Of a DNA stretch of 64,000 bases, positions 1-64,000 are shown one piece after another. Source of the stretch: Cephalotus follicularis (Eukaryota; Streptophyta; Magnoliopsida; Oxalidales; Cephalotaceae). The notes below the pieces were generated by a model. The model had not been told where the DNA came from. It worked only from the letters and a program-made list of their open reading frames with translations, and searched no databases. Position 1 is the stretch's first letter; each line of letters starts with the position of its first letter. The DNA lies in NCBI GenBank assembly GCA_001972305.1, contig BDDD01000708.1, forward strand, positions 313,481-377,480. Reading direction: 5' to 3'. Position numbers and translations under genes: made by a program.

Positions 1-717
1 TGAGCTACAGACCGAAGGGTTAGGATTGTGGAGCATGATGTCGGTTCAGAGGGGATCTTGTTCGACCAGAGGGAAGAAGTCAGCACTTCTCCCTCTATCC
101 ATATAGAGTTTGGTTCTGTTCGGGGTCTGAGCCATTTGAGGGGTGCTGAGATTGAGGACCGAGGTTATTTTATGTCGGCAGAGGAACGTTACGTTCGAGA
201 AATCGTCTTGAAGGTGAAAAAGGGGGATCTCATGGAATTAAGAACCGAAATTGCATACTAGACTCAGTTGATTATCCCTTCCTCCAGCAAATCATGGTTG
301 CACTGAACGGGCATAGGGGATCTTCCCCTATTATGTGGATGCGTTGAACGAAGGACTTCGATTCCCTCTCCCTTTTTTTGTTCTCCAAGTCCTAGAGTTT
401 TACCATATCCATTCATGTCAACTGGCTCCCAACTCTTGGAGGATTGTCATTGGCTTCTTATGCTTCTAGAAGATACTTGAGGTAGCTCCCGAGGTATCTG
501 TATTTCGCTTTTTCTTCCACCTCGCCAAGCACCCAAACAAAGATGGTAGATAGTGGTACCTAAAGAAGAGGCTTAGTTGGACCCATTTTCTGCAATCTTT
601 TGGACTCTGTAAAAGGTTGGAAAGATTATTACTTTTATGCGAATAATGTGGAGGGGTGGACCTAAGCTGCTGGATGGAAGTAGTATTCGTCCCTGGAAGA
701 CTCGAGTCAGCCACACT
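1..717 (+). pseudogene. Antisense-ORF fossil of a Tat-lineage gypsy element
   Basis: Plus-strand reading frames carry the conserved stretch of the putative gypsy-type transposon domain (Pfam PF04195 type). Around 333-470 they spell LNEGLRFPLPFFVLQVLEFY and then a QLAPNSWR block; near 500-650 there are a FFFHLAKHPNKDG-like block and a KGWKDYYFYAN-like block. Tat elements carry such an ORF antisense to gag-pol, so a plus-strand copy fits a minus-strand element, matching the Tat RT and gag at 4769-9781. The antisense ORF at 37259-39696 has the same blocks. The piece is broken in several places and is cut on the right by the copia LTR starting at 718. Membership of the same element as 4769-10381 is inferred; the integrase between them is not present. 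Confidence 0.7.
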
Positions 718-3171
718 TGTGGGGGTCATAAGGGGAGCATCGAGTGTGAGGTGATTTACCGATTATGGTCCAATTTAGGTCATAGGTCCTTTAGGGTATC
801 AATTATAATTTTTTAGTCCAATATGTCCAAAGCAAAGAAACACCTTAAGATCTATGTCCATAATTGTCCATAAAAATTCCAAGGATCTCTAATTAAGCAT
901 CCAATTGACCATATAATCACCAAGCATGCACATAGGCCACGGGTTGAGCTAGGGTTTCCCTAACCCCAGCTTTTGCCCCACACATCAAATCATTGGTTTG
1001 CACACCAAAACCCTAAGTGATGACAAGCAACCTATGACCATCAAGAACCAAACCCTTAGGGTTTGGTTAGGGTTTCCCCTTGAAACCACTAGGGTTTGGC
1101 TAGGGTTACAAAACCCTAGCTAAAACCCGAAGCAAAAAACCACAAAAAGGAAAGGAAGAAGGAGAAGAGTTGATATGCCATTACCAAGGTCTTGAACTCC
1201 TTCCTTCAAGAGCTCCCTCAACACTTTAAATCCAAGCTCATTATTCTCCAAGAAAGCTCCAAAATTCACAGGTGCAAGCTTCCTTGATGATGGAGGTTTA
1301 AAGTGTTTTCTTTCATAAACTAGAGATCACTACAAGTAAAGATATAACACAATGAATGAGTTATCTCCACCTATTGTGAGCAATGGAGGGTGAAAGGAGA
1401 AAGTGTGATGTCTTCCTTCTATAAAGCTTGGAGCTTTTATGTCCTTTAATGGAGGACTTGAGAGAAGAAAGGAGAAAGAAAAAGAGAGAGCAAGTGACGG
1501 GTAAGAAGGGAGAAAGAGAGAGAAGTGTGCTTGAAATGAATGTTGCGGGTTAAGTGTGTTATGAGACCACCTTGACTCTTCTCTCTTTATTCCCCAAACC
1601 CGACGCATGACATCAAGAGAATGGGAGGCCATACCTCATGTCATTCGAGCCATACTGTAGCTCATAGTTGTGTCATTGTTTGAGTGTTCATTACTCAATC
1701 ACATGTGACACATTGGCTTGATTTAAATTTGAATGAGGTGGGATACAAATGGGAGGGGGCTGGCCGAACTCATGCCATTTAAATGGTTAGGGTTCGGTCC
1801 AATATGGCATAGAGCATACCAAGCCCTAACTGCTCCATATGCTCTCTCCTAAGTTAATTACTTGTTCAACACATAATCATTTGACTATAATATTTTATTA
1901 TGGTGATAGTTGGACTCAGCTCAATGAGGTGATATGTGTCCAGCAAATAAAATACTCTCTTGCAAAGTAACATCTCTCCGATGCTAACCTCTCACTAAAT
2001 GACATATGTCCCCCACATGTCAACCTGTTCTAAAGTTCATGTAGGACCCGAAAGCGCGGTTAGAATCCGGTACAACGATAAATTTCTCATAACATCCTAA
2101 GGTTCTGGTATGATCATCCTAATAATTCCCAACTATCAAAATAGCCCCGGTATGATACCAATCATCCCTCCAGATCCGTGGAATTTACTACCACGTCTAT
2201 CAGTCGATATCCGATTAATCAGTACTTTATCCTATCATCGATTTGTGTGTAGTGTATCCCTCGTCATCCTTGGCTCCGATCGCGGTCTAGGGTTCGGATA
2301 AATGTACCCTAGGTATTTTTGAAATAACTATAAATCTATGAACACACTGCGACTATCGGTAGACCTCTCCGAAAATGCTGTTTTCAGTCCGTCGGCACCT
2401 GGCCAAGTTTTTGCAAGCCTGCAATGGACACAGATATTATAGAGCCATTCACCCCCATTACAGGTGTGCCGATCCTATGTTGCGCACTCGCCCATATATC
2501 AATGTAGCGCCCATAAGGCCCAAAAATAACCCATTTTCCAGCTCGTGGCTAGAGCTTGGGAAGGCAAAAATCAAAGCTAGGTGATTACTACACAATGCAT
2601 GTCAGCTGCTCAGGTTTAAGGAACAACGCAGGTCACGTATTGCCTACTAGTCACCTGTTGACTATACACTACCGAAACCAATAGGAATCCTATTGACACA
2701 AGTAATGACCATCTGAATAGGTTTCCTATGGTAGGTCAGTTATGTGAACATGCTTTCCAGCAGCACCCCACATCAGTTTTAGGGTAAACCCAAGTGGCAA
2801 TGAGATGATCTACCCTCTATTAAACCTAGGAGCAAGCATAACACGACAAGTCTATCCGGTTCATCAATTGCCCTAAGAAAGTGAACCTACGACTTAGAAC
2901 GTTTTGTCAAAAAGGGAGTAAGGAAATCATTCTCATAACCTCTCAGGCACGAGATCTAACCCTTTGAGCGACAGAGTGCTATATGTGTATTCAGTTAATA
3001 TATAAATTAAGATGATCCATAATGATGGTATTGGGATATGCACATAGCTATGCCATAAATACATGGATTTGCACAATTAAACATAAATGGAATTAAGAAT
3101 ATATTAATAAGGAGTGTATTACATATACATGCAGCCACCCCGTGGCTTGCTGGGACACCCTTAATCTAACA
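718..3171 (-). repeat. 3' LTR of Angela-like copia fragment A
   Basis: On the minus strand the LTR begins TGTTAGATTAAGG at 3171, directly after a purine tract (complement of 3172-3185), and ends near 718 in CCCACA. The left edge was set by aligning it with the related LTR at 57945-60476. About 2.45 kb, the long-LTR type of the Angela group. It has a CT-rich leader-like stretch (about 1440-1590) and a cluster of AAACCCTA-type teloboxes (950-1120). Unlike its relatives at 6836, 14086, 21368 and 57945, I see no GTCGAC palindrome array in it. The partner 5' LTR is not in the window. Confidence 0.75.
945..1125. repeat. Telobox cluster inside LTR A
   Basis: At least seven copies of AAACCCTA or TAGGGTTT-like octamers in both orientations lie within about 180 bp (near 949, 1009, 1047, 1063, 1090, 1099 and 1110). 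They are not in telomeric tandem array. Teloboxes in plants are bound by TRB proteins and are frequent just downstream of start sites of highly expressed genes. Here they fall in the presumed transcribed part of the LTR. The related LTR at 57945-60476 has the same cluster at 60100-60325. Confidence 0.55.
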
Positions 3172-4768
3172 ATCTCCCACTTGGCCCTCAAGCCAAAAAT
3201 ACCTATAGCCTAAGCCCATCACACTCTTATGTCACTCGAGTACTACACTGCTCATGGCCTTGGTCAGTGAGTCTGCTAGGTTTGCCTGAGAAGCAACTCT
3301 CTCTAGGGTGACGTCTCCTCTGTCTATGATATCCCTGATCAGATGATACTGTTGCTGTATATGTTTAGAGTGGTGATGAGACATGGGTTCCTAGGCTTGT
3401 GCAACGGCCTCATCATTGTCACAGTACACCATAACTGGACGACAGATGGATGGAACCACTCCTAGCTCAGTAATGAACTTCCGCATCCAAACAGCTTCTT
3501 TTACGGCATCAGAGGCTACAACATACTTTGCTTCCATGGTGGAGTCTGCAGTGGTTTCTTGCTTGGAACTCCTCCAACTCACAGCACCGCCATTCAGGAC
3601 AAACACATATCCTGAAATAGACTTCTGATCATCCGGATCACTGTTGAAACTAAAGTCGGTGTAACCCTCCATTCTCAACTCACTATCTCTTCCACATGTC
3701 AAGAAGGTATCCTCAGTCCTTCTCAGGTATTTAAGAATCCCTTTTACAACTTCCCAGTGCCTCTCACCAGGATCGGACTGAAATTGACATGCCATACCCT
3801 AGGCATATGCAACATCAGGCCTAGTATAAAGCATAGTATACATGATGGAGCCCACGGCCGAAGAATAAGGCTACCTACTCATACCTGTCCTCTCCTTAGA
3901 TGTATGTGGAGACATCCTCTTGGAAATGTGAATTCCTTGGCCAATTGGCAGTAGGCCACGTTTAGAATTCTCAAGGCTATACCGTTTCAGCACCTTGTTA
4001 ATGTACTGGCTTTGGAAAAGCCCGAGCAACCTACTAGATCTATCCATGTAGATCTTTATTCCCAATATGTAGGAAGCCTCTCCCAAATCCTTCATGGAGA
4101 AGTTCTTGGCTAACTATACTTTAACGTACTATAACATGCCTATATCATTCCCAATGAGTAGTATGTCGTCCATGAACAGTACCAAGAAAGTGATACCGGG
4201 GTCATCTTGTTTCTGGTAGACACATGGCTCATCAACGTTTTTGATGAAGCCAAAAGTTTTAATGGTCTCGTCAAAATGGATGTTCCAACTACAGGATGCT
4301 TGCTTAAGGCCATAAATAGACCTTTGGAGCTTCCACACCTTGTGCGGATGCTCCTCGGATGTGAACCCCTCCGGTTGGGACATATAAATGTCCTCTTCAA
4401 GATAGCCATTCAAAAAGGTCATCTTGACATCCATTTGCCAAATCTCATAATCATAATGAGCGGCAATAGCAAGCAACATCCGAATGGACTTAAGCATTGC
4501 GACTGGCGAGATAGTTTTGGTATAGTCGACCCATGTCTTTGTCTGTACACTTTCGCCACCAATCGCGCTTTATAAGTCTCAAACTTTCCATCAACTCCTA
4601 TCTTCTTTTTGAAGATCCACTTACACCCTATAGGAACTATGCATTCGGGTGCATTTACCAAGTTCCACACTTGGTTGGCATACATGGAATCCATTACGGA
4701 TTTCATGGCTTCCAGGCATGCCCTGGAATCAGTGCTCTTCACTGCTTCCTGGTAGCTGACAACCTCGA
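3172..4768 (-). pseudogene. Angela-like copia A: RT and RNase H remains
   Basis: Minus-strand frames at 4129-4742 give the RT N-terminal half: a KWIFKKK block, then WQMDVKMTFLNG, then YGLKQASCSW and the catalytic FMDDILL block. 3871-4095 gives the KDLGEASYILGIKI connection. 3391-3795 gives RNase H (YTDFSFNSDPDDQKSISGY, TMEAKYVVASDA). The wording matches the Angela group and the element at 14086-23600. The fragment is in several frames and broken in a handful of places. Its 5' side adjoins the unrelated gypsy RT near 4768, so gag, protease and integrase are absent. The segment 3172-3390 is the non-coding 3' end with the polypurine tract next to the LTR. Confidence 0.85.
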
Positions 4769-5577
4769 TAAGTCACCATCAAGACGAGGAACATTCTCGA
4801 GATGACCCCAATGACACATTTCTCCAAGTTGAGCTTCATGTCGTGTTCCCGAAGTATCTCAAATGAGCTTTGCAAATCTGATAAGTTGTGCTTTGCCACT
4901 TTTCTCTTGACCAACATGTCATCCACATGTACTTCCATGTTCTGCCCTATCCGAGAAGAAAATATTATGTTTACCAGCCTCTGGAAAGTGGCTCCAGCAT
5001 TCTTGAGACCGAAGGGCATGAAGTTATAAAAAATGATGCCTTGGTCTGTGATGAATGAATTTTTCTCCTGGTCCGGGACGTACATCGGTATCTGGTTGTA
5101 TTTTGAGAAGGCATCCATTAAGCTCAGCAACTCATGGGCTGAAGTCGAGTCCACCAGTTGATCTATCCTTGAGAGGGGATAATTATCCTTCGGGCAAGCA
5201 TTCTTCAAATCTGTGAAGTTTATACACATTCTCCACTTCCCACTTGCCTTCTTCACTAACACCACATTAGAGAGCCAATCTATGTAATCCACTTCCTTTA
5301 TATGACCAGTATCTACTAACTTCTTGACTTCATATTTGATTGCTTCTTGTCTTTCTCTGGAGAACGATCTCTCCTTCTGGCTTGTTGGTCTGCTCTTTGG
5401 TAAAACCCCAAGTTTGTGAACTATAGTACCAGGATCTATCCCAAGGGCATCCTTGGCGGTCCAGGAAAATACGTCTTGGTTTTTATCTAAGAACGTTATC
5501 AGTTTTTCTCGAATCTCAGTTTGGAGATGAGTCCCTATTTTTACTGCTCTTTGACTCTCTTCCTCTCCCATGAACAC
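4769..5577 (-). pseudogene. Tat gypsy element 1: reverse transcriptase
   Basis: A single long minus-strand frame carries a typical Ty3/gypsy RT: KWRMCINFTDLKNACPKD, PLSRIDQLVD, FMPFGLKNAGATFQRLVN and the active-site block VHVDDMLVK. These words are those of the Tat lineage and closely resemble the RT at 33299-33787. The 3' edge adjoins copia A. RNase H and integrase of this element are not in the window. Broken overall. Confidence 0.85.
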
Positions 5578-5773
5578 TTCTTCTAACTTTTCTACGAGTC
5601 TCCCTCAAGATTCTGTCTCCTCCGTCTCTAGAGTCTTGATAGGGAGAACCTTTTTTGGAATCCTCAAGGATTTGACATAGCATTCACGGGCAGCCAATTG
5701 GTCTCCTCTTGCTATCCCTACCCCTCAAGGAGTGGAGAACTTCATCTTTAAATGTGGAATGGATACCACCTTT

Positions 5774-6093
5774 TTAAGTGCTGCTTGAGAGGGTCGACTG
5801 AGGATGAATTTTTAAGTAGGTGGCATCTTCACGATCCAGAAACTCACAAGGATGGTGACTTGGTAAGGATCCTCTCCGACTGTCATCGGCAAAGTAATTA
5901 CCCCTTCTAGGTCTAGGGTGTCTCGGGTAAAACCAACTAGAGGCAATTGAACTAGCCTTAAATAATCCAGGGAAATGCTCATCCAACTGAAAGCATCAAA
6001 GGAAAGGACGTCAACTGAAATCCCATTGTCAATCAATACTCTCTTTACCGAGTGATTGGCTATTCGCACGATTACCACCAAGGGGGTCCTCAC
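5774..6093 (-). pseudogene. Tat gypsy element 1: aspartic protease
   Basis: The minus-strand frame contains VKRVLIDNGISVDVLSFDAF, the position where retroviral-type proteases have the D-T/S-G active-site turn, followed by a PLVGFTRDTL-like block matching PLVGFASEMV of the intact relative at 32641-32710. It sits between gag and RT, as expected for gypsy pol order. It belongs to the same minus-strand element as 4769-5577. Confidence 0.75.
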
Positions 6094-6830
6094 GTGGAGT
6101 CTTTACCCTATTAAGGTCCTCATATGAGAATGAGATGATCATCTCGGATTTTGCCTTCTTAGCGCGTTACTCCATTACGAGGTTTTCTCTCGCATATCAC
6201 CTTCGTGAGGAACTGCTCCCACTCCCCGAGGCCAATCCCCTGACTATGACGTATATAGTCACCACCACATTTTTTCCTTTGTCATTAACCCGAGACGACT
6301 CTGGTCTATCTTCAATCGACCTTCTCACATTTACTAAATTCTTGTTCAGATTGGTTTTGAGATCATTGTCGTTAACAAACTATGCGAGATCTCCTACCAT
6401 ATCATTTTCTCAATCAGATCCTTCAACATTCTGCAATCATTGGTATAATGTCCGTGGCTGCGATGAAATTCACACCATTGGCTCCGGTCTATCTTGTTAT
6501 TATAAGTCTTCATTTTATTCGGCCATTGGAAAAATTGCTAATTCCTGATGGTCATCAAGATTTCTTCTCTAAGAGCTTTCAAGGGTGTATAAACACGAGT
6601 GGTGTTCAACTGGTTCTCTTCCTAGATTGTCAGCTTAGAATGGTTTTTGCGGGTCAACCCAACCTCTTCTCTCACCTTGGATGCCCCCTTGATCTTTCCT
6701 TCTCCCCTGATCTCTAGGTTCATAGTTATCTCGACCCACCTGGGTTGGTCTCTTCTTCTTCCTATGTTTCCCGAGAATCTAGATCGGTGTCCTGTCGAAC
6801 CGAGTCCGTATCTTTTAGATTAATGTGGGG
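6094..6830 (-). pseudogene. Tat gypsy element 1: gag C-terminal region
   Basis: No long frame remains. Position between protease (5774-6093) and the gag core (9069-9781), with the solo LTR removed, shows it is the gag tail of the same element. It contains a histidine- and cysteine-containing spot near 6440-6480 that may be the zinc knuckle. I see no independent gene here. Confidence 0.5.
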
Positions 6831-6835
6831 CCTCA

Positions 6836-9063
6836 TGTTGGAAATGGTATAACCATTTCCGGAGCCAAAAATGGACTTGGGTGTAAAGGGTACAAAACAA
6901 AACTTTTAAAAACATAATGGCAGCGGAAACAACACCCTTAACAAGTCAAACACTAGTCTATCTTTGCATAACCACAAGACAAGGATCACCACATCATCAC
7001 TATAATTGAATTGGTGTCACCATAGCAAGCAATGGTGACACACAAGCATGGCAACAAGAGAGGGAGACATGGAGTTTTTACCGCCCGGTGTAGGCTCCTT
7101 CGTCTTTGCCATTCAAGCTTGCGAAGACTCCCTCAATGTCCTCCAATTCGTATTGCTACTGCTCCCAGCAACAACAACTCCAGACCAGCAACAATCAAGG
7201 AGAAAAACAGCCTATGTTTTCACTCACTTCCTCTCACAATGCCTATAAAGGATGCATTGGTATTGACAAGGGTTGTCAATGTCAATCCACCATAGATAAG
7301 CTACAAACTTGGTGTTTAAATCATAGAAGGGATTACTCAGAAAACCAGAGAACCTCTCTAGTTTTTCCCAGCAAAGTTTCTCTCTCGTTTTGCTCTCCTG
7401 GAATACCCTTCTTTTTAACCAGCCCCGTTTCTCTCTCTCCTATATGCTTAACCTCCCCCTCTCTCCTTGATCATGTTCCTACCTCTAAGGAATCATGGAA
7501 CCATGATCTAAGAGTGCCCCCTATCATGCAGAGAGGGAAGAACATCATGGGTAGTGGCTAGTAATGGGAGGTTGAGGAGAAAGAGAACGTGCGCATGTTC
7601 TGGACTACCCCACGTCGCGCACAAAGCATCGGCGTCTTGGCATAGCGTCGATGCTTATATGTAATAACACTATGCGTTTCAAGTGTTAAGCATCGACTCT
7701 TTACCAAAAGGTGTCGACGCTTTATCTAATGATACGTGTTGACGCTTTCCAAAAGGCGTCAACGCTTAGACAAACTGGTTAGGCAAATATAGTCTAACTC
7801 TTAAATGAGTCCAACTCATTTTATCCCTTCTAATATTGATTAAGTAAGATCAAGCAAATGTGTTTCCACAAAATACAAGATCCACTTAACCGATATTTGA
7901 TTTTATAAAATACACCAAGACTTAATATGTCTAACATATTAATGTACTGATCATAATCGGGCAAGGACCCTTTAAAATCTCAGTTAATATCGGTGATATT
8001 CATAAATTACTGAAATACTCATAGGGTTCAGTTAAGACATTCTAAATGCTCCTGGAATAATATCCAATATTATCCAGATGAAAAATTAATCTAATTAATT
8101 TTCCATAATTTATTACACACCTCCGTAACGCGAGACTTTCTAAGTCATCGGTTCGCGTGTACAATAATCCATCGTCATACTTGGCTCCGATTGAGGTCTA
8201 GGGTAAGTATATGTGTCAACCCTAGATAATACCTCAATGGCTAAAATATCTGATTATTACTAGGACTTTTGGCAGACTCTCCGGAAATCTAATTTCCAAT
8301 CCACCTCAATCTTGGCCAAGGATTTCATAAGTCCAAAGTACAATCAGACCATAATAGGGACGATCACCTTCGCTCAGGTGTGACAGTCCCTTATTGACCA
8401 CTCGCTTATATTCATATAGATTCGATCATACCCAAAGACCACCCGATTGCCAGCCCTGCGCAAGAACTGGGTAAGGTGGAGATCAAAGCATAACCGTCTC
8501 CATACAATATAAAGCAGTCGCTCAGGTCTAAGGATCAGACAAGTTCAAAAACTCGCTAAGTGACTAACACTTATACACAACCGCAACAAGTAGGAGTCAC
8601 TACTGACACGAGAATAACGACTATCCAAACAATGTCTCCTACGCGGGTCCAATTCAGTGTACACGCTCCCAGTGCGCACCCCGTTTTTGCCCTAGTGTCT
8701 AACACAAATGGTAGTGAGAGAATCCATCATCCAATTCCTTGAGTAGGCAACATACGCACAAGTCTGTCCGGGTCACTAATGCCCACAAAGTGAACATATG
8801 ACTTTGAACTAATTTGACATAAGGAATAAGGTAGTCAATCTCACTGCCTCCATGCTTGGCATCCAACCTTATGTCAGGGCATCACAAGTGTAAGCAGATT
8901 TATATTAGCTACTTTGATTATGTGATAAAACACAAGTGATATTGCCATAAAATATATAAAAAAATTAGCAAGTGTCATATATCAGGAATAAGATTGTTTA
9001 TATAAAATGATAGATATAATACGACAGCCAATCCAATAGCTTGTCGGGTCACTACATCTAACA
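6836..9063 (-). mobile_element. Solo LTR, Angela-like copia
   Basis: 2228 bp bounded by TGTTGGAAATGG on the left and CATCTAACA on the right, with perfect 5-bp target duplications CCTCA at 6831-6835 and 9064-9068. The minus strand begins TGTTAGATGTAGTGACCCG. It shares most of its length with the LTRs at 14086-15779 and 21368-23600, for example the block around 8170-8300. No internal region or primer site is present, so it is a solo LTR left by LTR-LTR recombination. It splits the gag of Tat element 1, whose sequence resumes on both sides. Confidence 0.92.
7640..7770. repeat. GTCGAC palindrome array in solo LTR
   Basis: Five degenerate copies of AAGCGTCGACGCTT: AGCGTCGATGCTT at 7644, AAGCATCGACTCTT at 7688, GGTGTCGACGCTTT at 7710, CGTGTTGACGCTTT at 7735 and AGGCGTCAACGCTTA at 7754. 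Spacing is irregular, about 20-45 bp. The position in the LTR matches the arrays at 14853-15051 and 22135-22312. Confidence 0.85.
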
Positions 9064-9068
9064 CCTCA

Positions 9069-9781
9069 CTTTGGCCAGGAACTAAGGCAATGTTTTTGCC
9101 TCCCTTCTGACCAAGGAGGTGCAAAATCTTCCCCTTTCTAAGCCTTGTGTGATTACCGTTGAGGCCACGACTTGATTAAGATCTCGAACCTCTGTCGTCG
9201 CCAATCTGAATCATTTGACATACTTTCTCAAGGATTCATTTGTCCTCTACTTGATATCGAAGAAGTTTTGGATGTCTTCCTTTTCCTTCTACTAGCAATG
9301 AAGTATGACATAAATTGGTAGCTCAACTCTTCAAAGGTTGATATGGAGTTGGAGGGTAAGGTTGCGAACCAGGATCTCGCTGGTCCTCTGAGGGATGCTA
9401 GGGACAACTAGTACTTGATAGCATCCCTTAAGCAGTGAGCGATCATGAGATCCTCGAAAGCAACAAGATGGTCCCCAGGATCCTTTTCTCTGTCATATTG
9501 GTCAAATTTAGGGAGTTTGAATCCCTTCAGCATGGGTTCTTCGGTCACATTGTTTGCAAAGGGGTAGGAACTATGTCAGAGTAGCTCCTCAATATGGTCA
9601 TGTTTGTCATCCAGAATCCACAGCCTTTGATGCACACTCTTCCTCTTCATTTGTCCGATCTCCCCGGGTGTTGGACGAGTCTTGTCCTTTGGTGGCTAGT
9701 TATGATGGGTCTCTCTTTCTTCTAACCCTTCCCTGAGGTTAAACTGAGTTCGATTACAAGACGATTTGTCGCCATTGAGGT
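9069..9781 (-). pseudogene. Tat gypsy element 1: gag core
   Basis: Read on the minus strand, the segment gives recognisable Retrotrans_gag blocks: a DREKDPGDHLVAFEDLMI-like block near 9450-9510, a GPARSWFATLPSNSISTFEE block near 9345-9390, and a LRKYVKRF-like block near 9200-9240. These are typical of Tat gag and of the relative at 31330-31860. The last bases before 9781 are the leader beside the 5' LTR and include TGGCGAC at a place where a primer-binding site would lie. Broken in several places. Confidence 0.75.
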
Positions 9782-10381
9782 TGTCCTGAAATCATAGGAA
9801 ATGGTCAAAAGATAGCACCGGAGTGATCTTCTGTACTACCCTCCGACGTTCAAGTCAGAGTTCATCGTGATTTTAGTGTTTTTGGTGCTTTAAATGTGTT
9901 GGCTGAGGTGTTTTATGCCTGTGTCGAGATGGTTATGTATGTACCGAGACGGTTTAGTGAGATTTAAAGTAATAAAATGTCTAACCCTGATTCGGTGGTT
10001 GAAAGTATTTATAGGTGTAGTTATGGCCCTCAGAAGTCCCATTTGCCACTGCTAACTATCCTTTAATTAGGGTATATGAGTAATTTTTCAATATTAAATG
10101 TTAGTTGAACTATCCTATCGCCCCTCTCCGAATTTTGGCTGCTGTCTGTCAGTTCCATCTCCATTTATGAGCAATTATGTCTCATGATTATGTACACCTT
10201 GAGAAGCTTGTTGAATAAGATCCCTTAGGGAGACTGCTGGGTGGATCTTGGAGTTTTGATCTCTTCTCATACAAGTGTTTTTACATCGATTGACCGAAAT
10301 GGCCCTACCTCAGCAAAGATGAGGCAATCTGGTGTCAAACTTCAGTTTGAACGAATTCTGTCAGGCCTCTGATGTTAGACA
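9782..10381 (-). repeat. 5' LTR of Tat gypsy element 1
   Basis: Minus strand begins TGTCTAACATCAGAGG at 10381 and ends in CAGGACA near 9782, about 600 bp. A TATA-like CTATAAATAC lies at about 10008-10018. Downstream of it is the phrase CTTGAACGTCGGAGGGT, common in the R/U5 of plant Tat LTRs. The matching 3' LTR lies beyond the window start, so the ends are estimates. Confidence 0.6.
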
Positions 10382-10803
10382 TAAAGAGGTCTTCACCTCG
10401 GAGAATGAAACAATGACCCAACAAAATCAAACAAAGGAATCGCAATGAAATAGAAAGCTATTATATTCTAACAATATAAAAATCTTCTAAATCAAAACCA
10501 CTCTAAGAGAGGAATAACTGCTTTCCCCGTATGTCAGACGTACAAGATAACCTCGTTTTGCATCTGTCCCAACATGATATATACACCTTATAATCCCTAC
10601 AGTTTGTCTGCTGACACTTGTAACACCTATAAATGGAGAGCAGTGACCCAAATTGCAGAAAAAAGAGTTAAGATCATGAAGTAAACATTAACAAGAAGTT
10701 CAGAGATCCAGTAACAAATTGCTCAATAATTGATCGAAATTGAGATATTTGCTGAGGCAGATTGCAACCAGAGGGTTCAAAGGAAGAAGTTAAAAACACA
10801 TAC
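10382..10803. other. AT-rich non-coding stretch, probable host intron
   Basis: Between the gypsy LTR and the small candidate exon at 10804-10838. I see no open reading frame, no terminal repeats and no further exon of the membrane-protein gene. The Tat element probably inserted in the next intron of that gene or just 3' of it. Confidence 0.4.
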
Positions 10804-10838
10804 CTCAAAGTAAATGATGACCAAAGTATAAACTCCAC
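10804..10838 (-). pseudogene. Candidate small exon of host membrane-protein gene
   Basis: Minus-strand 35-nt block with an acceptor-like GGTGCTGGACAG before it, preceded by a T-rich tract, and a donor GTATGT after it. One frame reads GVYTLVIIYFE, which resembles the start of the third hydrophobic segment expected after the exon at 27564-27898. If the upstream exon ends at its GTGAGG donor, the frame carried into this block is not the one that spells TLVIIYFE. Either the borders differ, an exon is missing, or the gene copy is dead. Low to moderate confidence. Confidence 0.4.
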
Positions 10839-11480
10839 CTGTCCAGCACCCAAAGAGCATAAAAAATTTAGGTAGGGATTTTTTTAAAAAAAAAATAAAG
10901 GAAAAATGCAGAATTAATAGGAAAGCTGACATAAAATGGTATAATAGCCCGCAAAATAAGGTATCTGGGGTCCTAATGGGTAAGAAACTCGTTGAGCTCA
11001 TAATTGTGTACTTTCAACACTTAGAGCAGTGTAGGATCATACCAAGAAATATAAATTACGTTAAAGGTAATATAAATCAATACGGATGGCTCATCAACAT
11101 ACAATGAAATTGAAAATGATTATATTCATATGTATGTGAGCTTATTATTAGCTATTCCCTTCATCAACTCCTTTAGACTATACTTTTAGGTTTTCTAAAA
11201 AACTACTTTACTTGAATATGCACAAAGTACACATTGATCCCGAAGAGACGCAAAATGAACAAATTAGAAAAAGCAAATTTCTAGAATTTGTATTACGTAC
11301 GTTGTACAGAACAATGTTGTATCAACAATGTATAAACAATATAACAGTAAACGCTAAAACATAGAATACCTCAACAGAACTTTCTTTAAATAATACAAAT
11401 TAATCAGTTGTATAAAAAATAGATATAAGATGTAGCAATCAAGGTTTGAAAAAAAAAACATAAGAACAATAATATAGTTT
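10839..11480. other. AT-rich intron sequence left of the copia insertion
   Basis: Long A/T runs, no supported coding region. It ends in ATAGTTT immediately before the copia LTR at 11481; the same seven bases follow the other LTR at 26966. Confidence 0.5.
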
Positions 11481-11691
11481 TGTTATAAACTTGTGGGATT
11501 AACTAACAATTGAAGATTATACTACAAAGAGAGATTGAGAGAGAATAAGAGATTTTCTTATTATGAATTCCTTAATTTCTTCTTAATATTACATTCCTAT
11601 TTATAGGAGTTTAGGGGTTGTTAGAATAGTAATCATGGTTGATAGAATAGTAATTCATACCTAATTTTGCCTAATTTTGACTAATCTTACA
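11481..11691 (-). repeat. 3' LTR of copia K
   Basis: Minus strand TGTAAGATTAGTC to TTTATAACA, 211 bp. The polypurine tract (complement of ATATTCCCCATTG, 11692-11704) lies directly upstream. The internal A-rich and TATA-like text is shared with 26754-26965. Confidence 0.9.
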
Positions 11692-12420
11692 ATATTCCCC
11701 ATTGAATTTCTATTTCACATTACTATGACTGTCTCGTTAAAACCTTGCTAGGAAAAACCCATTGGGATAAAAACTTTTGCGAAGGAAAAAGAGTGCAGCC
11801 TCCCCCTGAAACAAAACTTCACAAGTTTTTGAACTGTATTAATGAATATATTTAATCTGACGCATCCCAATATCATGTCTGATCTTCTTGAATGTAGTAC
11901 CTGGTAATGCCTTCGTAAATAAATCCGCTAAATTGTCATTCGATCGGATTTATTGTAGATCAATATCACCATTTTTCTGAAGCTCATGGGTGTAGAAGAA
12001 CTTTGGTGAAATATGTTTCGTTCGATCACCCTTGATATATCCTCCTCTGAGTTGTGTGATACAAGCAGCATTATCTTCATATATTACTGTGCGATTATTT
12101 CTAATCGAGGATAGTCCACACGATTCTTGTATATGTTGAATCATTGATCTCAACCATATACATTCTCGGCTTGCTTCATGAATTGCAATGATCTCTGAAT
12201 GATTTGAAAAAGTTGTTGTCATTGTCTGTTTTGTTGATCGTCATGATATAGCAGTGTCACAAAAAATAAAGATATAACCGGTTTGTGATCTTGCTTTATG
12301 TGGATCAGATAAGTATCCCGCATCAGCATATCCAATCAATGTTGATTTTGTTCCCCTTGCATAAAATAGACTCATATCAGTGCTTACACACAGATAGCGC
12401 ATTATGTACTTAATCCCATT
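11692..12420 (-). pseudogene. Copia K: RNase H and 3' end
   Basis: 11950-12222 gives the RNase H core (SEIIAIHEASRECIWLRSMI, VIYEDNAACI, DRTKHISPKFFYTHEL). The stretch 12223-12420 gives a GYLSDPHKARSQTGYIF-like block just upstream in the protein. 11692-11949 is the C-terminal tail and the non-coding 3' end with the polypurine tract. Broken. Confidence 0.8.
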
Positions 12421-13374
12421 TCAGTGCCTTCTTGTTGGTGTAGAGCTATATCGTGCTAGTAAATTAACGGAAAATGCATTATTTAGTCTTGTACAATTTG
12501 CAAGATACAATAGTGCTCCAATTGCGCTAAGATAAGGGACTTCAGGTCCGAGAATTTCTTCTCCTTCTTCTTGAGGACGAAATGGATCCTTCTTGACATC
12601 AAGAGATTGGACGACCATTGGAGTGCTTAGAGGATAAGCTTTGTCCATGTTAAATCGACTAAGAACCTTTTCAATGTATGTGGATTGATGGATGAAGATC
12701 CCAGATGATATGTGCCCCACCTGTATACCAAGACAAAATTTTGTTTTTCCAAGATCTTTCATTTCAAACTCACCCTTTAAATAGGTCGCAGTCTTTGTAA
12801 GTTCTTCAGAAGTACCTACAAGATTTAAGTCATCCACATATACTACAATAATAGCAAATCCATCGTTAGATTTTTTTATAAAAATACATGGAAATATTTG
12901 ATCATTTGTATACCATTTTTTGGTTAAATATTCACTTAGTCGATTGTACCACATTCGACCAGATTGTTTCAATCCATACAACGAACGTTGTAGCTTGATT
13001 GAATACATGTGGCGAGATTTGTTCGATTCAGGAACTTTAAATCCATCAGGAATTCTCATATATATGTCATTATCAAGTGACCCATATAAGTATGTTGTTA
13101 CTACGTCCATAAGACGAGTTTCAAGTCCGTTTGAAGCAGCCATACTAATTAGGAATCGAAAAGTGATTCCATCAATAACTAGAGAATATATTTCCTGGTA
13201 ATCAAAACCTAATCTCTGTGAGAACCCTTGAGCTACAGGCCTTGCTTTGTATCTCACAATTTCATTTTTCTCATTTCTTTTTCGAACAAATATCCATCTG
13301 AATCCAACAGAAGTTACACCATTTTGGACAAAGATTGCAACTCTGCTTGTATTGCATCTTTCCATTTTGGCCAA
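12421..13374 (-). pseudogene. Copia K: reverse transcriptase
   Basis: One 317-residue minus-strand frame holds most of the RT: FRWIFVRKRNEKNEIVRYKA, the MDVVTTYLYGSLDNDIYM block, SLYGLKQSGRMWYNRL, the catalytic VVYVDDLNLVG, and KDLGKTKFCLGIQ. It ends in LLARYSSTPTRRH, where the RNase H connection begins. A small number of interruptions separate it from its neighbours. Confidence 0.9.
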
Positions 13375-14085
13375 TCATTTCTTTGTTGACATTGTTCAAC
13401 ACTTTGTGGTTCATGATCCATAACAGGATCTGCAATATCCAATACAACAACATAGGCAAACTTGTCATTAACTATAATCTCATCTTGATTCCATATTTGT
13501 TCATTATGTGCATAATTAATCGAGACTTCTTGATTTTGAAATCCCACAGCCTCTTCAGGGATTTTTACTCTCTCTGGAGTCAATGTGGGTTCTGGAAATA
13601 ACACATTATCTTGTGTTAATGTTATTTCAGGGTTTTGTACACCACCCTTATTTGCTTTTCGTTTTCGTGGCACAATATCTTTAGCACCAATTGGTCTACC
13701 ACGTTTCAACTGTGGTTTAGACTTTAATATATCGACTGAGCTTTCACTAGCTTTAGATATATCAATTCTTGCTGGAGCATTCACAACTGGTATATAAGAT
13801 TTAACCACTTTTTGAGCATCATTAAATGCGTCTAGTATTTGATTAGCAATATTTTGCAAATTAATAATCCTTTGGATCAAAATTATGTACTCTTGATGCT
13901 TTCCATGAAATTTCATTTTAATTTTTCAATAAAATCTTGTCTCCCCCTAACACTGGAAAAACCAATTCATCAAAGTAGCAGTCTGCATAACATGCATTAA
14001 ACATGTCACCTGTTAATGGTTCAAGATACCTTATAATTGAAGGAGAATCAAATCCCACATAAATGTCAAGTTTGCATTATGGCCC
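13375..14085 (-). pseudogene. Copia K: integrase C-terminal and linker region
   Basis: 13314-13916 on the minus strand is the low-complexity linker between integrase and RT (KSKPQLKRGRPIGAKD, RKRKANKGG, ending QQRNDWPKWKDAIQAEL). 13917-14085 carries a DIYVGFDSPSII-like block that normally follows the integrase KMGP word. It stops where element B inserted; the preceding integrase resumes at 23601. Confidence 0.85.
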
Positions 14086-15779
14086 TGATGGAATCGGAAT
14101 AACCAATTCCAATGCCATAAATAGACTAAGGTGCAAAGGGTGTAGAACAAAATTTTATACAACAAAATATGCAGCGGAAGAACACCCAACAAAAGCAAAA
14201 ACAGTCCATTAAGGCTTGACCACATGCCACATGGATCACCACATCAACACAAGAGTTGAATTGGTGTCACCATAGCAAGTAATGGTGACACACAAACATG
14301 GGAACTAAAGAGGGAGACAAGAAGATATACCTACGGGTGTTGGATCCTTCGTCTTTGCCGCTACTAGCTTGCGAAGACTCCTTCTTTACTGCCCCCCAAA
14401 ACGTTCAGCTACTGCTCCCAGCAGATGCACACCAGAAGGAAGAAGCAAAACAGTTTCCTTATGCACTCTCTCTTTCTCTCTCAAAACTTATAAAAAGAAA
14501 AATTGAGTTTGATTAATGTAATAAAAAACAATATACCCTAGATAAGTAACTTGCTTGGTGTTTGTAGGTGAAGGAAAACTCTAAGTGCAGAGGGAATACT
14601 CTTCTCGTTTTGCCCAGCAAAAAAAACCAACAACAAAAACTGAAACATTTTCTGCACAAATAGCTTCTCACCAGCCCACATTCCCTCTCTCCCACTCTCC
14701 CACAAACATGGGATCATGGTCCTCACTCCCAGGGAGTCTGTAGCCATGTTTCCCACGTTTCCATAACGTGCATTGATGGGAGAAAACTGCTGGAGATGTG
14801 AGAGAAAACGTGCTCACGAAGTGAGATCGTGCACAGGCTGCACAACCCGCGCTAAGCATCGACGCTTTCAACAATAGCGTCGACGCTTATGGATTAGATG
14901 GCACTGAACGTTGACGTCTTTCTAAAAGTCATCAACGCTATATAAGCCTTAAGCGTCGACGCTTCCCTGAATGCGTCGACTCTTCCCTGAATGTGTCGAC
15001 GCTTTATCTAAAGGAATGCGCCGACGCTTTCCCAGAAGGCGTCGACGCTTTGACTGGTATATAAAGCATTTTGAGTATAAGTCCAACTTATTTAATCCCT
15101 TCTAATATTGATTAAGTAAGATCAAACAAATGTGTTTCCGCAAAATGCAAAATCCACATATCCGATATTTGACACCAAGACTTAATATGTCCAGCATATT
15201 AAAGAACTAATCATTATTGGGCAGGGACCCTATAAAATCTTGGTTAAAATCGGAGGTGTTCATAAATTACCGAAATACCCCTAGGGTTCAGTTTAGCCAT
15301 TCTAAATGGTCCTAGACCAATTTAAATGCTCTCGGAATAATATCTAATATTATCCAGATGGAAAAATCAATCTAATTAATTTTTTTCATAATTTATTACA
15401 CACCTCATTAGCCCTAGATTTTCTAAGTTGTCGGTTCACGAGTACTATAATCCCTTATCATACTTGGTTCCGATTGAGGTCTAGGGTAAGAATATGTGTC
15501 AACCCTGGATAATACCTCAATGGCTAAAATATCTGATCATTACTAGGAACATTGCTAAACTCTCCGGAAATCTAATTTCCAGTCTACCTCAACCTTGGCC
15601 AAGGATTTCATAAGTCCAAAGTATAATCAGATCATAATAGAGCCAATCACCTTCGCTCAGGTGTGACAATCCCATATTGCGTACTCACTTATATTCGTAT
15701 AGATTCGATCATACCCAAGGACCACCCGATTGCCAGCCTTGCGCAAGGACTGGGTAAGGTGGAGATTAAAACATAACCG
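14086..15779 (-). repeat. 3' LTR of copia B, incomplete in the assembly
   Basis: Matches 21368 to about 23040 of the other LTR, beginning TGATGGAATCGG. The last roughly 560 bp of the LTR as seen at 23041-23600, and the polypurine tract, would belong at the N at 15780. Contains a GTCGAC palindrome array (14853-15051) upstream, in minus-strand sense, of a TATA-like TTTTTATAAG at about 14485-14495. Confidence 0.9.
14853..15052. repeat. GTCGAC palindrome array, copia B 3' LTR
   Basis: Nine or ten copies, among them AAGCATCGACGCTT (14854), AGCGTCGACGCTT (14876), AACGTTGACGTCTT (14907), perfect AAGCGTCGACGCTT (14951), TGCGTCGACTCTT (14972), TGTGTCGACGCTTT (14992), TGCGCCGACGCTTT (15017) and AGGCGTCGACGCTTT (15037). 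Spacing is 20-45 bp and irregular. The array in the sister LTR at 22135-22312 has one copy fewer around TGCGTCGACTC. Confidence 0.9.
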
Positions 15780-15780
15780 N
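15780..15780. other. Single N: assembly join inside copia B
   Basis: One ambiguous base separates LTR sequence from RNase H coding sequence with no LTR end, polypurine tract or 3' untranslated stretch between them. By comparison with the other LTR (560 bp from 23041 to 23600) and with copia A (about 220 bp between LTR and RNase H), roughly 0.7-0.8 kb is missing here. Confidence 0.85.
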
Positions 15781-17391
15781 TCGCTCGATGTGTTTGGATC
15801 GCTGGTGAGATCGCGGTTCCTTGGCTTGTGCTACAGCCCCATTATTATCACAGTATATTACAACTGGACTAATAATGGATGGAACAACTCCTAGTTCAGT
15901 AATGAACTTGCGCATCCATACACCCTCCTTGGCGGCATCTGAGGCTGCTATGTACTCGACTTCTACGGTAGAATCTGCAATAGTCCCTTGCTTTGAACTG
16001 TGCCAGCTCATAGCTCCACCATTAAGTACAAAAATGTACCCAGAGACAGATTTGTGATCATCCAGATCACTATCAAAACTGGAATCTATAAAGCCCTCCA
16101 ATTTCAGCTCACTATCTTTTCCATAGATCAAGAACATATCCTGAGTCCTCCTAAGGTACTTCAGGATTCCCTTGACCACTTCCCAGTGCTTCTCACCAGG
16201 ATCAGACTGAAAATGACTTGCCATACCCAGGGCAAGTGTGACATCAGGCCTAGTACATAACATGTCATACATGATCGACCCTACTGCTGAAGCATAAGGT
16301 ATCTGACTCATGCGTGCTCTCTCTTCAAATGTCTGAGGATATATCTTTCGAGAAAGATGAATTCCTTCGCCTATTGGCAATAGGCCTCTCTTGGAATTCT
16401 CCATGCTAAACCTCTTCAGCACCTTGCTAATGTACTGGCTTTGGGAAAGCCCAAGCAACATATTGGATGTATTCTTGAAGATCCGAATACCCAGTATATA
16501 GGTGGCTTCTCCCAAATCTTTCATGGAAAAATTCTTAGTCAACCATGTCTTTGCAGATTGTAACATCCCTACATCATTCTCAATGAGTAGGATGTCATCT
16601 ACATATAGCAGTAAGAAAGTGATACTAGGTCCCTCTTGCTTTTGCTAAACACAGGGCTCATCTACATTTTTAACGAAGTCAAAAGCTTTGACTACTTCAT
16701 CAAAACATAGATTCCAGCTACGAGATGCTTGCTTTAGTCCATAAATGGACCGTTCGAGCTTGCACACCATGTGCGGATGCTCGGAAAATGTAAACCCCTC
16801 GGGTTGGGACATATAAATATCCTCTTCAAGGCGCCCATTTAAGAATGTCATCTTGACATCCATTTTCCATGTCTCATAATCATAATGACCGGCAATAGCA
16901 AGCAAGATTCTAATGGATTTAAGCATGGCGACAGGTGAAAAAGTTTCAGTATAGTCGACTCCATATCGTTGCCTATACCCTTTCGCCACTAATCAAGCTT
17001 TATAAGTCTCGATTTTTCCATCTGCATTCATCTTCTTCTTGAAGATCCATTTGCAGCCAATAGGCACTATGCCTTCGGGTGCTTCAACCAAATTCCAAAC
17101 TTGGTTGGAGTATATGGAATCCATTTCGGATTTCATGGCTCCTAGCCATGCTTCAGATTCAGTGCCTTGCACTGCCTCTAGATAGCTGGCAGGCTCGTCA
17201 TCTTCAATGACGTTTATCTCATCAGTACCATCAATAAGGAAACCATACCACTCAGGTGCTAATGGGATTCTGCCTGATCTCCTCAAAGGAGCTCTGCCTA
17301 ACTGAGAACCATTCTCAGCCTGAGATCCAATCTCAGTTGTGTCTGTTGAAGGTCTAACCTCCAACTCCTCCATCTCCTGTGTGGTTTCTAC
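15781..17391 (-). pseudogene. Copia B: RT and RNase H
   Basis: 16993-17373 carries the linker and RT start (VPIGCKWIFKKKMNADGKIE). 16645-16989 carries the RT core (GVDYTETFSPVAMLKSIRIL, WKMDVKMTFLNG, YGLKQASRSWN). Then follow a YVDDILL-like block near 16580-16620 and 15781-16566 with KDLGEATYILGIRI, RPDVTLALGMASHFQSDPGE and RNase H (DDHKSVSGYIFVLNGG, STVEVEYIAASDAAKE). Same wording as copia A. A few interruptions split the frame. Confidence 0.9.
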
Positions 17392-19622
17392 CTATGGCAA
17401 CTCCTTGAGTTCCACCTTACTCCCACTGTTTCCTTCAAGAAGATATTCCTTATCTAGGAACACAGCATTTCGTGAAACAAATATCTTTTGTTCGCTAGGG
17501 TGGTAGAAATAGTATCCTTTAGTTTCTTTAGGATACCCCTCAAACCTGCAACGGTCCAACCGGGCTTCCAGCTTATCTGCCTCAAGCCTCTTGACATATG
17601 CCGGACAGCCCCAAACCTTCAAATGGCTTAAGCTGAGTTTCCTTCCTGAGCATACCTGGTATGGAGTAGAAGGTAGAGATTTTGAAGGAATCTGATTCAA
17701 GATATAAGCAATTATATCTAGGGCATAACCCCAGAGATAGGTAAGAAGGTCTGTAAAAGACATCATTGATTGAACCATGTCTAACAAAGTCCGATTTCTC
17801 CTTTCGGACATCCCATTATGCTGTGGTGTTCCAGGAGGAGTCCACTGACATAGAATTCCGTTATCTCTAAGATAACCTAGGAATTCAGCTGACAAGTATT
17901 CACCACATTGGTCTGACCGAAGTACTTTAATTGGTTTACCTGTTTGTTTTTCTACTTCAAGTCTGAACTCCTTAAATTTCTCAAAGGATTCTGACTTGTG
18001 TTTCATCATATACATATAACCATACCTAAATAAATCGTCAATAAAAGTTATGAAGTAGATATAACCACCTCGCGCACTGACTGACATAGGACCACATACG
18101 TTAGTATGGAGTGATTTGGTCATCTTTCCCAATAAACAGGATTCACAAGTTGGATAGGACTCTAAGTCCTGGATATCAAGGAGATCATCCTTAACCAACT
18201 GTGATAGCCTAGCATCACTAAGATGACCAAGTCTACAATGCCAAGTATAGGTTTTATTTAGCTCAGTTTCTCTTTGTCTTTTCTTATTATTACTTTGCAT
18301 AATGGACAAGATATTTGATTGTGAAGTATTTAAGACATATAATCCATTGTTGATAACACCATTACCAACACAAACATTGTTTGAATATATATAACATCCA
18401 ATGTCTTGGAATTTATGCTCTAAACCCATACCACATAAGTGAGAAACACTTATAATATTTCGTACAATATTCATTACAAAATAACAAGGATCCAATGTCA
18501 ATACATAACCATTACATAAATTCACATCACAAATTCCAACAGCTTGAGAAATGATCCTAGATCCATCACCAAGACTCAAGTCTAGGTCCCCAGCTCCAAG
18601 CTTTCTAACTTTTCTTATTCCCTGCAATGAATTGCAAAGGTTAGTTCCACATCCAGTATCTAATACCCATGAAGAACTACTATTCAAAGCTAGATTAAGT
18701 TCAATCATGAACATACCTGATGTACTCGCACCATGCAGGTTATCAGCAGAGACAACAGCAACAGTAACACGACAATCCTTTTTCCAGTGCCCGGTCTTAC
18801 CGCACTGGAAACAAGCACATTTAGCAGCTAACTTCTTCATCCGATCTTTGGCAACACTCCCACTAGCTCCAAGCTTCCCCTTCTTCTTCTTTTGCTTCTT
18901 CTTACCCTTGCCTTTTGTGTTGACAGGCATGAGCATGCCCTTCCCTTTACAGGAAGAAGAGGCACTGCCCTTTCCTTGGGCAGACCTAGAAGAAGGAAGA
19001 AGTAGGGAGTGGGTCTTTGACTTCCCAGAGTCAAAATCGGCCTCAACCGTCCTCGACATAGCAATCAGCTCAGATAGAGTTACCTCTATCTTGTTCATGT
19101 GAAAGTTCACCAAAAACTGTGAGAACGACTTAGGAAGGGACGTCAAAATAAGATCCACATATAGATCATGGTCCATGACAAACCCTAATTGAGCCAACTG
19201 CTCAATGATGTCTATCATCTTCAATCCATGCTCATGGACTAAAGCTCCCTCTTGCATCTGAGCCTTAAAGAGTTTGCATGATAGATTGAACCTTTGAGTC
19301 CTAGACTCAGCTCCATACATCTCCTAGAGGTGGAGTAGTATAGCAGATAAGGTCTCAATCTTTTCATTCTGACGCTGAAGCTCAGGTGTCATCCTGAGAA
19401 GGGCAAGACATCTAGCCTGCCCGTCATCCTCTAGACACTTGGCTAGTCACTCACTCTCTTCGGGCGTCGGATCTTCACCCAGTGAAGGAGGCCCCCCAGT
19501 CATCACATAGGCCATTTTATTGGCTGTAAGGACGATCTTGAGGTTACGGTGCCAATCGTTGAAGTTGGGCCCCTCAAGTTTGTTTGTCTCAAGTATACTG
19601 GACATTGCATTTGATAAAGCCA
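17392..19622 (-). pseudogene. Copia B: gag, protease and integrase
   Basis: Gag begins near 19622 with MALSNAMSSILETNKLEG, a usual Angela-type start. The main frame 17392-19320 (642 residues) then has the gag core, a lysine-rich stretch, zinc knuckle CFQCGKTGHWKKDC (about residues 168-181), protease turn WVLDTGCGTNLC (about 219), the integrase zinc-binding WHCRLGHL and CESCLLGKM, and the integrase core with IDDLFRYGYMY, VLRSDQCGEYLS and PQHNGMSERRNRTLLDMV. Order gag-protease-integrase before RT is diagnostic for copia. Few breaks over this length. Confidence 0.92.
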
Positions 19623-19812
19623 TTCTAGCAACCTAGATAAGGAAATATAAGTATGAGTTAACATTTATTCCAATTTTAATATATGACAACCATAACACTT
19701 GGTCTTTAGTGCTTATGGTTCCTCCCACTATTCTAATCGTATCCCATACCCCCATATGGAACTCGAGAAGTCTAACTTCCTAGTGGGGATTGGAATCCAT
19801 CGCAATCATATT

Positions 19813-20118
19813 ATAGCCTCAGCTAGGGCATGACAAACTATAATATATCCAATGGGTAGGCTTTCTTGCCAATTTGTATCCAATACAAGATCCAATCATA
19901 GTATTCGGCCTCAGATTCAATATGGCCTCAGCTAGGGCATGACAAACCATCAGAATCTTGATAAGTCAAGTACCCACAATTTTCATTGGAATGTACTAGT
20001 TTTAACACCCACACGTAGGTGTGTCCAAGTGCTAAAACATAGCCACCCTTTGCGGTGCCCAACACCGACGTTGACATAATATCCCCAAGTTATCAGCCTT
20101 AGCTAGGGCATGACAAAC
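19813..20118. repeat. Direct repeats in copia B leader
   Basis: CAGCTAGGGCATGACAAAC occurs near 19819 and 19929, and TTAGCTAGGGCATGACAAAC near 20099, each followed by a short A-rich variable tail. Spacing is about 110 and 170 bp. Function unknown; leader repeats in retrotransposons can be packaging or dimerisation sites, but nothing here proves that. Confidence 0.75.
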
Positions 20119-20914
20119 CAACAACCTAGGAACAATACTCAACGAAAATTGTGGAAGGCCACGGGAAACCACTCCATGGGTTCCTACGTTAAGACTTATT
20201 ATTAAACTGAGGGAATTTGCGGTCTCAAATTTTAATTACCGAGCCATTAATTAATTCATTGGTTGTATTAGCCAATTGCAATTAATTACGACTTAGCATG
20301 CAAAACGTGTATCTTATGCACCTTGGACATATTTCTAAAATATTTCAATGGATTGACAAGGACATTATTAGTAGTGACTTGAGCCTAAAATCACTACTAG
20401 GTCTTCCTAGGTGTTAAGATATTAAAAACTATTTATTACAACAAATACCATGTATATATGGCCTTCAAAAGTCTTGTACTCCATTTCTCCTTTCCTCCAT
20501 CTTTCCTTGCAAGATCTTCTTTTACAAAAAGAACTTTACATTTTTGAAAGAAAAATTACATTTAAAATTACAAGAAAAAATTACAAAAGAAAGGAAAAAA
20601 TAAATGGTGCACGCAAGCACCTTATTACAGACCTTTAAAATAATAAATAACATCCATCAACACATAAAAAACCATAAACTAGGTCAATGTCCTTTTTTGG
20701 ACTATCCATTGTGCATAAGACTTATATTATATCCAATATTATAAAACCAGAAAATAACACATACCATAAATAATAACTAATTATAAAATTTAATATAAGG
20801 ATTGTCAATATTGGTTAAACTCCCACTAAATCAAGTAATGATTTTGATTTTCTAAGTGCCACAATGTATAAAATCTAATTTTATTAAAAACAGAAATATT
20901 TTTTTTAAATGCTA

Positions 20915-21050
20915 AAGCGTCGACGCTTCCCAGAAGGAGTCGACGCTTACCTCTAAGGCGCGAAAATTACAAAAATTGAATAAGCATCGACGCTAAGACA
21001 AGGCGTCGACGCACATAATAAAAACAGTTGAACAAACGTCGACGCTTTAA
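20915..21050. repeat. GTCGAC palindrome array in copia B leader
   Basis: AAGCGTCGACGCTT at 20915, GGAGTCGACGCTTA near 20937, AAGCATCGACGCTA near 20981, AGGCGTCGACGCAC near 21001 and AACGTCGACGCTTTA near 21036. This array is in the internal region, outside the LTR, and shows that the motif is not confined to U3. Confidence 0.85.
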
Positions 21051-21355
21051 CCCCCTGGGCAGTTTCTGCAATTCGAAAATTGCAGAAACTTGGTTTTGAA
21101 TATTAGGCAAATTCAATTCCAGTCATTTCCAGACAAATTACAGCCATATTCTACACCATGTAGGTTTCCAAAACATGTTCAAAACTCAATTTAACATAAT
21201 CTCCAAGATTAATTATCAATGAAATCTAATTTCATAAACTAGTTCATTAAGGCACTTTGAATATCAAGTTTAACCCAAACAACAAATCCTTTAAATTAAA
21301 CTTTCAATCAGTACATCATTCATAGCACAAATTCAACTAAGGACGATGTAGGACT

Positions 21356-21366
21356 CTCTGATACCA
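21356..21366 (-). other. Primer-binding site, initiator Met tRNA type
   Basis: Minus strand TGGTATCAGAG lies one base inside the 5' LTR end. This is the standard copia primer site, complementary to the 3' end of plant initiator Met tRNA (TGGTATCAGAGC). Confidence 0.9.
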
Positions 21367-21367
21367 C

Positions 21368-23600
21368 TGATGGAATCAGAATAACCAATTCCAATGCCAT
21401 AAATAGACTAAGGTGCAAAGGGTGTAGAACAAAATTTTATACAACAAAATATGCAGCAGAATAACACCTAACAAAAGCAAAAACAGTCCATTATGGCTTG
21501 ACCACAGGCCACATGGATCACCACATCAACACAAGAGTTGAATTGGTGTCACCATAGCAAGTAATGGTGACACACAAACATGGGAACTAGAGAGGGAGAC
21601 AAGGAGATATACCTACGGGTGTTAGCTCCTTCGTCATTGCCGCTACTAGCTTGCGAAGACTCCTTCTTTACTGCCCTCCAAAACGTTCAGCTACTGCTCC
21701 CAGCAGATGCACACCAAAAGGAAGAAACAAAACAGTTTCCTTATGCACTTTCTCTTTCTCTCTCAAAACTTATAAAAAGGAAAATTGATTTTGATTAATG
21801 CAATAAAAAACAATCTACCCTAGATGAGTAACTTGCTTGGTGTTTGTAGGTGAAGGAAAACTCTAAGTGCATAGGGAATACTCTTCTCGTTCTGCCCAGC
21901 AAAAAAAACCAACAACAAAAACTGAAACATTTTCTGCACAAATAGCTTCTCACCAGCCCACATTCCCTCTCTCCCACTCTCCCACAAACATGGGATCATG
22001 GTCCTCAATTTCAGGGAGTCTGTAACCATGTTCCCCACGTTTTCATAACGTGCATTGATGGGAGAAAACTGCTGGAGATGTGAGAGAAAATGTGCCCACG
22101 AAGTGAGATCGTGCACAGGCTGCACAACCCGCGCTAAGCGTCGACGCTTTCAACAATAGCGTCGACGCTTATGGATTACATGGCACTAAACGTCAACGTC
22201 TTTCTAAAAGTCATCAACGCTATATAAGCCTTAAGCGTCGACGCTTCCCTGAATGCGTCAACGCTTTGTCTAAAGGAATGCGTCGACGCTTTCCCAGAAG
22301 GCGTCGACACTTTGACTGGTATATAAAGCATTTTGAGTATAAGTCCAACTTATTTAATCCCTTCTAATATTGATTAAGTGAGATCAAACAAATGTGTTTC
22401 CACAAAATACAAAATCCACATAACCGATATTTGACACCAAGACTTAACATGTCTAACATATTAAAGAACTAATCATTATTGGGCAAGGACCCTATAAAAT
22501 CTTGGTTAAAATCGGAGGTGTTCATAAATTACTGAAATACCCCTAGGGTTCGGTTTAGCCATTCTAAATGGTCTTACACCAATTTAAATGCTCTCGGAAT
22601 AATATCTAATATTATCCAAATGGAAAAATCAATCTAATTAATTTTTTCATAATTTAAAACACACCTCATTAACCCTAGATTTTCTAAGTTATCGGTTCAC
22701 GTGTACTATAATCCCTTGTCATACTTGGTCCCGATTGAGGTCTAGGGTAAGGATATGTGTCAACCCTGGATAATACCTCAATGGCTAAAATATATGATCA
22801 TTACTAGGACCTTTGGTAAACTCTCTGGAAATCTAATTTCCAGTCTACCTCAACCTTGGCCAAGGATTTCATAAGTCCAAAGTATAATCAGATCATAATA
22901 GAGCCGATCACCTTCGCTCAGGTGTGACAATCCCATATTGCGCACTCACTTATATTCGTATAGATTCGATCACACCCAAAGACCACCTGATTGCCAGCCC
23001 TGCGCAAGGACTGTGTCAGGTGGAGATCAAAGCATAACCGTCTTCATACAATATAGAGCTGTCGCTCAGGTCTAAGGATCAGACGAGTTTGAGAACTCGC
23101 TAAGTGATCATCACTTATACACAATCGCAACAAGTAGGAGTCACTACTGACATGAGAATAGCGACTATCCAAATAGTGTCTCCTACGTGGGTCCTGTTCA
23201 GTGTACACGCTCCCAGCGCGTACCCCGTTTTTTCCCTAGTGTCCAACACAGATGGTAGTGAGAGAATCCATCCTCCAATTCCATGAGCAGGCAACATACG
23301 CGCAAGTCTATCCGGTTCACTAATGCCCACAAAGTGAACCTATGACTTGGAACTAATTTGACATAAGGAATAAGGTAATCAATCTCACAACCTCCATGAT
23401 AGGCATCCAACCTTATGTCAGGGCATCACAAGTGTAAGCAGGTAAATAATAAACTACTTCAATTAAGTGATAAAACATAAGTGATATAGCCTTAACAAAA
23501 TTAGTACACATCATATATACAAGGAATAAGATTGTTTCATACAAGATAATATATAATATGACAACCCATCTAATGGCTTGTCGGGTCACTATATCTAACA
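21368..23600 (-). repeat. 5' LTR of copia B
   Basis: 2233 bp. Minus strand begins TGTTAGATATAGTGACCCG at 23600 and ends ATTCTGATTCCATCA at 21368. Complete copy; the partner is 14086-15779. Contains the palindrome array 22135-22312 and a TATA-like TTTTTATAAG at about 21767-21780 in the same minus-strand sense. Confidence 0.93.
22135..22312. repeat. GTCGAC palindrome array, copia B 5' LTR
   Basis: About eight copies, including AAGCGTCGACGCTT near 22137, AGCGTCGACGCTT near 22159, AAACGTCAACGTCTT near 22189, AAGCGTCGACGCTT near 22233, TGCGTCAACGCTTT near 22254, TGCGTCGACGCTTT near 22280 and AGGCGTCGACACTTT near 22300. CpG-to-TpG or CpA differences between this and the 14853 array are frequent. 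Confidence 0.9.
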
Positions 23601-24262
23601 GGTCCCATCTTACTCCGCTGAGTAAGTGAAATATGGACATATACTGCACATCCAAACACTCTTAAGTGGGATATGTTTGGTTGTTGACCAAGAACAAGTT
23701 GTAATGGAGAATATTTATGATATGCAGTCGGTCTTATACGTATAAGAGCCGCAGCATGCAATATCGCATGTCCCCAAGCTGAAATGGGTAACTTTGACCT
23801 CATCAACAAAGGACGAGCAATCAATTGAAGTCTTTTGATAAGAGATTCGGCTAACCCATTTTGGGTGTGTACGTGAGGAACAGGATGTTCAATGGCAATT
23901 CCTATTGCCATACAATATTCATAAAATGCTTTGGAACAAAATTCAGCAGCATTATCTAGATGAATAGACTTTATAGGATGATCTGAAAATTGTGCTCGTA
24001 ATTTATTTATTTGAGCTAATAGTCTCGTAAATGCAACATTGCGAGTTGAAAGTAAGCATACATGCGACCATCTTATCGATGCATCTATTAAGACCATGAA
24101 ATACCAAAATGGTCCAGACGGTGGATTAATCGGTCCACAAATATCTCCTTCAATTCTCTCTAAGAATTTTTGAGATTGCACAACCACTTTTGTTGTAGAT
24201 GGTCTTATAATGAGTTTTCCTTGCGAATAAGCAACGCAATGGTTCTCATTATTCAATAGCAT
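23601..24262 (-). pseudogene. Copia K: integrase core
   Basis: Minus-strand frame with GDICGPINPPSGPFWYFMVL (first acidic residue), IHLDNAAEF (second) and NGLAESLIKRLQ (Glu), followed by HLRVFGCAVYVHI and KMGP at the border with element B. Continuation lies at 13917-14085 on the other side of B. Confidence 0.9.
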
Positions 24263-24835
24263 TTTCTACTTTTTAAGTGTATGGCCATGTGAACTTTCAA
24301 TGGTTCGATGCATTATTGTCACACATTGGTGGCGTTGCCGTTCATGCCAAATCATGAACCCTTTTAAGTCTATGACTTTTGAATTCACAACATTATGAGA
24401 TTCAATTGTTCTAATTTTCATAATGTATAGCCCAGAAGAAAGCCTAGGGAGTTTCTACAATATTTGCTTTCGGCCGGAAGCATTTCCAGTGATATAAAGA
24501 TATTCTTTGTCATTTTCATTTGTGGTTTCAATATGATAACCATTACGGCGAATATGTTTGAAACTAAGAAAGTTTCTTATAGACTTTATCGAATATAAAG
24601 CATCTGTGATGCGTATTTGTGTTCCATTTGATAACACAAAGCTGGCCATCCCAGAACCTTCAATTAGGTCTGATGTACCAGAAATTGTTCCAACATTAGC
24701 CTTTACTATTGTCAAATGTGAAAAATATTTTTCACTATGGAGTATTGTATGTGTTGTTGCACTGTCAGCTATGCATATATCTCCAATATCCATTGTATGA
24801 TGATCTATAGATAAGAACACACATGTTAATAAATA
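24263..24835 (-). pseudogene. Copia K: protease and integrase zinc-binding part
   Basis: 24455-24820 contains CIADSATTHTILHSEKYF, the aspartic protease turn in the form D-S-A seen in this copia group, then SGMASFVLSNGTQIRI and ALYSIKSIRNFLS. 24263-24454 carries the integrase zinc-binding region (WHERQRHQC-like wording near 24325-24350). Broken. Confidence 0.8.
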
Positions 24836-25974
24836 TAACTATGTTATGTTTAACTTCATAAGCACTTTATTCAAAAGTGATAAACATTAAAACAATGTCA
24901 TATAACATCAAACAAGATGGAAGTCTTCGTCGATAATCACTTGATTCATTTTCTCATTTGGATCAGTTACGAAATCAGCAATGTCCAAATGGGTTACACC
25001 CATTGAAACAAAATCTGATTGCGTAGTTTCCAAAGAGTCACAATGGCCTATAAAATTTGTTTCAATTCGTTTGTCTTTCTCTTTTAGAGAAGCTTGATAT
25101 AAGTCGATCTAATACTTCGCTGTGCGACAAGCATGGTACCAATGACATTCCATACCACATCGGTTGTAATTACCCTTTCTATTTTGGTTTTGTTCATCAT
25201 TAATGGATTGTCTAGGATTGCGCCACTTTTGACGTTGTTTTGTATCAGGATTTTACCATTTCTTGCTATTATTATTGGCCCCAAGAAATTTTGATTTCTT
25301 CCACTGTCACGTCCTCTTCCACATCCCCGTCCACACCCTCTTCCTCGTTCTCCAAAATGGGACGAAATTGTATTTACCTCTGGTAAAGGGGCTGAACTAG
25401 TCAGACAATTTTCATGATTTTATAGGAGTAATTCATTATTTTTCTCCGCAATAAGAAGATATCCAATTAGTTCATTATATTTTTTGAACTCGTGCAATCT
25501 ATATTGTTGTTGCAGTAACATATTGGATGCATGAAATGTTCGATATGTTTTCTCTAACAACATATCTTCGGTGATAACTTCACCACACATCTTTAATTGT
25601 GATACAATTTTGAACAACGTGGAATTATATTCCGAAACTGTTTTGAAGTCTTGAAATCGTTGCTGTGACCAATCATTCAATACCTTTGGCAGTACAACAT
25701 CTTTCAAATGCTCAAACCTATCATTTAGGTTTTACCACAGTTCAAGAGGATTTTCAACAGTTAAATATTCATATTTCAGGCCATCATCAATATGATGCCT
25801 TAAGAAAATCAACACAGTGACGCGTTCCTCATTTGATGCTGTATTATCTTCCTCAATTGTATACCTTAATTTCCTAGCACTCAAATGTAGTTTCACATCA
25901 AGTACCCAAGATAGATAATTCTTTCCAGAAATATCAAGGGCAATGAATTTCTGATTTTCAATGTTTGCCATTTT
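24836..25974 (-). pseudogene. Copia K: gag
   Basis: 25732-25971 is the gag start (MANIENQKFIALDISGKNYL). 25420-25707 continues with NDWSQQRFQDFKTVSEYNST and YRLHEFKKYNELI. 25084-25284 carries the zinc-knuckle region (CGMECHWYHACR). 24836-25080 is the acidic tail before protease. Matches the gag order of Ivana-like elements. A few breaks. Confidence 0.85.
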
Positions 25975-26059
25975 TACACTGAATCAAAAGATAAAATAAA
26001 TGTCATTTAAGCATGATAAATAAACAAAGTTTACTGCAATAAATAAAATTTTTGAGACC

Positions 26060-26215
26060 TCATTGGTACAATCATAGGTCACACTCACTTTCCCTCTATT
26101 TAATCAAGGCATGAGACCATTTGAGCATAATGGGGCTTGTCGGGACTCGAACGTCGGACCTCAAGTATGAACGAGCGGCTTCCTACCACTAAGTCACCAC
26201 CTCAAGTGATGATAA
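26060..26215 (-). mobile_element. tRNA-derived SINE-like segment in copia K leader
   Basis: Minus strand has an A-box-like TGACTTAGTGG (complement of 26186-26196) and, about 44 bp downstream, a B-box GTTCGAGTCC (complement of 26143-26152), the spacing of a tRNA-type pol III promoter. A tRNA-unrelated stretch follows towards 26060 and ends T-rich. There is no cloverleaf and no CCA end, so it is not a tRNA gene. I did not find clear target duplications; it could alternatively be a tRNA-like part of the leader itself. Confidence 0.5.
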
Positions 26216-26753
26216 TCGTTTGCAAGATTAAATATATATAGAAATATGATAATATCCTTACTTAGATTATTAATTGGATCAAATATTAGATACTTTCAAT
26301 AAATAAAATTGATCATAAAGCAAGTAATATAAACAGTAAACGGGTTCTCACATATACATCGCAAGGTGATACCGTTAGTTATTAAACATATAGGTTCCCA
26401 CTAAGTCTCGCGCAATTCCAGTAGACAAATGGTACCATAAGAACAATAAATCACAATAATGTTTCACACCACGTATATGGTGATTCGCACATATAAGTAA
26501 TATGCTAAGGTAATAATAGAGACATACGTTTTCATACACCGTCGGTACTCCGTACAAACGATGAAATCGGGAAACTTTATTATATATATAATATACGTTT
26601 CCACACATAGGCGGTACTCCGACCAATCGATGGAACCGTTAATCTCTATTTATATATATATATGTATGTATGTATGTATATGTACATATATATGTGAGAA
26701 ACTAATTTAAATTACCTCAAATCTCAGCTGGATAGAGTCTCGTGTTGATAACG
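26216..26753 (-). other. Leader of copia K with TA/TATG microsatellite
   Basis: No ORF supported. A TATA/TATG simple repeat spans about 26649-26695, and two imperfect copies of a short block containing GGTACCGTC- or CGGTACTCCG-like text occur at 26520-26560 and 26600-26635. GTTATCAACACGAGACTC at about 26735-26752 (minus strand) adjoins the 5' LTR where a primer site is expected, but I could not match it to a tRNA 3' end. Confidence 0.55.
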
Positions 26754-26965
26754 TGTTATAAACTTGTGAGATTAACTAACAATTGAATATTATACTACAA
26801 AGAGAGATTGAGAGAGAATAAGAGATTTTCTTATTATGAATTCCTTAATTTTTTCTTAACATTACATTTCTATTTATAAAAGTTTAGGGGTTGTTAGAAT
26901 AGTAATCATGGTTGTTGAAATAGTAATTCATACCTAATTTTTATCTAATTTTAACTAATTTTTCA
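26754..26965 (-). repeat. 5' LTR of copia K
   Basis: 212 bp, partner of 11481-11691, same ends allowing for point differences. Followed by ATAGTTT. Confidence 0.88.
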
Positions 26966-27563
26966 ATAGTTTTATCATTTGATAAGAGTAGGAGACACTA
27001 ATCCTGAAATAAAAAAGGAATAATGTCTTCAAAAACATATTATTGTTGTTATTTAGAAAGGTGGTGTCCGATCCATGAGGTATTAATTCTGAAATAAAAA
27101 AGGAATAATGTTTTCAAAAACATATTATTGTTGTTATTTAGAAAGGTGATGTCCGATCCATGAGCTACGCTACATTGAAGTTTTAATGTACTTGGGTATT
27201 TTGTCCCATAAAATGTGTGCCAATATTTGCACCTTTTTATACATAGCACAAATGGTTATAATTCATAAACATGTTTTGTAAGTAAATTCCTCTGCTTCTT
27301 CTTCCAACCCTTGAATCCTCCATGTTGAATATTTCTCACGACTACAAAACCAGAAGAGTAAGCTATGTAAGCCACCGCGAGAGAAACAAACCACCGCAGT
27401 CTACGTATCATTCTTGTAGAAAATAAACACATACATTAATGCGTTCACAAAAAAAACTTTTCTTGTAAGTGACCACATTGAGAAAGGTTGGTTAACACAC
27501 TTCGACCATTCTGGATACTATTAGAACTATTAAAAGATGAGTCCAGGGTAAGAGATGCCTCAC
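26966..27563. other. Host intron, right of the copia insertion
   Basis: AT-rich, joins the splice donor of the exon at 27564-27898. Contains an 85-bp-period tandem duplication (26999-27164). No other feature seen. Confidence 0.5.
26999..27164. repeat. Tandem duplication, period 85 bp
   Basis: Copies 26999-27079 and 27084-27164 share nearly all of a unit containing TGAAATAAAAAAGGAATAAT and GTCCGATCCATGAG, with about three differences. Simple intron duplication. Confidence 0.9.
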
Positions 27564-27898
27564 AAAGTATAGAAGTAAAACATGCGGCCTCCATTTATAA
27601 GAACATTGGCAATGAGTGTTGCCAATAGCAAACAGAATGCAACAATTCGAAATCCCAATGACCCTACAGGATGGATTTCTTTCAGATATGACCTCCACAC
27701 GTCATCATCATACAAAGACTGGGCCACATCTTGTTGAATATCAATTCCATCAGATTCCAAGTGGCACAAACCTTCGTATTTCCGTATTACTAATATTGAT
27801 ATGACCATAGGCATCAAAACACAGATTGCACATAGCAAAACCCTCCAGTTCAACCAATAACTCAAGGCGGTAGTATCAGCAGTGACCAATAGCTGCAT
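27564..27898 (-). CDS. Host gene exon: plant multipass membrane protein
   Basis: Minus-strand frame beginning MQLLVTADTTALSYWL, followed by a hydrophobic helix (about residues 19-38), RKYEG, an acidic loop with YDDDVWRSYLKEIHP, and a second hydrophobic helix (about 84-103) ending NGGRMFYFYT. This wording recalls a family of uncharacterised plant transmembrane proteins (Arabidopsis At1g10660/At3g27770-like); I recall this from memory and could not search. The ATG follows an acceptor-like TTGGCAAG, so a 5' UTR exon may lie upstream. The exon ends at donor GTGAGG (27563). The next exon candidate is at 10804-10838, 16.7 kb away beyond two nested copia elements. The conserved-looking loop has PVGSLGF where I expect PVWLLxF. 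Whether the gene still works is doubtful. Confidence 0.6.
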
Positions 27899-29060
27899 CT
27901 TGCCAAAGGTTCATGTTGTTAAATCAGTTACTCAGTGCCAACATATCATTTGGTATAATGCTTGACATATTTTCAAATGCAATAACCTGAAACAATTATA
28001 ATAAAAATAAAACCAAAATTACACTAAAAGAATCAGTCTTTCTTTAAATAAACAGAAAATCTCTAATGGAAAGTTAGCTTTATGGCTTAAACTTCACCAA
28101 AGCTCTGTTTCTCTTTTATTTTAACCAATTCTTTAATGCTCTTCATAATACCTAACATGAGTAATTATGTTCCATGGACAAGGGATGGCCAACTATATCT
28201 CAAATAGAAAATAAGAAATAATCAAAACCAACATTCCAAATGAAAACTCATTTAACCTCAATATCAGATTATAAAGAAACACAACTACTAAATCATAAGC
28301 TGAAATACGCAACAAAAAAAAAAACACAAATATTTAGAAAAAAAATCATCACCCCCTTCAACCGACAACATATGAAAACCTTCTTTACAATTTCTTTCAT
28401 TTGTTTAAAGAACATATGCTACATACAGAAGATATGGTGAAAGAGAATGCTTTCTTTGTTGGTATACAGATTTTTTTTTCTCATATGTATCGACATAAAG
28501 TCTTCAAGTTATGTACAAATTTGGAACTTTGACACTTACGTCAAACCATAGAGTATTTCTACTGCACTTAATGAAAAAAAAAATATTATTATAACCAGTA
28601 ATGGCACTAACAACTTTTAAGTTTCAAATAGAGAGAACTCACCTCTTGATGTTTAAACCTGAAGACACTTTGCCTCATGTAGCTTTGGAAACCTTCACAT
28701 ACCTCCTCAGTTTGACGATGGGATAACAGTGTTAGGGAATTCAGTTAAATGGCGTAAAAGGACTACAATTCTCAGTAGTAGCCCAAACACAACAATCAAC
28801 TAAGTTCGCTCTCAAAGGCATTTCCTCAAACACCATGCCCAATATACTAAAAAACCCACATTTCACTTACACATCCATGTTATACAACATCCAACATATA
28901 AATTATATACAGCAACAATAGTATCTCTATCCATGTTAGTACACCTTTCCCAGCCTACTTTGGTAAAGCATAAAAAAGACCGCAAACAATATACAATTGT
29001 TACAATATATTAAAAAATAAAATAATAAATCTAAGGCTCAAAGCATACTTTGAGTTTAAA
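27899..29060. other. AT-rich host sequence 5' of the membrane-protein exon
   Basis: No supported ORF. A small CTCCTC-rich block at 28640-28710 could be an untranslated exon, but no splice pair is convincing. Poly-A and poly-T runs are frequent. This is the probable upstream intron or promoter side of the host gene. Confidence 0.4.
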
Positions 29061-29259
29061 TGATGGGAAACAGCAAACCCAATCCAGTTCATGCGATGAT
29101 TCGGTTTGAGAGTGTCAAAGGTGAAAAGGCAAGATGTTTTTCATATATTAATTTGGTTTAGTACGTATATTTATAGGAGCTAGTTTATTTAGTCTCCACA
29201 CGTTCAATTAATTAAGAATATTCTATTCTCTTGCATACAAGATTGTGTTCTATTTAATA
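29061..29259 (-). repeat. 3' LTR of copia C (approximate ends)
   Basis: The purine tract complementary to ACTCCCCCTCAATTTGG (29259-29275) marks the internal side. The LTR is about 200 bp with CTCTTGCATACAAGATTGTG near its start and a TATA-like TATTTATAGG near 29168. The outer end is an estimate and no partner LTR is in the window. Confidence 0.55.
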
Positions 29260-29336
29260 CTCCCCCTCAATTTGGAGAGTAGATATTAACGAATCTCAAC
29301 TTGTTTCAAAAAGATGTGAAGAGCTTGAGTGTTAAG

Positions 29337-29568
29337 TGATCGGATCTTTTGTTGCCTGCAAAGCAGCCTAAGTGTGCTGTCCTGTATGACAGCCGTTGGA
29401 TCTGGCAGCTTGAGTATTAAGTGACCGGATCTTTTGCTGCCTACAAGGCAGCCTAAGTGTGCTGCCCTGTATGACAGCCGTTGGATCTGGGGCGCATGGC
29501 CAGATCCAACGGCTACCATGCATGCAGCACACTTAGGCTGCCCTGCAGGCAGCAGAGCATCCTATCCC
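29337..29568. mobile_element. Fold-back MITE with duplicated left arm
   Basis: 232 bp flanked by 10-bp direct repeats GAGTGTTAAG (29327-29336 and 29569-29578). The ends are inverted: GATCGGATCTTTTGTTGCC at left against GATAGGATGCTCTGCTGCC read from the right. The arms continue through CAGCCTAAGTGTGCTG and CCGTTGGATCTGG. The left arm together with a copy of the flank (CTTGAGTATTAAG, 29408-29420) is present twice in tandem before the inverted right arm. Target size near 9-10 bp suggests a Mutator-type MITE. No coding capacity. Confidence 0.8.
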
Positions 29569-29690
29569 GAGTGTTAAGGCTTTTGTGAAAATATCATCAA
29601 CTTGTGAAGTTGAGGGTACATGTGAGAATGACGCCACTTTCTTACGAATTTTGTCTAAGACAAAATTAGCAATCAACCTCAATAAGTTTG

Positions 29691-30560
29691 TGATATGGTG
29701 AAAATCTGTTTATACTAAGAATGACACATGTCCTCCTTGGATGAAGCCATGTGTCCAGGGGGTTTTTTGAAGCTTACATGGACACGGATCAGAGGAGGCT
29801 TAGTAAGGGGAGTCAGAGAAGCAAGCGAGAATACCCTCACCTGAAGCTAGAGCCGAGGAGTGCTTACTTGGCCGAGGACGTCCCTTAAGGCACCTGTGCC
29901 GAGGACCTCCTCTTCGGTCGTATCAAAGGCAACCTCCTCCTCGGCAGTATGGCAGAGAACCCAGTGTCCCAGGCACAAGTTCCAGACGTTGAAGACCTTG
30001 AAGCGAAAGAGAAGCAAGAGGCTCATCACCTCGGCAGCAGTACCATGGTTCGCCTTCTCGGCAGCTCTGTTGCAGAGGACCTCCTCTTCATTTATGGAAT
30101 AAGGCCATAAAATCAGCCTACTTTCTAGGGATTCGCCTTCTCCCAAATATGGAAGATGAGATATAGTTAACTACCTCAAGGAAAATAGCGACAAATCAGG
30201 TGGAGATAAGGGAAATCCCGACATCCTCGGCATTTCCTTAGGGGACAGCTATCACCTCCACATTTCACGCTCAAACAGTTACAAACCAGCACTATAAATA
30301 CAAGAATCAAAGACATATCTCAAGTCAGCCATTTTTACTCTCAAAGAACCTAGTTTTCTCTGTGCAAAGGACTAACTTGCGCGTCGGAGTGTCCCCAGGA
30401 GAACAACCTCCTGGACCTTCAACGTGTTTGCTCTTCTGTGCAGGAAACACACTCACAGTCATCTTCTACCTTCAGCTCGGAGCATTGAAACAGCGTTTTC
30501 CTAAACAAATCAAGCCCTTACACGTGGGATACTGTTGAGAGAATGATTTTTACATCAACA
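29691..30560 (+). repeat. 5' LTR of Tat gypsy 2
   Basis: TGATATGGTG to CATCAACA. Rich in the word GCCGAGGA or its complement (about 29850-30080). A TATA-like CACTATAAATACAAG lies at about 30289-30303, upstream of a leader that includes CAGTCATCTTC. Partner at 40724-41595. Confidence 0.93.
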
Positions 30561-30580
30561 GTTGGCGCTGTCGGTGGGAA
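30561..30580 (+). other. Primer-binding site region of Tat gypsy 2
   Basis: GTTGGCGCTGTCGGTGGGAA directly follows the LTR and matches the TTGGCGCCG-type primer site used by many plant gypsy elements, with differences. Confidence 0.75.
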
Positions 30581-30605
30581 ACGCAGCAAAAACCTATCAA
30601 CAACC

Positions 30606-32240
30606 ATGCCTCCGAGAAAGAACAACAACCTGTTGAGAGCCTCAGGCAGCCAACAACAAGAGGCCCCTCCTCCTCTCCCGGAAGCCGTCCAAGTGGTGGC
30701 CCAAGAAGAAGCTCCCGCCACTGCGGAGCAACTTAATCGACTCATCCAGGGGATGGAGCGTCTTACAGATCTGTTGACGACCAATCTCGCCAACCAGGCC
30801 CAGGCCAGACCTGTCCAAGCAAATAGCAGAGGACAAAGTGGCCTTGGTAGGCTAGGGGTGGAGATGGGGCGCACCAGAGGTGCCAGACGAAACCCGCCGA
30901 GGGGAGAAGGACTTCCCCCAAGGCGGTCGGGGGATAATATTCCCCTGGGGAGGAGACCTGAGATAAATGCATCTTAGTGGGCGGAGTCCTCAACTGCCCG
31001 GGATCAGCCTAACGATCCCAGAAGAGTGCGCCCTGAGCACCAGGCCATGAATGTGGATCCTCAAGAATAAGCCAAAGGAGCAGACGAGGCACAAGTGCGA
31101 TCCAACGCACCGCACGGAGCTGGAACGGTGTGGGGAAGCAGAGTCGACCGCCAAGCCACTATGGCTGGAGGGTCACGTGTTTCTAGCAGAGCTAGGAACA
31201 TTGAGGATGTGGAGCAGGCAATGAACAGAAGGCTTGCTGAGGTGGAGAGAAGGCTCCAAGGAGCCGAGAAGCGGAAGGGGTATCTGTCAAAGGTGCGCAA
31301 TCTTAGCTCCCACCCTTCACTGCCGATATCATGACGGAGCGCATCCCCAGTGGATTCTGGCTCCCCAGCCTTGATAAGTATGATGGGTCCACGGATCCCA
31401 TCCAGCATGTGCGCACCTACATCCAAACTATGCTAGTGCACCAAGCCTCGGATGCCACACTTTGCCGAGGATTCCCGGCCACATTAACTGGAGCCGCCCA
31501 ATCTTAGTTCTCTACTCTGGCTCAGAGGTCAGTGAAGGATTTCGACCAGCTTACGGAGCTGTTCGTCACTAAATTCCTCAACAGCACCACACAGAGGAGG
31601 AACTCCACTCACCTAATCAATGTGGTGCAGGGGAGAGACGAGTTACTGAGGGACTACCTCACCAGGTTTAAGAGGGAGTCTCTCATAGTAAAAGATCTAG
31701 AGTCATCCTTCGCCCTAGTCGCATTAAATAATGGCCTAAGGAAAAACTCGTCCTTCACCTTCTCCCTTCTGAAGAAACCCGTGGTGGACATGGAAGACCT
31801 GCTGAGGAGAGCAGAGAGATATGTCAATGCCGAGGAAGAGATGGCTGCCAGGAAATAGAAAATGCCCTGGTCAAGCCATCAGGAGGAGAAAGGGGAGCGT
31901 TCACAAAATGCTTCCGAAAGGAAAGAGAAGAGGAAGGAGAGGTCAGACCTACCAAGAGACGACCTCAGGCACAAGCTCTCCAGGAGGGGTGATTCACCCA
32001 GGAGAGGGGCACCGACCCCCTCCTACAAAAACTTTGCCCCCCTCATGGACACACGTACCAGAATACTTGCTGTGGAGCAGGATAAGGTTCCCATCCAGTG
32101 GCCCGAGAAGATGAGGTCCCCGGCAGAGAATAGGGACACGGAAAAATACTGTCGATTCCATCGTGACCACGGCCACGATACTTAGGAGTGTAGATAGTTG
32201 AAGAATCAGATTGAGGACCTGATTTGAAAGGGGCACCTGC
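30606..32240 (+). pseudogene. Tat gypsy 2: gag
   Basis: Starts MPPRKNNNLLRASGSQQQ at 30606. The Retrotrans_gag core lies at about 31330-31860: SLDKYDGSTDPIQHVRTYI, then VKDFDQLTELFVTKFLNS, RDELLRDYLTRFKRESL and VDMEDLLRRAERYV. A zinc-knuckle-like CRFHRDHGHDT lies at about 32149-32181. An acidic-basic linker separates the two. Several breaks. Confidence 0.88.
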
Positions 32241-33028
32241 GCAAGCATATGGACAGAGATGCTCTTCAGGGAAGAAGGGATCAAAAAAGAGAAGAGGCTC
32301 CTCGACAGCAAGAGGAGCAGCAGCAAAAACAACCCAGAGGTGTCATCCACACCATCTCTGGGGGGGTCGCATCTGGTGGCGACCACAAAAATGCAAGAAA
32401 GGCCTACGGGAGACAGTCCCTCGCTGTGCAACAAGTCCATCACAGCAAAAGGCTGAGAACTAGTGGAGATGAGGAGGTGATAACCTTCTCGAAGGCGGAC
32501 TATGAGGGAGAACGTCTCCCTCATGATGACCCAGTGGTGGTAACTCTTCAAGTGGCTCTTTTCACTATGAAGAGGATTCTCATTGACAGCGGGAGCTCTG
32601 CCGACATCATATACAAACATGCATTTGATCAGCTGAGGATATCGGCAGACCAACTCAAGTCCGTAAAGACCCCACTAGTTGGCTTCGCAAGCGAGATGGT
32701 CCATCCTCTGGGATCCATCGACTTGTCAGTGGTTGCAGGCACGGCCCCACGCCAAACCCAGGTAGAGATGACATTCCTGGTGGTTGATACACCAAGCCCA
32801 TATAATGCAATAATTGGGCGACCAGGGCTCAACCTAATGGAGGCCATAGTGTCTATGAGACACTTATTGATGAAGTTCCCCACAAGGTTTAGCGTGGGGG
32901 AGGTCAAGGGAGATCAACAGGTAGCAAGGCAGTGCTACAAAACTGCCATTATGGACAAGGGGAAGGACAAGGTGCTTCCAGTTGTAAACGTGGAGCTGAG
33001 AGGAGACATGGAACCTGAGCGTCCATAG
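32241..33028 (+). pseudogene. Tat gypsy 2: aspartic protease
   Basis: A 259-residue frame includes VITFSKADYEG, then the active-site block RILIDSGSSADIIYKHAF (D-S-G), PLVGFASEMV and NAIIGRPGLN, the expected flap and C-terminal words of Tat proteases. Confidence 0.9.
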
Positions 33029-33787
33029 CCTGTTGAGGACGTGGTCCAAGTGCCCTTGGAAGAGGGCAACATTGAAAAAGTGTTCCAAGTTGGCTCACAG
33101 CTTAGAGAGGTGGAGAATGGGGAATTAATAACATTCCTCCGAAATAACAAAGACGTGTTTGCCTGGTCGGCAAAGGAGGTCCCTGGGATCAGCCCAAATG
33201 TCATGGTTCACAAACTAATTGTAGACCCAATGAGACCTCTGACCAGACAAAAGAAGAGGAACTTTGCTCCAGAGAGGCAGTAGGCAATAGCAGAGGAGGT
33301 GAGCAAGCTATTGCAGGCAGGGTTCATAAGGGAAGTGCATTACTCAGACTGGCTGGCGAACCCAGTACTAGTCAAAAAAGCAAATGGCAAGTGGAGGATG
33401 TGCATCGACTTCACAGACCTTAACAAAGCCTGCCCAAAGGATCACTTCCCTCTCCTAAAGATAGACCAGTTGGTGGACGCGACCTCGGGTTACAGAATGT
33501 TAAGCTTCTTGGACGCCTACTCGGGATACAATCAAATTCCCATGTACGGACCCGACGAGAACAAAACAGCTTTCATCATGGACCGAGGAATGTATTGCTA
33601 CAAGGTTATACCCTTCGGCCTGAAGAATACAGGGGCCACCTACCAACGTTTGGTGAACAAAATCTTTGAGCCTCAAATTGGGAAAAATATGGAGGTCTAC
33701 ATCGACGACATGCTCGTCAATACCCCAGCCAGGAGCCCCCACATAAAAGACTTGGAGGAAACATTTGAGGTACTGAGGAGATACTAA
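33029..33787 (+). pseudogene. Tat gypsy 2: reverse transcriptase
   Basis: 33041-33283 is the N-terminal approach (FLRNNKDVFAWSAKEVPGI). 33299-33787 has KWRMCIDFTDLNKACPKD, LSFLDAYSGYNQIPM, VIPFGLKNTGATYQRLVN and the catalytic VYIDDMLVN. All standard Ty3/gypsy RT motifs are recognisable. Confidence 0.92.
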
Positions 33788-34500
33788 ATGAAACTCAATC
33801 CATCCAAGTGCACATTCGGGGTCACCTCTGGCAAGTTCCTCGGATTCATGGTCTCAAGTAGAGGAATAGAGGCCAACCGAGAGAAGATCTTGGCAATTCA
33901 AAGCATGAGGCCTCCTCAAACCATCAGAGATGTTCAAAGGCTAAATGGGAAGATTGCAGCCCTAAGCAGGTTTGTGTCAAAGTCAGCAGAGAAGTGCCTT
34001 CCATTCTTCAAGATACTCAGGGATCCCAAGGGATTTTCTTGGTCAGACGACTGTCAAGCAGCCTTTGACAAGTTAAGGAATACCTGGCTTCCCCTCCTCC
34101 GATCTCAAAACCTAAGGATGGGGAAGACTTGTATTTGTACCTTGCGGCCACCTTGGGCGCAGTGAGTGAAATGCTAGTCAGAGAAGAGGAAAAAGTTCAA
34201 AAGCCAGTGTACTATGTGAGCAAGGCTTTGAATGATACCGAAGGAAGGTACCTAGATGTAGAGAAGTTTGCATATGCTTTGATCATCTCGACCAGAAAAC
34301 TGAGGCCATATTTCCAAGCCCATACAATCAATGTTCTGACTGACAAACCACTCAAACAAGTTCTTGCAAAGCCTGACACCTCAGGTAAGTTAATCAAGTG
34401 GTCAGTCAAGCTAGGTGAGTATGATGTGAAGTTCGAAGCCAGACCAGCCATCAAGTCACAGGTCCTGGCCAACTTTGTTGGAAACAATACACCTACGGAG
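33788..34500 (+). pseudogene. Tat gypsy 2: RT thumb and first RNase H
   Basis: 33788-34165 begins MKLNPSKCTFGVTSGKFLGF, the gypsy connection word. 34129-34500 has KPVYYVSKALNDTEGRYLD, EKFAYALIISTRKLRPYF and VLTDKPLKQVL of the ordinary gypsy RNase H. Confidence 0.9.
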
Positions 34501-34519
34501 TGTATGGAGGAGGATCCCT

Positions 34520-35120
34520 CCGAGAGCGAGAGAGGAATTTGGAAGTTATCTGTGGATGGCTCATCTTGCATCACTGGCAATGGAGCAGGACTGGTATTGA
34601 TGAGTCCAGATGGTTGGACGTTGGAGTATGCTCTGAGGTTCAAGTTTAAAGCTACAAACAACGAAGCTGAATGGGAAGATCTGATAGCTGGGCCGACGAT
34701 CGCAAAGCACTTGGAGGTGCAAAAGATAGAGGCCTCCAGTGATTCTCAGTTAGTGGTTGGTCTAGCAAATGGAGAGTATCAAGCCCGAGAAGACCCAATG
34801 GCGAAATACTTATCCCATTTTTAGAGTATGAAGTCAGCTTTCAAGTTCCTAAGAATTTTGAAAGTACCCAGAGTAGAGAACGCCCGAGCAGACCAGTTAT
34901 CAAAACTAGCAACGACAAAGGAGCTAGAGAAAAATCAAACCGTGCTAGTGGACTACCTGGACAAGCCCACCATCTCTGAAGCAGATGTGATGGACATTGA
35001 CATACTGCAAGAGCCAAATTGGATGACTCCTTTCATCATTTGGCTGAGGAATGGAATTCTACCCGAGGACCCCGTGGAGGCGAAGAAGCTTGTCTACAGA
35101 GCAAACCGATTCCAATTCTG
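34520..35120 (+). pseudogene. Tat gypsy 2: second, archaeal-type RNase H
   Basis: GIWKLSVDGSSCITGNGAGL carries the first Asp. FKATNNEAEWEDLIAG carries the Glu and ASSDSQLVVGLANGEYQ the next Asp, followed by VPRVENARADQLSKLA. A second RNase H of this type downstream of the first is a hallmark of the Tat lineage. Confidence 0.9.
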
Positions 35121-36245
35121 AGATGGGATCCTTTATAAAAGATCTTTCTCTTTTCCTTGGCTAAGGTGTATGATCCCCTTAGAGGCCGATTATGCTCTGG
35201 GGGAGGTACACGAAGGAATTTGTGGCAACCATACAGGGGGCAGATCATTGTCTCATAAGCTATTGAGACAAGGCTACTACTGGCCGACTATGCATCAAGA
35301 TGCTATAGACTTGGTAAGAAAGTGTGACAAGTGTTAGAGGAACGCAAACATAAGCAGAAGGCCTTCTCAACCTCTAACGTCTATCACGGCCCCATGGCCC
35401 TTTGCACAATGGGGAATGGACTTCGTCGGACCACTACCCATGGCGACAGGCCAGAGGAAGTTTCTCATTGTAGTAGTGGACTACTTCACCAAGTGGGTGG
35501 AAGCAGAACCTCTAGCCACAATTACCGAGAAGAACACAGAGAGCTTCGTATGGAAGTCAATCATCTGTAGATTCGGAATCCCGAGGACAATTGTCTCAGA
35601 CAACGGTAAATAGTTTGATTGCCAAGCCTTCCGTGATTTTTGCAAAGAGTGGAGGATAGAGCATAGGCTTGCTTCAGTAGCCTACCCCCAAAGCAATGGT
35701 CAAGCCGAGGTGATCAACAGAGAAATCATCTCAGGCTTGAAAAAGCGCCTCGAAGACAGCAAAGGAAGATGGACAGAGGAGCTACCGAGCGTGCTATGGG
35801 CATATAGAACAACTCCTCGGACCACCACCGGTGAGTCCCCATACAGTCTATGTTTCAGAGCTGAAGCCATGATACCGGTAGAGATTGGCGTACAGTCACC
35901 AAGGGTGGTGTATTTCACTCAAGATAACAACGAAGAAGGGCTTAGGTGCCTCCTCGACTTGGTGGAAGAACTTAGAGATAAGGCCACTATCAGAGTTGCA
36001 GCCTACCAGCAGAGGGTGAGTCGCTACTATAACAAAAGGGTAAGCCCCAGACCACTAAGACAAGGAGATCTAGTCCTACGTAACTCAGCTGTTGCAGACC
36101 CCACCGGTACAAGTGGAATACTAGCCTCTACCTGGGAAGGGCCATACAAAATTAAAAGGGTCCTCCGCCCAGGTACATTCAAACTTGAAACTTTGGGGGG
36201 GTAGGGAGATTGCCAGAGCTTGGAAAGCCGAGCATCTGAGGAAGT
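35121..36245 (+). pseudogene. Tat gypsy 2: integrase
   Basis: The zinc-binding part has HEGICGNHTGG and later CDKC. The core has QWGMDFVGPLPMATGQRKFL (first Asp), FGIPRTIVSDNGK (second Asp) and YPQSNGQAEVINREII (Glu). After that come LWAYRTTPRTTTGESPYSL and a GTFKLETLGG end near 36200. Broken in a few places. Confidence 0.9.
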
Positions 36246-37258
36246 ACTATCAATGATTTTAAGTTGTACAAATTCAGATATCAATGAAACAGAATTTTTC
36301 AAAACTTGTGTTCGATATCATAGTTTCAATCTTGCAAGGGACCGGAGGTCCAATGTTCATGTCCTCGAACCTCTGAACAGCCACCGATCAACTCCCTCAG
36401 TCCTTACTTCAAACATGTCTGACCGCACTCCCAAGGGGGCATTCAGAGTACAGCCTGACACCAATCCAGTGCTTTCTAAGTTGTCTTACAAAGACTAGCT
36501 CCCAAGAGAAAGCAAGCACAAGTCGAGTTCTCGAACAGACTGAGGTAACAAACGTCCAAGGACGCACAAACAAAACCCTTCTTCCGAGGAGCACATAAAA
36601 GCCTCCTTCCGAGGAGCACCTTAAAGACTCCCTCCGAGGAGCATCTATATATTTATCAACAAAGACTCCTTCCGAGGAGCACCAAAAGACTTCCAAGGAA
36701 GCACCAAGACTCCCCAGGGAGCAAACACTGGTCGGCAACACCATAGGAACTTGACCAACCAGTCCTAAAATCTTGACTTGAAAGGCGAATCCATGGGAAC
36801 TCGCAACGATCAAGCTCGTCGGACTAAGCACTATAATACAAGTGTCCCTATGTGGACTGCAAGCTCAGCCGACCTGTCATAAAACCTAATGGGTCAGACG
36901 ATACCCTGCTCGCCAAACCCATAGGAACTTGTCCGAGCAGACCAAGAACTTAGTCTACGAATACAACAGAATTCATAAAGACTAAGTTACAATTACTTAA
37001 GCACTTTTGAAACAAAGTGTCCTATGAGGACTACCAAGCTTAAGCAATCTCATATATAAGGAGTCAATGACTTGGGCTAAGTTGAAATTCCTAAGGGAAT
37101 TGTCAACACATACATATACGCAGAGCTCAAGTACACAATACAAAAAGTTAATCAAAGGCAAGATCCGAGAACACGTAAAGGTCTTTCATTTATATATTAA
37201 AGAAATTACAAGTTTATCAAAAAATTTAAAACTATTACAAGATCAAAGCAAACACAAA
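36246..37258 (+). repeat. Tat gypsy 2 spacer with CTTCCGAGGAGCAC tandem repeats
   Basis: Non-coding. At about 36580-36720 there are five or more imperfect units of roughly 25-30 bp containing CTTCCGAGGAGCAC. CCGAGGA is also the dominant word of the LTRs. Two further imperfect blocks at 36730-36960 share CCATRGGAACTTG. Variable tandem repeats between integrase and the antisense ORF are common in Tat elements. Confidence 0.75.
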
Positions 37259-39696
37259 CTAGGATTCGGGAGGATCTTCGTGCTCGGACAGAGGAGCGAA
37301 GAAGGCATTGGTGGGAGGAAGAGGAGGAACTTCAAGCCCAGAGGAAGGGTCCATGAGAGTTGAAGAGGAAGGAATGACAGAAGAGTCCAATGCAGGGTCC
37401 GAGACCAAGGCAGGATCCGTGGGAAGGATAACCAAGTCTGGCGAACCGGTTATTGTTATTGTCAGGTCGTCTCCCATAGCAGACGAGATCCCCTTCTACA
37501 ATTTGAGACAAAGCTTCTCTTCCTCCTCATCAACTCCCTTTGGATAGAAATCAAATGTCTTGGCCGAGGGACCATATATTACACCATCCAGAGGAACGCC
37601 GGGACGGAGGGAAGAGATCCAGTTCCTGCAAGCATAGAAGCCCCGACGGAAGTACTCGGCCGCTTCCTCAAACACCGCCTCCTGAAACTTATCTAAGGCC
37701 TTGAACTCCTCCACGGAGGATCTCATCATCTCCTTGAATTCATCTGAGGACTTGAAGTCAGTCATGGCTTTGTTCCGTTCCCTCCTCAGTTGTTCCTCGC
37801 CCTTCCTCTGTTGGCGCTCAAGTTTTGTTTCCAGATCAAGGCACCTCTCCTTGGTACGGTCCAGCTCTGCCTCCAGCTCCTTCCTGTTAGCCTTCTCCTC
37901 CTCCAAATACTCAATTACTTGCTTCTTCTCCTCAACCAAGGACTCCTGAACCTTTAGAACCTTGTTCAGTTGGGCTTGGGCAGAGCGGGCAGTCTCCTCC
38001 AGTGTTGCCATGTTCGCCCTCAGCTCCCTGTCCCTCACCACAACGGCAGAGAAGTTGTTAACTAGCAGTTGAGTGTTGTACAGAGCCTGTCAGAGGAGCA
38101 TATATATCAGTGAGTGTGAAGAGAAAAGACAAAAGAAAAATTTGGGTAGCAGAGGAAGAATTTATGTACCCTCAAGTTGCTTCGAAGGCAATGGGTTACC
38201 AATTGCTCGTTGCACCATTTCTCCCTCGCCTCCATCTCCAAAGGAAAGAAGACCAGGCGACTGACCGCCTGAGGGACCCCAGGTGCATTCAAATGCAGTT
38301 TGGAGCAATCCATGTCCTCAAAATCGTTGAGCATGTCCTCTGCCTCCCGAGTCAGAGGTATAATGATTGGATCTTGAGAACTCGCTCTGAGGGCAGTGAC
38401 ATCCTCGACCTCCTTCCCCTTTCTGGCTCCCTCAGCACCCTTCCCCTTCCTGCTCTTCTTCATCAGAGGAACGTGCTCATCGGCGGGAGAGGTCTCATCT
38501 GTGGTCCTCTTGCCTGCCTCTCTCCTCTTCTCAGCAGCAATAGTAGGCATCCTAATGGGTGGAGGAGTCTTGGTCTGCGGCCTGGATCCCTCGGCTGCGA
38601 TGCTTTTCCCCTTTGGCTTTGACCCACCTGCAGCGGGGGCTTTCCTCTTGTCAGTAGCCTTCAAGATGGCAGAGAAGTCACGGCGAGGAGCCATTGCTGA
38701 AAGAAAACATAAAGATTAAGGTCAGAGATTCAAGATACAAGAAAAATGAAAATAACACTAAACTAAGCAGTGGAGGAGACAAAGGCTTTATACAGCTTTC
38801 CTTCGACACTGGGGGCATAGGACTATTTTGACCTCCCTCTCCCTCTGAGATATCCTTCTCAGCTTGTCCGAGTGGGATCCTTGGCCGAGGACCACGCTCA
38901 GCCCTGCCTGGAGTAGACGATCCTCACGAACGGTGGAGTTCACCTCCTCTGGCTCAATTTCCAGGAGTTTATTAAAGCTTATCTTCTCCGCCAAGGTCAA
39001 GCGGGACCTCTTATTCAGAGATGTCGTGTCTAGAGAATCGCACCAGGGAGAGGGAGTGAATCCTTCGAAGTCCTTTATCAAGAAATATCTCCTCCTCCAG
39101 TTTTTGATGGATTTGGTTGGGTTGATGAGAAGCTTTTTTACACCAGAGCGGGACTTGAAAAAGTACCCACTCTTCTTGGGCGTGGCCGAAAGGACGTGGA
39201 ACTCTCTAAAAAGATTCACTGTCACGTCCACCTCTGACTCAATACATTTGACGAGGAATCCGACTATGAAGCTCTAAGACTGAGGTTGAAGAAGTGAAGG
39301 ATGAAGACTAAAGTGTTCCAAGACCGAGATGGCGAAGGAGGGAATTGGAACCCTCAAACCATGAGAGAGCGCCCATTCGAAGATCACAAAAAGACCCTCT
39401 CTGCTCATGGTAACCATCCGAGGATCCGAGGGAAGGCTGTACGTCAGCCTGCGAGGAAAGTTGTATTTCTCAGAGAGTCTCTTCACCTCAACACGAGTAA
39501 GGGTGCTTGCCCCGAAACAAATTTTGGAAGTTGGGGGTGTAGCCCCGGCGGTAGGAGCAACAGGGTCACCCACCGCAGCCCCTAGGCTACCTTCAACACC
39601 AAGTGGTCTCTCGGTGGTGGGAACCACCATGGCCAAGGGTTCGACCGCTAAGGGAGAAGAAGAAGAAGACCCACTGGATTGTTCTTGACTAGCCAT
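37259..39696 (-). pseudogene. Tat gypsy 2: spliced antisense ORF
   Basis: Minus-strand exons. 39274-39696 starts MASQEQSSGSSSSS and contains LSEKYNFPRRLTYSLPSDPR and FEWALSHGLRVPIPSFAISV. 38788-39260 has VNLFREFHVLSATPKKSGYF and KNWRRRYFLIKDFEGF. 38107-38694 is lysine- and proline-rich. 37496-38041 is a coiled coil (LEEEKANRKELEAELDRTKE), and 37259-37477 an acidic tail. Splice signals are visible: donor GTATAAAG near 38795 with acceptor TTTCTTTCAG near 38703, and donor GTACATAAAT near 38170 with acceptor CTCCTCTGACAG near 38088. This is the PF04195-type protein known from antisense ORFs of Tat elements such as Grande; its role is unknown. Few breaks compared with gag-pol. Confidence 0.85.
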
Positions 39697-40211
39697 TAGC
39701 TTTAAACGAAGCAGAAATAGCTAAAGAAATCCTAGAACAACCTAGACCAGCAAGAAGATGATGGAAACTTACCAAAAACCTTGATAAAAAAGTGATGTAA
39801 CGAGGTTTTGAAAGCACTACAAATTGGGAAAGCTCTCAACGACAATACAAAGATTGGAGATTGAAGGAGTGAAAGGTTTGCTTCAAGAAAAAGATAACCT
39901 TTTATAGACCTGTAGCTCGGATCCTGGCCCTCCACACCGCACAGATCCAACAGCTGAGGAATGAACCGTGAAATCAGACGCGGGAGATGAAGAGACAGAG
40001 GTGGGAAACGCTCAGTTTATACCACGTGTAAGTCGTGTTCAATACGCAACTTAAATGCAATGATTTGGGTTTGCGACACAAGGCCCGTTGGCAGAGATAG
40101 ATCCAGACAGAAGGCAAGCTTCAATCCTCTGCTAAGGCGAGCTCAGTCTTGTGTCAGAGGATCATCAAAAGCAATACCTTTGACCTCAGCTCATTCACAC
40201 GTGGAAAAGCT

Positions 40212-40628
40212 AGTGTAAAGCTGTTTAGCATAAAAATGTGTTGTTTTTAATGCATTATTTGTGATATTTTTATGCTTGGAATAGACTACTTTGGTTGTGT
40301 TTTAATGATTTTCAGGTACAAGTGTTTAAAGACCAAAAGTGCAAAAATACTACTCAAAAGTGTGCAAAATTGGAGCTTGAAGTGTAAAGATTGAAGAAGA
40401 GCAAAATTCTGCAGAAAACAGACCAAAGAAGTCGACTCCTTTCATCGTTTAGTTTATTTATTTTATTTTGCATAATTAGGAGTAGTTTTTAATAGTTTAT
40501 CTCAAATTGTTATACTTCGCCTAGGTTGGATAAATTATAACTAGTTTACGTTTCCCTGTGTTCGACCCGTTACTGCATGATCCGTGCACTTGCGGCTATA
40601 AATATTAAAACATTCTTTTTACGTGAAC
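40212..40628. mobile_element. 417-bp insertion in Tat gypsy 2, class unknown
   Basis: AT-rich block bounded by direct repeats AAAAGCT (40205-40211 and 40629-40635). Outside it the gypsy text reads continuously (GTGGAAAAGCT then CAGCAGAGG). No ORF. The right half contains GTGTTCGACCCGTTACTGC and GATCCGTGCACTTGCGG, wording I associate with the LTR-to-internal border of Athila/Ogre-type elements, so it may be a small LTR-type derivative. Terminal inverted repeats are not convincing. Confidence 0.6.
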
Positions 40629-40723
40629 AAAAGCTCAGCAGAGGAGCCCAGCCTGGGCCACGACTCTCAGCTCTGATCCTCCTCCTCTGGCCAAGGTCAG
40701 AGCAGAAGGACCAGGGGGGCATA

Positions 40724-41595
40724 TGATATGGGGAAAATCTATTTATACTAAGAAGGACACGTGTCCTCCTCAGATGAAGCCATGTGTCCAGGGGGTTTTT
40801 TGAAGCTTACATGGACACGGATCAGAGGAGTCTTAGTAAGGTGAGTCAAAGAAGCAAGCGAGAAGACCCTCACTTGAAGCTAGAGCCGAGGAGTGCTTAC
40901 TTGGCCGAGGACGTCCCTTAAGGCACCTATGCCGAGGACCTCATCTTCGGCCGTATCAAAGGTAACCTCCTCCTCGGTAGTATGGCAGAGAACCCAATGT
41001 CCCAGGCACAAGTTCCAGACGTTGAAGACCTTGAAGCGAAAGAGAAGCAAGAGGCTCATCACCTCGGCAACAGTACCATGGTTCGCCTCCTCGGCAGCCC
41101 TGTTGCAGAGGACCTCCTCTTCATTTATGGAATAAGGCCATAAAATCATCCTACTTTCCAGGGATTCACCTTCTCCCAAATATGGAATATGAGATATAGT
41201 TAACTACCTACAAGGAAAGTAGCGACAAATCAGGTGGATATAAGGGAAATCCTGACATCCTCGGCATTTCCTTAGGGGACAGCTATCACCTCCGCATTTC
41301 ACGCTCAAACAGTTACAAACTAGCACTATAAATACAAGAATCAAAGACATATCTCAGGTCAGCCATTTTTACTCTCAAAAAACCTAGTTTTCTCTGTGCA
41401 AAGGCCTAACTTGAGTGTCGGAGTGTCCCCGGGAGAATAACCTCCTGGACCTTCAACGTGTTTGCTCTTCTGTGCAGGAAACGCACTCACAGTCATCTTC
41501 TACCTTCATATCGAAGCATTGAAACAGCGTTTCCCTAAAAAAAATCAAGTCCTTACACGTGGTGTAGTGTTGAGGGAAGGATTTTTACATCAACA
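40724..41595 (+). repeat. 3' LTR of Tat gypsy 2
   Basis: TGATATGGGG to CATCAACA, preceded by the polypurine tract AGAAGGACCAGGGGGGC (40704-40720). Followed by target duplication GTTTG. Confidence 0.93.
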
Positions 41596-42936
41596 GTTTG
41601 GTATGTTTATGAAACACTCGATTATTAGAGATATAAATGGCTGCTTGATTATCACAGTGAAGTGGCACTGTAGAATCAATAGAAAATCCAAAGTCAGGAA
41701 GGAGCGATATCAGCAATAGAATCTCAGAGACAAGATGTGCAATAGCTCTATATCCCGCATTTGCACTAGATCGAGAAACAACTGTTTGCTTTTTTGCTAT
41801 TCCAAGAAACGACATTCCGTCCAAAATAGACACAATACCCTATAGTAAAATGATGATCATCGACAGAACAGGCCCAATCTGCAGCAGAAAAGCCTCGAAG
41901 ACTAAGAGAGCGACCTGATCGAAAAAGAAGTCCAGAACTAGGAGCTTTATTGAGATATCTCAAGATGTGAATAACTGTTTCCCAACGAGGTTCTGTAGGA
42001 GCATGCATAAATTGGCTCACACAACTAACTGAATAAGCAATAGCAGGACGAGTCACTGTGAGATAAATTAACTTTCCAACAAGACGACGATAACGAGTAG
42101 AAGTAGAAAAAGAAGTATCAGATGTGAAGGTAAAGAATTTCACATTATGATCCATAGGAGTCTCACATGGGAAACAGCCCAATAAACCAGTCTTCGTCGG
42201 TAGATCCGGTACATACTTTCATTGGGAGAGGAAAATATCATTTTTCGATCAAGCTACCTCAATCCCAAGGAAGTATCTAAGAGAGCCTAGATCCTTTGTC
42301 TGAAACTGTGAAGCAAGATAACGCTTTATACGATAAATGCCCTGAGTATCCCTTCCAGTAATAATGATATCATCAACATAAACCAGTAATATAACAACTT
42401 CTTGATTACTGTGATGAACAAATAGAGAGTGATCAGCCCGATTGTGTTTGAAACCAATAGAACAGATAGTTGTGCTAAATTTGTCGAGCCAGGCACGAGG
42501 TGACTGTTTGAGACCCTAAAGATACTTATGTAAGTGACATACCAACTGCTCCCCCTGTCACTGAAATCCAAGAGGTTGCTCCATGCAGACAGCCTCTTTC
42601 AAGTCACCATGAAGAAAAGCATTCTTGACATCCAATTGATGTAGAGGCCATGATCGATTGGATGCCAAGGATATAATAATGTGAACATATGTGAACTTCA
42701 CAGCCGATGAGAAGGTCTCTCCATAATGAACTCTGAACTCCTAAGTAAATCCTTTTGAAGCTAATCAAGCTTTTAAGTGCTCTACAGGCCCATCAAGATT
42801 GTGCTTAACAGTGAAGACCCAGTGACAACCAACTAACTTACTACCTGCAGGGCGAGGAGCGAGGAACTAGTGACCAAGTTCTATTCTCCTAGAGAGCTTG
42901 TCAATTCATTTTTCATAGCAACAACCTAGTCAGGAT
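41596..42936 (-). pseudogene. Copia C: RNase H and RT
   Basis: 41585-41833 gives the RNase H core (VVSRSSANAGYRAIAHL, VPLHCDNQAAIYISNN). 41766-42182 gives RYRRLVGKLIYLTVTRPAIA, FMHAPTEPRWETVIHILRYL and FSAADWACSVDDHHFTIGYC. Near 42340-42380 lies the catalytic LVYVDDIII-like block. 42580-42900 has the RT N-terminal half in several frames (a QLDVKNAFLHGDL-like block near 42600-42640). Broken in several places. Confidence 0.85.
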
Positions 42937-44134
42937 TGAATATACTAAACTAATTAACTTTTTCGGATTATTCAAATTAAACTATGAACACAAAATAAAT
43001 AAGCAATCAAAAGTAAATAAATAAAGTAATTATGGACAAAGGGTTAGAGAGATGCAAACAAGAATTTATAGTGGTTCGGGAAAGATCATGCCTATCTCCA
43101 CTTTCCCAAGGTCCTCATTGAGATTCCACTAGTATTCCACCCGAATACAATCTCTGAATATTTTTACCAGGAGCTATTCGGTGCACCTTACAATTTTCTG
43201 TGATTGACCTCAATCACTAGGGTTCACCCCCCTTTCTCACTTAGGTTTCATTCCCCTTTACAAGTGTGGATTACAAATATGATATGTGTTTTGTGTAATC
43301 TCTCAAAAGTTTGATATAGCTATTATGATTACAAAAAATTGATTGCTCTCAAAATAGATGAAAGGATCTTGAAAAGGCTTTGGATGTTGATATGAAAGTT
43401 CAGGATTTTTTCTCTTGAAAATCTCTTTGCTTGTTTGATCTTAATCTCTTTTCAATTTCTTGTGTTCTTGTGTTTGTAGCTGATTTGAATTAATAGAGCT
43501 GATGTTTGGAACCTTGGGAATAGCTATTTTTGTCTTGGAACTCATTATTTCTGCCTTGGGAATTGTTACTTCAGTCTTGGGACTTGTTCCTTCAAAGATG
43601 GCGCATTAAAAATGTTGTCAGTAATTGTTTCTAGCCTTGCAAAGCATCGACGGAGTCCTTCAAAGTGTCGCTGCTTATGTGTCCGTTGGATGTTTGAATT
43701 TGAAATGTTCTTCTCAAAGCGCTGACGGTCTTGAATTTGGGGTCGACGGTTTCCCTCAAAGCGTTGACGGTTTGTGTTGAGCGTCGCCGCTTTGAGCAAT
43801 TTTAATTGGCCCAAAAGGTTCTGTTTTTAACCGCTAATATGAAGTGCTTAACCACTGACGCCTTAGCTCAAAGCGCTGATGCTTTCTTCAGAGCGTCGAC
43901 GTTTTGAGCAATTGCTCCTTTGCTCAAAATGCTTCAACTGCTGACGCTTTGGACTTGGGTGTCGAAGGTCTCACAAAGAGCTGACGGTTTCATTATGACC
44001 GTCGACGCTTAGACCTGTATCCGTAATTTCCTGTTTTGACTTTGCAACATTTTATCTTATCTTACACAAAAAGAAACTTTGTTAAATACAAATATGTTAT
44101 CATCAAAACCCGAATTGAGACATAAATGTCAACA
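42937..44134 (-). repeat. 3' LTR of copia D
   Basis: 1198 bp; minus strand TGTTGACATTTATGTC at 44134 to AGTATATTCA at 42937. Carries a palindrome array (43641-44013). The homologous part at 56046-56825 is shorter and differs by several per cent. Confidence 0.9.
43641..44013. repeat. GTCGAC palindrome array, copia D 3' LTR
   Basis: A dozen or more degenerate units, for example AAAGCATCGACGG (43641), AAGCGCTGACGGTCTT (43716), GGGTCGACGGTTT (43741), AAAGCGTTGACGGTTT (43758), GAGCGTCGCCGCTTT (43779), AGCGCTGATGCTTT (43876), GAGCGTCGACGTTTT (43895) and GACCGTCGACGCTTA (43999). Two sub-types alternate: GCGTCGACGC and AGCGCTGACG. Confidence 0.85.
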
Positions 44135-44345
44135 ATCTCCCTTTTTTTGATGATGACAAAATTTGCTACATTTTTAAACAAAAATTATACAAGTTAAAAG
44201 AATATAACAATAATGCATAAGTTAAAGGAACTCCCCCTTAATAACACATAACTCCCCCTTAGTGTGATAAGGGGTATTAACTTATCATTCTTCCTATATC
44301 TTCTCCCTTTGTATATTTTCTCCCCATTTTTGTTATCATTTCAAA
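44135..44345 (-). other. Multiple polypurine tracts upstream of copia D 3' LTR
   Basis: Besides the tract next to the LTR (complement of TCTCCCTTTTTTTG, 44136-44149), the minus strand has further purine runs complementary to AACTCCCCCTTA (two copies, about 44230 and 44251), CTTCTCCCTTTG (about 44301) and TTTCTCCCCATTTTT (about 44317). Multiplied polypurine tracts are a published hallmark of Sireviruses. Confidence 0.7.
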
Positions 44346-44607
44346 AAGGTTAAATCATAATATGAAATCAAATTCAAACTTAATAAAAATATCAAATTCA
44401 TAACATAATACTATTCAACTCACAATATTAAACCATTCAATCAAAACATCAAACTTACAATATTCAAATCGATTACAAACTAACAATTGTTTTCAACATA
44501 TTACAACTCAAATCAAAATCAAACTTCATAAACATATGACAAACTGTTTTTCAAAAACTTCAAACAAAATGAACAAAGATGCAAAATGAAACATGAGATG
44601 CATATTC

Positions 44608-45822
44608 TCAATCACCCATGGGATCATCCATGTCGCATTCCAAATCATTGGTAGCTCCATGATCTCTTTGATTCGCATCGTCATCTTGGCTCGAGGATGA
44701 CGTGATAAGTCTTTCGTCTCCAACCATCTCTTTCCCCGCAAGCCTTCTTGCAATCCTCTTTTGCCTTCTTTTGAGGGTTTGAACATCAACCTTTATTCCT
44801 TTGATTACTTCCATGAGTTCTTCAAATTGCGTTTTCAGCAAGTTGACATTCGGTGTCGGATCGATTTGTGGCTCGTTTGTGGCTTCTCCTTGAGCCTCCT
44901 CACCCATTTCTTCACCTTCATCTTCAATTACCATTTTTGAATCCTCTTCTCTAGGGATCCATGTCCCGAGCCTTTTATGCTTCTTAAACGCCATTATACC
45001 TAGGGTCTCTTTTCCTAACTTATCTGGACTTTGGAGTGAGTGATACAACTCTCCACTCAAATCTACTCCAAAATGCATGAGGATTTTTGTGATGATATTA
45101 CTATAGGGTAATCGAGCATTTTCCCTATTGTGCATAGCATGCATATGGTTGATTATAAGCATGGGTACATTAATCTTTTGACCCGTGATTATATGGAACA
45201 TCGTGTAAGCTTCAATATGGGTCACTTCATCAAAACCACCGGCCTTAGGTAATATATGTGTGTCTACGGCATGGTGTAGGAACCTATGGTGCAAGCTAAG
45301 ATTCCTAGTATACATTCATTGCATCACATGCGCGTTCTCACCAAATAGCATTCGCACATACTCTTCTTTGTTAAACTGATTATTAATTATCCAATTGCGT
45401 TGATTCCAACCCCTAGCACCTTCACATTGGATTTCTAGAATTGTAGCTAAGGTTGTGGAATTAAATTCTCTCTCCGTGTACTTAACTTTTGTGCACATGC
45501 TTACACTAGAACTAGAAAGGATGTTTACATAAAAATCATTCATTAAATTGGGGTAATGAGGCAAATTTATCCTTAACAATGGGGCTAATCCTTGTGCCTA
45601 TAACCATCCTACTATAGGGAATCCCTCACTATTGAAAAAGTCGAACTCAAGAGTTTTACCTACAAGGATCTTGCGTTCGAAATATGCCTCTGGATATCTA
45701 GGGACCGGAGGGAACTCTTCTGGTGATGGCAGCAGTACAGCTCCCCTCTTTTTCTTGTTGCCAAGATGCTTCGTTTTTGTTCTTGATCCTTGTCCAACCT
45801 CAATGTTCTTTGATTTAGGCAT
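44608..45822 (-). pseudogene. Copia D: extra ORF downstream of pol
   Basis: Minus-strand frames in series. 45598-45822 starts MPKSKNIEVGQGSRTKTK and includes YPEAYFERKILVGKTLEFDF. 45316-45579 has LPHYPNLMNDFYVNIL and RGWNQRNWIINNQ. 44608-45315 has the LPYSNIITKILMHFGVDLSG block, a glutamate-rich linker and a coiled-coil-like tail. The LPY-ILT-HFGVDL wording is that of the 'putative plant transposon protein' family (Pfam PF20167 style, from memory). It sits between RNase H and the 3' LTR in sense orientation, the position of the extra (so-called env-like) ORF of Sireviruses. I see no signal peptide or membrane segment. Broken in two or three places. Confidence 0.65.
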
Positions 45823-45956
45823 TTTCAGTATTTATGTGTGGTTTGCAAACGATTTTTGGCAAGAAATCACAACGAAATCGCTAGAGAAGGTTTAGGGATT
45901 TTAAATTTTGAGCTAAAAGTGACTAAAATATGAGGGAATCTGTTTGATAACCCGAT

Positions 45957-46142
45957 AAAAGCGTCGACGCTTTTATATAAAGCGGCGTCGCTTTGTTGAA
46001 TTTTCCTAATTCGAGCCATAACTTTAGTTTAAAACGATGACGCTTTTAATCCAGGCGTCAACGCTTTGCATATCTTGCAAAAATTCTAATTTTAAGTATA
46101 GTGTTAAACGCTGACGCTTATATTTTAGGCGTCGACGCTTTG
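45957..46142. repeat. GTCGAC palindrome array upstream of copia D extra ORF
   Basis: Contains the best copy in the window, AAAAGCGTCGACGCTTTT (45957-45974, a perfect 18-bp palindrome), then AAAGCGGCGTCGCTTT (45979), AAACGATGACGCTTTT (46032), AGGCGTCAACGCTTT (46054), AAACGCTGACGCTTA (46107) and AGGCGTCGACGCTTT (46128). It lies in the spacer 130-320 bp upstream of the extra ORF in its reading direction. Confidence 0.88.
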
Positions 46143-46259
46143 CCCTGTTTTTCTTCCGATTTGTACGATATTGCGAATGCATGAATGCAAATGATGCAAC
46201 AAATAACATACAAGCATATCAATCATAAACATATAAACATACAATCATGTTAATCATTC

Positions 46260-46600
46260 AATTTCACACAAACCTAATTCCAATCTAAACTTCGAGAAAG
46301 TTTGTTCATCTAAGGGTTTTATGAAAATGTCCTCTACTTGTTCTTGAGTCGGTATGAATACAAGTTCAATGTCACCTTTTTCTATGTGATCCTTTATGAA
46401 GTGATATCTAATGTCAATATGTTTGGCCATTAGGCCTAGGCATTAGGTTCCATCCTTTATTTCATTCGAATTGATTTAATTCCTCTTGCATGGCATTTAT
46501 CCAATTTTCATCTTTTTCGGCTTCGTCTATATTCCTAGATTCTATTTGAGATAAGAATGCAATATAATTATGATTCAAACTAGACCTAGTAGTTACTCAT
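46260..46600 (-). pseudogene. Copia D: RNase H tail and linker
   Basis: 46280-46420 reads as the RNase H C-terminus (IELVFIPTQEQVEDIFIKPL, then SKFRLELG). 46470-46600 reads as the linker between integrase and RT (a NWINAMQEELNQF-like block). Confidence 0.7.
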
Positions 46601-47847
46601 AATATAGGATTACCTAAGATAGCTTCGTGGGGGTGACCTCTTACTACCTTTAAGGTTTTGTCGTGTAGAGCTTCTTGGTAGTTTTGAGAGGATTCTTCAT
46701 TCATAGATTCCTCCTTCTTGCCATCATCTAAGTTTAGCTCCTCAATCTTATTTTCTATAAAATCTAATGAGTCAACATTGATAACTTCTTTTGGAAGTTT
46801 CGGGTTAGTTTCATCAAATATCACATGCATAGATTCCTCAACTAGCAAGGTTCTTTTATTAAAACATCTAAATGCTCTACTAGAGGCTGAGTATCCAAGA
46901 AAAATACCTTCGTCGGCTTTGGAGTCGAACTTACCAAGATGTTCCTTCCCATTGTTGTGGATGAAGCATTTGCATCCAAAGGTATGAAAGTAACCAATGT
47001 TAGGCTTTCTCCCCCACCATAATTCATATGGAGTCTTTTTGAGAATTGACCTTATAGATATACGATTCAAAATATAACACGAAGTATTTATAGCTTCTCC
47101 CCAAAAATATTTTGGTAAATTATTTTCATCTAAAAGTGTTCTACACATTTCTTGTAGAATTATATTTTTCCTTTCAACAACCCCATTTTGTTGAGGTGTT
47201 CTAGGAGTAGCGAACTCATGTGTAAAACCGTTTTCATTACAAAAGTTTTCAAAAAGATTATTTTTGAATTCCTTTCCATGATCACTTCTGATTTTAAAAA
47301 TAAAAGTGTCCTTTTATTTTTGAACAATTTTATAAAAACTTGAAAATTCTTTAAAAGCTTCACTTTTATGGGCAAGAAAAATAGTCAATGTATATCTAGA
47401 ATAATCATCTACTATGACCATGGCATAAGATTTACCACCTAGACTTCTAATATCTATAGGACCAAATAAATCTATATGCAAGAGTTACAATGGCCTAGTT
47501 GTAGAGACTGCGTCTTTACTCTTAAAGGATGCCCTAGTTTGTTTTCCATATTGACATGCGTCACAAATTTTATCCTTTTCAAAGCTAAGTTTGGGAAGTC
47601 CTTTAACTAGTTCATGTTTTAAAAGTTTTGTTATGTTTGACATACCTACATGAACTAGTCTCCTATGCCATAGGCAACTATCTACATTTAAGGAAACTAG
47701 ACATTTAACATTTTGTAAGTCATTTAAATCTACAACATATACGTTTCTTTGTCTATGTCCAATGAACCTAGTTTGGTCATTATTGATGTCTATTACACTA
47801 CAAACATCTTTTTCGAAAGTGACTTTACAATCCTTGTCACATGAAAT
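46597..47847 (-). pseudogene. Copia D: integrase
   Basis: 47485-47889 has the GAG-pre-integrase region: CDKDCKVTFEKDVCSVID, LWHRRLVHVGMSNITKLLKH and KICDACQYGKQTRASF (H-H-C-C). 47160-47480 carries the core with the Asp positions, and 46597-47148 the end (CRTLLDENNLPKYFWGEAI, TPYELWWGRKPNIGYFHTFG, DSKADEGIFLGYSASSRAFR). Several breaks. Confidence 0.85.
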
Positions 47848-48020
47848 AATAAAAACAGCTCTTGCAATATACAAGAATGAGATAGGCAAAGAAAGATTCT
47901 CTGTTTTTAGAGTGGTCAGGCTAACTCTTGCCTACGTCCACTTTTCCCAAGGGGTCTCATTCACTTTCTACTAGCTCGAATTGATTAAGGAAGTGACTTT
48001 ACAATCCTTGTCACATGAAA
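47848..48020. repeat. LTR-like segment between duplicated 27-bp words
   Basis: The word starting GTGACTTTACAATCCTTGTC occurs at about 47818-47847 and again at about 47993-48020. The 140 bp between resembles the LTR text at 43080-43140 (CTAACTCTTGCCTACGTCCA against GATCATGCCTATCTCCACTT). The junction between copia D and the gypsy fragment is thus a small chimera. Confidence 0.6.
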
Positions 48021-49999
48021 TCGGGCCTGATACTCGGCCACAGTCATGTCACCCTGCCGCAGCTCCAAGTGCTTCGTCTCTCTCCTTTCCCGCTCTATCG
48101 GGGGTACATAGGTCACCAGGAACTCCTCCTGAAACCCTTCCCAAGTACTAGCAACTCCAGTGGCCTCCCATTTGGCTTTGACCATCTCCCACTAGTGAGT
48201 AGCCTCACCCCATAATCGGTCACAACAAATCTCAGTTTCTGTCTGTCAGTACACTCCATCACTTTGAAGATCTTCTCTAGATCCTGTAGCCACCTCTCTG
48301 CGATAGTAGCATCAAGCTCCCCTTTGAAACTAGGAGGATTCTGTCTCATGAACCTCTCAAGGTTCTTTCCAAGCCGATTACCGTCATCATGTATACCTTG
48401 AGCAGGAGCCATCTGCTGAGGCTGAGCTTGAGCATACAATCTCCGCATCTCCCCCATATTCGCTGCATAAGCAGCCATCTGTTGCTGATTAGCAACTATC
48501 TGCTGCTGGATGTAGTCAGCGATGCGGTCCACCGGATCTCTCACCCCAGGTGCCGCCTCCGGAACATTGATGTTGGCAGCCCCCTGAGGAACATCATTCA
48601 TTGGATATCTCCCAAGATTCACCTCCTCGGGAACATCCTCATCAACAACTCTACGCCTTCCGCGTCTCCTTCAGTCCATTGGTTTCTACAAGAAGGATGA
48701 CGGTTAGTCACGACTTTAGGAAAACAATTCATTAATTGCCGAGGAAAATTTCCTAGGTAAGCATATTTGGAATATGCTCTGATACCACTGCTGTGGTATC
48801 AAATCATTTGATTGTTGAGGATAGTGTCCCAGCGATAGCCCATAATTAAATATAGGCTCTGATACCGCTGCTGTCACACCCCGCTCCCGATAAGACAGCA
48901 GTAAAGGCAATCAATATAACGTTATCCAGCTTATACAAATATGATAAAATTAAAAACTTCAATTCCATTCACATGTGCGTAAGCATTTAACAACAAGCTA
49001 GATAAACAAACTGAATCATGCGTCCCATACCACATGATTCCAACATTAACATAATTGAGCCATGGTCGATTTCCCATAAATGGGGCGTGATCAAAAGCTG
49101 ATCAACACCATTAATACATTAATCCAAAATAATACGGGTCTCAATACATTATTAAAACATTTATTTAAACAATAAAACCCCATCTCCCCACAGATTCGCC
49201 GCGTACGGTCGATATCCACATCACTGCATCAATCTGCAATAGCCTTTGTTCTCACTCGGCTAAATCATAAATGAAATTCAAGGTCAGTGATAATGAATGT
49301 CATGAAATGAATGCACTCATGATGCAATATATAATATATCGCCACACGTACATATACATATGTATATACATATATGCCAATAGGTGCAACCACGCCAAGT
49401 AGCTACAACAATCAAATCATCAATCATGTCTCAAAGGACAAAATAAATCCAATCAACGGTACGAAGAGCACCGCCATCTCCTGGCCCCGACGTCGTACTC
49501 TTACTCCGGCTTCCGACTCCCGGGTCACGAAGCAAGTCAAATCAATCAACTCATGATGCTCGCACTCTGTGTTCAGCAATCATGGTAACCCGTGTTACTC
49601 GCACTATGTGTCAGATAACATTGTACTTGGGCGTCCCTAGCCATCTCCTGGCACCTAGGAGAACATCCCCACCACCAGCCATCAGTGACATTCCGTCACC
49701 CCAGCCAGTACGGCATCAATCACAATCAACAAATCAATTCAATTCAAATCGTTTCCAAGTAGTTTATAAAGTACTGGAAATAATACATTTATATCAAAAT
49801 GTATTGCATCTTTGAAACCAAGTTTCAATCCGTTGAAAACATACATTTATCAAAATATATATTTTCATATCAAATAATGATTTGTATAAAATCATGTACA
49901 CATTTCTAAAATGAATAAAAACACTTTAGAATCAATCACATTCCAATCACCAATTCATTTCATATCAAAATGCAATGCAAAGATATGCTCAAGTGCAGG

Positions 50000-50040
50000 T
50001 CAGTCCCTAACCAGTCGGCTGTCTCCTCATAACAGTCGGT
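50000..50040. repeat. Left remainder of the second palindrome array of LTR E
   Basis: CCAGTCGGCTGTC near 50020 and ACAGTCGGTTGTC near 50034. The array resumes at 53023 on the other side of the solo LTR, which inserted within it. Confidence 0.8.
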
Positions 50041-50046
50041 TGTCTT

Positions 50047-53017
50047 TGTAACACCCCCGATTCGGAGGGAGTCGTTACGGTTCCTAATCCGAGACTAAAC
50101 ATAACCTATCATGAAATATAACTCAATTTTATTCCTTCTTATCAATTTATTAACTCATCTTTAATTCAAATCGCATGATGGTCAATATATATATGTAATC
50201 TAATAATGGTCTAGCAACTTTAATCAAAATCTAAAAACATGGTCTAGAACTTTATTCATAATCTAAAACTTAAACATAGCCCAAACTTAAACATAATCCA
50301 AAGTCATAAACTAAACGACATAATATTGTTCAAATAGGGGTTCTAACATGACCATAAAATAACTAAGCATAAACGGTTCCATCTCCTAAGTGATCCTTAT
50401 CATAGGTGACATCTCGCTCATCACACATTGCTCGGATGCTATCCCAGAATACCTGCCGCATGGAAACAAAAACGCAGCTGAGCAAACCTCAGTACGGATA
50501 TAGAATCATAAAACATAAAACGATAATTTAAAAGATAGAAAACACCTGAATCTTTAAATATCATATACCTTATGCATAAAATAATTTAATATGATTTTCA
50601 AAAGATAAAGTAAGTAGTCATACAATCAATTCAAAACGAATATCTAATTTTCAAAGCGTTATTCAATTTTAAAAAAAAACATAATCCAAGTTCAAAACAG
50701 TATCCAAATCAAACGTTCAAATTACTTTAACATCAACCAAGTTAAAGATTTTAAAATAAAAACTTATCCGATTCCATAATCTCATCATAAATATCCAAAC
50801 ATATAACAGAGACTTATCCGATTCCGATATCTCATTCCAGAGATCCAAAGCGCATACACATATGCAAAGTTGCAAGGGGTTTACAAGGCCCACATGCCAA
50901 ACGGAAAGACGTGTACGGCACTACACAATCAATCCCCAAATCCGAATCCTTAACATAACAAAAACTAGAGTATACCCATATGCCTCTATCACAAAATCGG
51001 ATCCATAAATCCACCTCATGGGATTTATTCAAAACAAAGAGAGACGCCGTAGTCAAATCACACCGCTACGGAAGTGTCATGTCCTCGTGCCAGGCCTACG
51101 ACATGCCTATGGTACCTCCATAGGTTGGAAATATCTCTGTGTATATCCTTTTTCAAAAACATTGCTTTATTTCTAAAAACAATTTAGAAACATAAACACA
51201 TTTTCCAAACATTTTCTGGATATAGTAAAATCATTACATAGCATCAACTCATTTATTTTTCACTGTAAAGAGATGATCGTATCATATTTCTTAACATATC
51301 ATAGCATAAGAATAAAGTCAAGAACATTAAATTCTCAAAATATCAACTGACTTTTATTTTCAAAATCGTATCGAATCATAAAACATAGCCAAGTTCATAA
51401 AACAGCAGGAATCACATTTGAATTCATTTCAGTAAAACCGTAGGAAGAGACCAAGAACAAAGATTCCGTACGTTATTCATAAAGTAAAACTATATTTTTA
51501 TTTACTACAGTAAAACCAATAGGAGGGTATCAAGAAACGAAGATCCGTACGTTATTCATAAAAAGTGAAACGGGACAGTTTCAATAAAATCAGATAGCCA
51601 AAGAACGATAGAATCCATACGTTATTCATAAAAATAATAAACTGAATTTATTCAGATAAAACCGAAGGAGATATCGAAGAACGAAAAAAATCCGTACCTT
51701 AAGCGATCACAAAAAAGATAGACGAATTGATCAACAATTTTAAAAGTCCCTCGAAGCACAAAAATCTAAAAGATACAATATCATTTATATAAGGGTTCAA
51801 AATCACTTCCAAACATCAAACAGTAATTTAACAGTGTCAAAAACATACTCCAAATCATTAGACGAACAAACGGATTACAAAACTTAAAACCAGAAAATTC
51901 ACTGGACAATTCTAGCTGACTGTATCAAAATCCAGTCGACTACACAAGGGTGGCAGTCGACTATGTTGCATAGGCAGCCGACTACTCAAACTGGGTTGAA
52001 TCCAGTCGACTGTGACAGGGGGTCCAGTCGACTGTGCAAGGCAAAACAATCGACTGTTTCAAGAGGCAGTCGACTACTCAATGGCTAACAGTCGACTGTT
52101 TAAATGGACAGTCGACTGTTCTGCTTGACAGAACAGCACACACAACAGTTTTAATTCCGCAAATTCGGCTACTAGGAGAGAGACACACAATGGAGGCACA
52201 AACAATGGATAATAACATACATATACAATATGGGAAAGGCAATTTAGGTCATGGTAATGCAGAAAAGGAATCCAAATCTGATATAATGTGGAAATAGGGC
52301 AAAATTTCGTGATTGAGGGTGATAAAGAAGGAAGAAAATCTGTTTTTGGGAAGGAAGAAGGAAGAAAACGGGAAAGGGGGGGAAGAAAAGGGAAAAATAA
52401 GTCTTTTAATCCAAAAATAAACATTTTGTTTCTCAATAAAACAATTTTTTCCATTTATACAATATTTGTCTCCTAATAAAACCCTTTTTACCTTGTTTAT
52501 GTTAAAACTAATTTTAATCAATTTAAAATGCCAAACAGCAATTATTACTTATCTACAATTATATTTTATTAATTATCCAAAAGGCAACATAATTGGTATT
52601 ATAAAACCCAAAACATAAAAGTCCAAATAAAACTTTAAAATAAACCAACATAATAACAAAACAATAAATTTTTACTTTTCCAACAATCATATTCTAATAA
52701 ATATGAAAAACCCTAGTTTAAAGTCATATAGCCCAAAAATTATAATATCATATAGCTCATAAATTAAAATAGGCCGAAATAATAATAAAAACTGATATTA
52801 GATTTATATAAAATATAATTCAATTAATTTTACTTATTCATGTACATAGTCCAACCAATATTTAACAGTCTAAAATTAATGTCTTTAAGCCTAAAACATA
52901 AAAGCCCAATTTAAAATTGACCAACCATATAAAAAAATAAAAATTCCAAAATATGCACACCAACATAAAATCAAACAAAAATCCGAAAATAAGCACACGA
53001 ACAAACGGGGTATTACA
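50047..53017 (-). mobile_element. Solo LTR J, Tekay-type gypsy
   Basis: 2971 bp with ends TGTAACACCCCCG and GGGGTATTACA and perfect 5-bp target duplications GTCTT (50042-50046 and 53018-53022). The minus strand is the likely sense, since chromovirus LTRs beside it end GGGTGTNACA. No internal region. It holds its own CAGTCGACTG array (51910-52125) and lies inside the second array of LTR E. Confidence 0.9.
51910..52125. repeat. CAGTCGACTG palindrome array in solo LTR J
   Basis: About ten copies, among them CCAGTCGACTACAC (51942), GCAGTCGACTATG (51957), GCAGCCGACTACTC (51976), CCAGTCGACTGTG (52001 and 52022), ACAATCGACTGTTTC (52046), GCAGTCGACTACTC (52067), ACAGTCGACTGTTT (52088) and ACAGTCGACTGTTC (52106). 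Spacing is about 15-30 bp. Confidence 0.9.
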
Positions 53018-53022
53018 GTCTT

Positions 53023-53309
53023 CCTTCGACAGCTGGCTGTCCTAGCTCTGGCAGTCGGCTGCCTCCCTTAACAGTCGACTGTCTCCTCTTGACAGACGAC
53101 TGTTTCCTCATCCAGTCAGCTGCCCTCTCTTGGCAGTCGACTACATAACCTTTTGCAGATATGTTCTATTAAACGTATGAACAGTCGACTGGTTCTTACG
53201 TCCAGTCGATTGTTTCCTATTGAGTAGTCGGCTGTTCGCACTGAACAGTCGGCTGTTCTAGCCCTCCAGTCGGCTGCCCGCCTTGGTAGTCGACTGGATT
53301 TACATCAGT
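53023..53309. repeat. CAGTCGACTG array 2 of LTR E
   Basis: More than ten copies: GCAGTCGGCTGCC, ACAGTCGACTGTC, ACAGACGACTGTTT, CCAGTCAGCTGCC, GCAGTCGACTACAT, ACAGTCGACTGGTT, CCAGTCGATTGTT, GTAGTCGGCTGTT, ACAGTCGGCTGTT, CCAGTCGGCTGCC and GTAGTCGACTGGA. Lies 400-700 bp downstream of the TATA-like site in minus-strand sense. Confidence 0.9.
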
Positions 53310-53833
53310 AGGTAAAAATAGTAGAAAATGCATGTCTTTCACACTTCAATCCAACCAAACACGAACATTCAACACCAATAACATACATTTATGCTCATAA
53401 TACAGTCCATAGCATGCATTTCGTCCATTAACTTCCATTATAACGAAACTTAAATAACAATTATGAAATTTACCCCTACCTTAGAATTCCAAGTTAGGAA
53501 TTACAATCCACCTCTTTAAGTTCCAATCCGAGTTTCCAAGCCTCCAAATTCGTCCAACAACTCCACCAAGTCTGGTTCGAGCTCCAAATCCAGATTCCAA
53601 GCTCAAAATTGGAGAGATACAACTTCTCTCTCTGTTTTTCTCTCAGCTGTCCTCTCTCTATTCACAACTCTCTATCTCTTTGAATTTGCTAATGAGAAGA
53701 GAAGAGAAAGTGTGTTTTTATTGCCATTTTCGTGTCTCTCTCTTCACAAGCCGACACTATCACCAATTTTGTCTTCTCCCCCTTTCTCTCTGCCAAATGA
53801 GACTGCCAACACATTTTTAACTGACACATCTCA

Positions 53834-53943
53834 TGGCAGTCGACTGCCTTATCTTGGCAGTCGGTTGTCTCTCACAACAGTCAACTGGTTCCACTCAAAG
53901 AGGGTCCAGTCGACTGTCCCTCTTGGGCAGTCGGTTGCCCGCC
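53834..53943. repeat. CAGTCGACTG array 1 of LTR E
   Basis: GCAGTCGACTGCC, GCAGTCGGTTGTC, ACAGTCAACTGGTT, CCAGTCGACTGTCC and GCAGTCGGTTGCC within 110 bp, 110-220 bp upstream of the TATA-like site. The same place in the related LTR at 57789-62743 holds the GCGTCGACGC version (62365-62596). Confidence 0.9.
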
Positions 53944-54082
53944 CTATATCAACACTTCTACACTTCGAATTTTGCCCAAATTTAACATTACAAAAAGGAA
54001 AAGTCATAATTCTCATTAATTAATTGTATAAACTCATTGTAAAATACAACATTACATTAAGGAAAATCTCGGGCGTTAGACA

Positions 54083-54730
54083 ACCCCCCTTCCTTTGACT
54101 CGAAGTTGACCAAAAGACTTTTGTCACCCGTTTTATGCTTGGAGAACCCATTATCCAAGTACCATTGCGTTTTCTTGGATAGTGCCTTCAAGCACATCTA
54201 CAAAAATAAATTCAAGTTTTTGTTTTAGGTACCCAACTAATTTTGGGTCCCTTGGGATTAGTTACAATGGTTCCTTTCGGAACCCAACTTTTCTTTATTC
54301 TATCAAAGTTTGAATCATTCAAGATATTTTTCTTGTAAAAGCATGAAGTAGAAACATGTCTTAGTTTACCATAATTATTACAAGAGACATTTATTTTTCC
54401 TTTATTCATGATATTTCTATTATGCATGACATTTTTCTTATAGAAGCATAATGATGATTTATGTCTGAATTTACCACAATGAATACAAGAATTATTTGCA
54501 ATTTTCTTGTACATAGCAATTTTCTTATGAAAGCAAGAGGATGATACATGTCCACGTTTCCCATAATAGTTACAAGAGTTATTCACATTTTTCTTATTTG
54601 TGGCATTTCTTTTATGGAAAGATGAATAAGATGTATGTCCAATTTCACCACAATAATCACAAGAAACTTTTACAAATTTTCTTTTAAAAAGGACTTTTTA
54701 TACTTTATCCTTCTCTATCTTTTCTTTTCT
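54083..54730 (-). pseudogene. Copia D: tandem CCHC region and protease border
   Basis: Minus strand from 54670 to 54212 gives four successive zinc-knuckle-like modules at about 25-30-residue spacing: CDYCGEIGHTSYSS, CNYYGKRGHVSSSC, CIHCGKFRHKSSLC and CNNYGKLRHVSTSC. The tail KKSWVPKGTIVTNPKGP and KISWVPKTKT follows. 54083-54180 reads QWYLDNGFSKHKTGDKSLL, the start of the copia protease. The canonical gag knuckle ICFECNKPGHYKSEC lies further upstream at about 55250-55290. Confidence 0.75.
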
Positions 54731-56045
54731 TTAAAAGAAGTTTTGATATCGCTTTACATTGGTCATTTCTTCATATCCTAGACCCGCTTTGTCAAAGACA
54801 CATCTTTGCATTCCTAAGAGGTTTTCTAGCTTTTCACTACTATTAGAAAACTTTTTCAAAGTTTTCTTCAAAGCTTCTATTTGAACCTTGAGATTTTTAT
54901 TTTCCTCTTCTAAGTGGCCTACTTCATTTTCTAGAAAATCTATCTCAACTTCCTTAGAGTTATCTTTTCTAGTCAAATCAATCAATTTTAGTTCATTATT
55001 TTCATTAGTCAAGATTTTGACCTTTTTCTTCTGGCAAGCAATCATAGAACTATATTTTTCACACATAATAACAAGCTCATCGTAGGTTACCTCATCATTT
55101 TCCTCCTCCTCTTCTTCCTCGAAGGCCATCAATGACAATTGAGCTACTTGTTCCCGAGTGTCCTCATCCGAACTTGATTCATCGCTATCATCCCATGTAG
55201 CGACCATTGCTTTCTTCTTCTTCATGAATTCCTTCTTCTTTAGTCGAGGACATTCACTCTTGTAGTGCCCCGGCTTGTTGCATTCAAAACAAATGACTTC
55301 TTCCTTTTTGCTCGATTCTCCATTTTGGTGGAACTTCTTGTTTGGTTTTCCACCAAACTTCTTTTTGTTGGCTAGAAATTTCTTGAACTTCCTTGTGAAA
55401 AGAGCAAGATCTTTTTCATCATCATCATCGGAGTCTTCAATTGCGGATGATTTTAGGGCTACCACATTTTTCTTCTTTTTCTCATTTTCTTCGTCATCTT
55501 CTCTCTTTTGCATTGTTAGTTCGTGTGTCATGAGAGACCGTAGAAGGTCCTCCAAGGGAAGAAGGTTGAGATTCTTGGATTCTTCGATTTCCGTTACCTT
55601 GGGCATCTACGATCTTGGCAAACACCTAAGAATCTTTCTCACCAATTCACTGTTAGAATAAGTTTTATCTAACGATTGCAAAACATTAATAATATTGGTA
55701 AATCTAGTAAACATAGATTTAATGTCCTCATTTTCATTCATTGCGAACAATTCATAGTTGTGAACTGGCATAGTTATTTTGGCATCTTTTACTTGGTTAG
55801 TACCTTCGTAGGTGACTTCGAGTTTATCCCACATTTCTTTAGCGGAAATGCACTATAAAACTCTATTAAATTTGCTAGAGTTTATGGCACAAATTATGAT
55901 ATGTTTGGCTTTAGCATTTAATTGTACCCTCCTTCTATCATCATCATTATAAGTATTTCTAGGTTTAGGAACACTTTCTCCATTTTCATCGCTAATAGAG
56001 GGTAGATGTGGACCGTCAATAATGAGGTCTCACAAGTTGTAATCT
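54731..56045 (-). pseudogene. Copia D: gag
   Basis: 55607-55834 has MWDKLEVTYEGTNQVKDAKI and MFTRFTNIINVLQSLDKTYS (UBN2-type gag). 54731-55606 continues with LEDLLRSLMTHELTMQKRED, a KKFLANKKKFGGKPNKKF stretch, zinc knuckle CFECNKPGHYKSEC, an acidic run, and a long coiled coil (about residues 175-255). Typical Sirevirus-like gag. 55860-56045 is the gag N-terminal part next to the LTR. Several breaks. Confidence 0.85.
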
Positions 56046-56825
56046 AGAATAGATGAAAGGATCTTGAAAATGCTTTGGATGTTGATATGAAAGTTCAGGA
56101 TTTTTGCTCTTGATAATCTCTTTGCTTGTTTGATCTTAATCTCTTTTCAATTTCTTGTGTTCTTGTGTTTGTAGCTGATTTGAATTAATAGAGCTAATGT
56201 TTGGAACCTTGGGAATAGCTGCTTTTGTCTTGGAACTCATTATTTCTGCCTTGGGAATTGTTACTTCAGTCTTGGGACTTGTTCCTTTAAATATGGCGCA
56301 TTAAAAATGTTGTCAGTAATTGTTTCTAGCTGTGCAAAGCATCGACAAAGTCCTTCAAAGCGTCGCTTATGTGCTTGTTGGATGTTTGAATTTGAAATGT
56401 TCTTCTCAAAGCGCTAACGGTCTTGAATTTGGGGTCGACGGTTTCTCTCAAAACGCTGACGGTTTGTGCTGAGCGTCGCCACTTTAAGCAATTTTAATTG
56501 GCCCAAAATGTTCTGTTTTTAACCGCTGATATGGAGTGCTTAACCGCTACGCCTTAGCTCAAAGCGCTGACGCTTTCTTCAGAGTGTCGACAGTTTGAGT
56601 AATTTCTCATTTGCTCAAAATGCTTCAACTGCTGACGATTTGGACTTGGGTGTCGAAGGTCTCACAAAGCGCTGACAGTTTTATTATGACCGTCGACGCT
56701 TAGACCTGTATCTGCAATTTCCTATTTTGACTTTGCAACATTTTATCTTATCTTGCATAAAAAGAAACTTTGTTAAATACAAATATGTTATCATCAAAAC
56801 TCAGATTGAGACATAAATGTCAACA
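56046..56825 (-). repeat. 5' LTR of copia D (shorter copy)
   Basis: Aligns with about 43353-44134 of the 3' LTR and includes the same palindrome array (about 56338-56702), ending TGTCAACA before the target duplication AGGAT. About 780 bp against 1198 bp. Confidence 0.88.
56338..56702. repeat. GTCGAC palindrome array, copia D 5' LTR
   Basis: Same units as 43641-44013 with CpG-type differences, for example AAAGCGTCGCTT near 56358, GGGTCGACGGTTT near 56432, AGCGCTGACGCTTT near 56562 and GACCGTCGACGCTTA near 56690. Confidence 0.85.
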
Positions 56826-57057
56826 AGGATATTTAAGAGCTTCTTACACATTAATGGGTATAGACACAACATCGAGACTAGAAGTAAAAGCTCGAAATGC
56901 AGTAGTTAGACAATGATTAGAAACAAAACGACAGTTAGGATGAAAGGTACAATGTCATTTAATTCTACGATGAGCAATAGGACGATTATCAAGAAGATAG
57001 TCATTACCAAGCAGTGTTGATGGTAGACTATTAGTTGCAAACTCAGTTGGAACTATG
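56826..57057 (-). pseudogene. Copia C: integrase-RT linker
   Basis: Minus-strand text reads DYLLDNRPIAHRRIK and CHCTFHPNCRFVSNHCLTT-like words, the usual linker before RT in this copia group. It continues the element seen at 41596-42936 and ends where another LTR starts. Confidence 0.6.
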
Positions 57058-57788
57058 TGTTAGAGATAAGTCCTACAAACCAGGTTATTTTGTAATAAAC
57101 ATTATAGTTCAATAAAGGATGTTCTTCATTATAATCAATGACAATTGTTCATTTATGAATGTTTATATATCTGTATAACCAATGAATGTCCATGGAATAA
57201 AGTTTGATGACTAAGACCATGATGAGATCATGCTGTGAGACTTAGCACATCGATAAGCTTTATTCTAATGTTCTCACAAGTTATCATGTAGTGACTATAT
57301 GACATACATGTGGGTGCTCATTATTTTATGACTTCATTGAAGTGGCTCGCTGTAAGAAGTTTCGTATGGAGTTTTACTTACATGTCAGACAGGCTTCTTG
57401 TATTGCAGTAGTGTGAGTGGTCCTTAGACCTGAGCTACCACTAGATGTCTTATGTATAAGATATCATGCTTTGATAATACTTAGGTACATCTTCTAACCA
57501 CGAGGAGTGTACATGTATTAGTTGGATATGATGGATTATGCATGGAGATATGTGAGTGAGCAATATGGAATCTACCGCTCCCAGTAAAGGGAGTTTATGC
57601 TTAGGATTATTAGTTGTTAGATTTCTTGGCCATGATGAAATGGTATTGGAATGTTGATTCCAATATCAGATATCAGTTCATTAGAAAGAGTTTCTAATTT
57701 GATCGTGATAGCTAACTACCCATGATATCATTTTAATGAACAAACTATTAGGGCCTGACATGTTCCTTGCCCTAGGTTTAATTCGAGT
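57058..57788 (+). repeat. Copia-type LTR H, partial
   Basis: Begins TGTTAGAGATAAGTCCTAC, a common plant copia LTR start, and includes phrases shared with many such LTRs (GGTCCTTAGACCTGAG near 57419, GTTCCTTGCCCTAGG near 57761). It is cut on the right by the chromovirus LTR at 57789. No ORF. Confidence 0.65.
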
Positions 57789-59283
57789 TGTCACACCCCG
57801 CTTTCATAAACGACCCAAAGGTTATTGCAATTAACATATATCCAGCATAAACAAAACAAAAAAATTTAAAACTTTCTAATCATATAAATTCTTGCGGAAG
57901 CATTAAATATAAGCTGAATTTAAGGCAATGCAACATGCATCCCATGTTAGGTTAGGAGTGTCCCTGTATGCCACGATATGGCTCGTTGTTTGTATATATA
58001 CACTCTTGATTTGTCCAATTCTGAATTCCATTCATATTTCATGTGCACTTTTATTTATTGTCAAGGGTATGTGACTTATCCCAACCAACGAAAAGGAACA
58101 GAATAATTATTCGTAATTAACTGTATGTCATATAGCGCCCGTCATACCAAAGGGTCGGATCTCGTGTCAAGGAGGCTATGAGAATGAGATCCTTACTCCC
58201 TGTGACAAATGTTCCAAGTCATATATTCACTTTCTTCGGGACATTAATGAACCGCGAAGACTTGTCACGTTAAGCTTGCTTTCGGGTTAGCAGTGGAAGA
58301 TGGTTATCTTGTAGCCATTTGGGTTTATCCCTAAAGCTAAATGTGAGGTGTATGCTAGAGAGCGTGACACTGAACTGACTCACAAATGGGAAACCTATTT
58401 GTATATTCAATACCCAATGTCAATAGGATTCATATGGTCTCGGTAGTGTATAGTCTATTGTGACTAGTAGGTCTATAGCATGCGTTGTCTCCTTTGACCT
58501 AAGGTCTATAGCCTGCGTTGTCTCCTTTGACCTGAGCGGCTGGCATGCATTGTGTAGTGACTGCTTAACTTTGATTTCTGCCTTTCCCAACACTAGCCAC
58601 ATGCTGGCAAAATGGTTGTCTTTGGGTCTTCTGGGAGCTACATTGAGATGTATGGGTGAGTGTGCAATAGGGGATCATCACACCCGTGCTGAGGGTGACC
58701 GACTCTATTTATCTATGTACGTTGTAGACTTAAAAGTCCTAATCAGGCATAGGTGGACTGGGAATGAGATGTTCCCGTGGGAGGTCTACCGATAGTCTCA
58801 GTGCGATCATAGATTCATAATTATCGAACAATTACTAGGGGTGACATTCATCCAAACCCTAGACTGTGATCGCAGTCAAGCATGACGAGGGAAACATGAC
58901 ACATATGCCGATGACTGGATAAAACGACTGGCTATTCAGACCATGATAGATAGACGTGGTAATACACAGATCCAGGGGGTGACTGGCACTCACACTGGGG
59001 CTATTTTGATAGTCGGTGACTATCAGAATGGTCGTACCAGTATCGGGGTGTACTGAGAATTTATCATCATACCGGAGATCGACAGGCTTTTGGGTCCTGC
59101 CTGACTTTGAACAGGTTGATATGTGGTGGGACACATATCATTTCGTGAAAGGACAACATCAGAGAAGATGTTGCTTTGCTAGTGAGTATTTTATTTGCAG
59201 GATTAAGGTTCATGCAATGCCACGATGAAATATTCTATGCGAAGGGTTTTGAAAAATAGAAGGGATTGTCTCATCTTTGTCTT

Positions 59284-59585
59284 AGGCGTTGACGCCATGG
59301 ATAGCATGCGTTGACGCCATGTCTAGTTGTGTTGCTGGGCGTTAACGCTATGGAGAGCATGCGTCGACACCATAACTAGATTGAGTCCCTGTGCGTTAAC
59401 GCTATGGAGGGCATACGTTGACGCTTTGAAAACCAGTGACTTACGCGTTGACGCTATGATGTTTATGCGTTGATGCAAAGACAAAAATAGACTACGCGCC
59501 TATTTCATCTTATCGTGGGCATTGACGCATAGATAAGATAAGACGTATGGCATTGATGCCATGACAAGCTGACACACGGCATCTC
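59284..59585. repeat. GTCGAC-derived array upstream of the LTR F TATA box
   Basis: Degenerate units mostly with T or A at the central CpG: AGGCGTTGACGCCAT (59284), ATGCGTTGACGCCAT (59306), GGGCGTTAACGCTAT (59337), ATGCGTCGACACCAT (59358), GTGCGTTAACGCTAT (59390), ATACGTTGACGCTTT (59412), ACGCGTTGACGCTAT (59441) and ATGCGTTGATGC (59465). Two further copies (TACGCGTCGACACC, TACGCGTTGATGCC) follow the TC tract near 59769-59800. The related LTR A has no such array. Confidence 0.88.
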
Positions 59586-59639
59586 ACCTGATTTGAGAGA
59601 AGTTGGTGTGACTTTTGGGATAAAGTGGAGAGAGAAGTC

Positions 59640-59691
59640 AAACACTATAAATAGCTAAAGACAAGAGGTCAAAGCTTACACAACACACTAT

Positions 59692-59733
<42 letters not shown>
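59640..59733 (+). promoter_or_regulatory. TATA box and TC tract of LTR F
   Basis: CTATAAATAGC at 59642-59652 is a strong plant TATA match. About 45 bp downstream is a (TC)n tract (59693-59731), as in plant Y-patch/initiator leaders. The palindrome array ends 57 bp upstream of the TATA box. Inferred LTR promoter. Confidence 0.6.
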
Positions 59734-59735
<2 letters not shown>

Positions 59736-60099
59736 TCCCTGCCATCTCTCTTCTTTCTGCTGCTATCGTACGCGTCGACACCATCGCCTACGCGTTGATG
59801 CCCAAAACGTCTGGTTCATTTTACAGCCATTTTCAACCCTCCTTTCACCACTCAAAGTTCATAAAAGGTGGAGATAACTTGTACACTACATCTTATCTAT
59901 ACCAAGAGTGTTTTGTGTAGGATAAACACTTGGCTAGCATGCTTGGTCTTCCTTTTTCGTGGTTTAAGGAGGAGCTTGGAGTTCTTGGATTCTAAGGGTA
60001 GAGGGAGCTTGACTTGAAGGAAGGAGCCTTCAGCTTGATAAGAATCTCTTCTCTTCTTGTTCTTGTGGCCATGGCAGCGGGTTGTAGCATGGGTTAGAG

Positions 60100-60325
60100 A
60101 ACCCTAGCCGAATCCCCTTGTCCCTTTGTTGGTTTCCTTGCCATCCCTTAGGGTTAGGGATTTTTGCGCATGGGTTGTAAGGACTATTGGCTAGGGTTTG
60201 TGTGTTTCCTTGTGAGCCATTTTTGGGAGTCCATTTCTAGGGTTTATGGCAACCCTATTGTTCTAACTCGTTTTACCATATGCTTGGTTTTGGTTTCGGT
60301 TTGATTGGTTGTTCAATTAGGGTTC
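60100..60325. repeat. Telobox cluster inside LTR F
   Basis: AACCCTAG (60105), TTAGGGTTAGGG (60149), CTAGGGTTTG (60192), CTAGGGTTTATGG (60238), AACCCTA (60251) and TTAGGGTTCC (60317). Same relative place as the cluster in LTR A. Confidence 0.55.
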
Positions 60326-61357
60326 CTTGGCACTCATAGGGACAATTTGGACTTAGCTTAGGGTAATCCATTACTTGAGAATTAATCAATTGGATGAAAT
60401 TTAAAATTAATCAGGCATAAACCCTAAAGTCTGAATTGGTTATCATTTTCCACTACGCTTGAGCGCGTTCCCAACATGCCATACTACATGTTACCAAATG
60501 TTTAACAACAATACAATATAATCATCGTTAATTGCCCTCAAATGGAGCACGAACTAATATCCATCAATACATTAATCATTTTAACATTTCTCAAAAAGGA
60601 AGATAACTCTATCTTCTCTTCGGTCACACCAAGCTTGTCAATATCGATCTCACTGCATCAATCTGTAATTGATAGGGTTAGCCAAAACCACTGGCTAAGT
60701 AGGAAAGATATAAAAGTACTTTAAGGTCAACGATAACAAATGTCATAAAATGAATGCATCATGATACAATACTTAATATATAAAACACTATATATATGAG
60801 CAACCATGCCAAATGAATACACCAATACAATCCATCAATCATGTCACAAAGGACCAATCAATCCATCCATATGTATGAAGCGCATCGCCATCTCCTGACC
60901 CCAATGTCGTACTCCTACTTTAGCACCGTCTCAGGCCGACTCGAAGCAGGTCAATCAATCCAATGTTACTCGCACTAAGGCCAAGTAACCAGTATGTGTG
61001 TCCCTAGCAATCTCCTGGCACCTAGAGCCCAACCCGCTGTTAGCCATCAGTGACAACCTCCGCTACCGCAACTAACACGACATCAATCCAAATCACAATC
61101 CAACAATCAATTCGTTTCAAGCAGTTTATAAGTTATAAAATACTTGAAATAACACATTTGTTCAAAATGTATAATCAGTCTTTAGAACAGTATTTCAATC
61201 TTTTGAAATATAATATTTTCCACGTAAAATAGTGATTTATAATAAAATCATGTATGCACTTTTTCTAAAATAGTAAAACACTTTAGAATCAATAACAATC
61301 AATCCACAGTTCGATCCACAGTTATGTGCAAGCAACCATATGCTCAAAATGAAAATA

Positions 61358-61625
61358 GACCCTTTTGGCATCAACGTATACCCTCTAGGCGTCAATGTGC
61401 ATGGCAGTCCTCCTAGGTGTCAATGTGCATGGCAGTCCTCCTAGGCGCAAACATTTATCTCTTTGGCGTCGATGATTTAAGGTAGGAATCTTAGGCGTCA
61501 ACATTTTACCTCTTGTCGTCGACGCTTTAAGGTAGGAACCTTAGGTGTCAATGTTTTACCTTTTGGCGTCGACGCTTTAAGCGTCTTCTTCCTCGCATAA
61601 CAGGCTAAGGCGTCGACGCTTTTCC
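61358..61625. repeat. GCGTCGACGC array 2 of LTR E'
   Basis: Units such as AGGCGTCAATG (61387), TGGCGTCGATGATTTAA (61460), AGGCGTCAACATTTT (61493), TGTCGTCGACGCTTTAA (61515), TGGCGTCGACGCTTTAA (61564) and AGGCGTCGACGCTTTT (61608). Just to the right is ATCGACTGTTCAG (61628-61640), which has the CAGTCGACTG spelling instead. Confidence 0.88.
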
Positions 61626-62146
61626 TCTAATCGACTGTTCAGTGAAACCAGAACATTGTCTTCTCCATTTTCAAAACGCAACCATGTCTTAATACCAGTG
61701 GAACCAACAGATCAACACATGCAACTCAATCCATTTCCATTCCAAATCAGGACATGCATAACAGATTATCCATCAATGGAAAACCACAACATTGCAAAGA
61801 TCACAAACACCATTTATGCATTTCACCAAATGAGCATTTACCATAATTGAGCCCAAAACATAGTTAAATAATCCCCATCTCATATTCCAAATTAGGAATC
61901 GTAGTCTACTCCTTCAAGATCACAGACCCGTAGCGCTTTTGAGCTTCCAAGTCTTGTCCAGAAACTCCAAATCCAAGCTCGACTCCACTCTTGGTCCGAG
62001 CTTCCAAGCCTCCAGTTCCAGGTTCAAGTATGGAGAAAAGTGGCTTATCTCTCTCTCATTTCTTCTCCCGTTTTTCCTCTGTTTTCTTTCTCTTTTCTCA
62101 AGTGCAGGTTGATGAAGAGGAGAGGTGTGCTTTATGGAGGAGTTGC

Positions 62147-62190
<44 letters not shown>

Positions 62191-62364
62191 TGCCCACATG
62201 ACGCACAACTGTCGCCCTTTCTCTCCTTCTGCCATTGCAGGCCTGGGGAACTGGCGAAATGCCTAACACGCTATCTGGTGTGACAAGGCACCCGATTAGT
62301 GGTCTACACCTATCTTTAGCACGTCTTCTGTCGGTGCTTTAGTTTCATATGTCGCCATGTTTAG

Positions 62365-62596
62365 GCGTCGACGCACTGGGATGAGAGTCGACACGTTGAC
62401 CATCTCTCCTTAGTGCTAACAGGTTCCACGAATCGCGTTGACGGGTTGCTCTACAAGACCGAGTTACGCGTCGATGTATCACTTATGTGTCTTTAGTTCA
62501 CAAACGATGGGCGTCGACGCTATCTCTTGGCGTCAACACTTTAAGGCAAGGAGCCTTAAGCGTCGCGCTTTACTTCTTGGCGTCGACGCTTTAAGC
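62365..62596. repeat. GCGTCGACGC array 1 of LTR E'
   Basis: AGGCGTCGACGCACT (62365), GAGTCGACACGTTGACC (62387), GCGTTGACGGG (62434), ACGCGTCGATG (62467), GGGCGTCGACGCTAT (62510), TGGCGTCAACACTTTAA (62528), AAGCGTCGCGCTTTA (62558) and TGGCGTCGACGCTTTAA (62579). Upstream of the TATA-like site in minus-strand sense. Confidence 0.88.
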
Positions 62597-62743
62597 ACCC
62601 ATTTTCCTTATATTTTTAACTCATCACAACATTTCTTAACACTCTTTACTCAAGATCCAACATTACAAACTGGAAATCCATAATCTTTATTAATCCGATG
62701 TATAATTACAATAATATAATAAATAGAAATTTGGAAAATTACA

Positions 62744-63301
62744 ATCTCCCCTTCTTCAAAGAATTCGTCCTCGAATTTTAACACTTCGAGAATAAATGAG
62801 GGTAACGTTCCCGAATGTCATCTTCACGTTCCCACGTCCCTTCATATCGATGATGGAACTGCCATTGAAACTTCACCATAGGAATAGTTCGGTTCCTCAA
62901 CACTTGAGTCTTCCAATCAAGAATCTTCACAGGTAATTCTTCGCAAGAAAGATCACCTTTCACCGAGATCAAGTCATAATCCAAGATGTGTGATGGATCT
63001 CGGATGTAACTTCGTAACATGGAAACATGGAAAACATCATGCACACCTGACAACGTAGGAGGCAAAGTGAGTTGGTATGCCACTTCTCCAACTCTCTCGA
63101 GAATTTGAAAAGGATCAATGTAGCGTGAGCTAGTTTACCCTTTTTCTCGAACCTCTGAACACCCTTCCAAAGAGAAACTTTCAGAAATACGTGATCTCTG
63201 ACGTCAAAAGTCAAAGGTCTCCTCTTCACATTATCGACATAGCTCTTTTGTCGACTCTGAGTTGCAAGCAATCTCTCTTTAATCACTTTGATTTTCTCCA
63301 A
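62744..63301 (-). pseudogene. Chromovirus E': integrase C-terminus and chromodomain
   Basis: 62969-63301 has MEKIKVIKERLLATQSRQKSY and RRPLTFDVRDHVFLKVS, the integrase GPY/F-side region. 62778-63083 has AYQLTLPPTLSGVHDVFHVS, MLRSYIRDPSHILDYDLISV, DLSCEELPVKILDWKTQVLR and a chromodomain-like FQWQFHHRYEGTWEREDDIR. Characteristic of Del/Tekay chromoviruses. A few breaks. Confidence 0.88.
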
Positions 63302-64000
63302 AGTCTCCTCAAGAAGATCTGATCCAAGTATCGGTCGTTCACTAACTTCATCCCAACAAATAGGTGATCTACATTTTCATCCATAAAGAGCTTCATACTC
63401 AGTGACCTCCCGCTTCATGCTGGACACCAATAGTTCCGCTTCATATCCTAATATATCTTTGTACTACCAGGATGAATACTGTACTGAGATTTATGAGCCT
63501 CATAAAGTAGCTCACTCTTCAATCCATCATCATTCAGAAGACAAACCCGTCCTCGAAATCTCAGTATACCATCAGATTGTATCTGAAAATCAGGTCTTGA
63601 TCCCATACTCTATTGAATTTTCTGCAATTCAAGATCATGAATCTAAGCATTTTTAATCTCATCAAGCAATGCTGGCTGAGCTCAAAGATTAGCAATAAAA
63701 ATCCCGAGGGATCGTACGAATGGAGTCCATTTTTGAAAATCTTCCAACATTCTCCATCGGGACACCATCGTACTAGCTATTATAGCTTTACGACTCAAAG
63801 CATCGGCAACAAAATTTTCTTTTCATGGATGGTACTGGATATTACAATCATAGTCATTGAAGAATTCGACCCATCTACGCTGCCTCATATTCAATTAATC
63901 TTGGCAGAATAGGTATTTCAAGCTCTTGTGATTAGTGAATATTTCGAACTGTGCCCCATATAAATAGTGTCTCCATTTTTGAAGAGCAAAAACGATAGCA
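63302..64000 (-). pseudogene. Chromovirus E': RNase H and zinc-binding region
   Basis: From the window end inward the minus strand reads [20 protein letters not shown], then RRWVEFFNDYDCNIQYHP and a NFVADALSRKA block, all gypsy RNase H words. It then reaches LRFRGRVCLL and LLYEAHKSQYSIHPGSTKIY of the integrase zinc-binding region. 63302-63400 has remnants of the integrase core end (RSPICWDEVSERPILGSDLL). Broken. Confidence 0.8.

Follow-up and report, generated by a model that had tools for sequence, protein, structure and literature searches.

Arrays of GTCGAC-centred palindromes in copia and gypsy retrotransposons of Cephalotus follicularis: candidate binding sites for shared dimeric DNA-binding proteins

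LTR retrotransposons of different superfamilies in the genome of Cephalotus follicularis carry arrays of short palindromes on a common GTCGAC core, which are mostly spaced by about 21 bp and written in a few largely exclusive spellings. We lean towards reading these arrays as clustered putative binding sites for dimeric DNA-binding proteins that would act in trans on the LTR promoters, and their distribution suggests that unrelated elements may be read by the same few putative proteins. The analysis covered one genome, with a window of 64,000 nucleotides (contig BDDD01000708.1, positions 313,481 to 377,480) as the stretch studied throughout, and a sample of 20 systematic 10-kb stretches (200 kb, 6.5 kb of that N); superfamilies were assigned from protein domains in the window and, in the sample, from similarity to those.

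Abundance and spellings of the palindrome

Near-matches to AAGCGTCGACGCTT with up to three mismatches number 46 in the window against 0.74 expected, and the highest count reached in 100 dinucleotide shuffles of the window was 3. When the inner ten bases were searched in the two main spellings described below (GC or CA, up to two mismatches), 97 sites were found (50 shuffles: mean 19.6, maximum 28), with 52 cases of same-motif neighbours at most 35 bp apart (50 shuffles: mean 0.08, maximum 1). The core GTCGAC occurs 51 times, and 45 of these copies fall inside 4.1 kb of array regions. Among the 100 perfect 10-bp palindromes of the window, 16 are GCGTCGACGC and 8 are CAGTCGACTG, the next words being present three times each. 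A reading made from the sequence alone had reported the motif at nine places and had dismissed chance by eye; the window motif scan recovered it at 9/9 of them, and a chance origin is ruled out by the window shuffles, by the counts in the 200-kb sample and by the scan of 8-bp palindromes given below.

That reading had proposed a single palindrome. We find instead at least three spellings on the GTCGAC core, named here by the bases flanking it: GC for GCGTCGACGC, CA for CAGTCGACTG and AC for ACGTCGACGT, the third of which occurs outside the carriers of the window.

The sequence-only reading had also called for a count over the whole genome. In the assembly of 1.58 Gb (1.577 Gb), pairs of perfect copies with a gap of at most 30 bp number 48,687 for CA, 4,236 for GC and 256 for AC, these repeat counts being lower bounds. 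They lie far above those of the reversed-word controls (166, 7 and 0 pairs, respectively) and of CAGACGTCTG, a control palindrome of equal composition that gave 0 pairs genome-wide. In the 200-kb sample GTCGAC occurs 106 times against 14.2 expected and forms 28 pairs at 20-22 bp, compared with 14 such pairs for the remaining C-containing 6-bp palindromes combined; ATATAT and TATATA, which are AT repeats, form 72 and 71 pairs at 20-22 bp, with more than 500 at other distances. When 8-bp palindromes of the sample were scanned for same-word pairs at 19-22 bp (177 non-AT words, AT-only words excluded), 26 of the 28 pairs proved to be centred on GTCGAC. Arrays, defined as at least three copies with up to two mismatches, of which two may have no more than one, plus one spacing of 19-22 bp, number 32 in the sample and are spread over 13/20 stretches. 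None of these 32 overlaps a match to the 17 coding pieces of the window, matches which cover 12% of the sample; this agrees with the earlier placement of the motif in non-coding element DNA. As an estimate of the number of independent families, clustering of the flanks of 48 catalogued arrays gave 10 to 25 clusters depending on the threshold, and another clustering gave 8.

In viral contigs, array-like pairs were seen in two stretches (57% and 68% G+C); with one pair per stretch they were taken as chance and not as true arrays. No relatives of the protein of the copia element A1 were found in viral contigs by tblastn, and a peptide search with a translated CA array gave no match.

Carrier elements in the window

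The carriers in the window are copia LTRs (A1, A2 and A4), a Sirevirus (S), Tekay-like gypsy LTRs (T1 and T2) and a solo LTR (X). Angela and Tekay, as lineage names for elements of the window, follow the earlier reading and are provisional. The features of S are as follows (coordinates; strand, with a point where none is assigned; feature and basis):

43353..44135; -; S 3' LTR, repeated part (93.6% to 56048-56826)
43642..44010;.; degenerate GC array, S 3' LTR (motif scan)
44611..45315; -; S ENV-like ORF, PF20167 (Transposase_32; domain match)
45957..46142;.; GC array 5' of the S ENV-like gene (motif scan; place matches the pre-ENV cluster of PMC2829016)
46600..47313; -; S integrase piece (Pfam: SH3_retrovirus above cut-off, rve below)
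56048..56826; -; S 5' LTR, repeated part (self-comparison)
56339..56701;.; degenerate GC array, S 5' LTR (motif scan)

The copia integrase piece, a gag-pre-integrase match and the PF20167 ORF of S all lie on one strand, and no RT piece of S was found in the window. From its position the PF20167 ORF would be the ENV-like gene. Near the 3' LTR there are four PPT-like octamers, A[AG][AG]GGGAG, at 44310, 44259, 44238 and 44144; they come in two spellings and are not all identical, and the letters of the Sirevirus octamer are presumed. By eye, the AT/TG junction reads CATCATCAAAA..GGGAG-AT-TG, with an inverted repeat TTTTGATGATAACA about 27 bp inside the LTR; in the Sirevirus paper the PPT inverted repeat lies 28 bp inside the LTR on average (PMC2829016). 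The Sirevirus 5' LTR/PBS junction CA/ATTGG-TATCAGAGC was not seen by eye at 55900-56110, and the LTR end of S is possibly truncated. Judged from its PPT copies, AT/TG junction, inverted repeat and ENV-like ORF, S is a Sirevirus, and its array at 45957, which begins with the best copy of the motif (AAAAGCGTCGACGCTTTT), is the known pre-ENV cluster of these elements. Its arrays stand in the LTR before a TATA-like box (TATTTAAAG, about 45 bp downstream of the 5' LTR array, by eye) and 5' of the ENV-like gene, a layout shared by a second Sirevirus, L019. The copies in S are GCGTCGACGC and its variants, and a CGG-CCG palindrome is absent among those listed.

The copia elements A1 to A4 comprise:

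14085..15779; -; A1 3' LTR copy (94.3% to 21367-23040, self-BLAST)
14854..15050;.; GC array, A1 3' LTR (motif scan)
15769..19323; -; A1 coding pieces: gag, zinc knuckle, integrase, RVT_2 (Pfam)
20915..21047;.; GC array, A1 leader between primer-binding site and gag (motif scan)
21369..23601; -; A1 5' LTR, about 2.2 kb, bounds approximate (self-comparison, inspection)
22136..22312;.; GC array, A1 5' LTR (motif scan)
6836..9063; -; A2 copia LTR, related to A1, bounds approximate (self-BLAST, 77-84% to the A1 LTRs)
7624..7767;.; GC array, A2 LTR (motif scan)
798..3171; -; A3 LTR, homologue of A4 (72%), bounds approximate (self-comparison)
57945..60411; +; A4 copia LTR, 72% to A3, bounds approximate (self-comparison)
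59284..59528;.; A4 array, GCGTTRACGC-type (motif scan)

The Pfam match of A1 to the integrase core is slightly below the curated cut-off. Directly after the LTR end of A1 there is a PBS-like TGGTATCAGAG; the LTR is followed by GTGGTATCAGAG, unlike the Sirevirus junction, and the integrases of A1 and S are 30% identical over 141 residues. On this junction and this identity, A1 appears to be a non-Sirevirus copia element. A single N at 15780 ends its 3' LTR copy in mid-LTR and is probably an assembly join that removed the remaining LTR and linker. The A2 LTR starts with TGTTAGAT near 9063. A4 has an additional pair of copies at 59772-59801 and a TATA-like TATAAATA at 59646, about 118 bp downstream of the end of its array. 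To the left and right of the array site the LTR of A3 can be aligned with that of A4, and no array was found in A3 at the place matching that of A4.

The gypsy LTRs and X comprise:

49141..54080; -; T1 Tekay-like gypsy LTR, nested in S and split by X, bounds approximate (homology to the T2 LTR)
50012..50042;.; CA array, T1 slot 2, part one (motif scan)
50047..53017;.; X, solo LTR inside the T1 array (5-bp target duplication GTCTT)
51933..52118;.; CA array, X (motif scan)
53052..53296;.; CA array, T1 slot 2, part two (motif scan)
53837..53937;.; CA array, T1 slot 1 (motif scan)
60564..62745; -; T2 Tekay-like gypsy LTR, bounds approximate (LTR comparison, inspection)
61368..61637;.; GC array, T2 slot 2 (motif scan)
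62365..62589;.; GC array, T2 slot 1 (motif scan)

The four CAGTCGACTG arrays of T1 and X had been overlooked by the sequence-only reading. T2 adjoins a Tf2-1-like SH3 domain (PF24626, 62781-63134), a gypsy-type C-terminal integrase region. T1, whose start was recognised by eye, is presumptively placed in the same class by its LTR homology to T2 only (66% over 49141-49992 and 63% over 53467-53743). The ends of X read TGTAACACCCC..GGGGTATTACA. By eye, slot 1 of T2, and perhaps that of T1, has a TATA-like box on its upstream side, so arrays do not always precede the promoter.

Between 22.4 and 43.6 kb, where the window holds a host gene and another LTR element, single near-matches are present and no arrays were found; the array scan of that element (29691-41598) gave none. 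The exon of the host membrane-protein gene at 27563-27910 (-) is identical to Cephalotus follicularis CFOL_v3_12774 in 110/115 residues, with the differing residues at both ends; identity drops to 59% and 57% for the named relatives that come next.

Spacing and motif architecture

An irregular spacing of 20-50 bp had been described, and the spacing proved more regular than that. Counting one LTR each of A1 and S, 36/48 window spacings of up to 35 bp are 20-22 bp, with 20-21 bp dominant and a class mean of 20.9 bp; 20 of these 36 come from T1 with X, and the class holds only 1/4 of the spacings in T2 and 1/3 in the A1 leader. Spacings of 19-22 bp also make up 41/50 of the listed genome pairs for GC, 57/69 for CA and 47/50 for AC, with differing spacers; the pairs listed are the first places in contig order, hence non-random, and the CA ones all lie on one contig (C1). 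A further 12/69 of the listed CA pairs have a spacing of 27-28 bp. On inspection by eye, a TGATGCGTGTTGTG-like insert is common to several of the spacers of this class and could be a second site or a sign of common descent; AC pairs, also by eye, are often extended to AAAGACGTCGACGTCTTT. Helical phasing outside the 20-22 bp class was dropped, the longer spacings alone giving no significant signal (n = 25, Rayleigh p 0.34).

Where GTCGAC is exact, the information content of the two adjacent bases on either side is 0.8-1.8 bits. More than six bases from the core the values are mostly below 0.3 bits in the pooled GC sites and in T1, two GC columns reaching 0.36 and 0.45; profiles of single elements rest on 7-15 sites each and are noisier. 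Dyad matches at flank positions 1 and 2 are 0.69 and 0.75 in the pooled GC sites, followed by 0.38 and 0.47, and 1.00 and 0.62 in T1, followed by values below 0.5. Because they drop below 0.5 past two flank positions, symmetry is clear within the inner ten bases and weak outside them. Tandem repeat analysis (TRF) gave periods of 20-25 bp, and also of 42-54 bp, across several arrays. Inside the arrays the spacers are mostly unlike and the palindromes alike; either the arrays are no plain repetition of a 21-bp unit, or everything in them but the palindrome has diverged.

Exclusive spellings and shared slots

Although GC and CA are both common, mixed GC-CA pairs within 30 bp number 4 in the whole genome (1 forward, 3 reverse), and in 45/48 catalogued arrays the copies are either all CA or none CA. 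The GC and AC spellings differ at two bases and can be found in one array, as in L006.

Homologous LTRs, Tekay-like as well as Sirevirus, have arrays in equal slots and in different spellings. Six Tekay-like LTRs with both conserved blocks each carry arrays in two slots, written CA/CA in T1, AC/AC in L024, GC/GC with four AC copies in L006, and GC/GC in T2, L003 and L026; the GC of L003 and L006 is not independent, because both were drawn by a GC motif match. Among the Sireviruses, S and L019 have GC in the LTRs and before ENV, L010 has CA in the LTR, and L020 has CA in the LTR and at a place aligning to the pre-ENV region, where no ENV-like match was found. The main spelling is identical across slots in 11/11 elements with at least two arrays (the six Tekay-like LTRs, the Sireviruses other than L010, A1 and A4, that is, those with alignable slots), single odd copies occurring in some slots. 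Array copying between the slots of one element can also yield such agreement.

Three 10-kb stretches, L007, L008 and L017, show differing spellings within one stretch. In L008, arrays of CA, GC, CA and CA follow each other within 2.7 kb (5681-8311), the GC array about 350 bp from a CA array. L008 may break the rule that an element has one spelling; nested elements could explain the mixed stretches, as do X in T1 and a homologue of X in L026. The Tekay-like element of L015 has three mainly-AC arrays (2222-3436, 9628-9924) flanking gag and integrase matches.

Interpretation

A common core, dyad symmetry, two-turn spacing, free spacers and exclusive flanks form the pattern expected of clustered dimer sites for proteins that act in trans. 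One palindrome would be the site of one dimer on the GTCGAC core. A distance of about 21 bp, or two helical turns, would place neighbouring dimers on one face of the DNA and allow joint binding. Which member of one protein family binds would depend on the bases beside the core (GC, CA or AC), and these proteins would most likely come from the host. Elements of different superfamilies would have gained and amplified such sites in their LTR control regions, Sireviruses also before the ENV-like gene, presumably since binding switches on or de-represses the promoter. In favour of protein sites, the core is equal in copia, Sirevirus and gypsy elements despite their otherwise unlike LTRs, and arrays lie upstream of TATA-like boxes in S and A4. 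Against them, the motif diverges at least as much as its surroundings, and stronger conservation was found neither between A1 and A2 (20-24% differences in the motif, 15-16% around it; 16-19% against about 15% outside CpG) nor between the LTRs of S (12.9% against 5.2%). The strong symmetry is also confined to the inner ten bases, and A3 lacks an array. As a more tentative extension, which we think possible but on balance less than probable, there may be a few mutually exclusive palindromic address codes, CA, GC and the rarer AC, each with its own reader from one family of dimeric proteins. Elements of different superfamilies might then change code in every slot at once, either to keep up with a reader or to evade it.

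How different families came by the arrays bears on the proposed independent gain. The sequence-only reading had seen no other common non-coding sequence among the carriers; the LTRs are indeed unlike in self-comparison, but a small excess of similarity between spacers remains. Of 31 cross-family spacer pairs, 5 fall inside the top 5% of real-sequence controls, where about 1.6 are expected, and with mononucleotide shuffles 9/110 comparisons, within and between lineages, had at most 1/60 shuffles at or above the observed score. Exchange of array DNA between families by recombination, rather than independent gain, would account for this weak excess. Slots 1 and 2 of T2 are about 79% alike over 77 bp, which means that arrays were copied at least within an element. 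The top cross-family spacer score is nevertheless 24 (about 12 matched bases), equal to the control maximum, and we regard such exchange as unlikely. One recombined LTR segment common to all carriers, which had been named as an observation that would speak against a spread motif, is unsupported apart from the same small excess.

The remaining alternatives concern what, if anything, reads the arrays. A VANC-like anti-silencing protein encoded by one element and exploited by others would fit the evolutionary pattern well (PMC5735166), yet the carrier pieces scanned in the window show gag, pol and ENV-like domains only, and an element-encoded reader seems distinctly unlikely. Action at the RNA level, with neighbouring palindromes pairing in the transcript and the hairpins feeding small RNAs or regulating element RNA, has been proposed for maize Sirevirus palindromes, at whose clusters a small-RNA excess is cited (PMC10760457). 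Pairing of neighbours would also favour one spelling per array, and 6/6 array pieces fold better than their shuffle means (z -2.4 to -4.8); these folds do not discriminate, however, because any array of palindromes folds well, and a hairpin requires neither a GTCGAC core common to superfamilies nor a spacing of 19-22 bp with unlike spacers, so that we hold this explanation to be improbable. About equally improbable is neutral turnover, in which a unit of about 21 bp is multiplied through slippage and unequal exchange and the palindrome arises incidentally: it accounts for the TRF periods, for one spelling per array, for gain or loss between A3 and A4 and for a motif evolving no slower than its surroundings, but it leaves the spacers mostly unlike while the palindrome is alike, the same core is seen in families that are not related and in different slots of a single element, and no other non-AT palindrome behaves so in the 200-kb sample; we give it little credence. 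Sites at which the host recognises and silences retrotransposons appear the least probable. Motif differences between LTR pairs are often CpG transitions (3/4 in A1, 5/9 in S), as expected of methylated sites, but elements should lose such sites, and the arrays are dense in the sample and common to unlike elements.

If the arrays are indeed sites for dimeric proteins, the tens of thousands of perfect pairs and the exclusive spellings across superfamilies offer a clean route to a reader protein. Finding one would link the transcription of retrotransposons that are not related, within a single genome, to a small number of proteins, and whether related elements switch codes could be put to a direct test.

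Comparison with known systems

Palindromic LTR arrays are already known; the extent seen here was not found described. In a literature search that covered few subscription journals, no report was found of the sharing of such palindromes with gypsy and other copia elements, of exclusive spellings or of spelling switching. Among the matches listed for CGTCGACG as a transcription factor binding site, and among those listed for CAGTCGACTG, none was by its title on plant elements. GTCGAC matches, on both strands, the core of CBF/DREB sites of the RYCGAC type; this is a lead only, and leaves the ten-base symmetry and the spellings unexplained. VANDAL elements are DNA transposons. In PMC11302176 a palindrome is mentioned in a reference only.

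The ONSEN element offers a parallel for a host factor acting on LTR sites, since HSFA2 binds its LTR heat response elements and activates it; the motif is different and one family is concerned (PMC3907296). The targets of VANC proteins are tandem repeats of short motifs in non-coding DNA, with spellings that differ between related elements and units that diverge together within a repeat, and VANC6 motifs occur also in the unrelated AT9TSD1 (PMC5735166). The arrays described here resemble them in all these respects: non-coding position, alternative spellings, joint divergence of units and presence of the motif in an unrelated element (PMC5735166, PMC10398659). They differ in that the VANC reader is encoded by the element and that the word "palindrome" is absent from PMC5735166. 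Sharing across superfamilies had been thought to lack precedent, which holds in part: in maize the palindrome CACCGGACNNNGTCCGGTG is common to structured regions of Copia and Helitron elements (PMC10760457), while sharing with gypsy was not found reported. The maize sequence is a different one, and in the accessible text of that paper gypsy is unmentioned and spaced arrays in homologous slots are not shown.

The closest relatives are the palindromic repeats (RMs) of Sireviruses, which occupy the upper part of the LTR, ahead of the TATA box, and the region 5' of ENV, and for which no binding protein could be named (Bousios 2010, PMC2829016). The palindrome of grass Sireviruses had been said to differ from the present one. 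Most Sirevirus RMs do, 12/13 of those listed being described as having a CGG-CCG core, and RMs are stated to be absent from classic copia, but the grape Sirevirus RM in Table 3 of the same paper, CGGTCGACCG, already has the GTCGAC core, and Tnd-1 in that table also lacks CGG-CCG (PMC2829016). Both systems consist of multi-copy, CpG-rich palindromes with one sequence per element, in the LTR and in the pre-ENV place (PMC2829016). In Cephalotus follicularis the palindromes are GC, CA or AC, the spellings are exclusive and the spacing is common to them, and the arrays extend beyond Sireviruses to copia LTRs of the A1, A2 and A4 type and to Tekay-like gypsy LTRs.
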